From positions 8,460,001 to 8,524,000 of the forward strand of contig CM020503.1 of NCBI GenBank assembly GCA_009823395.1: 64,000 nucleotides of DNA, read 5' to 3'. Source of the DNA: Thamnaconus septentrionalis. Taxonomy: Eukaryota; Chordata; Actinopteri; Tetraodontiformes; Monacanthidae. Position numbers and translations under genes: made by a program. A model generated the notes under the pieces. It ran no database searches, was not told the origin of the DNA, and worked only from the letters and a program-made list of their open reading frames with translations. Of the stretch, positions 1-64,000 are shown in pieces (the stretch's first letter is position 1; each line of letters begins with the position of its first letter).

Positions 1-3000
1 GCAGCTGGCCTTGGGACAGGAGCAGAAGTCATTTTGCTGGCCGGTTGTAGCGAGCGGCGCCGCTTGGCCCGGCCCGCCCCAACAGGAGATAAGAAATGAT
101 TGCTCAAGCGAATCGACGTCTGCAGCGCAATTTAAGCCGACACCAGTTTTGTCTTAGTCTATCATGAAAATCTATTCATAAGGCCGCAGTTGGGTGTATG
201 CAGGATAATAAAAATAAAATAAAAATAGAATAAAATGCAGGATAAATATGTCATAGCAGTTAAGGAGAGAAAACAATAGGCTATAAGTGAACCGTGTATG
301 ATTGTTTATTGATTTTTTTTTTTTAATGTGACACACAGCACAATGTTGCGCACTCATTTTCGCTTGCTGGTTCAAACGGAAAAGACAGAGAAAAGAGAAG
401 AAAAAAAACCTGCCTTTTGCTACTTTGCATTCAGGCTGTGCTGACGCTCCCTTATTTGCTCGACTTGAGAGAAATTCATCCCTCAAGATTTATGAGCGGC
501 ATCCCCATTAATGATTCAAACTCGTAATATCTCCAACGTGGGATGATATAGAAATCAAAGAAGCGTTTTTTTTTTTTCCTTTGGTTTGTTCTCTCAAGAA
601 AAAAAAAATGCAAAGCGAATTGTCAACGTTGTCGGCACACGGTGACGGCGCTTGCAGGGATGTATTGCAAAATAAACCATGCGGAATATTCATGCTGGAG
701 TTGTTGGTAAGAGTGAAGACTTTAATTATCCAGAGGCCCGGGGAACGGTGCGTTCAGGGGCTGTCCCTGATTACACTGTGCTGTTTGATTATCTCCGAAT
801 TTTTCATGGCCCGTAATCTCTCTTTCCTTCAAGAATGTGGCCTTGAGTTTTAAATTGTAGTCGTAAAAGTTTGTGTATGAATGTGTAGATACAAGTTACG
901 AAAAATAAATCAAAAATAAATTGAATTTACAATTACGAACCCAGGAAATTAATATTTCTTTTAGTATAGTCAGTGGAGCATGCAGTTATGATGGAATTGT
1001 GCAGCTTTTCCCATTTATGTGTCTAATTTTGAGTGAAAATGCTCACATAAAAAGAAAAATGGTAAAATTCGTCAACATCAATCTGATGTGATTTTTAAAA
1101 TTGATTTTCAGAATTCTTACTGAACTGAACCTTTTTTTAAAACTAGTTACTGAACATGCTCTGCTGTTACTTGGATAATGAATTATGTGTAGGTGTTCTG
1201 TGTGCTTGTGTTGTATGACTTCACATCTTTATACGCAGTCACGGGTCAGTCCCCAAGCACTGAAAAGAACAGCTGAAAGGATTTGCTTGCTGGTCTGAGA
1301 CCACAACCAGAAGAAATCCAACCAACTGGCAAAATGTTCACAGCTACACTAGAACACAGCACTTACATTAACACTAAGGCTTTTTTAAGGCGGTTCACCT
1401 GGACGAGGTGCTACGCTGCTTGGAGTGATGACGTCGGAAATGTGAACTCTTCTTTACACAGAACGCTGATGACACCCGACACCCTGCGGCGCAAAGAGCA
1501 GACCGATGTGATGCAAATATTCTGCTGTGCCTACATTTGCTATTAATGAGTCTGAACAGTAAAGAGCTAAATTATAAAACAGACACATTGAATATTCTGG
1601 GCTGAGGTCACAGGGAGCCTCGTTAGGCCTGGAGCAGAAGGGAACTTTGCATTTCTAAGCGACGAGTAAAAGGGGCTCGTTTAACTTCCAGTGTTGCTTG
1701 AGATGCTGCGGCGCGGCGCAGTTTTTAGCGGCGAGGACCCTCCCCCCAACCCCAAAAGAACTGAACCGGAGATTTGGCCCAGATGCATTCTTCAGCTGTT
1801 AATTACAAAGGAATCGAGAACCCGGCTGCGGCGCTGAGCAGCTTAGCAAGCGACCCTCAGGAAAAGGAGCGTGCGCGTGGCCTCGCGCCTTCACGGAGCC
1901 ATGGCAAACAAACCGTTGTACGCCCCTGCCTGCTCGCCCCCCCGCTCGCCCGCCTGCCCTTTGACGGCTCCGCTCATGCAAAAACGCATGGAGTCAGACG
2001 CGGGTCGAGTGTTCCCCCTCCCTCCCAGGGGTTCCCTCCTGTCAAGCGCCGCTCGCTCATGCGCGCGTAAAAAGCATTCTCCGGGGGGGCGAGGAAGCAC
2101 GCATCAGGCGTCGGATCACCTGATCTCCGGAACCTTTCCCCTGGCCTGCCTGGCGGACGGTGGAGGGTGACGGGAAACTCCTCCCACGGCTGAACGTTTC
2201 CTCGCCGAAGTTCAGAAACGGCGGCAGATGGAGGTGTGGGTGAGAGAGAGAAAAGTATCTAGCGTGTGTGCGTGCACATGCGGCTGGTTAATTATACAAC
2301 AGGTGCGCAGTGTGATATACATATTGATTAGATCTGACTTTACACACCACCCCTCCACTCCCCCACCACCACCATCACACGTTTGCCTGGATAATTGCTG
2401 CAGTCAGGACTCGTACTGGCGTCATGCACGCTTCTGAACCAGAACCAAATTGGTATTTTAATATTTTAACGCAGTCACATGTGACACTGGCCAATAGCCA
2501 GCCAGCAGAAATGTTTTTTCCCCATCGACAAGAGCCGCCATTCAACGTCCTTCTTTTAACATGAAAATACCATGTGGTTGTGAATGCAGCATCCATGTTA
2601 ATGTCTTCAGCATGTTTTGCCTCTGTTCCTGCATTTTGCTGGCAGCTGCTCCCTGTATTTGTCAGGGCTAAAAGACACGGACGGGGCTACTGGCCAGGCC
2701 TCCCCGGCCCCGTCGAGAGCTTTTCAAGATGGATGAGCACGATTTTGAGACTTGCTGCTGTTAGCCATCCAGCACAATGCAAGCACTATTGTTTCTACGC
2801 CGCATAGTGGTTTCTCACAAGCCAACCTTGAAAGTCACGCGTGTGTGTCGAGTCTATTAATCGCAAGCAAAGCCAAAGGTTTTAGTGGTAAAGCAAATCA
2901 CTTTACCTGCACGACCCTCCGCTGTGACACGCGTCATAAACAAAAAGGCCCAATAAAACTCACACAAGCGAAATCCTCCGCTCCTCGACAGTGATAGGGT

Positions 3001-4587
3001 GACAGTGTGAGGGTAAATGGAGAGAAGGCTGAGGTCTCGGTGACAAGCCAACATCTTTTCCGCCCACATTAAACCCTCCCCCTGCCAGGCTGTTGGGTAT
3101 GGAATACCGAGACTGTGGGCCAAGTCATTCCCTTTTAAATTCATGGAGGAGAGGGAGAGCGGAAGTGCCTTCAAAACAGAGAGCGAGTCGAGCGGAGCGC
3201 GTGCAGAGCAAGCGGTGAGAAGTCGGCGGGCTGCACTGTCAAAAGGCCTCGTTATAACCTCAAACAAAGTGACAGGAAGCGGAAACCGCAAACCACACAG
3301 GCAATAATATGGATTTCAAATGACGGGATTACAATAGACGTGGGATTGCATGAACACACACGCTCGTGCACGCAGTTCTTTTTCGTTTCATCGCCCGCCA
3401 CATACTCCTCCCCATCGCCCCACCCCCACCCCCAACATCATCACCCCCCTCCACCGCCACTTGTCGACACGCAATTAGAGGAGCGAGCCTTCAACAAGGC
3501 ACTCGGCACCCACACGCTTCCATTTCGGAGCTGCTTTCATAACCAGAGAGCTCAACTCCAGCGGCTTACTGTGACCCGACTCTATCAGAGGGGGCTCCGA
3601 GTCAGATCCCACTCGGACCACCCCCTCGGCACCCCAGCCATCAGTGGAGTCCGACCCAAATGGACGCGGCTCTCCTCTTCAACTACCCCCGCCTCTCGGT
3701 GCCCTTAAATCCTGATCCGCTGGCACTCAAATAAATCACATTCCAGTGTGGGAAACATGTTTCGTAACTGTTCGGAAAATGACTGAGTTTGCCGATGAGG
3801 GGATGAGAATGATGGTGAGTGATCAAAAATCAATTTTCAGCGAGAAGCCAGAGATAAAATTCAAGAAAAGTAGGGTGTGCCCATCCTGTCAGTGAACTCT
3901 GCAAAAAGTCCCTCCTTTACTCCTCTAATTTGTACCACTCCTCCGAAATTGCACACTGTGTTCTGGAAATTGGCTCTTTGTGATGTCACAAAAGATACCG
4001 ATACCTCTCCCACGTTAGTGACTCTTAGCCAGGTGTTTGCTCTGCCCCCTGAGGCTACCATGTACATGCCCTTCCAAACCTCCAACAAAGCAACGGTTTT
4101 AGCAGGGAGCTGTAAACAGAGGGCTAAATACGGTGTTTTTCTCTTCCTGGAGTCTAGAGAAGTTTGTTTGCAAATGAATTCTGAGACGATGCCCCAATGG
4201 AACAATAAATAAAGATCTGAAGATCACAAACAATGTACAGCAGGATGCAAACAGCACCTCCCACCAGAATTGGCTTCTGATAGGCTGACGCTCTTGGCCC
4301 CTCCCTGCCTGGCCTAACCAACAGGGACACCTGATCTCAACAGACACATATCCAGATTCAAACACGAGCACGGTTTCCACAGTGAGCCCCTTTGAGGAGG
4401 CGCCGCTCCCTCTGGATAAATTTACGCCTCGTTGCCTCCAGTCGGCCTACAGGTGGAGATTAGAGGGAAGCGGAGAGGGAGATTATCAGGCCTCCTACCT
4501 GTTGACAACGCATCAACATCAGTGGAGACCTAGAGGTTTGGAGACAAAGGAGAGAAAATCAGTAATATCATTAGATTTCAAACGCTG
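1..4587. other. Intergenic, no gene recognised
   Basis: Open frames are short, overlap on both strands and match no family. GC-rich patches at about 1690-2170 and 3110-3290 are CpG-containing and could be regulatory, but I see no promoter motif I can defend. The first 150 bases are also GC-rich. Confidence 0.5.

Positions 4588-4616
<29 letters not shown>
4588..4616. repeat. CA microsatellite
   Basis: About 14 CA units. Confidence 0.95.
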
Positions 4617-4618
<2 letters not shown>

Positions 4619-6110
4619 TTAGGGAAAGACTATCTCAGTCCATTGATCCAGTCGGGAAGGAAGCTGTTCACTGATGGATCCATCAGGGGGCTAATTAGTT
4701 GCTGGTGGATTCAGTAGATCTGAGGTTCCGTCTTGTTCATGCAGATGTCGAGATTCTGAAGAGTCTTTGATCAGTGTTTGTTTGGCTGATCTCAGTCTAA
4801 AGTCCACGTAGACGCAGCTTTACGTGTCCTGGTAGTTATTTTGTTTTTTTGGAAAAAAAAATATTTTGCAGAGATGTTTACATGTTTGAGTTCTGCTTTT
4901 TTTTCCTTGTTCACCACAGATTTAAATAGGTCGGCGCTGAGTGTTCTCTGAGACGCCCTCGTTGCTGCTGCCACATTTATTGTTACTGCTGCCATGCCTC
5001 TGTTTGGCAGTCGTCAAGCGTTGGCACAATGCAGTCCTCTGAAGGTTGACCAAAGTTTGGATGAAAGACAACCAACCGCTGACAATGCCCCAGAGCTGGA
5101 GAAGCTAATGCTGCAGTAACACAGTAGCACAAAATTAAGCCGCCTTGTGCGTTGGTCTCAGTCAAATGAGCCTCACCAAGTTAAAGAATGTATCATTTTC
5201 TTCCTGTTACGTCAAATAATCTAGATCGAACTTCCTTTACCAAAACCGCTCCCAAGAGAGCGACAACGCTAACAATCTAACATGAGACAATACAAGTGTT
5301 GCTTTACTGGGCCTCGGTCACCTGCCAGAAGCTGAGCCACGCCCTCCAATTGTGATTAAGCAGGAAGGTGAAGCTACTAAACTGTGAAACAGACCAGTTT
5401 TTAGAATACAATAGAAAACATGATAACTAGAAAATCTAAATTCCTTCTGGTTTGGATCCTCCTCCGCAGTCTGACGTGTCTGACCCAGTCAAGCACTCCT
5501 GCTCGGGCTAAACCCGGGTTAACTGAACCCCTGGCGGGTTGGGATTAACTCAGCTGCAGCTGACCTGCAGAAAGGAGGCCGCGCTCACTGCACTGCGGAG
5601 GCACAATAAACAGGGTTTAACCTCTCGCCCCGCAGGTAACCGCTGCATATTTGTTCATTATGTTCAGTGCAACACTTGTGGTTTCGAAGGGTGGCGGCGC
5701 GGCCGAGCGCTCTGGAAGGGCACCTTGAGGGTCGGAGGAGGGCTGGTGCCCTCGGAGAGGATGACAGAGCCATTTATCACACGGGAAAGACCGCGGATGT
5801 ACTACAGCCGGGGACATATCCGCATGTTTAACCTCACTCACACACACACGCACATGCGCGCGCGCACACACACACACACGCACACACTCTGCTGGATCTG
5901 ATGGAATTAGAGTGTGATGGAGTGTGAGTGCGACATTGAGGGAAACAAAGAAAGAGTTCATTTGATTAGTGGGGAGACAAGACGGGGACTCAATGACATC
6001 ATTGCCATGTCCCCTCCCCCATCGCAGCCAAACTGTTCGCTGTCAGGAGCCGTATCTGGAGTGTGTACACACACACAGACACACAAACACACACAGCTGC
6101 TCTCTCACTG
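4617..6110. other. Intergenic, no gene recognised
   Basis: Contains interrupted CA/CG tracts at about 5841-5886 and 6066-6096. No exon supported. Confidence 0.5.
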
Positions 6111-6723
6111 AGGTCCTGTCCACCCGGGAACGTTTTTTGGTGGAAACGGTAAAGTATTTAACCGTTACGGCGTTTCGTCCATATGGCAACGGCGTTTTGG
6201 GTCCCCCGAAACGGTATTTTTTGAAAACGGGTCCCAGAGTGGGAAAATCTGACAACGCCGTTTCGTCGTTGTCATATCGTTGCTGTCTGGACAGTGAAAA
6301 TGGCGTTTCCTTGTAAAACGATGACGTCATCGCACCGTCACTGTCATGTGACCGGAAAAAACAAGGCATGCAAAGCGGCACAAACAACGATATCGGCGAG
6401 CGGAGTTGTCTTTGTATTGCAGGCGCTTCAAGATTTGTTGCCAATATTACTACAAAACCTCACAAAACCTCAGACTCACTTTTTTTCCGCTATTCACCAT
6501 TTTTGTTTTCTGTTTGTTTAGTGTGTAGCGGAAACACTCCCTTTCTAAATCTTGGGTCCGCTGGCTGTGTTAGCGTCTGTTAACAGCGCCACGTTTCGGT
6601 GTGGCATACGCATTACATCGTCTTCACCCACCGTTCCGTTTCCATCTGCCAGCGTGTGAATGCGACTTTTTTCGACCCCGGGAAAGGAAAAAAAAACGGT
6701 AACGTTCCCATGTGGACAGGGCT
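6111..6723. mobile_element. Non-autonomous DNA transposon with terminal inverted repeats
   Basis: The left end AGGTCCTGTCCACCCGGGAA and the right end, read as reverse complement AGCCCTGTCCACATGGGAAC, match at most positions, and both continue into CGTT. About 0.61 kb with no transposase frame. No clear target-site duplication was found, so the superfamily is left open. Confidence 0.65.
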
Positions 6724-9122
6724 ATAGTTCACGTTGAAGGTTTTCACACGTCAGAAGTGTAACAACTAAACGACCCGTAGATGCAACAGGAAGGTTTGTG
6801 TCAAAAATTTTCACAACTGCACAACAACTTCCACAACAACAAAGCAGGAAGTGGTGAAAGCATTCCGACATTCCCGTCTGCAGAGTTTCGGATGTGTTTG
6901 GATGTGGTTTTGGATGTTTGTTTGGGTTTTTAACAGCTCCAGCAACAGTGGTTTTTCATAGGGACACAGCTGTTACCAGTGCAGAACCAGCTGGTCATCA
7001 CATGAGCAGAAACAGATCCCACCCCCACCCCCATAAAACAATTCAAGGTGTGAAGGCAAACCTTCAATGACCCTAAGTCCCTAAATCTGGCATTGAGTGC
7101 AGTTTAAAGCACGCTGGAGGAATGCATGGCTGTTTGAAGGTTAAGTGTGTAATATTTGGAGATTTTGAGAAGAAACAGCCACATCAAGTGGTCACATTTT
7201 AGATTGCAGCGCTCTTTCACTCACCCTTCCTCTCCTAAGCTTGTCAGTCAACTACAGTGGCCTGCGCACCCAAACCCAGATACCTCGTCCACTTTCTTCT
7301 CCTTCATTGGTTAATTTGCCAGCACTTACCCTTAATACGTGCCATCAGGCAGGCTGGATTGTCCACACCAGACTTTCTTAAAAATATGACGGTGCAAGAT
7401 GGCAGCTAACTGGAGACCCTTACTCTATGTACACTCTAATATAGTTATAAGAATCGTTCTATGGGTAGGAAAACCAAACTATTTTTGTTGTACTGTGACC
7501 AGGAAACAAGAACAACTGATTGCACACAGTTGCAGCTACCAAACTGATCTGAGTGGTGGGAGATACGTTGCCATATGTTCCCCTGCGAGACAGATAATGA
7601 GCCTGTCAACTGGTGCTGCAGACAGATTTGTTGCTTTTCTTTACAGTGCGAAAGATCAGGGGAAAGAAAATTTAACCATCAAAATTTGCAAAATTGAAGG
7701 GCCATTTTCCTGCAGCGCAGCATTTTGTAGGAAAACAGTTTAAAAAAACAACAGCAATTAAAAAAAAAAAAAAAGATTCAAATAGCATGAATTATTTACC
7801 TGAGAAAAAAATTTGTCTGGCGTGTAAAGGTCTGTCTAAAACAGACACACACACCAGCATCTGAGTTATTGATCCCTTCTGTCACTGGCACCATATGGCT
7901 CTTAAATTCTGTCCATGTCACCTCCGTCAGAACCTCCTGCTGTCACTTGTCCCTCACACTTCCAACCACAGGAGGCCCGTGAGTGTGGATCAATCTCAAC
8001 CAACCGGGCAGCTGTGATATTCCCCCTGTCAGCCTCCACCTCCTTTGTCGAGGAGTTTGAGTCCATATCAGCGGCTCCATGTGAGCTCCCGTCACCAAGG
8101 TTTACTCAAGCGTTCGCAGTGAATCAGTGTCAGATGTGAGAATGTCGGTCAGCTGCACCGATGAGCCGTCGCTGCGAATCAAACAGTTGGACCAAGGCAA
8201 GATTTACAAAAGTTGAACGGAATGTTTTTTTTATTAGTAGATAATAAAAAAATATGTCACTAATTTTAATTACAAGTAAAATATAATAGTTGGAATCTTT
8301 ATTATTTCATTTTTTATGATATAGGATGAAAGAATCTTTTTTGAGGCATGTAGGAAATTATTTAGGATGATTGGCATCACAGACATATGGTCCTCAGAGG
8401 TCTTTAAAATCAAATGTCAAAAAAATGAAATGCAAAAAAAAAAAAATAAAGACAATCTTTAGGGGCGTGTTTCAAGCAGTGATTTGATGTCAATGAACGA
8501 GGCTGTGTAAAGCGTAGAGGTGTGATAGGACCCCGCTACTTGAATGGACACCATCAGTTGGCCTAGTTGTAGCTGTTCTTGCAGGTCAACTGATCATGAG
8601 CAACGCTGCTGTTCAACCAGGACAAGTCAACGTCACGCAGCTCGTCGCTCTCGTCGGTTGAACATCACTACGTCACAGTTTGTTCTGTTCCCATCCAACT
8701 CCAAACAGATGCAAAGAGAGAAAAACCACCTCAAGCCGGCGTGCAAACATTTTTTAATTCATTTTAATTTTATTTCACTGAACAGTTGACTCAGTTTGTA
8801 GAAAAAAAAAAAAAAAACTGAAAAAACACTTAAATTGCATGTTAAACAATCAGATGTCTCATGTATTGAAGATTTCGACTTAAAAACAGTCAAGTCCACC
8901 TGCCACCACAGACTCCAGTGACATTAAGAGAGCAGAAACGACACCGTCAGCAGTTCCACCCCAACAGAACGACAACATAACAAAAACAACACTTTTAACT
9001 TCCCTTCACTGCCCATCACTGAACCTGCATGCTTGCCTGCCTTAAGGGCCTCAGCATAAACCAGGCGTAGCAAACACTGCCCTGGCTACCTGGGGGACAC
9101 GCCTGAGTCCCTGATAAGATTG

Positions 9123-9123
<1 letters not shown>
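6724..9123. other. Intergenic, no gene recognised
   Basis: AT-rich with several A/T homopolymer runs. The open frame at 7399-7743 has no recognisable similarity and is probably chance. Confidence 0.5.
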
Positions 9124-9161
<38 letters not shown>

Positions 9162-9383
9162 AAGACAACAGCCTCCGCAGGTGGATTGTGCTGAGAGAGT
9201 GCTGCGTCCCAGAAGTGGAAGGCAAAACGTGCACAAAATGTAAAACAGCGTTACAGTCGAGCGCGCTGTGTTAGTGTGGAGGCCTGAGGTGAGTGAGTGA
9301 GTGAGTGAGTGAGTGAGTGAGGTATTAGTATGTGTCTAATTGTGTTAGCGTTATGTACGCTCCCCTGCCTCTGTGCGTGTACG

Positions 9384-9467
<84 letters not shown>
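9124..9467. repeat. Cluster of TG and GTGA microsatellites
   Basis: TG run at 9124-9158, GTGA tetranucleotide at 9289-9321, and a pure GT run of about 81 bases at 9387-9467. Confidence 0.95.
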
Positions 9468-9469
<2 letters not shown>

Positions 9470-10256
9470 AAACAGGGTGTCTTAACGGAGAACCACACAG
9501 GAGGATGAAGAGTTCAATCAGTCGAGTGTGCTTTGTTTGTCTCTGCGTGCGTGTGCACGCGAACAGTGGAGGGGACCTCCCATTGGCTGGATCAGTGGGT
9601 ATCCATGGGGGACGGGGTGTATGTACGAGCTGTCAGCTCGATGCGGAGCGACTGCATTTTTAATGCATGAGCAGGTGACATTTAATGGATCGACGCAGCT
9701 TTGCAGAGACGCAAAGTTAAAAAAACAAAAACAAAAAAAAAACACGTTTCCTTTACAAGCGCAAAGACGAGCGTAGCGATGCGCGGCGATAAACTCCCCC
9801 CCTGAGGCGCGTTTGATCGGCGGCTTGTGGAGGCATCAGAGGAGATGCCGACATTCACGGTGGCTAGCTTTTGAAAATAAAATAATAATAAAAACAACAA
9901 ACAACAAAATCCCACTCGGTTAGATATTTTTGTTGCAGCTTGTCGGCAGAAGAGGAAGAGCCAAATACTCGAACTATTCCTTTATTCTGGGTCTGATTCA
10001 CCAAGATGTTGCGCATCGTTCTCCGTCGTTGTTGTGAGCAACAGAGCGAACATCATGCTACAGTGCCGTCGAAGTTGAAGACGTGAGAGACGCATCTGCA
10101 TCTTGTTGTCATCAGATTGAAACTGTCCTGCAGGCCAAGAAAAAAAAAACTATTGGACCATGACCACAAACGCAGCAGGCTAGCAGCAGGGAGCGAATGA
10201 GAGAGAGTCCCAGGTCTCACTGGAGGAGGTGGAGGGGCAGCAGAGTCTCCATAGAG

Positions 10257-10581
10257 CCGGGGTGTCAAATTCAAATACAAGGTGGGCCAAAATTTAAACT
10301 TGGACAAAATGTCACTCCAATTACAACAGTGAACCTTTTCATAAGGACCCAATCAAGTTTTGCTTCAAAGCTTGAATATGGAACAAGCAACGCTTAATAC
10401 TATACAATCAAAATTCAAATTAAGAAAACACATCAAAATAAATAAAATGTAAATAATTTTTATTTGCAGCCTTCTGATTTAAGTTATATGTGCTGTATAA
10501 TACCAGCGTCCAACAAGTCATTTAATATTGACCTGGCGGGCCAAATATAATTACACTGCAGTCCAGAGTTTGACACCTATG
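10257..10581. mobile_element. hAT-like non-autonomous element with target-site duplication
   Basis: 325 bases. Ends CCGGGGTGTCAAA and, on the other strand, CATAGGTGTCAAA. Flanked by 8-base direct repeats CCATAGAG (10249-10256) and CCATAGAA (10582-10589), 7 of 8 identical. An 8-base duplication and GGTGTCAAA ends fit hAT superfamily elements. No transposase frame. Confidence 0.75.
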
Positions 10582-10589
10582 CCATAGAA

Positions 10590-12470
10590 ACATAGAAAAG
10601 ATTGATTTTTCTCTCATATTTGAGGCGTCGGTGACTTAAGGTGTTTTTTGTCTTTTTCCAAACACAGCTGATGTCCATGAAAGCGAAGAACATTGCATTT
10701 ACACGTGTAACATTACATCATGCAACCTCAGTGTACATGAGTGACAGCCTCTTTCATCTCTGACTGATCCGCCGCAAAAACCTGCGCCCTGAGCTCTGCT
10801 CGCTCGCTCGGGGATGGCGGGGGCGGCGTTGCATAGTGACCTCCAGGTCACGCCGGGAGACACGCGACATGGCGCTCTGCAAATGTGTCCTGTCAGCAGG
10901 AGCAGAGAACCATCAAGTCTGTTAAAAATAAATAAATAAATAAATAACAGCAAGGAAACTGTTTTGTTTCAAAGGCCTCGTCAGCAGGGGTCACGGTGCA
11001 GACGACTGCGTCGGGGTGTGAGGGCCGCTATTACGGGAAACGTGGCGAGGAATGAGAAAACGCTGCGTTCATGATGATTTGCAGGCCGACTATCCAACCA
11101 TCCAACCATCCAACCATCCACTCCCTCGGCGCCACAGAGAAAAAAACATGGCGACACTCGGAGTGAAAAAAAAAAACCCAGACGCGGCAACATGTCTTTT
11201 TCCGACGGGACGCTTTGAAACCGAAATTGGAAAATATCCACGGCCGCGTGCTTCGCACAAGGACGTCAGCGTGGAGATGAAAGGCGAGGAGGGAAAAATG
11301 AGGGTGACGGCGAGAGGCGGAGAGAGACGGAGGAGGTAAACAGATGGTTTGGGACTGAGCGGAAGTGCTCTTCTCGCTCCATGTTCGAGAAAACACTCGA
11401 GCACCTGCAGATGTGACCAGATCTGTGGTGAATTTTCACTGCTGGGTTTAGAATTGGAAAAGGAAAAAGAGGAAGAAGAAGTAGAAGAAAAGGTGAAGAT
11501 GGAGATGAGAGAGGGGAGCTTTCATGTATCGGCCTCAGGGTTCACGAGAGACAATTCTGCTCAGCAAATTTACACAATAAAATAACAAAACATTAAAATG
11601 CCAGTGGATTTATATATATTGGACCAAGTAAATCATTAAAAAAATGAATAAATAAAAAAAGTCTTGTTGAAACAAGGTAAAAGGCACAATCAAAGATGTT
11701 TTTGTCAAGGATAAACTTTTCAAAAAACAGCTCATTCAGGTCATAAGACATGACACATTGCATTGCTGCATAATACAAAGAGTGGAAAAGAAGAAAATGG
11801 ATGGTGTGTGACGAGTTGTCACGGAAGTTGAAGTTGTTAAAGGAAAAGGAGTCGCTTACCTCCCGGTTGACGTCAGACTCTATCGAGGATCAACATGGTT
11901 TGGTCTGTCTGGTGAAGGTGGCAGGTACAGTCAGTCCACTCTGAGTTCCACCAGTGCAATCATAACACCTGTGCTGCCTCAGTACTAATCAAGGCCGCCC
12001 ACGGCCACCTGGTGATCATCAGCTCGTCACCGCGGAGCACCGTCCAATGACGTCACTGCACTTTTCCTGTTTGTTCCCTTCTTAGTTCACAGCAAATCAC
12101 TTAATGAAAACACACATCATTTATTTATTTTAATCATTTATATTTGAAAACTTTTAAAAGATACAAGTGAAAATTTTCTTGACATTTTATGAAACTCAAA
12201 TGTGCAACCAAAATGTGTCACCACCACTGTAAATAGCAATTCAAAAGAAGAGCACAACAATGTCATAAACACACCTAATTGTGTCAAATATCACATTCTT
12301 AATGTGAACACTCCTGGCTTCACCACCCCCCTCTGTTCATCTACTGTACAGACATAGTCTCAAAATTCATAAAAGATAGAGATGGATACTTTATCTATAT
12401 TTATCGCACTTTACTTTAATAATCCGTCATAGGACATTGCAATTGCTACAGCAGGTAAAAGGTTAACTTT
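10590..12470. other. Intergenic, no gene recognised
   Basis: Has a short TAAA run near 10924-10947 and a CCAACCAT run near 11093-11120. No exon supported. Confidence 0.5.
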
Positions 12471-12570
12471 TTGCCTGGTAAACCATTGCGGTGGCTGACA
12501 CAGTGGAGCAGTGAAGGTCATGGGTTTGATTCCCACTGGGGGTCTTTCTATGTGGCGTTTCCATGTTAGC
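12471..12570. mobile_element. Short dispersed-repeat remnant
   Basis: CAGTGGAGCAGTGAAGGTCA, then GGTTTGATTCCCACTGGGGG and TCTATGTGGCGTTTCCATGT, resembles the family whose opposite strand appears at 32125-32480. It looks like a fragment of a common fish SINE/LINE tail. Confidence 0.45.
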
Positions 12571-13922
12571 CTGTGTGTGCACAGTAGGCTAATTGTCAAC
12601 ATTTAGCACTTTTGACGCTATGGGAATTAGTAGCTCTGCACACGTACACGTCAAAGAGAAGATTGTATGGCCACACGGCGGGGCTGCATGTGGACGTAAA
12701 TCCCCTCTGACAGCTGCACCGGCACTCGCTGCGGAATCGATTCAGCTGCTTGAGTTGAGTCGCGTTGGGAGATCTGGTCAGTTTGCGATTGTCTAATTAC
12801 TGACACACACAAACACACAACAACAACAACAACAAAAACATTTGTTACAATTATACACGTCCGAATCCTTTTGTAACAGCAAACGTTTTTCACGTTTTAC
12901 AGCCTCTGACAGTGCAAACGCTCATTACAAATGAGCAAATGAGAGAAAACTCTCAGGGGAGCCATTTCAGACCGTTAGAGAGCAGTTCCTGACTGAAAAA
13001 TTAGATTAATCAAACACGGCGACGATAAACAAAGCGTGCTCTCATCAACGTCCAGCAACTCCAGGGATCTCCCTGCAGCCTCACTGAAAATTCAGGCCCC
13101 ATTTTTTTTCCCCCTCACGCAAATAAAGACAAGCAATAGGGGCATTATGTGGATTATGTTACATGCTACGGTTGCATTTTTTTTTGTCCAATCAGCCCTT
13201 TAAGGTGTGTGAAATAACGCCTTGGGCAGGAGTAGCTCAGCCAATTGTTGGAAAAATGTATGTGGAAGGTGGGGAAGGGATGGAGGCTGGTTGTATTATC
13301 TGGAGAGCGAGAGAACGAAAGTGTCGACGTGACGGAGATAAGCACAGATGGCGAAATGGAGCGCAGAGATAAACCAGTCACGGGGGATGACGCAGAGCTG
13401 CAGACTGTAAAAGCACCTGGAGTGACACTAAAAGTCGCCTGGGAACGTCCCCAGTCCATTGAGTGATGGATATTTTCAATATTTTCAGGATGCAAAACCT
13501 CGAGAGGCGATGTATTCTTATATAGAGTATACATGTGCGGTGTATGTGAGTGAGTGTGTGTATGTGTGCTTGGCGAGCATAATTTCACAGCGCAGCTAAA
13601 GCGAGTGAGTTTACACAAAACCTCAGGAGCCCTGATTCAGATGGAGGGTTTTTCTAAATCCTTGCGATTAATCTGATTGTTTCCCCTCTGATAAAGAGAG
13701 TTTACAACGCAGAGGCCCAAACTGAGGAGGTGATTGGACAAACTGCTTCTTTGTCACACGCTGACCAATCACACTTGTTCCTGTGCAACATGGCTAGCTT
13801 CACCGTGGCTAAGTAGCAGCGATGTGTCACTAATGTTTACCAGAACTGTCAAAGCATATCAGGAGTTCAAAGAGAAAATGTTCTAAATCAAGACAAGTCT
13901 TCAGTGCTTTTAAAGAAATGCT

Positions 13923-13961
<39 letters not shown>

Positions 13962-16169
13962 ACACATACATACAAACACACGCACACCTCTTAATATAAA
14001 ATATGCTCCTGTTGGGCTGCTTTAAGCGGCTAAACTGACCTTCCGGCGTCCTTGATGGCGTCCTTGATGTTGGGTATCAACCTCTTGTGAGACCCTCGGC
14101 CGCTGATTTGGTTCTAGACAGGGTCAAAGGAACAGCGCAGCAGGGCTTCACTCTGGGACAGAATAGTAGTTCAGTGGAGAGTGATAATAACAATCAGTGT
14201 GTGCAGTACAATTTCAATTAATTGGAGAGAAAAATATATTCCTCTATTGTGCTGCTTTTTTCTTTAATCATCTTAATTCGAACATTTGAAAATACACAAG
14301 ATGTTGTGGGAGTATGACAATGATCTTCTCTCCAAAATGTTATGCAAAATTCTGTGTTATTGTTGTCTTAAAATATGTGTATCGAGCGTTAGGAAACGGT
14401 AAACTCCAGAAGCGAAGAAAGCCCACTGTTTACTCTTTTGGCTTTGGCCAATTTCAGAAAGTTTCTGCTAATGACATCAAATTTTGTGGGGCAAGGGCTA
14501 ACTATTAATGAAACTATGCTGTTTTGGGGAGATCTATGGAGTTTTTTTGCTGGGGGGTGGGGGGAGATCACTATTTGTCCAAGGTTATTCAGTATTGTAT
14601 AAGTTGAGGGGGGAAAAAAATTAAACGGAGATACAACCTCTTTTGAGGACATGAGGAAGAAAGTTACTGAAAAAAAAGAGAAAAGAAGTAGCCTTACAAT
14701 CATTTCTGAAAAAGACCAAAAAATGCCCCCCAAAAACGAGGAAGTTTGAAATGAAATTGCTATCATTTGGTCATTTTGAAGGAACATTTTGAGGAGCCGT
14801 CCTCACAGACAGCTCACATCCTTGCGGAGCAGAGGACACTCACTCACTATGGAGTCGTTTCAGCAGGAAGTCTGCGCGCGTAAAATAGCGGGGAGGAGGT
14901 ATTACACCAAGAACGGGTGCTGAGAAGAGGTGGAGAGACAAAGAGAGAGAGGTGGTGCCCTCGCAGAGCTAATTCGCCTTGCGCCGCCGGAAAGAAGGTC
15001 GCCTTCATATCAAATAGTCAGACAACTCCATTTAACAGTGCTAAAGACCCCAGTGGGCTTAGCGGGATTAGATGATGGGCTCCGTGGTCTTGGTGAGCGC
15101 AGGCAGAGCCGAGCTCACTCATTCTCGCCGTGCGGACATTAACAGCTAGCCTCCAAAGATTCGACTCTTCTCCTCTTGCTCCCACTCTTCCTCATCCCCT
15201 CCTCTTCTTCCCCTTTTTCCTCCGGCCCCTCGTTCTCCTCCTCCCCCAGAAACAATCAAGTTTCAATCAACTGGCAGGGAGCCGTAACTGATTATTATAG
15301 CATTTTCCTGCCTTAAAGGCCCAGTGTTTAACATCTTGTGCCATCTGGTGGTAAGAATGCATCATGCAATGTTAACATTATGTCCTAAGTCCCTCTAGAT
15401 CTCACACCGTACTGATACCAGCCATGATGTCAAGGCGGAATCACCAAACCAATGGGACTTTTGGCTCCCTACAATTAGTGCTGTGCGGTATTTTTAAATC
15501 ATTGAACATGTTAGACTGATATCGTTCAATACAGATCGATGGATTGGTATCTGTATTACCACTACTTAACAAAATTAAAAGCTTAGCATTATTCATACAG
15601 ACTTTGCTCCTGGTTGCTGTTTCTTTGCCCACAAATGCTGTGTAGGTGTTTTAATTCTGTCATCTTTAGGCCCATCTGTGTGATACATCCAATTGTTGTT
15701 GTTGTTGTTGTAGTTGAACGCACAGATGTTTAAGCATAACACCTGAAAAAATCAACCCCAGTTGAGTAATTCTAGGCTAGTCTATACTAAAGGGATTAGA
15801 CAAAACCTCTCTGTCGCAGAATTAAATTGAGAACTTCCTCCCACTTCAATAAGATGTGAGACCTTCATGAAATCATAAAGCACAATGGCTGTGACAATCA
15901 CATTTACTCTGCACCATATTCCAGAAGAAGTCCTGATAGTCGGGGTTGCAGAAACATAAGAGATGTGTCACACAACTGGATACTTAAGCGCAATACTTTA
16001 TTTTGTGGTACGCTCATTTCCACACTTTTGGCACTGCCTCAAATCATGCACTGCTGAAGATACAGTTTTATTTTCCCAGAACCTCTTCTTTATGTGGCAT
16101 TTCCGATTAACGACGTAAAGTCATTGCAAGGACAGTATAAACCACATTTTATTGCGATGACACTAAAGA
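12571..16169. other. Intergenic, no gene recognised
   Basis: Contains a CA microsatellite at 13928-13958 and a pyrimidine-rich stretch at about 15160-15250, followed by a non-repetitive ATTA-containing segment at 15250-15315. No coding support. Confidence 0.5.
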
Positions 16170-16770
16170 CAAGGACTTCATCCCTGCTGTTTGCAGACGA
16201 TGTGTTTCTTTTGTCCTTATCGTGCACAGATCTGCAGCTCTCACTAGAATTTGTCCATCATGTGTCCGTCCTCAAGGAGTCAACAAGTTCATGTATTTCA
16301 GGAGTGAGGCTCAAGCAGAGCGGGAGAATGAAAAGCAGATTCGGGCAGCAGTGATGAGGACGTAAAATCGGTCTTTCTTGGTGAAGAGGGAGCTGAGCCG
16401 GATGGTTCACTTTACTGGTCGCTCTCCATTTTAACTGTCACTTGTGGTCATGAGCTTCGGGTCATGACCAAACGAATTAGGTCGCAAATACTAGGGGTCT
16501 TCTCAACAGGATTGCCGAGATCTCTCTTAGAGAGAGGGTGAAAAGTTTGGTCACCCGCGAGCAGCTTGGACTAGAGCCGCTGCTCCTCCGCATCAACAGG
16601 AAACAACTGAGGTGCCTCCTGGGACACCATGCTCAACCGGGAGGACGCCCTGGGGCAGACCTAGGACATGCTGGAGGGACTATGTCTCCTGGCTGACCTG
16701 GGAACCTCTTGGGGTGGCCCCAGAAAAGCTGGTAGAAGAGGCCTTTTACCGCGACCCAGACCCCAGCTGA
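16170..16770 (+). pseudogene. Degraded non-LTR retrotransposon (LINE) reverse-transcriptase fragment
   Basis: Translated pieces in shifting frames match the C-terminal half of a fish LINE ORF2: SSLLFADDVFLL with the FADD catalytic motif, then QIRAAVMRT, LTCGHELRVMTKRIRSQ, SLRERVKSLVTREQLGLEPL and WRDYVSWLAW. Frameshifts and stops show it is dead. The exact clade is not determined. Confidence 0.8.
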
Positions 16771-17424
16771 TGATGACATATGACGTAAACTAAACAAACA
16801 GGCAATGTTAACGGCAGATTAACATCAGAGACTGTAGCTAATAAGGTAGTTAGCTAGCTAGCAGGCTAATTATGTAATGCATCTTCTGTAATGTCAGCAA
16901 GTACTGTATGATGGTTGTGCAAATAAGGCGCTGCACTCTTGATGCGGCACAGTGTGGCACCAACACCGTAGGCAAGCATTTTTTGTCGTTTTTTTTTTTC
17001 GTTTTGTTTTGGCCCCCTCCTTATTTTCCAAAGCGCCACGTTGTGCTTTCCAAAACTCCTCAGGGTGACTTGATGGTCAGAGCCAGTGAGCCTAAATAGT
17101 TTTCCTCCTTCTTCCCAGGAGATAGATTGAACAGAAATAGGACGATAAACTGGCCTGGATGATGGATGAGTGAGGGGATGATCTTTCAATCAGTCTGCCA
17201 TCCGCACTTCCTTCCCTCATCCGCAGGAAACCGGGACTGATGTCATGGATGATAGAGGCGGGCTTCTGTCACCGCACATGTGTGTGCGTGCGTGCGTGTG
17301 TCTACATGCATGTGTGTGTTGGTGTGTGTGGTTGTGTGTGTGCGGTTGTGTGTTTATTCATGCAAGCGGCGTACAATACCTGCTTGTGTCATACGCAGGG
17401 ACGAGAAGTGTCAGGTGTATGATT

Positions 17425-17468
<44 letters not shown>

Positions 17469-18387
17469 CGTGTGTGTGCGCGGTAGAAGTTTGCACTGTT
17501 GAGGCTGCGTTTCGTCGCTGCACGTTTGCAAATGCGTTGCCCTGAATTCAAGCGGGCAAACTGGCACCATCTGCTGCGCGCAAACCCCCCCGCTGACATT
17601 ACACATCACACACTTAAGACACTCGCCACGGCAGCAGTTGGCGCGGCGGGAGCAGGCAGCCACCTCCTCCTTAAATCCGCAGCAGGCGCGCTACAAAAGT
17701 TCACGCTGGCGTTTGAGACAAGACATTTTCTGACATGGAGCAGAAGGAGACACAAGTTTGATGGAACACGATGAACTATGTGAGATTATTACAAAAAAAA
17801 CATGTAAGGCAAAGTTAGACAAAAGGTGAGTCCCAGTTCTGTCAAGACTTGGTGCGCTATTACCTCAGTAGTGCTTTATTTGCTCAACAGGGTAAATACA
17901 AATTGAGTTTGGAATGGACAACAGTGGCATAACGATGTTAGCGCACTAGCTAAAATTAGTCATTGCTCACCTGTAAATTCCTAGCGGCGGTAAATGACTT
18001 GAATCTGGTGTGAAACTCACACCGTGAATGCTGTGCATGTTTAGTTTAAGAGATGTCTTTATCTTCTGTGAATTTTTGGTTAAAATAAGCATGAAGAGGA
18101 AAATAAAAAGATGTAGTTAGTCAGTTAATAAAAAGATGTAGCCGCTTTTGATGGTACAAAACGTTAGTATGATGAGTTAATACTGAAGACAACAAGGTTA
18201 ATTCACTGCGTGCACAGCATTGGAGGAAACATCTTATTTACTTAATTTACTAACAGAAGTGCAATTTAGATTGCTAATAGATATAAATAAATACAAGGAT
18301 GTTTAAGAACGATACAATCGATGTTAATATAGCAAAGCAAGATTCAGGCTGCAGAGGGATTTTCATCTGTGGAAACCTGAGATAAAG

Positions 18388-18390
<3 letters not shown>
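16771..18390. other. Intergenic, no gene recognised
   Basis: Contains TG-rich stretches around 17278-17352 and a TC run (17429-17459) followed by TG. A moderately GC-rich segment at 17500-17720 is non-repetitive but shows no exon features. Confidence 0.5.
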
Positions 18391-18485
<95 letters not shown>

Positions 18486-18660
18486 GCACAGCTCATAGTG
18501 TTAATCCTGCTGAAGCTGAAAACTTGGCCAGTTCACCAATCCAGAGCCAGAGCGCAGCTGGGAGACGAGAAGACAGAGAAAAAACATTGATTTTCACCTT
18601 TTTTCCCTCCATCACTACTGATTTTCCTTAAACACACGCGTGAGCGCGCACACACACACG

Positions 18661-18706
<46 letters not shown>

Positions 18707-19091
18707 AACTCACAAAAAGGTACTTTAGGTTTCTTTCAGTTCTGTTCAATATTGGCTGTGGCTCTCAAAGCCAACAATACATTTTTCAAGGACTTGGAAT
18801 CCTTGTGAGGCAGACGTTTATTTTGTTTTGTGAGTTATGAGTTTTTCAAGGACACACTTGCCTGTCACCAATAAAGAGGTATCTCCCCTGTGCTGCCACA
18901 AAAAAAAAGTATAAAAGGAGAAAAACAATAGCAGGAGAAAGCCACAAATTGCGTCTGAGAAGTGATTGGTTCAAATCAGTGCTTTTAAAACTCTGTATTT
19001 TGTGAAATTTGGAATGTGCACAGAGATTGAACATGAAAACAAAGAACACTCAGCCTTGTCCTGTCTCCATATAACATAAGCAATTATGCAA

Positions 19092-19142
<51 letters not shown>
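18391..19142. repeat. Three long TG/CA microsatellites within 750 bases
   Basis: Pure GT at 18391-18484 (94 bases), interrupted CA/CG at 18649-18702, CA at 19097-19142. The first is inverted relative to the other two. Confidence 0.95.
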
Positions 19143-19148
<6 letters not shown>

Positions 19149-21426
19149 ATAGAGAAAAGCTCTTTTTTTCTTCTTTTCATGTGTAAAATGCTTTTACATT
19201 TTGAGAAAACTGCAGGGTTCACTTCCTGTATTGTCGTTTTTATCTTCCACCATTGCTTCAAAAGGCCAGCTTGCAGAAGCCACTTCCTTAATTTTTGAAG
19301 AATTTAAAAGGTGCTGATCTGTAGCCCAGTTCCAATCCTGGAAGAAAATACAAAGAAGCTTCGGCAAGATGGATGGGGCAGAATTCTGAACTGAAATCTC
19401 TGATTCTCATTCCATTATAAGGAGCTGAAACTCATCTGCACTTTTTCAGCAAAAACATGAAAACACGTTTGTCGGCTTCCAAGATAAAGTAAAAAAAAAA
19501 ATGTCTTTCATGTTGCTTTGGGTAAATGTTGTGTTGGCGGACAGTCGGGCTGCTTGTTTCCCTGCATAGAGCCACCAAAACAAGCTAATTAGGCTAATTA
19601 GCAGCTTTGGCAGGCTACAGTGGAATTCGCTTTTCTTTTCTTTTTTTGCGTCAGCTTCATTTGTGGCTTGCCGTTAAAACTTGCAAAATGCTTCTTCGTT
19701 TGTGGCTTGCCGTTAAAACTTGCAAAATGCTTCTTCGTTTTCGGCGCTGACTTCTGTTTGCACTCTGGGCTCGTGCCCTGGCAAAAGATGCAGGACGCCC
19801 TGGTCGCGGCGCCACGCTACTTTCCCTCCTCTCCTGAGGTGCTCATTAGGCTCCATCATGTTGCACTTGTTGTTATCACCGCAGCTGATCTTGTAACGGC
19901 AGCTTCATTGTTTGCCGGCTCGTCACCTGAGCCAGGAGGCGGAGCGGTGCAGGTGATTAATGCTCGCAGCGAGGAGCGGATCATAAATAAACAAACCAAA
20001 CGCCCCTTTGCTGCTAGCGGGAGCCGACGGCTCCTGCCTTCCGCCATCTGCTCGGGGTGTAATTCTGCTGCTTGCAACGCTTTGCTGCCATCAGGGTGAT
20101 GAGATGACGCAGAGAGACGGCCAGCTTGTTTGCTTGTGCACTTGTTTGTCTTGTGATTGATGTACACCTGTCTGCACGCTTTCATCCGAGCAAGCATGGA
20201 TGAAAAACAACAACATATCTGTACAGTATTCATATATTTCTAATTATGACAATGCAAATAAATTTCCAAATGCACATTTGCTTGATTTATTTGGAACATT
20301 CTGATTTTGATACTGCGTGATTGTGCCTGAAACGACGCTGTGCCGCTCAAGATTAAGTTAGGTTTGGACTCCCATCGCCCCCTGGTGGCAAAGCAGGCAA
20401 ACAGCAGTCGAGACCTTCAAAATAAAATGTGTTTTAGCAATTCCATCCATCTAGAAAGAAAGAAAGGAAGAGAGAAAGAAAGAAAGAACAACACTAGTCT
20501 TGTTTAAAGTTAATATTTTAAATTTAATTTTTGAAAAGACAATATATTCAGACCAAGTTCAACACAAGCATGCTGTTAAATGATGAACAAGTAGATGATG
20601 TTTTTCGGATGAAACTGTAATTTTTTATTATTTTTTTTAGAAAACATACAAATATAAACAAAATTAGAGATTCTAATAAACATTAAGTGAACGGAATTAT
20701 ATTTATTAAACTATTTGACATTTTAGCTTTAATTAAATAAAATGAACAATGAAATAATTAACTTGTATGAGAAGCAAATCCCTTCTTTTTTTTTGCCTTT
20801 ATTTTTGATTCTGCCTCTGAGGCTTCTGAATGCCCTGATTAACTCTGGATGATTAATCTTGATTTATTTTGTTCTGTTTTTTGTTTTTAATGCAATGTCA
20901 GTGCGGAGGTGAAGAGAACCAACTGTTCCAGCCGTCGCAGACACTTTGATTTGTTTACCGTTGATGTTCCGGACAACAGAAAACAACTGGTGGAGTGAAC
21001 CTGGTGGCTCTAATCCAGAGTCCTGGAACGCTGCCTGCTGGCAGGAGCCGCTGGATGAATTGGAGCCGCCAGTAATGTAATCAGTTCCGCCTGAGCGTCT
21101 GATCTTCACACACTTCCTGTGTGTTCAAACAACCTGCAGAGTAGTACACATATCAAGAATAAAACTCTTAATTAGTCACATTTCAGTCATATTATGAAGA
21201 GTGATATCATACTTTTTCTAAAAATGTGTTGAAAATAATAAATAATATTGTTCATCCAGGGCGTCACTGGAGAAGCACTGTTTGAGCCGTTACAAAAACA
21301 AAAAACAAGCAAAATGATATTTATATCCAAAAAACCCTGCATATTTAGCACTATGTTTACAGCTTCCATCTTAAAACTGATGCTTTGTTGAATCTTCACC
21401 TCCCCATGTTTGGAAGAGAAACACAC

Positions 21427-21428
<2 letters not shown>
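19143..21428. other. Intergenic, no gene recognised
   Basis: Contains a 39-base tandem duplication (about 19659-19740), an AAAG-rich tract at about 20450-20489, and a non-repetitive segment at about 19780-20100 of intermediate GC with homeodomain-like ATTA/TAAT words that could be a conserved non-coding element. No exon supported. Confidence 0.45.
19659..19740. repeat. 39-base tandem duplication
   Basis: The unit TTTGTGGCTTGCCGTTAAAA followed by CTTGCAAAATGCTTCTTCG occurs twice in a row without a mismatch in that span. Confidence 0.85.

Positions 21429-21499
<71 letters not shown>
21429..21499. repeat. AG microsatellite
   Basis: About 35 AG units. Confidence 0.95.
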
Positions 21500-21507
<8 letters not shown>

Positions 21508-24500
21508 GAGTTGGGAAAATGCATACAGAGACTCAGCAAACAAAGATTTACAGACAGTTAAAACAAAGATGAGATTTAGTCCCGATCGACCAGTTCGCTG
21601 GCGATTGCAGCTGAGTCCAGGGACCTTTGCGTTGCTTTCAGTGACACATGTAACTTCTAAAAAAAAGTCTCCTTTGTACTTCGCAGCATCGGGAAAAAAA
21701 AATTGGTTATACATAATCAAGGCTTCTTTCTTCTTCTCCTTTTTTTTTTAAAAAAAAAAAACACTTTTCTCTTCCTTGACAACCGTGAAAATGATGAAAG
21801 CCCAAAGGCACAAAACACAATCAGCGCCTCGAAGCCAACAATATTTAGCGATAACTGGCACAAATTACAGGGGGAGACGTTTCTACACTTTGAACCGCCT
21901 CTTTTCTTTCTTTGTCACACCACAGCAGAGCGCAGTAATTACGCCTTTCTGCCTTTGTCTGACAGGAATGGAAAAAAATTGAATTAAAAAGCAATTCCCT
22001 CAAAATTTTTGGTCAACACAGTTGGAAGTTAATACAAAAGGGACATTCATTCCTCGTGTAACATTTTTTTTTTTTTAAATTAAAAAGTAATATTTATACA
22101 TGATGGCTAAAATATGTCAGTGACTCAGTACCTCGGGCACTGAGGGTTCCTCTCTATTTAGATTTAAAATAAAGCACAATGTCTGTGATTTCAAAGGAAA
22201 ACTAACAACCATGCTTTATGCACTGTGAGCCGTTGACCTTTTGTGTACTGTAAGTACGAAAAACAGAACAGAATTCTGAATGATTATGACATTTAGAAGT
22301 TCATAGAGGGAAGGTGTGACAGTTAGCTTCCTTTATAGAATGATCAAGAAGTGAGTGGTCGGCAAGCGGGCGTGATGACAAGCTCACCAGGCCGCTGTGC
22401 AGAGTAGAACGACATGGCCATCACTGCCTCCGCCACCCAGCGAAGAGGGAAAGAGACCTTAATTTACAGTCACGTCCGCTCCCAGTAACAACAAAACAAA
22501 CCGGACACGGCGTCTACTGACTTTTTCTAACATCCCCTGGCATAAAAAATGTCATTTTTACTCCCACCCTGCAAACAAACACCATAAGTCTCCAATAGTC
22601 TTGGTGAGACCATGGTGCTTAGGTAATGTGTGTGTAACACAGCTCCTCCTGCTGACTGCCCATCTCTGCAGTTAATTAGGGAGTGGAAATACCTCAGCCT
22701 GACAGGACCCCAGAGAGCAGGGTATAGAGGCAGCGGGAGGAAGAGGGGTGTTCAGGCCGACAAACACCGGACCAGGCTCCCATCCCAATCTCTCCCACAG
22801 AAAACCAGCCCTACCGTTACTGCGCAGAGCAGGCAGGAGCAAACACTGCGAAGGTCAAGCAAGTCAGGGCTAGAAAATCACCTCATTTCTGCCTCAATGT
22901 TGGGAGATATTCATTTCTACACGTCTCCATTTTTCTTTTATTTCCACATTTTGAACAGGGGATGCTCACAAAATGCAAGTAAAACAGCTTAAAGGTCATG
23001 TCAATGGGTAAAACTCACACGTTTTTCTCAACTATTTCAAATCAGATTCAAATCTTCTCTGGAACCAAAAATTCTGAATTTCCTATCTAGATCAACTCCG
23101 ATATAAAATTCACGGTTAGACGGACCCCCGTTTCATACTCCTAACCAGACGGTGGCGGTAATGCACTGAACTGCTGTTTGCAAACCGGAAGTCAGAATGG
23201 TTATTTACATGCAAGTAGACTTGAGCCAGCCTCCTCGAAGATCACGTTGTGCTCAACAGATAAGAAAGTATGCTGTAGCGTCGATGCCATAAAAGGGAAA
23301 AGACTGTCTGTTACGAGTGAGTCACTGTTTGTTTGTTTTTAATATCTGTCTGTCGCACTGACGTTTAGATTCGACAGGAAGCAGCTTGCTAAGCTTACCA
23401 AGGCATTCGGGTCTCTTCGATTCGCCAACGCATTTTATTGGTTTTTGATTATTATTTTTTTGTTCATTAATTTATCCATTCATTTAAAAACGCTTGTTTG
23501 TGACATTTCGTTCTGTTGAAAAGATATAACATGGATTTGGCTGACATCTGCGCCAGCGAATGTTGCAGTCAGGCCTTTTGCTAACCAACATTCTAGTGTA
23601 TATTTCAAGACAACGGTTTAATAACCCGTTAAGATGCCAGCGATTGATTTATTCATGTATTTAAAAAAAAAATAATAATAATAATCTATTTTGCAGATAA
23701 GATTCCAAACCAAATCTGTACAAAAAATTTCGTCGCGTTGATTCGTTTGTCTTCAGGAGGCAATCAGTACTGTATCTAATAAGTACGTTTTGCACCTAAA
23801 GGCTTCCCGCAGACTGCACGATTTTTGCTATTTTGAATGATCATTGCATGCTACACACTGTGCGAGACATCAAGGTTGGTATTTATCACTCCCTCCTGGC
23901 AAACACAGCACCAAAGTCATTCAGACAGATAACGTCTATTCTTCTCTGTCACTGGATGCTCAGCAGCCTTAATATGCCAACCCTGCAACACATGTCTCAA
24001 CACCAGGAATGTCACACACAAAACATCAACGCACAGATCACAAAATAAACTCTGCATGATAAGTATCAGTTATATCAATTTGACTGATTCAGCTCGACCA
24101 ATAATGAAAAAAATTCTAACAAGATGACAAATAATTTGTCAGTGGAAGTAATGGCAGACATTTTTATAGTTGCATTCGTGTGTGCAGAGCTGCCCTTTGA
24201 GTGTTTCCTTTCTTTTTAAACATGCTCTTACATATGTTGATGTTATTTTGCAAGGAGATAATTTTAAAAATAACACAACATGCATTATTTGTATTGACAG
24301 AGTGAGTGAGTCAGTCTAAACCAGCAGGTATGAAAGAGGTCAGTGGCTCATGAGTGCATGCAACAGTGCATTCATGGTTGTATTATCAAATGTGGGTACC
24401 AGACTTTCATGTAACTGTAGACTAAAATCCCATGGGGCCCAAAAATACTATTTTTCATAGAACTGCAACACTGTTGACAGGGCAGCTGCTAATGTTAGCG

Positions 24501-25019
24501 AGCTGCTGCTTCTTTAAACACAGTGTGCTTCAGGTGTTCTTCTTCCGCCTTCAGGGCGTAAACTTGCGGCGCCACACCCAGCCTGGCATAAGTACTACAT
24601 TGTTTTCAGTTGTTTCCAGCATCTCCGTGTAACCGGGAACATTTTTGAAGATGGCTTCGTGTAAACACTTTTTTTTTTCTTTTCGAGAGCGGTTTCGAAA
24701 ATGTGCGGTTTCGAAAAAATCTGTCTCCGTGTTAACAGCCCCTTAGTAAGCTTAATCTAAAATTGTATTTTATTCTGTTGCTGTTGTTTTGCAATCACGG
24801 CTGCAATTATAAAGATTATAAAATTCTTCTATTCTATAAAAGTCTTTTCGGATAATTATTGTGAGAAATTAATATGATTAGTGTCTTCCTAAAGATGAGT
24901 ATCATTAATAACAATATATAACTAAAGGCTGAGAAAACACATAATATCCATCCAATTTATTTTGCAATGCACTAAGAGAAAAGTCTGAATCCAGTGGAGT
25001 CAGTTTATTCAAGGTAAGA
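21500..25019. other. Intergenic, no gene recognised
   Basis: Mostly AT-rich. AGACGGTGGCGGTAATGCAC near 23150 is a phrase common in dispersed vertebrate repeats. A segment at about 24600-24745 ending CGTGTTAACAGCCCCTTAG looks like one end of an old DNA transposon. No exon supported. Confidence 0.45.
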
Positions 25020-25120
25020 AAGATCGGATCGGGAAAAAAATCGGGATCAGCAATGACTCATCATTATAAAATCAGGATCGGATCAGGACAAAAAAAATGT
25101 GATCGGGACATCCCTAACCT
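25020..25120. mobile_element. End fragment of a fish DNA transposon
   Basis: Repeated GATCGG/AATCGG words ending in GTGATCGGGACATCCCTAAC, typical of the terminus of a common teleost non-autonomous element. The other end is not visible. Confidence 0.45.
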
Positions 25121-26202
25121 TAAACATGTTCATGTTCAACATTTACATTTACATTTACCTTTGCATTTTCCAATTAATATTTGGGGGGTTCCAGTTCGGT
25201 CATTTCATATAGGGTGCCAAGATGGTTAAAAATGCTATTGTTGGTATGTATTTATTTGCTTTTCCTAGTTATTAGCATTTATTAGCATTTAGCTTAACGG
25301 TTACTGATATTTACGATACATGACACGAACTCTAAATGCATTTACAAAGAAAACGCATGAGATGACTGTTGCAATATCTTTTGATGTTGCTGTGATCATT
25401 GTATAATTTCCTGCTGTATTTCTATTGGTTGGTTAGTAGACACTGGGCGTAAAGCTGTCACATTGTGAGATGGTTGACTCATTGTAGGTTTTCTTAGACT
25501 GTCAGAATTTTACCAAAGGCTGGCTTTGGACACAAGACTGATACTGGCCGTCCTTGAACCTCCATGCACATCGCTTATATCAATGTGATAAAGCACGTAG
25601 CGAACAAAACTTGTGCTGGTTTACATAACTTGATAACCACAATCCACACTGCAGTGCATCATTTTGAAAGTGATTCTGCTCCTGCTTGCAGCACTACACC
25701 AATGATACCAATTCTAAAACCCATCTCTTTCAACTCATCTTAAATGTTAAATTGATGGTGTGATGAAAATTTATGGTACACAGATGCACAGTCCATGAAA
25801 GAGCTATTCAAAGTTAAAAGTGATAAGGGTATTTTGTCTAGCCCAGATTCCATTCTATTGCAGCTCTTTCGTTGCTTTAATGCACTTTTTGATCTGCCTT
25901 TTTCAGTTTAAAGGAAAAACAATGAAAAAAATGTTACATGTCTGCCTATTCTCACATTAATCTATGTTGGTTTTAAGATTTGCCCTCACAAATTGTTCAC
26001 AGGTTGTTAAATTTCTTGCCCAGCTAAATTTTATGTTTATAAGCTGGACCAACTGAATTTCCAATTGAATAAGCCTGCTTTCAAGGGATCAAAAGGTTTT
26101 GCATCTGTACTGGACGATTCTTGTAAAAAGCTTGTGCTTTATGTACTTTCCCCATTTCCCCAAAGCCTTCTTGCTTTGTTTCTTCTGTCTTTATAGAAAG
26201 AT
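25121..26202. other. Region upstream of copy A
   Basis: AT-rich, with a tandem ACATTT run near 25140. No CpG island or TATA box that I would call the promoter. The promoter and any 5' untranslated exon of copy A are not resolved. Confidence 0.4.
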
Positions 26203-26463
26203 GCAGAAAAAGAATCATATCCTCCAGGACCAGCTGAAGCAATAACTGAAGATGTGCCCTTCTACCTGACAGAACCTAATGAAGAACCAGAAACCCAGTT
26301 CTCTTCTATAACCTGCTGTTTTGTGTTGTTTTCAGCTTTTACATTTCTGTCAGAGCTGTGTGATCTGCTTCCACCAAGGCTTCAGATGACCCCCTCACTT
26401 GGCAAGCTCCCAGTGGGCTGGTTCCTGATTGGCTACATGGTGTATCCTTGTGGCAGCTCCTAA
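26203..26463 (+). other. Open stretch with a splice-acceptor-like start, unassigned
   Basis: After a pyrimidine-rich tract ending TTTATAG at 26202 the sequence is open to TAA at 26461. It starts KDAEKESYPPGPAEA and is acidic at first, then hydrophobic. It could be an untranslated or alternative 5' exon of copy A, or chance. I recognise no family. Confidence 0.25.
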
Positions 26464-26520
26464 TCCAAATTACAACCTGCATAGACAAAAAGTGCAGTTG
26501 CCGTTGGCCTTGAAAGCCAT
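26385..26520 (+). pseudogene. Possible decayed remnant of the N-terminal domain of copy A
   Basis: Just upstream of copy A's start, one frame reads PSLGKLPVGWFLIG and a shifted frame reads NLHRQKVQLPLAL. These align loosely and in order with LFGVLSGSSILIG and LRLAQLKSQLAL of copy B. The frame shifts between the two pieces and in-frame stops occur (26461, 26482). The similarity is weak. Confidence 0.35.
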
Positions 26521-26574
26521 TTTCATCACACATTGTCCCAGCTTGAATGTAGCACTGCACCCTTCCGCAATACA

Positions 26575-28527
26575 ATGTCTAATTTCTCGTACAAACCCTA
26601 CACCTCTGGGAACCAAAGGTCTGACCAGGGGCAGTACACCTGTTCTACATTTCCATCTGAGAACCACCCACAGAGAGGAGGATCATCTCATGTTCGACCT
26701 GAGTCCAGCTTCAGCTCTACATCGGCTCCCCAAGTAGCGCCTCAAAGTTCGGACAGAATGTTTCCATCGCCTATGTCTCAGTCTATGGCCTACAGACCTG
26801 AGCAGAGTTGGACCCGGATAAATGAAGACATGGAGAGGTCTGTTGACATGCATATTAGCGGATCCTCTGAGGAAATAAGTCATCATGGTAAACCAACATA
26901 TCAGTTTATGGATCAGAACACTGGATTTGACAGATCTCAAAGAGAAGAGTTCCGCTCTCCTGGCACTGAGAGAGATCACTTTCGATCCTTAGGCACTGGA
27001 AGGAAATATTCAGTGTCCTCATCCTCCATTTCTGTCGGGCAGAGACACTCAAACCTTCAAAGTGGCAGTTACTCTTTGGACTGGTTGTCCAAATATGAAA
27101 AGCCAGCATCCAGTAGTTCAGGATTTTATTCATCATCAGTATCATCTACTTATGCAAGAAGTGGTGAAGGTTGTTTTCGTGCTCCCAGTGAAAGGGAACA
27201 TAATCAACGGTCCAATTCAGATTTTGGTGAAAACTCCTTAGCATACGCTCAATCAACTCAAAACAAGTACAATTCCCAGTCAGCCGCTGACATCCTTCTG
27301 CATTTTGGGCTTGAAAAGGAGGACTTGGAACAGCTCATCTCCTACCCAGAAGAACAAATCACTCCTGATAATCTGCCATTTATTTTACGCCAAATCCGTA
27401 TTGAAAAAAACAAAAGGGAAGCCACTGCAGATCAGTCAAACCCTTTTTCAGAACCTCAGTCCACCAGAAGTATGGTTGGAATGGACAGAAATGATTTGTA
27501 TACACCAGGAGAAATTGGGAACTTACAGGAAGGAAGGTCAACAGCTGTTCCACAGACAAGCAAAGTGATTGACTATGGACATACTTGTAGATATACAAGA
27601 GGGGTTACAGATGATTTTCGGAGGACCAGCAACAGTGAAAGTGTGTTGCAAGCGGACAATTCCAACAGTTTCAAACAAGTACTAGAACATCTGCAAAATG
27701 ATGCAGCGGACATGAAAAGCTCTCCTGTGGAATTTGCACAAGATGAAGTAAGTTCTTGCGCCAATCTCAACTCCTTATTTCAGTCAGCGGTAAAACCTGT
27801 GACCCCACCAAGCAAATCAAACCCCACTCTCCAAACCGTACTTGACTCTGTCACTTTGGAAAAACGAGGCACAGACTTCAGAGGTGTTCAGTCTGAAACC
27901 ATAAAACCTGTTGCTTCGGCAGAACCTAAAGCGGATCAGCAGCTTGCATCAAAAGCCCACACTCTGTTGCCTGCTGTCAGCCAGGTTCGAACTGGCTTTG
28001 TGGTTTACGACAGTAAAAACAGAAGTGGCATGAAGAATCAGGTAAACACTCCTGCCCAGTCCTCAAGTGGGACTGAAGACATGAAAAAGCAGCAGGTCCA
28101 GGAAGAAACCCAGATGCAGAAACCACCATTGGCACAGCAGCAAGTACAGAAGCAGGTGGAGCAGACTGAAAAGCCTGTACCTCCAACAGACACAGGAGCT
28201 TGGCCTCCCCTTTTTCCCTCTGTGAAACCAGGTGCCCCTGCACCTACAGCTGAGACCATCACTAATATTTCACAAACTGTGAAATACCCGGTATTTCTCC
28301 CTGGTGGTCCTCAGCCCACCATCAGGCCTCCAGTCCACCCTCAGCCAGTTGCGTGCCTGACCAGCTACAACCATCTGATGCCGACCTCCTCCCACATGCC
28401 TGCTAAAAAAGTTGCAGCCTCCAAGAGTCTACCAGACTTGGCATCGATGCATGACTACGCTGCAGCCACACCAAGAATCTTTCCACATACTTGTTCTCTG
28501 TGTAAGAAAGAATGCACCCAAATGGCA
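26575..28527 (+). other. Copy A exon 1: disordered N-terminus and first half of zinc finger 1
   Basis: 651 codons, rich in Ser, Gln and Pro and predicted disordered. Two islands are conserved with copy B. One is a helical motif around residues 240-285 (GLEKEDLEQLISYPEEQ, then a DNLP..LRQIRI stretch). The other is an IDYGHT motif near residue 331. Both resemble the N-terminal signatures of ZNF638 and matrin-3. The exon ends in FPHTCSLC, giving the two Cys ligands of a matrin/U1-type finger. The next exon (29640-29701) supplies DWISHQNTGLH with the H-x5-H pair, and exon 29947-29985 encodes YPDWDGD, also as in ZNF638. Confidence 0.85.
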
Positions 28528-29207
28528 GTAAGTAGAAAAACTGTATTTGGTTCTCTCCTTTGCCAGAATGACGATTAAATGTTTTTTCCTCAAAATAAAC
28601 CTTTTGCTTCTACAACCAGCCGATACCCATACATCACCAACAAGCAAATCAGTCTGACCCTGTACATTATATCTTTAGCTGTGCAGAATTAATTACTGGT
28701 CTGCTCTCTTCTTGGTCTCAGATTGTATTGTGAATGCCCCATTGGAGGGTGGTATCATCGGTTGTCAGCTACCATTTGGGCTATAAGCCTCGTCACACAG
28801 AACCCTTTGGTTCTGCAGTGTGGGAAAACACAACAGCTAGTGTTTTCACACAGAGAGCCATGCCCAGCTTGATGTTTAAGAAACACATCGTGCAACGATG
28901 GATTTCATCTTCTACTAGGAGTATCAAATGCTCACGAGCCTCGCAGCATCACAACCATTTCTCTATATTTGCTTCTGTTCAGTTTTTAAGTCCTCCTGCA
29001 GGGCCACGTTGTTTAACCTGCCTGTCTTCAAGACTTCAGCCCAACCGAGTGGACTGTAAAAGACCACATCAGCATAAAATTCATTTGTATCAAACCAGTC
29101 CAATTTCCAGTGTCTACATCGTCTCGACTCCATATGGGCCATCAAGACCCCTGATGAAATGAAGACCTTTACCGTACCTTGGAAAACCTCTGATCCAGCC
29201 TCTGTTT

Positions 29208-29239
<32 letters not shown>

Positions 29240-32200
29240 TTTAAACTTTTTTTGACAATGCATCCTGATACATGTGCAAACAAAGGATTAAACTTAATAA
29301 AATAATGGTTTTTATTTTCGGTTACTGCCCATTTCTCTTTGGGTGACGTCCTGGACAAGTCGTCAGTTTATCGCTGGGCCACATACATACACAAACAACC
29401 TTTTCCACTCACACCTACGACCAATTAAGAGTTCCCAACTGACCCTTCTGTAAACCCCAAACCCTTTACTGTTGCTACCCATGGCAAGCTTCAGCCTTAG
29501 GCTGCAATATGGTATAATTGGTAAATTATGGTGTGTTTAACCTTACCAGTGGTATGGTTATCAACATAGAAATATGTAAAAGGAAAAACATTGGTGGAAA
29601 TGTTCCGTATTGAAATGTTGTGTGTCTGCTCTCTGTTAGGACTGGATTTCTCACCAGAACACGGGTCTCCACCTTGAAAACTGCAAACTTCTGCGAATAC
29701 AGTCAGTTTTCTTTTTCTCTTTTCCTTTTCCAGTTTTAAGAACATGACTGTTTTTTTTTCCTTAATGTGAATGAGGACAGTGCTACACCAGCCTACTTCA
29801 CCTTGGAGAATTTCAACAGAAATTTTCCTTCGTAAAATCACCTTGAACAATGTGCTGAATAATGTACACCTGATCACAAACAGAAATTATTTGTAGAGCG
29901 TGCGCTTGGATAATTGTTGTTTGTTTTGTTTTTTTCTTTCTTGTAGATACCCAGATTGGGATGGTGACATTGCACTTGGTGCTAGGTACAAAAATTGCAT
30001 TGCATGAGCAGTATTCTCCATTATATGCACTATTCATCTCTGTCTTGCTGTTGTGATCAATGTTGTCATTTTTGTATGTCAGCCACAAAACGCATATTTT
30101 TTTGTGGGTGTCCGTCTTTGCGAAGGTGTTGCATCTCGAGAACGTAAAGCTCTTTCAGAGAAAATAGTCTTTCGCGAACCTGGGATATACACATAAAATT
30201 TGAAATCTGATTTTCTCCCTCAAGTGATATTATTTCCAGATTAGTTCTTCATCAGGTTTTTAATCGTCTTTTCTCATCTTTAGGCGTGCAGATGGCGAGG
30301 TCAAGAGGCTCTCCACTTCTGCCTCAGTCCCAACTAAACAGCATTATCAAAAGAAACCAAGAGACAGAAGTCGCTCTTATTCCAGTTCACGATCTCGCTC
30401 CCGCTCTCGTTCCCGCTCCCGCTTGCCCCGCCACTGGCATTATGCCTCCGAGAGGAGGGGGGACAGACGCAGGAGCCGATCACGTTCCTCATATCGTTCC
30501 AGGCAGACTCGGAGGTGCGTGGCACGAGACAGCAGTAACATGGATCAGCATCGACACGGTTGTTGCTTGACAAGATTTTGTGTTTACATCTGGGTTTGTA
30601 CCCGCAACAGGTCTCGTTCGAGCTCTCACTCACCGTCGTATGAACGCAGAGCCTCCAGACGTTACCGATCACGTTCAAGGAGTCCGAACAGACAGTCGTC
30701 ACCACCACGTAGAAGCAACCGTCGCTCGCCACCAAGGAGGAGTGACCGGAGACCATCGCCTCCGAGGCGGAGCAGTGAGACGCGGCGGTCACTGAGGAGG
30801 AGCGAGGACAGACAATGGTCCACGAGAAGGAATCGTGACAGCAGATCATCCTCTGAATCGGACTCATCCCCTCAAAGAATATCTGAGATGCTGGCGAAGA
30901 AACTACTGGGAACATCAGGTTTAAAAGATGTTCAAGTTATAACTGTGATATTATGGGGAAAAAATAATATTGAGCAGCTGGAAACATTTATTGGAAAAGA
31001 GTTTGTCTTGCTCCAGTAATTTGATGCGTAAAATACTTCATTTTCATTTTGCCAAATACATTGGCTTGTTCTGAAAGTATAGGTCTTTTCATCAGACCTA
31101 TCGTCAGAGTTAACCGTTGACAAAACAAAATGTGAAAGATGTGCAGACATTAGATTTGACAAAGGATTTATGAGGGTTTTTTTGTTTTGTTTTTTAGTAG
31201 ACATGAAACACTGAGATTTTGTTGATGTCTGTTTCATCCCTTAGCTGTCCAGTCCCTGACACAAGAGTCCGACCTGACGGCTGTGGTTAAAACACTTGCT
31301 CCCGCTTTAATGGCTGAGTTAGCCAAAATGAAGTCTTCCTCTGTCTCCTCCACTGATAAGAGTGTGGCAAGATCTTCACCGAAAAAAGTAAGTACCTCTG
31401 TTTGCTGATGATGGAAGATTAAAAGGAATATTGACGATTATGATTATTTTTGATAGGTCTACTTCAGTGAAGACTAACGCTGATGTTGTCTATGTGTTTT
31501 TTTCCTTTAGTCTGAAGAATCCTCATCTCATGTCAGAGTGAAATTGTCAGGACTTTTACATAGTATTTCTTATGAAAATGTTAAGACTGCCCTGGAGAGC
31601 TTTGGAAAAGTGCAATCAATTGTGCTGTATAGATCAACAAAGCTGGTAGGTACTGTGCAAAGAAAGTTTAGTGTATGCATGTTTTTTTGTGTGTGTTAAA
31701 AGTATGGTATGTCTGTGTTTGCGTGCAGGTAAAAGTGGATTTTGAGAAAGAGGAAGATGCTCAGAAACTAATAACGGCAAAGTCTGTTGAAATCAATGGA
31801 GTGGCACTCACTGTCAGTAGTATGGTATGAGACTTTGTCTGCCTTAATGCATGACTTTTATAATACAGAAAGACCTTCTTTTTTTTTATTATTTCATCAT
31901 GATTGTTATTACTGCTGTGGAGCATAAATCCTGTCAATTTTCAAAATGACATCCCAAGTTTCCTTCAACAGAATGCTGCTCCTGAAGAGAAGGCGTCTAC
32001 ACCAAAGTAAGCTGTGTCCCACACAAACCTCTTTGCTTGTGCTTTACTTCTTGTATTTGTGAGATAGTAGACTTTCGTTTGTTTTAATGTGTAAAAAAAA
32101 AAAAATAGGGGGGGTGGTGTTGTTATGGAGCATCTACATCCATCCATCCGTCCATCCATCCATCTTCAATACCCGCTTCGTCCTCAAGTAGAGTTACGGG

Positions 32201-35200
32201 AGTCTGTCATAGGGCGAAGGCAGGGTTTCACCCTGGAGAGCGCTGGGTCACACAGAAAGACAAACAACCATTCTCTCTCACTCGCTCTCTCACTCACACA
32301 CACACATGCCTACTTTTGAATTTAGAGTTTCCAATTCACCTCACATGCATGTTTTTGGACTGTGAGAGGAAGCAGGAGAACGTGGAGAGAAGCCACACAG
32401 ACACAGGGAGAACATGCAAATTCCACACAGAAAGCTGACTGTGAGGTGACAGCGCTAACCACTGCACCACTGTGTTGCGCATGGATCATCTCATTACAGC
32501 ATTTTCACAGTTTTGCTTTCAATAGTATTTCAATTCAAAATCACCAGTGAAAAAAGCCATCCCCAAAAATGAATATTTTGTTTATTAATAGAATAAGAAG
32601 AAATAAGAAGAGAAGAAAAGAATGGACGTTAAACCATATGTAGACTGTGTCGGACTATGACTAATTTCAGCCCTGGGCCCCCTTATTTATATACTTACTT
32701 ATTTACTGTTAACATTAATTGTTCAGTTGTTTTTATAAAGGCAATTTACACAATTTGTCCAATTATTAATTTAATTTTTTCCAATATTACTGTAAATATA
32801 ATGCTGTGGAGTTCTTCAAAAGGCTGATAAGGTCCTTTAGATTTTGCCATCCTTTCATTCACATACATGAAACTCAAAAGATGGTAGTCTTTGGTAAATG
32901 CTTCTTAATAGTATGTCGTAAATGTTTTGTCCCTAAGCGAGTCCTTGAAGGTGTGTGTACAATGTTTGACTTATTATTTTTTTAAGCTTTCTTCTCTTGG
33001 TAAACTCTTCTTTTCCCCTCACCACAGAAAACCATCCGCTTCTACTGCCTCAATACCATCTGGATCTAAAACTACCCCAGCAGACAAACCCAGAACTCCG
33101 GTAACTGAAAGCAAAAGCCGGGCTACAACACCTCAGACTGCGAAACAAAAAGTGACCGGTTCCGTAGCAGATGGCAGCTCAACAAAGCAGGTCGCCAAAA
33201 CTTCAAATCCCGAAAAGACGTCCAAGAAGGCAGCTATTAAAAAGGACCCAGCACCCAAGTCCGCAGCTCCAGAAAATCAGTGCGACACCGGCCACTCGGA
33301 ACAGAAACCTATATTAGGAGAATGTGACAACGGTGAGAAAGAATCTGTGGCAAAAGAGACGGTAGAGGCTGATAAACCGGATTCCCGAGCGGAGACGTGT
33401 TCAGCCGAGCCAGAACAGAGTGGAGAATCAGCAGGTGGAGCTTCAGAGCCGATGGAAGTCGAAGGTGTTGCCAACCGCAAAGAAGAGAATCTAATACCTG
33501 TTGATTCAGTAGACAGAGAACCTTCAGCTGAGGGACCCAGTGAGAGTCAACCATCTACCAGCACTCTTGAAATTCCTGCAGCAGAAACCCAAACCGTGGA
33601 GCAAGGTACTCACAGCTTGGATAATTTCAGCGCTAATCTGGGCTGCCTTTTAAATATTCCCTTTAACTCTGATGCAGCTTCCACCAAGGATGTGTCTTCC
33701 AAAGCTGAGACATCTGCAGCAGCGACGAAGCAGCAGCAGCCTAGAGCATCCAGTTACGGTGCAGATCAAGACTCCACATTGACCATTGGGGACACCATAG
33801 AACAGCATCTGCAAACAAACCGCATTGGTAACAAAACATGTCTGACTTTTTTCTGTGAAGAAAAGACATTGTTGTTTTTTATTAATTCTTAACTTTCCAA
33901 CTTGTCATTTTCTCAGTGTGCCTGAAGAACAAAACCTGCTTCTCCCCAAATGTATGTTTTTGTTTTTGTTTTTTAAACAAATTTTTCAAATTTGTGTTTG
34001 TGCTTGAGATTCCATTTCAATAGGATATGAAGTCGCACTCAAACTTCACTATTTCCTGCGATGACGTCTAATGAATGGAAATGGTTTTTTCATCTCGTCA
34101 CAAGTTTTCTTCCACTTTTCCAGTTTTTTAAACATGGCAAGAGGGAGTTGATGATAAGCATGCTGCCCGTGTATTCCAAATGCTCCTACTCAGAAGAGGA
34201 CCTCGTACAACTGCTCACCCCATTCGGGTTCCAACATCAGGCGGAGAACATCTACATTCTTCCTCAGTTGCGCACGGTGGGTCCTAAATGAAGTTCCTGC
34301 TGACACACTGGCAGCGTCAGCTGTCTTAGCCACGCCCCTTCGTGCTTGACCACGTGCTTGTGCTTACAGTCACTGTTGTACAATGCTCCAATAACTAACA
34401 GTAGTAACTCTAAGAGTAATTATAATGCCATGTACAACTTACTTGTGTCTGTTGTTTGTTGTTTCAATTCATTTTATTTATAGTTATTGTCACATTGTTT
34501 TGACCTGCTTAGTCCCACTGAATAGTGTCAACGGTGAGATGACTCTGTGTTCTTGACCTTCCTCTCAGGCCTTCGTCAGGATGCCAACGATGGAGACGGC
34601 CCTTGCACTACTAATGAACTTTGTGGGGAAAAATTTGACGTTTAAAGAGTTCAAGATCCGTGTCCGTTTACTCGGCTGTGATTTAGCAATGTCTCCGGTG
34701 AGCAAAAAAATGAATTACTTTCCAGATGAATTTAAAAACAGGTTGATTTAATCATATTTTGTTTGTTTAGCTGAAGTTAAAGGTTAGAGGATAGTTTAAT
34801 ACAGAAATTCATTTCAGTTTATTTTTTAAAAATTATATTTTCTCCCAAATATCCTTTTTTTTTTCTTTTCCTTTTTTTTTTTTTAAAGAACTCAATCTTA
34901 TTTATCTTTTAGCCTTGAGGTATTTTGTGAATACGGCCCTTGCACTTAACATGATCACAATTGTAATTTCGCCTTTCTCTCTTTTAGCTCGGGTTTTATA
35001 AATACCTGATGAGACTGATGAAGACTGTAAGTGGACACGCACGCCATCATGAACACACAAAAAACATGAATTCATGTAGTTATTGTTCAAAGTGTTAAAA
35101 GGTGACAAAAGTGTTTAAATAAATTCTTTCCAGATGTCCGTTCCATCCTATAAGTGATCTGTAAGCATGAACCTTCTCTTTAAAGTTTTTACCTCTGTAT

Positions 35201-38200
35201 GTGATTGCAGCAAGTGACTGATGATGGACAGAGTTTAATCTTTATCAAGAACATCTCCCAAAGTAAGATTAAAGAGCTGAGGGAAATACTGATGGGAAAA
35301 ATCCAGGGTGTCAAGAACTTCCTGCCTCTTCTCAACAAGGTAAGAAGTGAAACAAAGTCAATGTCACTGACTGTTATGAGTAACGTCCTCCGACCAGTCT
35401 TCACTTTGCCTTTCCAGGTGTTTATAGAATTTGAGTCTCCTCATGATGCTGACCGCCTTGGAGTTTGGTACAGTCTCCTGAGAGAAGATCTCGGCCTAGA
35501 GGTGTACAGGCAGAAAATACCGCGTGAAGACTCCACCTCGCTGCGTACGTCTCTGAAAATATCATTTAGAATGCCCATAAAAATAGACATTTTTGTGACA
35601 AATTGTGAGAATATTTAAGACAAATATTTTAAACCAATCAATGCCATGGTGTTATTATATTGTTAACCATTGCTCATGTTTTCCAAGGTTACAATAATTG
35701 ATTCATATTTGACTTTTTTTTTTTTAAATACTAAAAGACAATTTGTAGCAGTTATAGTCAAAGAGGACATAATAGCATTTGTAATATTTTTAAAGTCAAT
35801 GTATACGTGTGTGATGAAACTGGACGTATGTGTACATATATTTATGTTGTTGTTCTTGTTAATGCCATTAGTACCAAGACATCCAGAAAAAGCTTTCCCA
35901 GACAGCCAGGAAGCTGCGGCTGCAACGGTCGTCCCACCGGTAAATTTTGGCATCCCTCAGGGCACCGTCGCACCGTTCTGGGTCCCGCTGAGGAGGAGTC
36001 CTTTCCTGTTCCCCACCAAGTCTCCTTGGTTCATCATCCCTGGTACGAGAGACATCACAGGGCTGGAGTTCAGTTTCAAACTGTAACATCACTCACTTGT
36101 TGTTTTTGCTTTTTTGTTTTCATCTAAGATCACCTGACTGTTCAAGGAGAGAAGGACATTGAGGTACACCTTGACATGTTGTTAATGTGTTGTTACTATG
36201 GATTCAGGACCACAAAGTCTCATTTGAAATGAATCCTGTCCAGTTCTGGATGGCTTTAACCCAAACCGTGTGCTTTGCAGGAGGCTGCTCAACGTGGCTC
36301 CATGTGCCCGACACTCATGTTGACGGGTCTACCGGAGTCAAAGTACACGCAGCATGATGTTGCCGGGCTGGTCTGGCCATATCTTTCCAAGCAGAACCTC
36401 CATTCCCTCTATTACAATGTGATCGTCCTGCCACTGCAGAGGAGGGTAAGAATAGAAAATGACAGTACAAGTGGCGAAAGAAAAGCAGTGTTACAGTTCT
36501 AGTGTTTTTTTTTTTAATCCCTGCATTTTGTTCTTTCCTCACTTCACCTCAAGGCCTTTGTGTTTTTCCCCGATTGGGCCTCCTGCTGCAATTTTGTCAG
36601 GGATCACATCGCAAAACCAGTTTCTGTGAAAGACTTTCCACTTTGCGTCCACTTTGTGCTGCAAGACATGCGTCCAGAAACTTCTGAGGTATGCGGACAA
36701 CCTTCTGTTCTACACGCCTTGAAAAGATCACTTAGACAAGTACTGCTGGAAAGACCTTTGGACAGGTCTATGAAAAATCAACTGACTTTGAAATGTGTCG
36801 ACGATTCCGCAGGAGATGTTGTACAAAACGGCGATGAAGTGGGGCAACGCTGTAAGTCATCCATCTCAGCAGACCAGACGTGTTTGAACTGTGTGTCTGT
36901 CCGGCTGGCCTTTCAGCTCCGAACCTCTCTCTCCCTCTACAGGGAGTTGGGGAGCCGGAGTCTCTGGAGGAGCGCTTGCTGTGTGTGGAGACGACTGAGA
37001 TGAGCGTCAACATAGCAATCCTGGTCATGGAAGCTGTGGCCTCCATCACCAGCTTTGTTGGCTTTCTGCCCCTCGGAAACAGGGTAAATATACGACGAAA
37101 TTAAACAACTTAAAGAGCATAACTGAAAATCTACAATGGAAAGATTTGATTTGAATCGAGTTTCAGGTCACAGTCGTCCTGTTAGCCGTTTTAAAGGCGT
37201 ATATTTTTGTATTGCGGTCCATTGGAAAAAATGCTCTTAGGGCCCATTGGATTTTTTTGCTGCAGTACCTAGAGTGGCCACAGGGAACAATTGTTGCACC
37301 GCCAGATTGCCAGTCCGGTATCCAGTTCTTATAATACGTCCATGGTTAGCACAAAAAGGGAGAGGGTCAGCACAGCTGCAAGTGCCCTTTCAATGGTTCG
37401 AGGACCCCTTAGCTGCCCACTGAGGTGCCTGAGGAGAAAAGACAACAAAAAAAAACACAGTTCTCTGAAACTTAAACCCTCAGGAATTTGCAACACCTTA
37501 TGTGAAAAAGAAATGGTCCATGCTTTGTGTTTACTGTCGACATCTTCCTCCTCCATTAGGTCTGTGTTGAGATGGCTGACTCTGCAGGTGTAACTCAGGT
37601 CATGAACAACCACAAGAATTTCGCCCTGGGTTCTACGAAGAAGCACACAATTTGGTATATATGTCCTTTTCAGATAAAAGTGTTCAATTCACCTTTTTAG
37701 AAGAATTTGACTGACTTTTTTTATTTTTATTTTTTTCCAGGAGTAACGTTCTGCATTTTAAGACGTGAGTACACACTGTGATTGCTTCTGTTGAGGTGCC
37801 TGGCTCGCCGGCCCACCTCGCGTCTTCGTTTATTGGAAGAAGAAGCAGAAGTCTCGTCTCTGGATGCAATCAGTTTTATTCCAATAAGTGAATGAGAGTT
37901 TACAGAGCTCTGGGCCAAACTCTCCTGTCAATAGTCTAACAGAGAATGGCTGCTCTTTCCCTCCACAGAGGAGTTTTTATTTTGCGTTGTTTCTGCACAA
38001 GAGGAAGTCGGGACGTTGGCGCCTTGCGTGCGACGCCGATGTCCTTATTTGGTGCTGTTTCCCACGAGCTGTTATCTCCACTGCTCACACTGCTCCACCT
38101 TGAGATCCTCTTTCGGCGGGAGTGTTTCGGCGGGCGTACCTGTGTACAATACTGAGAAAGAACGTGTCGTGCAATTCTGTATCAGCATGTTTTGACTACA

Positions 38201-41200
38201 TCCTGTTTTCTTGCATAGCGCTCTGCGATTAACTTGTGATGCGCATGTGCTGTTTGCGTAAGCTAAAATATGTGCTCTTCCCACAATTCGTAAAGGTCCC
38301 ATTTTAAGAGCTAACGTTTCCTTCCAGACATCAGTGGAGCAGCCTCACAAATTAAATGACCATAGACCAATCACATCTGTTGAAAATACATTTGACCCTC
38401 TGGCTCTCCTGTGAAAAGGCTTAGTTCTGGCTTCCTGCTAAAAGAGATGTTTCAAGATGTTTGGAAGGGGACAAAACAGGTGACTGTCAGCTGGTCTCAT
38501 GGGGTGACATGAACACCTGGCTGGGTGTGTCGTCACTAACCCAGGATGATGTACCAGTGGCCTCTGTGACTTCACAAAGGTCTCATTTCTAGGACTGCCT
38601 GTTTCAGCACACACTCTCTATAAAAATAGAGCAAGCAAACTTTTCTTATTTGACCAAATTGAGACCAATAATAATCCAAAAACATATAATGGAAAAAAAT
38701 AAAACAGACTTGTTTTTCTTTTCTTTGTTAGTTTAAAGGATCTGAAACAGTGTCTGCAAGATGCTGGGGAAACTGTAATCCAGCTCAGTTTGGACACCGT
38801 TGATGCAGAAACACAGTCTGCAGTCGTGGCAACAGGTGACGCCCGGCCTGGTCCCTCTGTGTCTGTGGAAGACGGCTCCAAACCAGCTCTGCACACCGGC
38901 CTTGGCGAGTCCCCCACATCGCCCTCGAGTGGCTGTGCCTCGCAGGACGCGCACATGGAAGTGGACAGTGTGAAAGCTGAGGCCGAGGTCCCCACAGAGG
39001 CCGCTGTTGTTCCCGAGGACACCAAAGATGGAGAGGAAGCGACGGCCGATGACGAACGGGCAGAAATTTCCACCTCCACCTCAGAGGCGACCCCTGCAGT
39101 CGGTAGTGGAAACACCTACCATGACCCGTCAGCCGCTGAGCCCCAGCCGGAAGAAAACTCAGGACAACTTGAGATCAACGAGGAGATTGTCAGGGCTCTC
39201 AAAGCAGCAGTTGAGGAGCGCAGAATCATCCTCGCCAGCAGGGCCCAGCACGAGAACAACACGGTACACACACACACTTGGGGCTTTAACCTTTAATGTT
39301 AAAAAAAGTACTTTATTTACTTAAATCTGAGGAAAAATAGAAAAGACAACCAGTGAAAACCAGCATCTAATAGCTGCAGGCCTGAACCGCTGCTTAAGTT
39401 CGAGGAGACCAAAGAGCAAAGGTCACTTCACTCCCAATAGAGCAGAACAGTAAAAAGTGGTCAGTACCTTGTATAGTGTCCAGGGAGGCTCACAGCTCTC
39501 GGCTGCCTGTCCAGCAGGTGGCGGTATCAGTAGAACACACTCACGGTGGGGTTTGGCTGAGTATCACAGAGGGACTCTGAGCTTCCAGGATGGATCAGAT
39601 GGTCCTTCTATTCGGGTCGGAAATACTTGCAGGTGAAACTAGTGGTGTTAGCTGGGTTAGGAAACAGCCGCTCGTCTCCTGTCCACCGCGACTGACCCAC
39701 TCGCTTGACTTGAGTTACAGTTGTTCTTACAGTTTTAGTTTGTAACTCCCCATAAATGTCCTGGTATATTAACTTGCCGTGAATCCCAGTTTTAGTAGCA
39801 CAACTTTCCTCCACAGCTGCGGGCATCCACGCTCCCTCATTACATGTTCACCGGTCACACTGTTTTGTGCGCATTGTATGCGTACACACGCACACCAATT
39901 GTTTACAACGCACGTACCGAGCATTTCTCTAGAAATATACCATTTTAAAATAAACATACCTTCACCTAATTAAATGAAATAAGACAGAGGCAATTTTAAC
40001 ATTTTTGACATTAATTCTTTTTTAACCAATGAAGTTAGGCATGACTTGACCACACACTGAAAACATGCATTTGAACATTTTAACCCTTTCACTCTATTTC
40101 TTCCTATATTCATTTTCCTCTATTCATCTATTTATGAACATCTTTCATTGGGCTACAATGACATATGATGTCCTGGTGATTTAATGGGTGGGCTGGAAGA
40201 CAGGCTGTAGATATAAATGGAAAGCCTTGAAGGCTGTAATATTTCAGTATTTTAGTTATTACTCTGTATTTTAGTCTTTGATTTCCGTCCTTCTATCTTC
40301 CATCCAGGCGGAAGAGGACCGTAGCCGGGACATTTCCTTATCAGATGCCCCATCTGAGCTCCACCATGATTTCCCCAGGGACAGCTTTGTTGTCATTGAT
40401 GAAATTTACGATGACCCGAACGACACAGACGAAAAGGAAGAAGCAAAGAGAGAAGATGCTGACCACAGTATGGGGAGGAGGGAAGAGGATGGAACCTGTC
40501 AAGTCCTCGATACACTTGATGATCTAACTGACGTCCAGGTGGACCATAAGAGTCAAGAGGGCAGTTCAGAGACTCGGCAAACTGCACCTGAGGAAAACCT
40601 CCAGGTCGTAGATGGAGTAGCAGCTGGAGACAGAACTCAACAAGAGGACAGCGGTCAACTGGACCCGGAACAAGGAGAAGAAGCTTCAGTTGAAGCAGGA
40701 AGACGACTACCTAAGGCGGAGACTGACGGTCTGGAAAAGAGTAGCACAAAAATAGGAGTTGCAACATCGAGGAGAAGTGACTCTGACGCCACAGAATCCA
40801 AAGATGAAGAGAAGGAGGAAATGTCCTCTGTTAAACAGACAGGAGATGAAAAGGTTGAAGTCAGTGCCACTCCAGAGAGAGCTGGCAGGAGGAGGAGTGC
40901 TCGAGGAAAGAAGGAGGACAAAACAGCATTGTTCTCCTCAGAAGTGGCTGAAACTACCATCAAAGATGAGGAATCTTCATTTAAGGTTCTGGACTCTGTA
41001 GAAAAGGAGACCGTGGATGACGAACCTCCTGTCGGGAAAAGAGTTACCAGAGGACAAAGAAACAGACAGAGCAACAAAGAGACTTTGACTGAGACGACGA
41101 GGAAAGAGAGGACGCCGTCGAGGAGGAGGAACACTCCCGGCAGGGAGGAGAGCACACCAACAAAGAAGAGTGAGCCTGCTGCAGCGGAGGAAGACAAGGA

Positions 41201-43310
41201 ATCATTGGACTCCCCGGAGGAGCAAGTTGTCCAAGATGTCCGGACCAACACTGGACGGAAACGTGGACGGACGGGGAAAGGTGCTCAAATAAATAAAAAA
41301 GCGAGCGTGCCAACAAAGGAGGATGACGAGGAGACAGCTGCAAAATTTGCAGAGGGAGAAGGGCCTGGTGAGGAAGAAGAGGACAAAGCGGAAGAGAGCC
41401 AAAGAGGAAAAGAGGAGTTGGCGGAGCAGCGTTCAGCCGTCGCCTCGGCCGAGCCGGTTGGAGACGAGGACACGAAGGTGGAGCAGGAGGCCCCAGCTCA
41501 CTCCCAGCAGGAGAAATCAGCAGACGCCCCCAACCGAGAGGTACCGACGTCATAAAAAGCACTAAACATCAGTGAAGATGAAGATAGGCTTGCTCCTAGT
41601 GACGGTCTTGATTCTGTTTCAAGGCCGTGCTGACTGCAGAGGAGGCGGCAAGAGACGAAGAAAAAATCCCCGCTGCTGGCACACAAGACGAAGACACAGG
41701 TGTGCTTTTCAATTCAACAAGATGTGGCTTAACACAAATGCAACACATATAACTCAGACTGTATTATGACCATTCATCCATCCATCCATCCATCCATCCA
41801 TCCATCGTAAACCTTCAGAGCAAAAATTAAGCCCTGGTGTAAAAGTGTAAAGGCCTGGCCATCCCAACAAAATGGAATGCGACCGTTTTGATCTTTCAGA
41901 CCTCACTGCTCCCCATGACACTGTTCTCTCTCTCTCTGTCTTAGAGGAAAGCATGCACCTGGTTGCAACGGAGCAGCAGGAGGAGGTGGAGGAGCAGGAG
42001 CAGCAGCAGGAGGAGGAGGTGGAGGAGGAGCAGAAGACCCCAAGACCTCGAATGAGAGGCCGAGGACGAGGCCGAAAAAAAGCCAAACAAACACCCGGTA
42101 AAACACATATGATGCATGTATAACGCTACTGACGTGTGGGGATATTTGGCGGTTTTTCAAAACAACCGTTTGCTCATCACACCTGCATTTCTAATTGGTT
42201 TTCAACGCAGTGAGAAAATCCACCAGAGGGAAGAGAGGCGGAGCGAGCGACGAGAGCCGGGAAGAGAAGGAGGCCGAGGACGACGAGCCCCCTGCCTCTC
42301 CGCTCGGACCGCCCTCGCTGCCCAGCAATGAGGCAGAACTAACGAAGCAAGTGGATGCGAACGCTGCCCCCAGTGGGCAGGAGGTCCAGCTGCAGATCAT
42401 TGGGATGGTGGATGGTTGTTTGGAGGGAGGAGAGGAGGAGGACGAGGAGAAGGAAGGATTGAAGAGAGTGAACATAAAAGGTGAAGAAAAAAATGAAGAC
42501 TGTGACTGTGTCCACAGTGTCATATATTTATTTTACTTCCTCCCATTTTTCCTTGTGTTTTGCAGCTGAGAGCAAACAGAGGAGGGAGCCTGCCGGACCT
42601 GAAGCGAAACGATGTCGCTCTGCATCACCGAATCCACCTGCTAAACCCAGACTGCCCCCGTTTAGACCCAACAACCCTATGGGTGAGACACACACACACA
42701 CACACACTACAACAACCAGGTATGTGTTTTAGGTTGAAGAAGCGTCAAGTGTAAGCGTTTTCATCGTCTGCATCCGCAGGTCAGGAGTTTGTGGTTCCCA
42801 CGTCAGGATATTATTGCAGTCTCTGCTCCATCTTCTACATGAAGGAGAACATGGCCAAGGTGCGGCACTGCAGCAGCCGCAGGCACTACGACAACCTGCA
42901 GGTACGCTCACTTCTTCTTCTTCTTCTGGCTCTTCTTCTCACCCCATCTCCTCTTCTTAGCTTCTCCTTCTGAGCGTCTCAGAAATCTGGTGCCACATAA
43001 ACATATTGTGTGCTGTGTTAGACAATGGTTTATTCTGGTTTATTGAAGGGTTGAATGTTTTTTGTTTGTTTGTCTGTTTTATTATTTTTATTTTTTTTTC
43101 ATTCATAAAATCTGTTTATGTGAAAATGAGCATAATTTCAACTTTCAAGTTTTGTAAATAAAGTATGGTTGTAAAAATCAAAATTTTCTTCTTCTTAATA
43201 TCTTGTGGTGTTTAACTCTGTATTTTTGGCCTGTTGATTTATAGAAACATTATGAGGATCCTACAGAGAGACCTTCAACACCTCCAGCACAAAGCCCAAC
43301 TTCTCTCTGA
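26575..43310 (+). CDS. znf638-like: ZNF638-like RNA-binding zinc-finger protein, copy A
   Basis: Spliced gene assembled by hand from GT-AG sites and reading phase. Exons: 26575-28527, 29640-29701, 29947-29985, 30284-30514, 30611-30918, 31245-31387, 31511-31645, 31729-31824, 31972-32006, 33028-33605, 33678-33827, 33917-33951, 34124-34276, 34569-34697, 34988-35026, 35211-35339, 35418-35544, 35872-36042, 36129-36163, 36281-36445, 36554-36688, 36813-36851, 36943-37083, 37560-37654, 37741-37764, 38732-39263, 40308-41540, 41624-41699, 41945-42097, 42211-42480, 42566-42682, 42780-42901, 43245-43310. All phases close and give about 2,571 codons ending in TGA (human ZNF638 is about 1,980). The start ATG has A at -3, follows an in-frame TAG at 26482 and aligns with an internal Met of copy B. 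Domains in order: matrin-type C2H2 finger, RS region, five RRM-like units, acidic region, second matrin-type finger. Family members are nuclear RNA/DNA-binding proteins; the role here is inferred. Exon edges may be off by a few bases. Confidence 0.88.
28528..29639 (+). other. Copy A intron 1
   Basis: Between exons 1 and 2. It contains a TTTTG pentanucleotide run near 29204-29236 and no coding signal that I trust. Confidence 0.6.
30284..30918 (+). other. Copy A RS-rich region (two exons and a 96-nt intron)
   Basis: Exons 30284-30514 and 30611-30918 encode an Arg/Ser-rich segment, about residues 685-864. It has alternating SR dipeptides followed by repeats of the RRSPPRRS type. Such segments mediate protein contacts with splicing factors and nuclear-speckle localisation in RBM20 and SR proteins (family knowledge). 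The intron between them (30515-30610) is a multiple of three and has no stop, so a read-through form would keep the frame. Confidence 0.8.
31511..31824 (+). other. Copy A RRM-like unit 1
   Basis: Two exons, 31511-31645 and 31729-31824. The first gives VRVKLSGL (beta-1) and an alpha-1/beta-2 stretch ending FGKVQSIVLYRS. The second opens with VKVDFEKEEDA (beta-3). The split is phase 0 between beta-2 and beta-3. This is the unit most like a canonical RRM; the aromatic RNP positions are only partly kept. Confidence 0.8.
32125..32480. mobile_element. Fish interspersed repeat with ATCC tail in copy A intron 9
   Basis: An ATCC/GTCC run at 32134-32164 is followed by phrases very common in teleost repeats: TCATAGGGCGAAGGCAGGG, GCATGTTTTTGGACTGTG, GGAGAACATGCAAATTCC, CTAACCACTGCACCACTGTG. 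I take it as a truncated SINE or LINE 3'-end repeat on the basis of remembered fish repeats; the family name needs a library search. Confidence 0.6.
32481..33027 (+). other. Rest of copy A intron 9
   Basis: AT-rich, no exon seen. It ends in a pyrimidine tract and CACAG acceptor at 33027. Confidence 0.5.
33028..33827 (+). other. Copy A Lys/Ser/Glu-rich linker between RRM1 and RRM2, with a possible 72-nt intron
   Basis: A low-complexity linker that can be read straight through. Copy B has an intron at the equivalent place (56199-56304). Copy A has a good donor at 33606 (CAAG/GTACTC) and acceptor at 33677 (GATGCAG). Splicing joins codons in the same phase as in B. The 72-nt piece is a multiple of three and stop-free, so both forms are coding; I prefer the spliced form. 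Confidence 0.65.
33917..35544 (+). other. Copy A RRM-like units 2 and 3 (block I)
   Basis: Exon sizes are 35, 153, 129, 39, 129 and 127 nt. RRM2 is 34124-34276 plus 34569-34697 (ELMISMLPV; FVRMPTMETA). The 13-codon exon 34988-35026 (YKYLMRLMKT) is a spacer. RRM3 is 35211-35339 plus 35418-35544 (LIFIKNIS; VFIEFESPHDADR). Each unit is split in phase 0 just before beta-3. RNP motifs are degenerate, so these may be protein-contact or weak RNA-binding folds. Confidence 0.78.
36129..37764 (+). other. Copy A RRM-like units 4 and 5 (block II)
   Basis: Exon sizes are 35, 165, 135, 39, 141 and 95 nt, followed by a 24-nt exon. RRM4 is 36281-36445 plus 36554-36688 (TLMLTGLPE; AFVFFPDWASC). The spacer exon is 36813-36851 (EMLYKTAMKW). 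RRM5 is 36943-37083 plus 37560-37654 (RLLCVETTE; VCVEMADSAG). RRM5 is the weakest match. The layout repeats that of block I. Confidence 0.75.
37084..37559 (+). other. Copy A intron between the two RRM5 exons
   Basis: 476 bases with no coding signal. Open frames here have no similarity to the family. Confidence 0.5.
37765..38731 (+). other. Copy A intron 967 bases long
   Basis: A GC-richer central part (about 37790-38160) may be an old mobile-element piece, but I could not identify ends or a family. Confidence 0.4.
39264..40307 (+). other. Copy A intron before the acidic exon
   Basis: About 1.0 kb with no exon seen. It contains AGGTGGCGGTATCAGTAGAA near 39515, a phrase common in dispersed fish repeats, but no clear boundaries. 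Confidence 0.4.
40308..41540 (+). other. Copy A acidic repeat exon
   Basis: 411 codons, very rich in Glu, Asp and Lys. It carries three recognisable copies of the family acidic motif: FVVIDEIYDD, CQVLDTLDD and FKVLDSVEKE. It also has basic AT-hook-like patches (GRKRGRTGKG). Bases 41029-41362 are identical to copy B. The exon is less than half the length of its 2,958-nt counterpart in B, mainly because of fewer motif copies. Confidence 0.85.
41029..41362 (+). repeat. Inverted identical segment, copy A arm
   Basis: 334 bases read as identical to the reverse complement of 48369-48702. Upstream, 40933-40980 is also identical, with a few mismatches in between. Identity stops sharply at 41363 (G against A). 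Confidence 0.85.
41766..41806. repeat. ATCC microsatellite
   Basis: About ten ATCC units in the short copy A intron 41700-41944. Confidence 0.9.
41945..42097 (+). other. Copy A exon with eroded VTVDEV motif and basic RG-type tail
   Basis: This is the positional equivalent of copy B exon 46334-46432, which encodes NFVTVDEVGEEE. In A the same place reads HLVATEQQEEVEE, followed by Gln/Glu runs and PRPRMRGRGRGRKK, a basic AT-hook-like tract. The acidic motif has therefore decayed here. Confidence 0.75.
42780..43310 (+). other. Copy A C-terminal matrin-type zinc finger and last exon
   Basis: Exon 42780-42901 encodes VVPTSGYYCSLCSIFY and then RHCSSRRH, giving C-x2-C and H-x5-H, the matrin/U1-type pattern found at the C-terminus of ZNF638 and RBM20. 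The last exon, 43245-43310, adds 21 residues and TGA. Confidence 0.9.
42902..43244 (+). other. Copy A last intron
   Basis: 343 bases, AT-rich, including an AATAAA at about 43158 that could allow intronic polyadenylation just after the zinc-finger exon. No coding signal. Confidence 0.4.
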
Positions 43311-44136
43311 GAAGAATCACTGACTACTGGGGGAAATAAACCAGCGGCATTCCGGAATAACTCTCCCAGTCGGTGATTCATGTCGGGTTCCTTTTTTTTC
43401 CCATTTGCATTAATTCAAGCTCAGCTGTCACTGTTCCTGTCTTATATTTTGTTGGTCAAACTCTGATTGAAGAGATGGTTAAACAGCTGCATTTCATTTG
43501 CTTACTCATCTGCTTTGTTTAATCAGACGTTACATTATATGATGCATAACAGAACAACATTAACAGAAAAGTACAAAATTTATGTTGTAGATTTAAGATA
43601 TGAAGTTTTTCTTGTCAATTTGTAAAAAATCTGTTGAAGTGTTGCTTTTCTGATTTATCCAATCTCCTCTTGTGTTTTGTGACTCTGCACCACCTTTTTA
43701 TGTGTTATGTTGTAAAACATGCTGTTATTCATTACAATATTGAGGTCAAGACGTCTTTGTAAGCTGTTTTTACTCCCTGACTGGAGAGCTGGCATCTGAT
43801 CAGAATCACAGCACCACCAGCTGTTGTCCATTCTTCCAACCCATCAGATTTATATGATACCATGACACAATCAATACTGTCTGACGTGACGTTGAAAACG
43901 GTGCTTTGCATCAAAAAGTGAGTTTACATCCAGATTTTGTTCTTGTTTGCCAAATCTACAAAGGTATCAACACAACAGGAGGCTGCTGTGCTGATGGAAA
44001 TGGGATCCTTCCAAGAGCAGAACACTGGCAGTATTGTGTTTTTCAGTTTGTGAGACAGAGGTTTCAGCGGCTGTTTTTGGCAGCCTGGGTTCAAATGGAT
44101 GAAAATCTAATTTCTTGTTCTAAAACAATCATTATC

Positions 44137-44142
44137 AATAAA
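44137..44142 (+). promoter_or_regulatory. Probable poly(A) signal, copy A
   Basis: AATAAA about 830 bases after the stop codon, followed by an A-rich run. A second AATAAA at 43335 lies only 25 bases after the stop and could give a very short 3' UTR. Confidence 0.5.
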
Positions 44143-44560
44143 AAAACGTCTTGGATTTTGTCCTTCTCTCCTTTTCTGCCACTTGGATGCGTGTGATGAT
44201 GCACGATGATGGATGCAAAAGAAAAAACTTTTGAAAACTGGTTTTCAGGTCCAGTGGAGGGTCATGATGCCTCGTGTATTTTGTGCATACTTGGTTTCAC
44301 ACGAGCTTCTTTATAAAGGCAGAGTTCAAGGAACGTAACTCACAATTTCCTTTAAAAAAAAACCCAAAAAAGTCCAGTCCTTTTCCGTTTTCCCTCCACA
44401 GATGAAACTTTGATACTATTCTGACACTTCTGATTGGTTCTCCAGGCAGGTTAGGAATTACAGTGCCCTGCCACTCACCTGCCAGTTGAACTGTCTCTGT
44501 TTTGAGTGCTGCTGAAAGCTCTTAAAAAAGGCAACGAACCATTTCTTTCTTTTTCAACAA

Positions 44561-44566
44561 TTTATT
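44561..44566 (-). promoter_or_regulatory. Probable poly(A) signal, copy B
   Basis: TTTATT on the + strand, AATAAA in the sense of copy B, about 350 bases downstream of its stop and just after the 44602-44638 hairpin. Confidence 0.5.
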
Positions 44567-44601
44567 GAAACATTACATAAACTTTTAGAACGCGCTTAAA
44601 A

Positions 44602-44638
44602 TAAAATGCATAGATCATGCATTGATCTATGCATTTTA
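44602..44638. repeat. Perfect inverted repeat (hairpin), 16-bp arms
   Basis: Arms are TAAAATGCATAGATCA and its exact reverse complement, separated by the 5-base loop TGCAT. In copy B RNA it lies in the 3' UTR some 35-75 bases before the poly(A) signal. Confidence 0.85.
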
Positions 44639-44916
44639 CACCCCTGAAGTTGATGCATTACATTTTGAATCTCAAAGGTCAAACAAACTTCTCAGTTGAA
44701 TAACAAAAAGATAAATCTTTATATGTTTTTGTTTTGTGTGTGTGTGTGTAGACTGTATGTGTTAGCATAATTACAATATGAGATACATTTTCAAAGAATC
44801 AATCCGCAAACCTGTTAAAAAGCGTTTCACTGGTTTTAACCAGACAATAAACATTTTTACACCTTCTGACTGCTAAAAGCTGTGATGCAATGTTTCATCT
44901 CGGTGGAAGGTTCTGA

Positions 44917-46432
44917 TCAGTCCGAAGATGTTGCTGAAGGTTTCGGAGGCCTCTGTTTATGCTTCTGATAATATTTCTGTCAACAAACGAAAGAGTAGAA
45001 GGTGTTACCGACTTGAAGTGCAGTGTGTGTCATCGACCTGTGTGTACGTGTGAGCGTACCTGCAGGCTTTCATAGTGCCTGCGACTGCTGCAGTGGCGCT
45101 CCTTGGCCATGTTCTCCTTCAGGTAGAAGATGGAGCAGAGACTGCAGAAATACCCTGATGTGGGAACCACAAACTCTTGACCTGTGGAGGAAGACCATGA
45201 GAACGCCTCATAACATCATCTTCATTTCAAACAACAAAAAAACAAAAACAAAATTCAAGTTCAAACATGGATGTATGTTAGTGACGTGTGTCTCACCCAG
45301 AGGATTGTTGGGTTTAAAAGGCGGCAGGATGAAGTCTGCAGGTTCACAAGGTGACGTGGAGCGAGATTGTTTGGCTTCAGGCCCAGCGAGCTCTCTCCTC
45401 TCTTTACTCTCAGCTGAAAAAAAAACACAAGGGCACGTTAACAAAATCATGCACGCTGCTGTGGTCACACCCATGATTATATATTTTTATTTTTTTTGGA
45501 CCTTTAATGTTCGCTCTTTTCGATGCTTCCTTCTCCTCTCCTCCCGCCAAACAACTGTCCAACAGCTGGTTTTCCTGGACCTCCTGCCCACCAGGGGCAG
45601 CATCGGCATTGACTTGCTCATCTACTTCCACCTCTTCTGCGTTGGTCAGTGGGTGTGGTCTGAGGGGGGAGGCAGGAGGGTCATCATAAGCTTCCTTCTC
45701 TTCCTGTGCCTTGTTGCTTGCGGCAGCTTTCTTCCCTCTGATGGACTTTCTCACTGTGGTGTAAAATAAATCATTGGGAGAGAAAACAGAACAGATTAAT
45801 TGTTAAACTCCTGCAACACTGCAGAGTGTCACCGGAATACTGCTTACATTGAGTGTTGGGAAGATTACTTTGCAAATGTAATTGGTTACAATTACAAGTT
45901 GCCCCACTGAAAATGTAACAGTAGTGTAAGTATTTCAATTACTTTATCAAAATAATGTAACTAATTACATTTGATAACATTTTGATTACTTTTCTTAATG
46001 TTGAATAATTGCTCTCAACTGTATTAGACCTGACAGTGTTCATCTTTCAGCTGTACTCAAAACAGAGAGAGACAATTCAACTGGCAGGCCTGGGGCAGGA
46101 TGCTGAAAGTCTGCAACTCAACTTGACAGGGGAACCGATCAGAAACTTCAGAATAGTATTAAACTTCCGTCTGTGGAGGGAAACTGTAAAGGATGGTGCT
46201 TGTGCCAAAACCATGCAAAGCAACATAAACAAAACCATTAAACATAAAACCCAGCCTTTTTTGTAAAAATTGGTCAGATCATCAATAATCATGAATCATC
46301 AGTAATTCCACAACTTTGGGCTCTGAGTGTTACCTGCTGTCTGTTTGGTTCTCTTTGGTGGGCTGCTTCTTGTCCTGTGTGGTACTTCTTCCTCACCCAC
46401 CTCATCCACAGTAACAAAATTCATTGTTTCCT
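44917..46432 (-). other. Copy B 3' coding exons with VTVDEVGEEE motif and C-terminal zinc finger
   Basis: Exon 46432-46334 carries NFVTVDEVGEEE, the ZNF638/RBM20 signature. Exons 45753-45502 and 45413-45297 are acidic and Pro-rich linkers matching copy A. Exon 45181-45060 encodes the matrin-type finger (YFCSLCSIFY; RHCSSRRH). Exon 44976-44917 ends the protein. Confidence 0.9.
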
Positions 46433-49400
46433 CTGCAACAGGAAAAACAATTGAAGACATATGGAAAATACTGAATTGGAAAACATATAAGTGAAACTTT
46501 GGGGCAGACTGAATGAATAGCAAAAGGGTGGTATATTTATCTCTAATCACCGAAGTTTCATCTGTTCACTGCAAGAATTACTACCAAGTCATTTTTGATT
46601 CAGTTTGCCTTAGTTAATGTTCATTATGCAACTCACTAAAATCAAGCAACTATTATTTCCATTAACAGCAAAGTTTGTGAAAAAGTATTTTTTAAATAAA
46701 CAATAATTTAGGCCCAGTTTACACTATAACAGATAGCAGACATATTACGATTTGCTCTCCTATTTAAAAAGGAACGGCGTGTTCGACTACATGAAGCATG
46801 ATATGGCCTTCAAAGTGGAACTCGCAATTTAAATGGGTCATCAGTTTCCTTCCTGAGATTGTCAACGTCACGCTCTACCTGCCGCATTTGTAATACGCTT
46901 CATTTCTACTTGCCATCATCAAACAACAAGAGGGATGATGGAAAGGGCTCAAAACCAACAGAAAGGGTCTGTGATGTGACGACCTGCCAGAAATGAGCTT
47001 CATATACCAATTGTTTCATCCACCTAATATATGTCGATGACAATCATGTATTGATTGAGATTTCTTCACTTGCGTAAACACAACAACAACGTAAACACAA
47101 CAACGAAAAGTTGTGCAAACCAGGCCGTAGTTCTGTGCATCGCTACCTGTACAGCTACACATTTCTGGATAACGGACCTGTGTCTTCACTGTGTTTGCGT
47201 TTTGAGGTGGTTTTGTCTTCAGCCACCTTCTCCTGGTCATCACCCTCAGCTTTAGTCACTGAAGTCTGAAAGCAGACGCAAGTTTCGTTAGCGGTTTTGC
47301 TTCTGTTTTTGAATTGACATAATGTTGAATGTTTCTACAGTGTCTGAGTGGTTGTTCTATACGCTTTTGGAGATCTGTACCACTGGGTCGGAGGAGTCTG
47401 CTGATGCCACCTGCTGGCAGAGTGGTCGGGTGCACAGCGGGCTTTGCTCCACCTTCCTGTCCTCCTCTTCTTCGACAAACTCATCCAGAGTGACGAGTGT
47501 CTGCTGCTCTCCCTCAGCGATCTCCTCCTCCTCCTCCTCCTCCTCCTCCTCCTCCTCCGTTGTGTGGCTTTCTGTTCCTCTTTCCTCTTTGGACTCATCA
47601 GCTCCTTCTTCATCCAAAATAACAAGCTCCTCCTCCTCCTCCTCCTCCTGCTCCTCCTGCTCCCCTTCCGTCCACCTCCTTGTCCTTACCCTGATGCCTC
47701 TGCCTATGCTTTCGCCCTTTCCCTCCTTCTCCTTGGTCCACACTTTTCCTTCCTGCCGACGCAGTGGTCCAACCTGTTTCTTCCAGAGTTCTTCCTCAGA
47801 TTCAACAGGAGGGAAGTCTTCCTCATCGCTGACACTGTCCAGGTTCAGAGGGCTTCTCATTTTTCTCTCCCGTAACTCAAGCTTTTCCTCCTGTGGTGTT
47901 GAATTCTGCTCTTTGGTGTTGGCTGTTCTAGGTGGGTTCTTCTTTTTACCAGTGCCACAATCGTTAGTACAGGACAAATCCTCGTTGACCCTCTCCAGAC
48001 GGTCAACTGCTACACTTGGAGTCTCCTTGGGGATGACCGCAGCTTCGGATGCTTCCTCAATTGTGACGCCGCATTTTGACGTCTCCTGGTTTTCGACCGA
48101 TGCCTCTTGATCGCTGTTTTCCTTTGTGATTTCACCAGAGACTTGTGTGACCATTGAATCTTCTTGATCCTCTTCTACAGAATCCAAGATCTCATACAAT
48201 GGTTCTTCTTCGTCCTCCGGATCAACTTTAGCTGGCTCTGTGACTGCTTTGCTTGACCCTTCGCTTGCAGAAATGTCACTTTCATTACAACTCTCAGGCG
48301 GTCCTGCCTGCGCTTGAACATCACTGGTCTCCTCCTCCACAGAGTCAAGAATTTGATACGTCACCTCTCCTTCTCCCTCTGCAAATTTTGCAGCTGTCTC
48401 CTCGTCATCCTCCTTTGTTGGCACGCTCGCTTTTTTATTTATTTGAGCACCTTTCCCCGTCCGTCCACGTTTCCGTCCAGTGTTGGTCCGGACATCTTGG
48501 ACAACTTGCTCCTCCGGGGAGTCCAATGATTCCTTGTCTTCCTCCGCTGCAGCAGGCTCACTCTTCTTTGTTGGTGTGCTCTCCTCCCTGCCGGGAGTGT
48601 TCCTCCTCCTCGACGGCGTCCTCTCTTTCCTCGTCGTCTCAGTCAAAGTCTCTTTGTTGCTCTGTCTGTTTCTTTGTCCTCTGGTAACTCTTTTCCCGAC
48701 AGTAGGTTCGTCATCCATGGTCTCCTTTTCTACAGAGTCCAGAGGACTGAATGAAGATTCCTCATCTTTGATGGTAGTTTCAGCCACTTCTGAGGAGTAT
48801 GAAGATGCTTTATCCTCTTTCTTTCCTCGAGCACTCCTCCTTCTGCCAGCTCTCTCTGCGGTGGTAGTGACTTGTACTGTGTCTTCTTCAACAGAGTCAA
48901 CTATCTCATAAACCATCTCCTCTTCTATTTCTTTGCATTTCTCTTGGACTCTGGGGATAGTGTCCATTGTCTTGCGTGTCTTATATTTTGGAGCTTTTCC
49001 TTCACATTTCTTGGGAGTCGTCTCCTTTTCTTCATCCTTGGATTCTGTGGTCTCTGAGTCACTTCTGCTGGATGATTCTCCTTTTGTGGCACTCTTTTCT
49101 GAAAAATCATTCTCCACCTCAGCAACCATCAGCTGGTCTTCAACACTATCTATTACCTGATATGTGTCTTCCTCCTCCTCGTTGCAACTGGCACATTCAG
49201 ACAACTGGCTCCAGGTTCTGAGGTCTTCTTCTGCCACAGTCTGATCATCGATGGAATCCAACACCTCAAACTTTTCTTCATCAGGACTGTTTTCATCTGA
49301 GCCCATTGGATCATGCTTAAGGTCTAAGTCCTGAGCAGGCTGGTCCTCACTTAGATTCTCCAAGTCGTTGGTATCTTCTCTAATCCTTGTATTCAGCTTT

Positions 49401-52400
49401 GCTAAAGAACCTACGCCTCCTGCATCTTTCATGATTTGATTTTCACTGTTGTCAGAGAGTTGTGTTCCCGCTGAGCCATTTTCTTCTTCTTGAACAGGAG
49501 CTTCTTTGTCTTCAGCAGTTATGTCTCCAGTTCTTCTGTCTACAACCTGCAAATTTTCCTCAGGTACAGTTTGTTGTGTTGTGTCCACCTGTTTGTCGAT
49601 TTTAACACTGAGAGAATCAGGGACTTTATTATTTACATCATCCATGTTCTTCTCTCCCTTGTTGGCATTTCCTTTGTTTCCTTCCTCCTTGCAATCCATT
49701 TGCTTTTCAAATGTACTGTCCATGATTGTTTCTGATAGAGCAGTTTTTTCAGTTATGCCTTCATATGCCTCTGTGGGGTCAGACTTAAGTACTACACTCT
49801 CTGTCCCTTTGGCTTCTGTTGCGGTTGCTGCAGAGAATAAGCAAGTACTAAGACTATTACCAGCATTTGAAGGTTTGGGTGAAGATTCAGATTTTTTGAC
49901 TTGCGTTCTCTGACCTGTTGAGGTGACAGTTACAGCAGACGGTGAAGAGGAGGACGAGGAGGGCTTACTGGACCTGGAAGAGGTTCGGGATTTGGCAGGA
50001 AGCTGTGAGGAGGCAGACGAGTCTGTGGACTTTCTTGAAACAGAACTTGAATCAGAAGATCCTTTCTGAGACTTGGATAAGGAGGAGGAGGGTTGGCTGC
50101 CTTTCGAGGACCTAGATGAGGTCTGTCTGCTACTGTGTGAACTTTGCCTCACTTCACGTTCTCTGTATGCCGATGAGGAGGACCTGTGTGACCTCGTGGT
50201 GCTGTCTTCAGTGTCATCCCAAACTTCATCAACAGTGACAAAGTCCTCCATGTTTATATTGAGGTCATCAAAAAGGTAGACATCTGAAGATAAAGTGTCA
50301 GCTGTGAAGTCATCTTTAGCCTGGAAATCACAAATGGAAACGTGGAAACAATTAATGTGTATATTTGTAAACCGCACAATTGGTAAAAGCTGTTAACTCA
50401 TTGAATCATTTACAAAAGCAAAAAAAGTATAGTAATCTGCTTTTTCTCACCACTTTTGGAGGGCTCTGTTGAGTCAACTTGGAACTGGAGTTGTTTTTGC
50501 TGGAGCTCTGCAAAAAAGCAAGACCAAAGAGAAAAATAGAATTGATGATGTCAAGGTGAATTATAATCATTGATTCGAGTTTCTATATTTGTTGACTGTA
50601 ACTGTGCTTTGTTTTTCTCATTATGTTAATCTTCACAGGGAACATAACTGTCATCAGTTTCATATGAAAACATCCAATAGTGAGGTTTCACTGAGAACTG
50701 TGGACGATGAAAATCAACATTTCCAAACCCAACAAATACAAATTTGTCAAATAAAAACACCTTTTACTCCCAATTGAGTGAAATACTACTTAGCAAGATC
50801 ATTTTACACAAAAGTCGATGAACTTTAAAATGTCAAAGAATCACATTTTTCTATACTTCAACAATGAATTTACTATATTCATTTTGCACTAGCCCAACTC
50901 TTTAAAAGTCAAAGTCTGATGTTTTGATGCTATTTTTGAAGCTGAAAGCGGTGCAGGATTTTAAAAGCAGGTCTTACCTCCTCCACCTCTTCCTCACTCT
51001 CGTCTTCATTCTGATAAACTGTTCTGGTTATAGTCTTCAAAAAGTCTTTGTTGAATGACTGCTGCAGGGCATCATCTGCATTCTGGTCTAAGTTTAGCAG
51101 GATCTCAGAGGCCTCTTGGAGGCGCTGTTTTGTCCTCTGTGCGCTAGATGCAAAGACAAGAGCAAAAGTGTTTTAAATCCAGTCTTGAGTACCAATATCA
51201 GAAAAGCAATGGCTGAGTGAGAAGCGCTGCAGGACCATTGATCTACCATCCTCTTCAAAACAACAAAGCTATTAGAGAATATGGGACTTAGAGCCAACAC
51301 TTGTGTCTTTATAAACTAACGAGTATTGTACTTACGTCTCAAAACGTTGAACATTGCTCCTGAAGAGAGAGAGAAACATATTTATTAAGTTTAGTTTTAA
51401 GGACATTTGAACAACCAGTTCTTACAAAAGCACAGGTCCAATTTCCTAAAAAGATTCAGAAACGCATTTCAGCCCACTTAAGTTTTTAAGAGGTAGATGT
51501 ACATACCAGAGCACGCCTTTCTCAAAGGAGTCTGGTGAGAAAGTCTGATAGTTTTCCAGGACTTTTGTCAAACCGGCAGAGTCAGCCATCTCAATGCATA
51601 TCTAAGGAAGAAGTTAAAAGAGAAGCAGAAACAGGAGTTATTACAGTGCATTGAGGCAAAATTTAGTTTACGTTGTGAAAGAAATCAACTATCCATAAGT
51701 CAATCTTTATAACTACAATATATTATGGAGAAAAGCAGATGAACATCCCACCATCAAGAAAACTTGAGCTGCAAATATCTTTTTTTTTTTTTTTTGTTAA
51801 GATTTAGTTTTCATTTGCATGTTTTTGAACTGTTTGAACTGTCTAAATGTTAGTGCTTTGAACAATCAGAAAATAAAGTGATGTTTAGTGGATCTTGTCC
51901 ACTTGCTTTTGATTTTGCTCCAAGAGCAGGTGTCTGTGGTTGGTACCATCTATTCTTAGTCACATACATTAAACACTTATTCTATTATTTTAGTGCAGTT
52001 TTTGTTTCTGTTTAAGTACCCTGTTGGCAAGGGGCAGGAAGCTCACAAAGGGTGCAAAGGAAGACACCACTTCCACAACCATTCTGACAGTTTCTACAGA
52101 TGTCTCGGACGTCTCCACACACAACAACCGTTCCCCCAGAGTGTCTGGCTCTTGAATTTCCTGAAAAGGGGCCTGAAGAGAGAAAAAATGTTCATGAACC
52201 AGAAGATGGGCATGTTTTTGCAATTTTCCTTTTGTTGTCTTAAACATAAATAATTGCAGACTTACAACTTGGCTCCATTTTATCATAGGGTTGTACAACA
52301 TTTCCTGCAAAACAGAAAAGGTCACTCTTAAAAGTAATGGTGAAATACAACAAAAAGACGAGAAGAGAAGTCAAAGAAGAGGACAAATATTATTATTCAT

Positions 52401-55400
52401 TAATATATTTTGGACAGGGAAATGTGGGGGACCTGAAATCAGAATTTTACTCAACACTGACTGTTATAAATGACCAAAGTTAAATAGTCAAATTTTCATC
52501 CCTCATAATATGGTGAATGAACTTTTAAAATTTATACAACAGACTGTTTTACAAAATGATATATTCTGATGTTTTGAAGGTTACATACACAGCTCAAAGA
52601 GCAGACTTTACACTGTTTTCCAGTTTCATACCTCAGTGCACTCAGGGTGGATGTCTTGCAGGACAAAATGAACTGTGAGACTGCAGCCATTTAAAGAAAA
52701 CGGATAAGTGAGGTGTTCCCGTACAAAATTGCAGCATGAAACCCAGTCGGCAAAAAACAAAAACGCCTAGAAGTGGGACAGGCAGGGGGAGAAAAACAAA
52801 CAAACAAGAGTCGCTTTAACACAGTTCAACACAAAGTGAGATAACAATATTGACAATTTGAGTTACAATCCTCAGCTGATGTAGCTTACCCTTCTCTGCA
52901 GTGGCAAGACAACCACGTTGTAATAGAGAGAGTGAAGATTCTGCTTTGCCATATAAGGCCAGGCCAGTCTGGCAATGCTCTCATGACGGTACGGTGTCTC
53001 AGGCAGACCCGTCAACATTATTGTGGGAAACATTGAACCTCTGTGACCAGCCTCCTAAAAAACACAGTCATTCAAAACACAGCTTGAGGAGTTCTGGAGC
53101 ACAATTATGTAAGTGTTTCAGTTTTGTCAGAGGAATAAAATAGTAATAATGTACACATCTGTAACATTTAATGAAACAGGAAAAAAGAAAGTTTAGAAAC
53201 TTGGAAAGAAAATTTGGCTGCAATATGCCTTCTTAATAAATCTTATACACTGGGCCTTTCATGGAACACATTAAATAAAAGCTATGTAGAAAGAAATGTC
53301 CATTGATTGATTTGTGGCATGACTGTTTCAATTAAATAAATTAAAGCTGCAGGCAGCATTCAAGGGACTGAGCCTGCCGTTGTCACCGAACCTCTTCCTG
53401 TGTGTTTATAAAAATAGAAACAAAAACATTTATATAAACTAGGGCCGTTAATCTTGCTAATCTTGCTCATATGTAAACCTCAACTTTCAAGGCTCAAAAA
53501 ATGAGCAATTTATCAATCTCTGTAATGTAAGTACTGCAGTAACATTCTCTTGGCAACGACCCCACTCAGATAATGGTTTAACTGTTCTGAACAAGCAGAT
53601 AATTAAAACAAGACAACAAACGCAACAAGCCTAGCTTGAAATAAATACATTCAGTTATTTTAATTCACACCTTTTTGCACAACATTACTTCAGTTAAGCA
53701 AATATCAAAACAGGTAATCATTTAAATACCAGACTTACCCGAATATCATCCATCTTTGTGACGGTCAGGTGAGCTGTGAGTTACAAAAAAACAAGACAGG
53801 AAAAAAAACTGAGTGGATGCACTGCCAGTGAATTTAGTGCTATGGTTGTACATGCACAATAAAGACTCTTTACCTGGAATACTAAACCAAGGAAACGAGG
53901 TGGAAAACAGGAAAGGGCTCGTTTTTGTTGCGATCCAAAATGGTGCATTGCAGCCTCGTGGAATGAAAGAGTGTATTTGTGGGATTTTAATTCCTTCAAC
54001 TTCATCCTTTCTCTCCAAACTTACTCGTGGTGCTGTGGGTGAAAAAGTTTTGAACTCGTCAAAATGTAATTGGAGACATACTGGTCAAAGCAATGACGTA
54101 AAGATACATTCAAATTACTCTAGCATTAACATCCAATATACTGTAGTTTCTCTACAATGATTTATATTTTTTATTAGTGTAAAAAAAACATTCAAAAGTG
54201 TAAAGTAACTCAAGACTCACTAAACAGTTTGTAGGTTTTTGGTGCTTTCAGCCTGAAGATTTCATAACCAGGGTCTTGTTTCAGGAGATTGTACCAAACT
54301 ATGAATCGGTCGGTATCGACACTGGTCCAAAATTCAATAAATACCTGGAAAACAGAAGCAAGTGCAAACATAAATCAGCTCTAAGGCTAAAACAATGCAT
54401 TCTTTTAACCACCAAAACTGATGTGACCATGTGGATTTGTACTTTGTTGAGCAGAGGAAAGTAGTTTGCAATGTTACTATTTTGTTTCCAAACTACAGCG
54501 AGCTCTGCGGCTTTGCTCTGGGAGATGTTCTTCAGAAGGATCACTCGGTCTTCCTTTACTGCAGGCTGCATGGGAAAAAAAAAATTGAACAAAGCACGAG
54601 TAAAAATGTAATTAAACAGTCCTGGGTAACCTCATTTAATGTTTGCGTCTGCACGCTGGTTACTTACTTTCTTCATCAGCCTCATCAGGAATGTGTAAAT
54701 TCCAAGCTGGAGCAGAAAACACAATAGAGCAGCATTATAATGCAAATAGAGATAATTAAGTTGGCAAAAAGAAATAATATATACAAATGTATATATATGT
54801 ATATATATATACATATATATACAAATGTGTGTATATATATATATGTACATTTAAAAAAACAAAAACAAAAAAAGAATGTAAACTTGTGACTGTTCTTACC
54901 GCCGTCACAGAAACATTAGACGCCACAACACCAAAACAAAGTCTGGACTGTTTGAAGAAAACGCCTTCATTTCTGAAAGATTTCATTAATGCAAGAACAC
55001 TTTCCACATCGGGCATCTCAACCAACCCCTTGAGAAAAAGAGAGATTGATGGAAACAGCAGAAGTAAGACGTGTTAGAAAGTAGTGAGCTGATGACTAGT
55101 TGTGAGAGAAATCAGTCTGGTCAAAGGCTTCCAACATCAGAGCAGTGCTCACCATTTGTCTCTGAGGAACAACGTAGATGTTTTCGTGTGTGTACTTGAA
55201 GCCAAACGGGATGAGCAGCTCAGCCAATTCATTTTCGGTGTAGCAGTCATCATTGTATCTTGGCAGTTTAGTAATTAGCAACACTTTACTGCCCCTCTCC
55301 AAAATCTTGAAAAAAAGAAAATGAAAAATCAAATTTAATGCCGAAGGAAACACTTTAAATTAACATAAAAACCTAACAAAGAGATTAGCGAAAAGCAATT

Positions 55401-58400
55401 ATTATTCAGGAAAACCTACTTGTGGCGAGGTGTAGGTTTCGTGGCTCAAGCAAACTGAAAAAGAAGAAAGACAGGAGTCAGGTTAACACGTAAAAGAGGA
55501 TTGAAGACCGGGTTACAACAAATACGCTGGGGTTCATATCAGACGTAGTTGAGTTTTATTGAAAATGTCCAGTGACTGACTGGGGTTTGTGAATTAACAC
55601 ATAATGAACATACTTCAAATGCATACTGGCAATTCCTGCTTGAACTGTAGTAGAACAGTTTCCGTATCTATGAAAATGCATTAAAGCAATTTATCGGGGC
55701 TCAAGACTAAGAACGTGCCGTCGTCCTCTGGTCATAAAAATATGTATTTGGGAAATACAATTGGAAGGAGGAGGATTTTTTTTTCACCGCCATTCTGCTC
55801 ATGATGTTCAAGTACTTGCGAATGTGCATGAGATTACTGCAATGGGCGTATAAATGTTACAACATCCACAACACTGATAAAAATCTGTAGGTGGCATAAA
55901 GAGATTAAACATGCCAAGCTATCTGAAGACGTGACGAAGAAACGGTGCTAGAAGTGATGAATAACGGAGGAGAAAATCCACCTAATAATCATAAAAAAAA
56001 GAAGAAATACAGGAATGATAGGCATGTGGGTCTTTGATTTCTCACCTATTTTACTTGGATCTAGTCGTCTATCCACGAGTTCTCCAATCGTAGGTTTGGT
56101 GCCATAAGGAGAATTTGGCCAGGACAGTCGGGGCTTAGAGGCTGAGGAACCCTTTCCTGAAGATGAACTGCTGTGCATCTTTTCTTCAGTCACTGGATCT
56201 TCAAAACATGAGAGTGAAGTAAAGATAAAGCAAGAATTAGTGGTCATATGGCGTCTACAGTTCCCATGTGCTGCATTTACACTGATTCAACACTTTGCCA
56301 TTACCTTCAAGAACTGCTTCTGTCTTCCCAACTCCACCCAGCAGCTTTGTCTTCTCGGCACCCACATGTTCCACTTGCAGATGACCTGTCTTGGTCTCGG
56401 GTTCCTTCAAAGCGGTCTCCAACTCTGGCAGAGCAGTCTGGTGGATATGCTCTGAAGCTTGAGTGGCAGTCTCTGTTGGACAGCTCTTATCTGCACCGTA
56501 TGAGAGTTGATGATCATGGTGTTCCTGGACAACCTCAAAGGTTTTCAGTTGGTCTTCGACATCCTCCACGTCACTTTTGACTTCCACTAGCTCGCCATCC
56601 TCAAGTCCACTTTGCCCAGTAAGCATCTGCTCAGTGTTCACAGGCTCAATGGCTTTGTCAAGATTTGTATCATGCTCAGGTTCAAAAGCAGTCATATTTT
56701 CTGGTTCACTAGATTGAGTTTCAACGAGTGTTACCACCATAGCCTCCTCAACTGCACTTTCAGGCTGATCCTCTGAAGATGTGGATTTTGAAAAACTTCT
56801 TAGATCTTTTGCATCCATATCCTCAACATTTCTAGAATTTTCTCCAGTGGGCTGATGACCCAGAGATGTAGATTTGGAAGGGCTACTTTCGACATTAGGT
56901 TCATCACCTACGTAGATATCGCCATCAGGTTTATCTTCTGGAGATGTGAGCTTGGAATAACTACTTATATCCTTCACTGCTGTGTCTTCAATATTTTCAG
57001 AATTCTTTTCATCAGGCAGATCTTCTGAAGAGGTTGACTTGGAAGGTCTACACAGGTCCTCTGTAATACAAGGATCAAAATTTTGGACCACTGGTTGGAT
57101 CGCTACGTCTTCGACATTTGTACAATTTTCATCATCACGGTGTTCTTGTGAAGGTGTAAATACTGCATACTCAGCAGCTGTATCTTCCACATTTTCTGCA
57201 CCAACAACTTCTATTCCATCCATTGGTTCTTCTGACTCAAGGGCAACTGTCTCTTTTAACAAGACCATAGATTCATTAGTAATGGTTTCAGATATCAGAG
57301 GTATTGGGTTTTGTTCAAAATGAGCAACACCGTCCTGGTTTTCTGGAGCTTTAGGCCTGAGTGCAAGAGGTCTTTTCTTGACAGCTCCTTTTATAGGCAA
57401 CTTTCTCACCTTCACAGTTTTAGGAACTTGCTTGCTTGAGATATTTTTGGGTTTTGAACCCACAATTGCTTTTTTCTTCCCTCCTTGAACAAGGACTCTG
57501 ACAGCGGTTTTAAGGGCAGTGCCAGAAGATGAAATCCCTTTAAGTTGAGGTTTTAATGGCGCCTTTCTTGGTGAGGTTGAGGACTTTGAGGTTTGAAGTT
57601 TGGTTGTGCTGGTTGTGCTGGATGCGTCAGAAGTACTATGAATGGAAAAAAAACAGGAGATATTTTACATATATGTATGTAAAGGAAGATAGAGATTTAT
57701 ATTTAATGGATAAATCTTACATTTGAGAGGGTGTCTTTTGCTTCACAGCAGTAGCATCCTTAAAAAAAACACACACAATTTTAGATCATTTAATTTATTT
57801 TACCAAAGACACCCAAGCAGACAAATTTTTATGTGCAGACTGGATAGAGAAAAAAAGGATACCATTTTTCTGACGGCTTGGACTTTGATTCCCTTGACAT
57901 CAACGGTCTTTATGCTGATAAGTGATTTAGCATCTTCTGCTTTCTCAAAACAAACCATTGCCTACATGAGCAGACAAAAAAATAATTTAAAAAAATTACT
58001 GGAAATAAATCAGTGAAAACAGAGATGAACAAGACAAAGCCCCAATAAGTTACTCTAAAATATTACAATCATCCCCTATTGATAAGATTATGATCAAATA
58101 TCTGATGTATGTCTTGCACTGGGCTACATTCATTTACAATCGTCAAATAAAATCACTATGGGATTTCTAAAACTTTAGGTCTTCAAATTCATATAATAAT
58201 AAAAACAATAAACAAAAATAAGGTTGATGTTGTAAAAGAAACAAAAACAACAATTAGAAGACGGTATAATACTTCATGCTATCCATACCTCCTGTTTGGA
58301 CCGAAACATTAGAAACGACTTGATTTTTCCATAATGCTCCAAAGCTGAGACCACATCATTGCGTGAGAGACTGCTCTGAACACGCAAAAGTCTGACCATG

Positions 58401-61400
58401 GTTGGAGGGGACGATTTAGCACACTGAATTGTAACAGAGATTGGAGGGAAAACACACAAGACAGTGTTAGCAAAAAATTAAAAACTAATCTTAAAATCAT
58501 CTCTGACATGGATACATAGACAACACATAGACACAAACCTTGGTCTTTATTGAAGAACTCGCTCCATTCTTGTCCAGGCTGGATTTTAAAGTGGACTTCT
58601 TAACTGAGGAGGAAGAGGCAGTAGAAGAAGCCTTCTTTCCTCCAGTCGAGGGTACTGCTCCTTTCGAAGAGGCGGCCTTCATTTTGAGGAAGGAGGAAGA
58701 GGCAGTGGAACAAGCCTTCTTTCCCCCAGACGAGGACACAGCTCCTTTGGAAGAGGATGACTTCATCTTGCTTATCTCTGCCATTAAAGCATTGGCCAGA
58801 TTTTTAACCATGACATCAAGGTCAGGCTGTTTTGACTTGCTACCTACAGGGAGAAGAAGTCGAGAAACAGAAATCACCATTAGTTACAAAATAACAGATT
58901 TGTCCCAGTAGCATTTTAATATTTTCAATGTCCCAAACCTGAAGATCCTTGTTGGGATGATGACTTTTCAACAGACGATCGTTTCTCACTACCCGCTGTC
59001 TTATGCGGCAGTTGACTCTCATTGCTCCTCTTTGGTGACCATCTACTGTCACCTTTTTTTGGTGACAAATGTCTCTTCTCAGCCCTCTTGGGTGGCGATC
59101 GTCTCTCACTCAGTCTTCTTTGCGGGGATCGTCTGTCCGGGCCCCATTTTACTGGCGAGCGTCTCTTGTCGTGCCATCTCGGTGGTGATACTCTGTCATC
59201 GAACCTTCTTGGCGGTGATCTTCTGTAATCAGGCCTTCTCAGTGGTGATCGTTCCTCACGGCTCCTCCTTGGAGATGATCGTCTTGCATCGTTTCTCCTT
59301 GGAGGTGAATGACGGTCCCCTCTCCTACCTGGCGACACTTCTTTCTTTGGGCTCCTTAAATGTAATGCATTAGAGTAAGGGCAGTGATCCAATCATGGCA
59401 AGTAAGAATAAAACTGTCATGTAAACTAGTGCAGTGCTCATAGTAAGCTTCTAAACACAACTGTATGACAAAGCTATGTGCTAATGTTGAAATTGATCTA
59501 CCTTGGAGAAAATGAAAACGCAACCGCAACGAACGTCACCCAAAGAACAACTTGACCACAAAGCTCACACAAAGCTGTGATGGTGAAGTGCAAGTTGTGA
59601 AAGCAGTGAAGTTACTTCAGCCTATCTGGCTTATCTCGCAAGAGCATAGCCCGACAGCGGAAGTTAAGGGGTGTATGTACGCTTGCGCGCGCACGCACAC
59701 ACTCACACAAACACAAAGGCAAGCACACATAGAAAACTGCTACTACTTCTCTGAAGACATTTATCTAGGAGTTATATCACTAACACCTATCAAACTTTAA
59801 CTCACAAAGACTAGTATCATTGAGGTGAGGGTTTTTAATTCTGCAAAAGTTTTTTTTGTTAAATAATTTGAACATCTCAACTTACCTTCGTATGTATTTG
59901 GAACTTTGTGGTGATCGTGATCTACTGTGCTTCTCCCTTCGACCTTCTGAGAGATGCGGGCTGGATGAGGGCGAGTGGCTGCCACGCACACTTTTCTGGT
60001 GTCTACTCTTGGAAGTCTTGGCAGAGCTTGACGTAGGCTTGACGTATTTACCTTCATCCCTGAAAACGGCAATGATGAAACAATGTTGCCAGACAGAAGG
60101 TAAAATGAGCAGGCTGCAGGTTCACAACACTGATGCATAGCCCTCCATACCCTCCATACCCTCCATACCCAACTGGTGGATCACTGAATGACACATGAAT
60201 CCGAGGATTACACATTGAGGATTAAGGATGCCTTTTGAGGAGATGGTCTTGATTAACATGAAATGCACAAAATTTACCTGGTCTCATGCGTGTCCTCGCC
60301 ATTCCAATCTGGGTATCTGAGGAATGAACAATGCAAGAATTCCATTAAAATCACAACGTTTCTATGGTTTTGGTGGGCTTTTTCAGAAACAGCACACCAT
60401 TAGAAAAAGTTATCTAATCAATACCTGTAATTACTAAACAATATTTCCTCTATGCATGTTCTGAAAAGCCATAATAACTGAAAATAATTGTTACTAGCAA
60501 AGTAAAAAAAAGAAGAAAAGACTAAAAGAGAGAAAGAAAGAAACTTACTTTCGTCTCAGGAGTTTGCAGCTCTCTAGGTGAAGACTAGTGTTCTGGTGGG
60601 AGATCCAATCCTAGCAGTCAAAACAACAGACACACAGAATTGAAATGCATCTCATTGCTCTCAAACCTACTATGAGCTGGCATAGTTCAACTACATGTGT
60701 GGTTTTTCTTATCATTTTATTTAACATCGAAGCAGCAATGAAAATAGTTATTTAGATCACTTAAACCTAAGGATTACAATGGAGGGACCTAAAGAGATAG
60801 AGATCAATTATTTGATCTATTCTTAATTAATTAACTCTTTTAATTAGAAATACTGCAGGCTAATATATTGTAAACATGAAAACGTCAAGTCACAAAAAGC
60901 ATGGCAGGTCTTCTTGGAGATTTTTGTCTCTCTGGTTCCCTCGTGGCCGGCGATGGCTGTGATCTTTGAAGAGGTTACAAAAAAAGTGAGAAGTAGATGA
61001 TATGTCCATTTCCAAGTTAAAAAAAAAAAAAAAAAAGTCCAAAAGAGTCCAAAAGGGATCCAAAAAATAAATAAATAAAATTTTCAACGCATTTCCAAGA
61101 GAACATTTCCCATTGGCTCTTGGTTTAAACTGTCCTTGGTAAAGAAATTATTTTATCACAAAATGAAAGGGGTGGCTGAAGTCCATGAAACAACATCAAA
61201 GAAGTACATACAGCAGGACATTTTAAGAAAAACATTAACAACCCTATTCATTTTCGACAACTTTTAAAACAAAGAAAAACATTTCATCTTCATTGATCTT
61301 TGATCATTTTACAAAGTTCCTATTCTTATGATATACTAAAAAGTAAATATATTCTCATTAAAATTACTCATTTCCATTTATAGTGCCAGTGGCCGAATAA

Positions 61401-61719
61401 CAGTTTTATGATTTGATATACAATATTAGTCACATGGGTCACATTAGGTCATTTAAATTTAAACCAAAGAACAAACTCTCGTCTCCACAACCATTAACCG
61501 ACAAATCCGTTTTCATATGGATAGGACATTGTAACAATGAAAAAGAGATAAACAAACAAAACAACAAAACTTTCAGCCCTCGCTTTCAGTGTTCACTTTG
61601 AAAATATGTTTGTACCACAGATTTTGCAATCTCTCCAAACTGAGACTGGCCCCAACTTGTTATGCAAAGAGCTTGTACGTTTAAATACTTATGACTTAAA
61701 TCAGAAATCATGAAAGTAG

Positions 61720-61764
<45 letters not shown>

Positions 61765-64000
61765 TGACTTGCTGTCAAGTCATACACAGAGCGTTTTGTT
61801 TCTCAGTAATTTTGCAGTATTGGAAAAATGTTTGTTTTGTTTTGCAAATAAACATGAATAATGTGCATATAGAATGTTACAATGATTTTTAAATAATGAG
61901 ACATCTGAAAAATCATGAATTCTTCATCCAATAAATGTCACATACAAAAATGATCAATTCAGGATTTGCAACTCGTGACTCTTTGAGGAGACAAACAACA
62001 CGAGAATGCGTTCTTCCACTCACCTGCAATTGAAAACAATCTTTCACACACAGAGAACAGGTATGTGGAAAGAATCGTGGCGTGGTTGCTGTATAGTCAT
62101 GAATCATGGCAGATGTTGGCAGACCCTTGGACACTGAAATCTTTCTTTGGGAATTGGGCATTGTCGTGTTATCAAAGTTCACTGGTGCCGGGGGTAACTG
62201 ATGCGTCGCTGGAGGATGACTGATGGGATTTGGGCTGAAGGCTGGGTGGTGTAAAGTCTGTGAGACACTGGTGATGCTTGGGATGGGAGCTGCTGATAGA
62301 CGTGGCTTGGCAGCTGAGAAAACTGGAGGCCACACACCCTGCGCCATGTTCGATGCCACCTCTTTCTGCGTCTGCTGCTTTGAATGTTGTCCCGCAAGCT
62401 GCCGCTGCATCTGATGCTTTTTGGTCTGCTCAGCCAGTGGTGACTCTTGACTCTTCATTTTACTTTTAACACGATTCCCGTTGTCGTCATTTCTCTGGAT
62501 AAGCACAAGGCCAGGTCGGTCAGGGTGCACAACATGCAGAGGAGTACAGGAGGGCGGTTGGGCTTTCAATACTGACTGGGTATTTGCAAGAGGTCCCTTT
62601 AAAGCAGAAGACTTTGAGGTTTCAGGCTTTCTCTGACTTTTTTCACTCGTCTGGTCAACTGAAGAGCCCGATGCAGGGCTTTTTGTCTTTTTTGTATCCT
62701 TGCACAGTTGTTCTTGACTCAGTCTGCTTTTATCACTTGTGTCCATCAGCAATACACTTCCACTGCTACCAGGGACACTGGTGGTCTTCGCCTCATCCAC
62801 AACCCCACCATGGAACTTGCTAGTATGTCCATAATCAATGACTTTCCGCGGCTGCAGACCAGTTGATGACATTCCTTTCTGACTTGGTGCTGACAGTCCA
62901 GGCGTGTTCGAACTTTGGCTGGACATTCCACTCACACTTGCAGAGGGTTTATGATCAGGAAATGGTTTTGGTTGGCCTGCAGTGGCAGTCCTCTTGGCTT
63001 TATGAATGCGGATTTGACGTAAGATGTATGGCAGATTATCGGGAGTCATTTGGTCTTCGGGGTAAGAGATAAGATGTTCCAAGTCCTCTTTTTCAAGTCC
63101 ATGTTGCCGAAGAATGTTGAGAGCTGTCTCGGTAGTGTGCTCTGATTGATCTGTCTCTGGATGAGGTGCACGTTTTCCAAAATCACCTAATCCTGGAATG
63201 TACTGCAGATCCCGTTCTCCGTGATTTGATGAAGCAGGCGATGAAAACGTTTTAGAACTGTCAGATGACAATTTATCATATTTATTCAACCAGTCCAAAG
63301 AACTTCTGCCACTTTGAAGATCTGAATGTCTGTGTCCAGTAGAGGTAAGAGATGAGGATGCTGAGTAAGTTGTTCCTGTGTCTGAGGAGCAAAAGTCATC
63401 TCTTGGCTTGCTGGTAAAACCAGAGCCATGTCCAGTATTATGTTGCATCGGTTTACTCAGACCTCGAACCTCCTCTCTGGCTCTGCTAATATGCAGGTCT
63501 ACCGTCCTTCCTATATCCTCATCCATTTCAGTTCTGACCCCCTCTGGCCTGTATCCCAGTGTATGAGGCATTAGCGATGGGCGAATTCCACCGGAAGAAG
63601 CAAAGCTGGAGCCAGGTTGGAGATGTAAAGATGGAGTCTGAGGTTCCTTCCCAGTGTGTGCACTTGGAAATCCATATTGCCTCTGCATAGAGTTTGGGTT
63701 TCCAGAGGCACAGGGGTTATATGGGGGACGGGACATGTTGTTGATGATTTTCAGAAGGTTTAAGAGATTGATTGCTGCAGCCGTTGGAGAAGGAGGTGGT
63801 GAACATATGTATGGAACCGGCACCTTGGAGTTGGTTTTAAATGCTGCAGTCTGGTTTCCAACAGCAAGGGTGCTGGTTAAGTGTGTCAGTGCAAGCTGAG
63901 ATTTGAGCTGGGCAAGTCGTAAGGTGGCAGCCTGCTGTCCAATGAGGATAGAGCTCCCCGAGAGCACCCCAAAAAGAGGGCCTGAAAGAGGCCCTAGACC
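44917..64000 (-). CDS. znf638-like: ZNF638-like RNA-binding zinc-finger protein, copy B (5' end outside window)
   Basis: Exons in transcript order (high to low): 64000-62024, 60610-60549, 60316-60278, 60059-59886, 59354-58939, 58843-58539, 58423-58289, 57961-57863, 57758-57721, 57635-56305, 56198-56046, 55454-55420, 55305-55153, 55028-54900, 54706-54668, 54565-54443, 54344-54221, 54032-53874, 53773-53739, 53054-52890, 52766-52632, 52304-52266, 52172-52020, 51601-51507, 51359-51336, 51143-50978, 50507-50451, 50320-47363, 47265-47178, 46432-46334, 45753-45502, 45413-45297, 45181-45060, 44976-44917. Phases close throughout: 3,351 codons to a TGA at 44919-44917. The frame is open to the window edge, so the true start may lie beyond 64000; an internal Met at 63736 matches copy A's start. 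Most internal exons match copy A in size and order. Domains are as in copy A, but the acidic region is much longer. The VTVDEVGEEE motif, typical of ZNF638 and RBM20, is intact. Donor 47362 (GTATAG) is the weakest splice call. Confidence 0.88.
45851..46000. mobile_element. Fish dispersed repeat fragment in copy B intron
   Basis: GAGTGTTGGGAAGATTACTT, followed by GTAATTGGTTACAATTACA and several ATTAC/GTAAC words, resembles a very common teleost non-autonomous repeat. No ends resolved. It sits in intron 45754-46333. Confidence 0.45.
46433..47177 (-). other. Copy B intron 745 bases long
   Basis: AT-rich with no exon or recognised repeat. Confidence 0.45.
47521..47665 (-). repeat. Trinucleotide (CTC/CTT)n tracts encoding poly-Glu
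   Basis: Two near-pure CTC runs on the + strand, at about 47521-47558 and 47623-47665, encode Glu runs near the end of copy B's acidic exon. They are prone to length variation, and in-frame changes would be tolerated. Confidence 0.85.
48369..48702 (-). repeat. Inverted identical segment, copy B arm
   Basis: Partner of 41029-41362, in the same reading frame and inside the equivalent acidic exon of copy B. The arms are about 7.0 kb apart in opposite orientation. Confidence 0.85.
50508..50977 (-). other. Copy B intron 470 bases long
   Basis: AT-rich, with no exon or recognised repeat. Confidence 0.45.
51602..52019 (-). other. Copy B intron between the RRM5 exons
   Basis: 418 bases with a long T run near 51780-51795. 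Nothing else seen. Confidence 0.45.
53055..53738 (-). other. Copy B intron 684 bases long
   Basis: AT-rich. AAAGCTGCAGGCAGCATTCA near 53343 is reminiscent of a dispersed fish repeat, but too short a match to call. Confidence 0.4.
54221..55454 (-). other. Copy B RRM-like units 2 and 3 (block I)
   Basis: Exon sizes are 35, 153, 129, 39, 123 and 124 nt, almost the same as in copy A. RRM2: KVLLITKLPR and GLVEMPDVES. Spacer: YTFLMRLMKK. RRM3: VILLKNISQS and VFIEFWTSVDTDR. Intron 54707-54899 holds a TA-rich tract. Confidence 0.78.
54776..54846. repeat. TA-rich imperfect palindrome tract
   Basis: Alternating TATATA/TGTATA/CATATA units in copy B intron 54707-54899, able to fold back on itself. Confidence 0.8.
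55455..56045 (-). other. Copy B intron 591 bases long
   Basis: AT-rich, no exon seen. Confidence 0.45.
57863..58423 (-). other. Copy B RRM-like unit 1
   Basis: Exons 58423-58289 (MVRLLRVQSS; ALEHYGKIKSF) and 57961-57863 (AMVCFEKAEDAKS). Same size (135 nt) and phase-0 split as copy A. Confidence 0.8.
57962..58288 (-). other. Copy B intron between the RRM1 exons
   Basis: 327 bases, strongly AT-rich; nothing recognised. Confidence 0.45.
58596..58765 (-). repeat. 84-bp coding tandem duplication in copy B exon 6
   Basis: Two successive 28-residue units starting SSKGAVSSSGGKK and SSKGAVPSTGGKK, with a clear DNA period of 84 bases. Copy A has a single, shorter KMKSSS segment here (exon 31245-31387). 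Confidence 0.8.
58939..60059 (-). other. Copy B RS and SPPRR-repeat exons
   Basis: Exons 60059-59886 and 59354-58939. The second is a tandem array of roughly ten degenerate units of about 10-11 residues of the type DxRRSPPRR, with Asp/Glu alternating against Arg. It is the counterpart of copy A 30284-30918 and more regularly repeated. Intron 59355-59885 shows no other coding signal, only a short CA-rich tract near 59690-59715. Confidence 0.8.
60145..60172. repeat. Short 10-base tandem repeat
   Basis: Three copies of a CCCTCCATAC-type unit in a copy B intron. Confidence 0.7.
60611..62023 (-). other. Copy B intron 1
   Basis: 1.4 kb, AT-rich, with a TG microsatellite at 61723-61761. No exon seen. 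Confidence 0.5.
61723..61761. repeat. TG microsatellite
   Basis: About 19 TG units in copy B intron 1. Confidence 0.95.
62024..64000 (-). other. Copy B exon 1 (partial): N-terminus and first half of zinc finger 1
   Basis: 659 codons in frame to the window edge. Residues 1-88 (a LSGSSILIGQQ and LRLAQLKSQLAL region, then SPTAAAINLLNLLK) resemble the LAQLQAQL helical N-terminus of RBM20 and of fish ZNF638-like proteins. They precede an internal Met at 63736 that matches copy A's start. The helical motif (GLEKEDLEHLISYPEDQ) and the VIDYGHT motif are conserved. The exon ends at CSLCVKDCFQLQ. Exon 60610-60549 completes the finger with DWISHQNTSLH. Confidence 0.85.

Follow-up and report, generated by a model that had tools for sequence, protein, structure and literature searches.

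Recent gene conversion as the probable origin of an identical 334-base patch shared by two tail-to-tail znf638-like genes of Thamnaconus septentrionalis

RESULTS

A patch of complete identity between two diverged paralogues

The window analyzed in this study, a stretch of 64,000 nucleotides from Thamnaconus septentrionalis, contains two znf638-like genes in tail-to-tail orientation, which we refer to as gene A and gene B. Their acidic repeat exons share a patch of 334 bases without a single mismatch, while the paralogues are strongly diverged elsewhere, and the identical patch is, with high probability, best explained by recent interlocus gene conversion between A and B.

The patch occupies positions 41029 to 41362 of the forward strand in gene A and positions 48369 to 48702 of the reverse strand in gene B, and BLAST aligns the two copies at 334 of 334 bases. 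It is coding sequence with a purine content of 70%, and the identity extends to the silent sites: no synonymous difference is observed at 74.7 synonymous sites (dS 0, Nei-Gojobori method). The extent and the silent-site identity that the initial annotation had given for the patch are thus both confirmed. Each of the two bases that adjoin the patch in copy A (41028 and 41363) is mismatched to copy B. The BLAST match itself is wider than the patch and spans 505 bases (40858 to 41362 against 48369 to 48873) with 96.0% identity, and all 20 of its mismatches are located in its first 171 bases.

Run-length statistics, i.e., a permutation and an exact count, were used in place of GENECONV. The run of identity between the paralogues is far above the expectation from the surrounding divergence: when 20 mismatches are distributed at random over 505 sites, the exact count gives P = 3.8e-9 for a clean run of at least 334 bases, and such a run was reached in 0 of 200,000 permutations, both values referring to a patch that was picked after being seen. 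By the rule of three, 0 differences in 334 bases corresponds to a 95% upper bound of approximately 0.9% for the divergence since the event, and 0 differences at 74.7 sites to one of approximately 4% for the synonymous divergence. The GC3 of the patch is 0.536, with values of 0.42 before and 0.66 after it in gene A and of 0.41 before and 0.54 after it in gene B; this comparison with the neighboring parts gives no clear pointer to either gene as the donor.

Overall arrangement of the two genes

Gene A extends from 26533 to 43310 on the forward strand and gene B from 44917 to 63967 on the reverse strand. Both coding extents are approximate and are based on the collinearity of the two genes, on tblastn (for gene A, with the related proteins P0006 and P0015), and on the N-terminal open reading frames. 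A sensitive blastn comparison of A with B yielded 22 local matches, which follow the same order along both genes except for 3 overlapping ones at 30667-30878. The acidic repeat exon that carries the patch spans 40308 to 41540 (+) in gene A, where it is aligned by P0006 and P0015, and 47381 to 50320 (-) in gene B; the ends of both exons were placed by eye from AG/GT sites.

A protein search with the exon of gene B gave 26 matches, of which three carry the name zinc finger protein 638 (or 638-like) and four that of a matrin-type domain-containing protein; the remaining ones have other names or none, and those named after zinc finger 638 or the matrin type are from fishes. P0006 and P0015, which are two of these 26 matches, map exon by exon and collinearly onto both genes (tblastn). 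Because of this mapping and the names of the relatives, genes A and B are called znf638-like. The zf-U1 family of Pfam was detected below the threshold in two of four relatives and was not detected in the other two, no RNA-binding domain was found in the four (Pfam, E 0.01), and the two acidic exons contain no Pfam family. In a tree of A, B, and their relatives, A and B are sisters with a support of 89/93 (not starred). The tree includes 4 of 30 relatives, namely those in which the conserved upstream region is sufficiently complete, and A and B fill 42% of its columns; given this sample and coverage, the age of the duplication is uncertain.

Left and right edges of the patch

The initial annotation had described a sharp drop in similarity at both ends of the patch, which is correct for the right edge and incorrect for the left one. 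The right edge is the boundary of an indel, at which 13 bases of copy A (41363 to 41375, +) correspond to 811 bases of copy B (47558 to 48368), and it is this gap of approximately 0.8 kb that makes the edge sharp. The left edge is graded. The left flank (40858 to 41028, +, in copy A; 48703 to 48873, -, in copy B) shows 20 mismatches over 171 bases, i.e., 88% identity and a dS of 0.205, and 2 of the mismatches lie in its final 41 bases. When the flank is divided into thirds, the dS values are 0.44, 0.09, and 0.10, which are based on few sites and on pieces that share one codon at their overlap. An identical island of 48 bases is present within this flank, as had been noted, at 40934 to 40981 (+) instead of 40933 to 40980; its partner is 48750 to 48797 (-), and it is bounded by mismatches at 40933 and 40982. 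The flanking parts of the exons had also been said hardly to align. This applies to the bases immediately before 40858 and immediately after 41362; farther on, past the gap, the tails of the two exons align again (41376 to 41556 in A and 47557 to 47365 in B) with 64% identity and an E value of 5.9e-11 (blastn).

The stretch of approximately 0.8 kb that has no counterpart in A is present in B and in the relatives P0002, P0003, and P0006. Since these relatives keep the stretch, it is most likely that copy A lost approximately 0.8 kb of the acidic exon. The right edge coincides with the boundary of this indel and therefore need not be the end point of a conversion tract; a lack of homology may have brought conversion to a halt there, or a tract that was originally longer may have been trimmed by the deletion. 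Approximately 270 codons of the acidic exon are absent from A beside the patch, and the length of this region is thus greatly different between the two proteins.

Divergence in the remainder of the gene pair

Four conserved upstream exon pieces, which may correspond to the RNA-binding region of ZNF638 although Pfam gave no such match, have dS values between A and B of 1.03, 2.47, 1.16, and 1.68, and three C-terminal exon pieces downstream have values of 0.64, 0.81, and 0.39 (Nei-Gojobori method). A lower dS in the patch than in its neighbors had been set beforehand as the test of conversion, and the observed dS rises from 0 for the patch to 0.205 for the left flank and to 0.39-2.47 for the seven paired exon pieces. 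These values agree with the initial annotation that the paralogues are strongly diverged outside the patch, and they support its view that conversion between the copies is the simplest reading. The paired exons and introns show too much divergence for an undiverged, haplotype-type duplicate of the whole region, which was therefore ruled out.

The dS of the three C-terminal pieces is lower than that of the four upstream pieces (approximately 45 of 106 sites against approximately 75 of 119 sites, rounded; Fisher p 0.002). The C-terminal exons of gene A with two short introns (42199 to 42911, +) are 71.6% identical to 45050-45765 of gene B, and within this alignment the three exons are 74-90% and the two introns 57-58% identical. 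A further C-terminal intron of A hardly aligns with that of B (39% identity, 217 gap columns). The lower C-terminal dS and the alignable introns are consistent with the idea that the half of the gene pair nearer the symmetry center may have exchanged sequence in the past.

A related protein with features of both copies

The protein P0001 has 650 residues and comes from a contig of 2899 bases. It was the single match to the exon of copy A in a protein search in which the 7990 candidates with the most words in common were scored, is the one relative with copy-A features among the candidates scored, and is known as a protein alone. Upstream of the flank, 59 residues are informative between A and B, and P0001 agrees with A at 44 of them, with B at 3, and with neither at 12. 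The 12 informative residues in the left flank are divided into 6 for A, 2 for B, and 4 for neither. Beyond the patch, on the other hand, 35 residues are informative in the homologous exon tails, and P0001 matches B at 20, A at 3, and neither copy at 12. It also contains the stretch that is missing from A, in which 227 of 263 residues are identical to B, and its next exon reads KVAED...KRKHSEDT as in B, whereas the exon of A reads differently. P0001 then shows KKCVAVRVTAHTTAPWLAQ, which resembles the B intron reading KCVAVQVAMHRTTAWFAQ. The informative residues indicate that P0001 switches from the A type to the B type at or about the patch. The intron between the acidic exon and the next one is absent from P0001, which suggests either an RNA origin or a deletion.

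In the patch itself, P0001 differs from A and B at 14 of 108 compared residues and has, in addition, a gap of 2 residues. The patch residues of A and B are identical at 110 of 110 positions, against 94 of 108 for the comparison with P0001, which is one relative, seen at the protein level with a single copy of the patch. Because of these differences the patch can be regarded as free to change. P0001 shares features of the patch with both A and B; for example, 19 residues that precede E[S/G]TPTKK in P0002 and P0003 are absent from all of them. The identity of P0001 to gene A of the window in the upstream part (83/101), to the patch (94/108), and to gene B of the window in the downstream part (269/318) is at similar levels, as expected for one species split. 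The switch could correspond to a second, longer conversion, to a patch-mediated inversion in which the 5' part of A was joined to the 3' part of B, or to a chimera of the assembly, and a chimeric P0001 would itself need sequence common to both copies in the species concerned. As the switch is located at the same patch, the A/B pair may therefore have exchanged sequence more than once.

DISCUSSION

Gene conversion and its alternatives

We propose a recent interlocus conversion in which the patch of one gene was written over its counterpart in the other. On the left side, the tract would have ended inside a homologous stretch that had perhaps been partly homogenized earlier, as the graded dS, obtained from few sites, would allow. 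On the right side, it would have ended at or near the point at which A is without approximately 0.8 kb and homology stops. Overwriting of an existing sequence is a better fit than the arrival of a new segment by insertion, because the patch is located at homologous positions of the two genes, with collinear homology and diverged flanks on both sides (blastn).

An artifact of the assembly would produce a similar picture if the two patches truly differed by a few percent and the assembler or polisher had replaced one by the other, and copies with high identity over approximately 500 bases can be merged in short-read graphs or during polishing. However, the flanks are diverged, the frames of both exons are open, and the window contains no N. 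The 505-base block would, moreover, still be far above its surroundings in similarity, so that an older conversion would be needed in any case, and in a separate record, P0001, provided that this protein is not chimeric, an A-type 5' part is likewise followed by sequence of the patch type. We consider such an artifact unlikely. That purifying selection, acting either on the protein or on a signal in the RNA, froze the stretch in both copies has a negligible probability. A coding patch with 70% purine leaves some RNA signal conceivable, but the absence of synonymous differences at 74.7 sites is accompanied by changes in P0001 at 14 of 108 residues of the same patch; constraint was rejected as the cause of the identity for this reason, and the earlier statement that selection is insufficient for a frozen silent patch stands.

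The third alternative concerns the inverted orientation itself. Crossing-over inside the inverted patches may have inverted the intervening 7 kb in the lineage and swapped the 3' halves of the genes, with the identity as the trace of repeated pairing. P0001, which is of the A type up to the patch (44/59) and of the B type after it (20/35 and 227/263), is the product expected from such an event, and this mechanism is known from yeast (PMC9731477). On the other hand, P0001 could instead be a chimera of the assembly, joined via shared words, or the result of a longer conversion, and the reciprocal product, with the 5' part of B, the patch, and the 3' part of A, was not found in protein searches that each scored approximately 8,000 candidates sharing most words. 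With one possible recombinant product (P0001) seen, we regard an inversion of the interval as unlikely; it is compatible with conversion, and the probabilities assigned to the two are not meant to add up to one. More speculative, and somewhat less probable, is the idea that the patch acts as a recurrent recombination hinge, which would be rehomogenized in each lineage via pairing of the inverted copies and would sometimes invert the 7 kb. The znf638-like genes would then trade their 3' halves (the acidic tail and the C-terminal zinc finger), and the species of P0001 would carry or segregate the flipped form.

Comparison with known systems

Gene conversion between A and B has a published precedent in livebearing fishes, in which the tail-to-tail LWS opsin genes S180 and P180 underwent partial conversion with GENECONV support (PMC2732921, PMC3087554). 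As in the pair described here, the opsins are adjacent fish paralogues in opposite orientation with a long similar run between diverged parts, and the genes of some relatives are of one type in the 5' part and of the other in the 3' part, as is P0001. The opsin work deals with another gene family and includes several species and GENECONV, whereas the present data come from one window and the protein of one relative. The novelty is accordingly low; our case looks like an ordinary instance of a known process that is well supported by sequence, and the feature that merits further attention is the switch in P0001.

The flip/flop inverted repeats of Saccharomyces are repeatedly homogenized and flipping (PMC9731477). 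They resemble the A/B pair in that inverted gene copies are homogenized by recombination within lineages, and they offer an inversion mechanism for the switch in P0001. In yeast, however, the repeats are 4 kb long, the segment is 24 kb, and both orientations were observed, whereas the corresponding lengths in this study are 334-505 bases and approximately 7 kb, with no inversion observed. Conversion between inverted neighbors is likewise known from adjacent Caenorhabditis paralogues such as the hsp16 modules (PMC3966223), which are, however, heat-shock genes of worms whose genome is compact.

The authors of the opsin study considered that the inverted tandem position may have helped conversion (PMC2732921), and the initial annotation similarly assumed that the inverted arrangement favors it. 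This assumption is not established. In its part on orientation, a review of Caenorhabditis describes conversion in both orientations and an effect of orientation on the rate as undetermined; one survey suggested more conversion in pairs of the same orientation, with distance as a confounder, and in three early studies the tracts were confined to open reading frames or parts of them (PMC3966223). None of the titles listed in a limited literature search deals with fish znf638 duplicates.

The identical patch suggests that strongly diverged inverted neighbors can still exchange sequence locally. Such exchange makes gene trees and short-read assemblies misleading, and the ends of rapidly evolving proteins can be reshuffled by it. 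NP220 is a synonym of human ZNF638. The human protein has been linked with the HUSH complex in the silencing of retroelements and episomal vector DNA (PMC11910234, PMC8865469), and exchange between the fish copies would merit attention if the silencing role extends to these genes.

Other features of the window

No Rfam RNA matched the window at the gathering score, and no match to phage-like sequence was found in it. An inverted pair with 75% identity (44378-44518 and 46044-46193) lies outside the symmetry of the gene pair; as placed by eye, one copy is in the spacer between A and B and the second lies within an intron of B, and the pair could be a mobile element or a displaced piece of intron. 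Similar low-complexity repeat arrays occur in both orientations outside the gene pair, at 9364-9469, 13921-13987, 18383-18488, 18649-18727, and 19087-19152.
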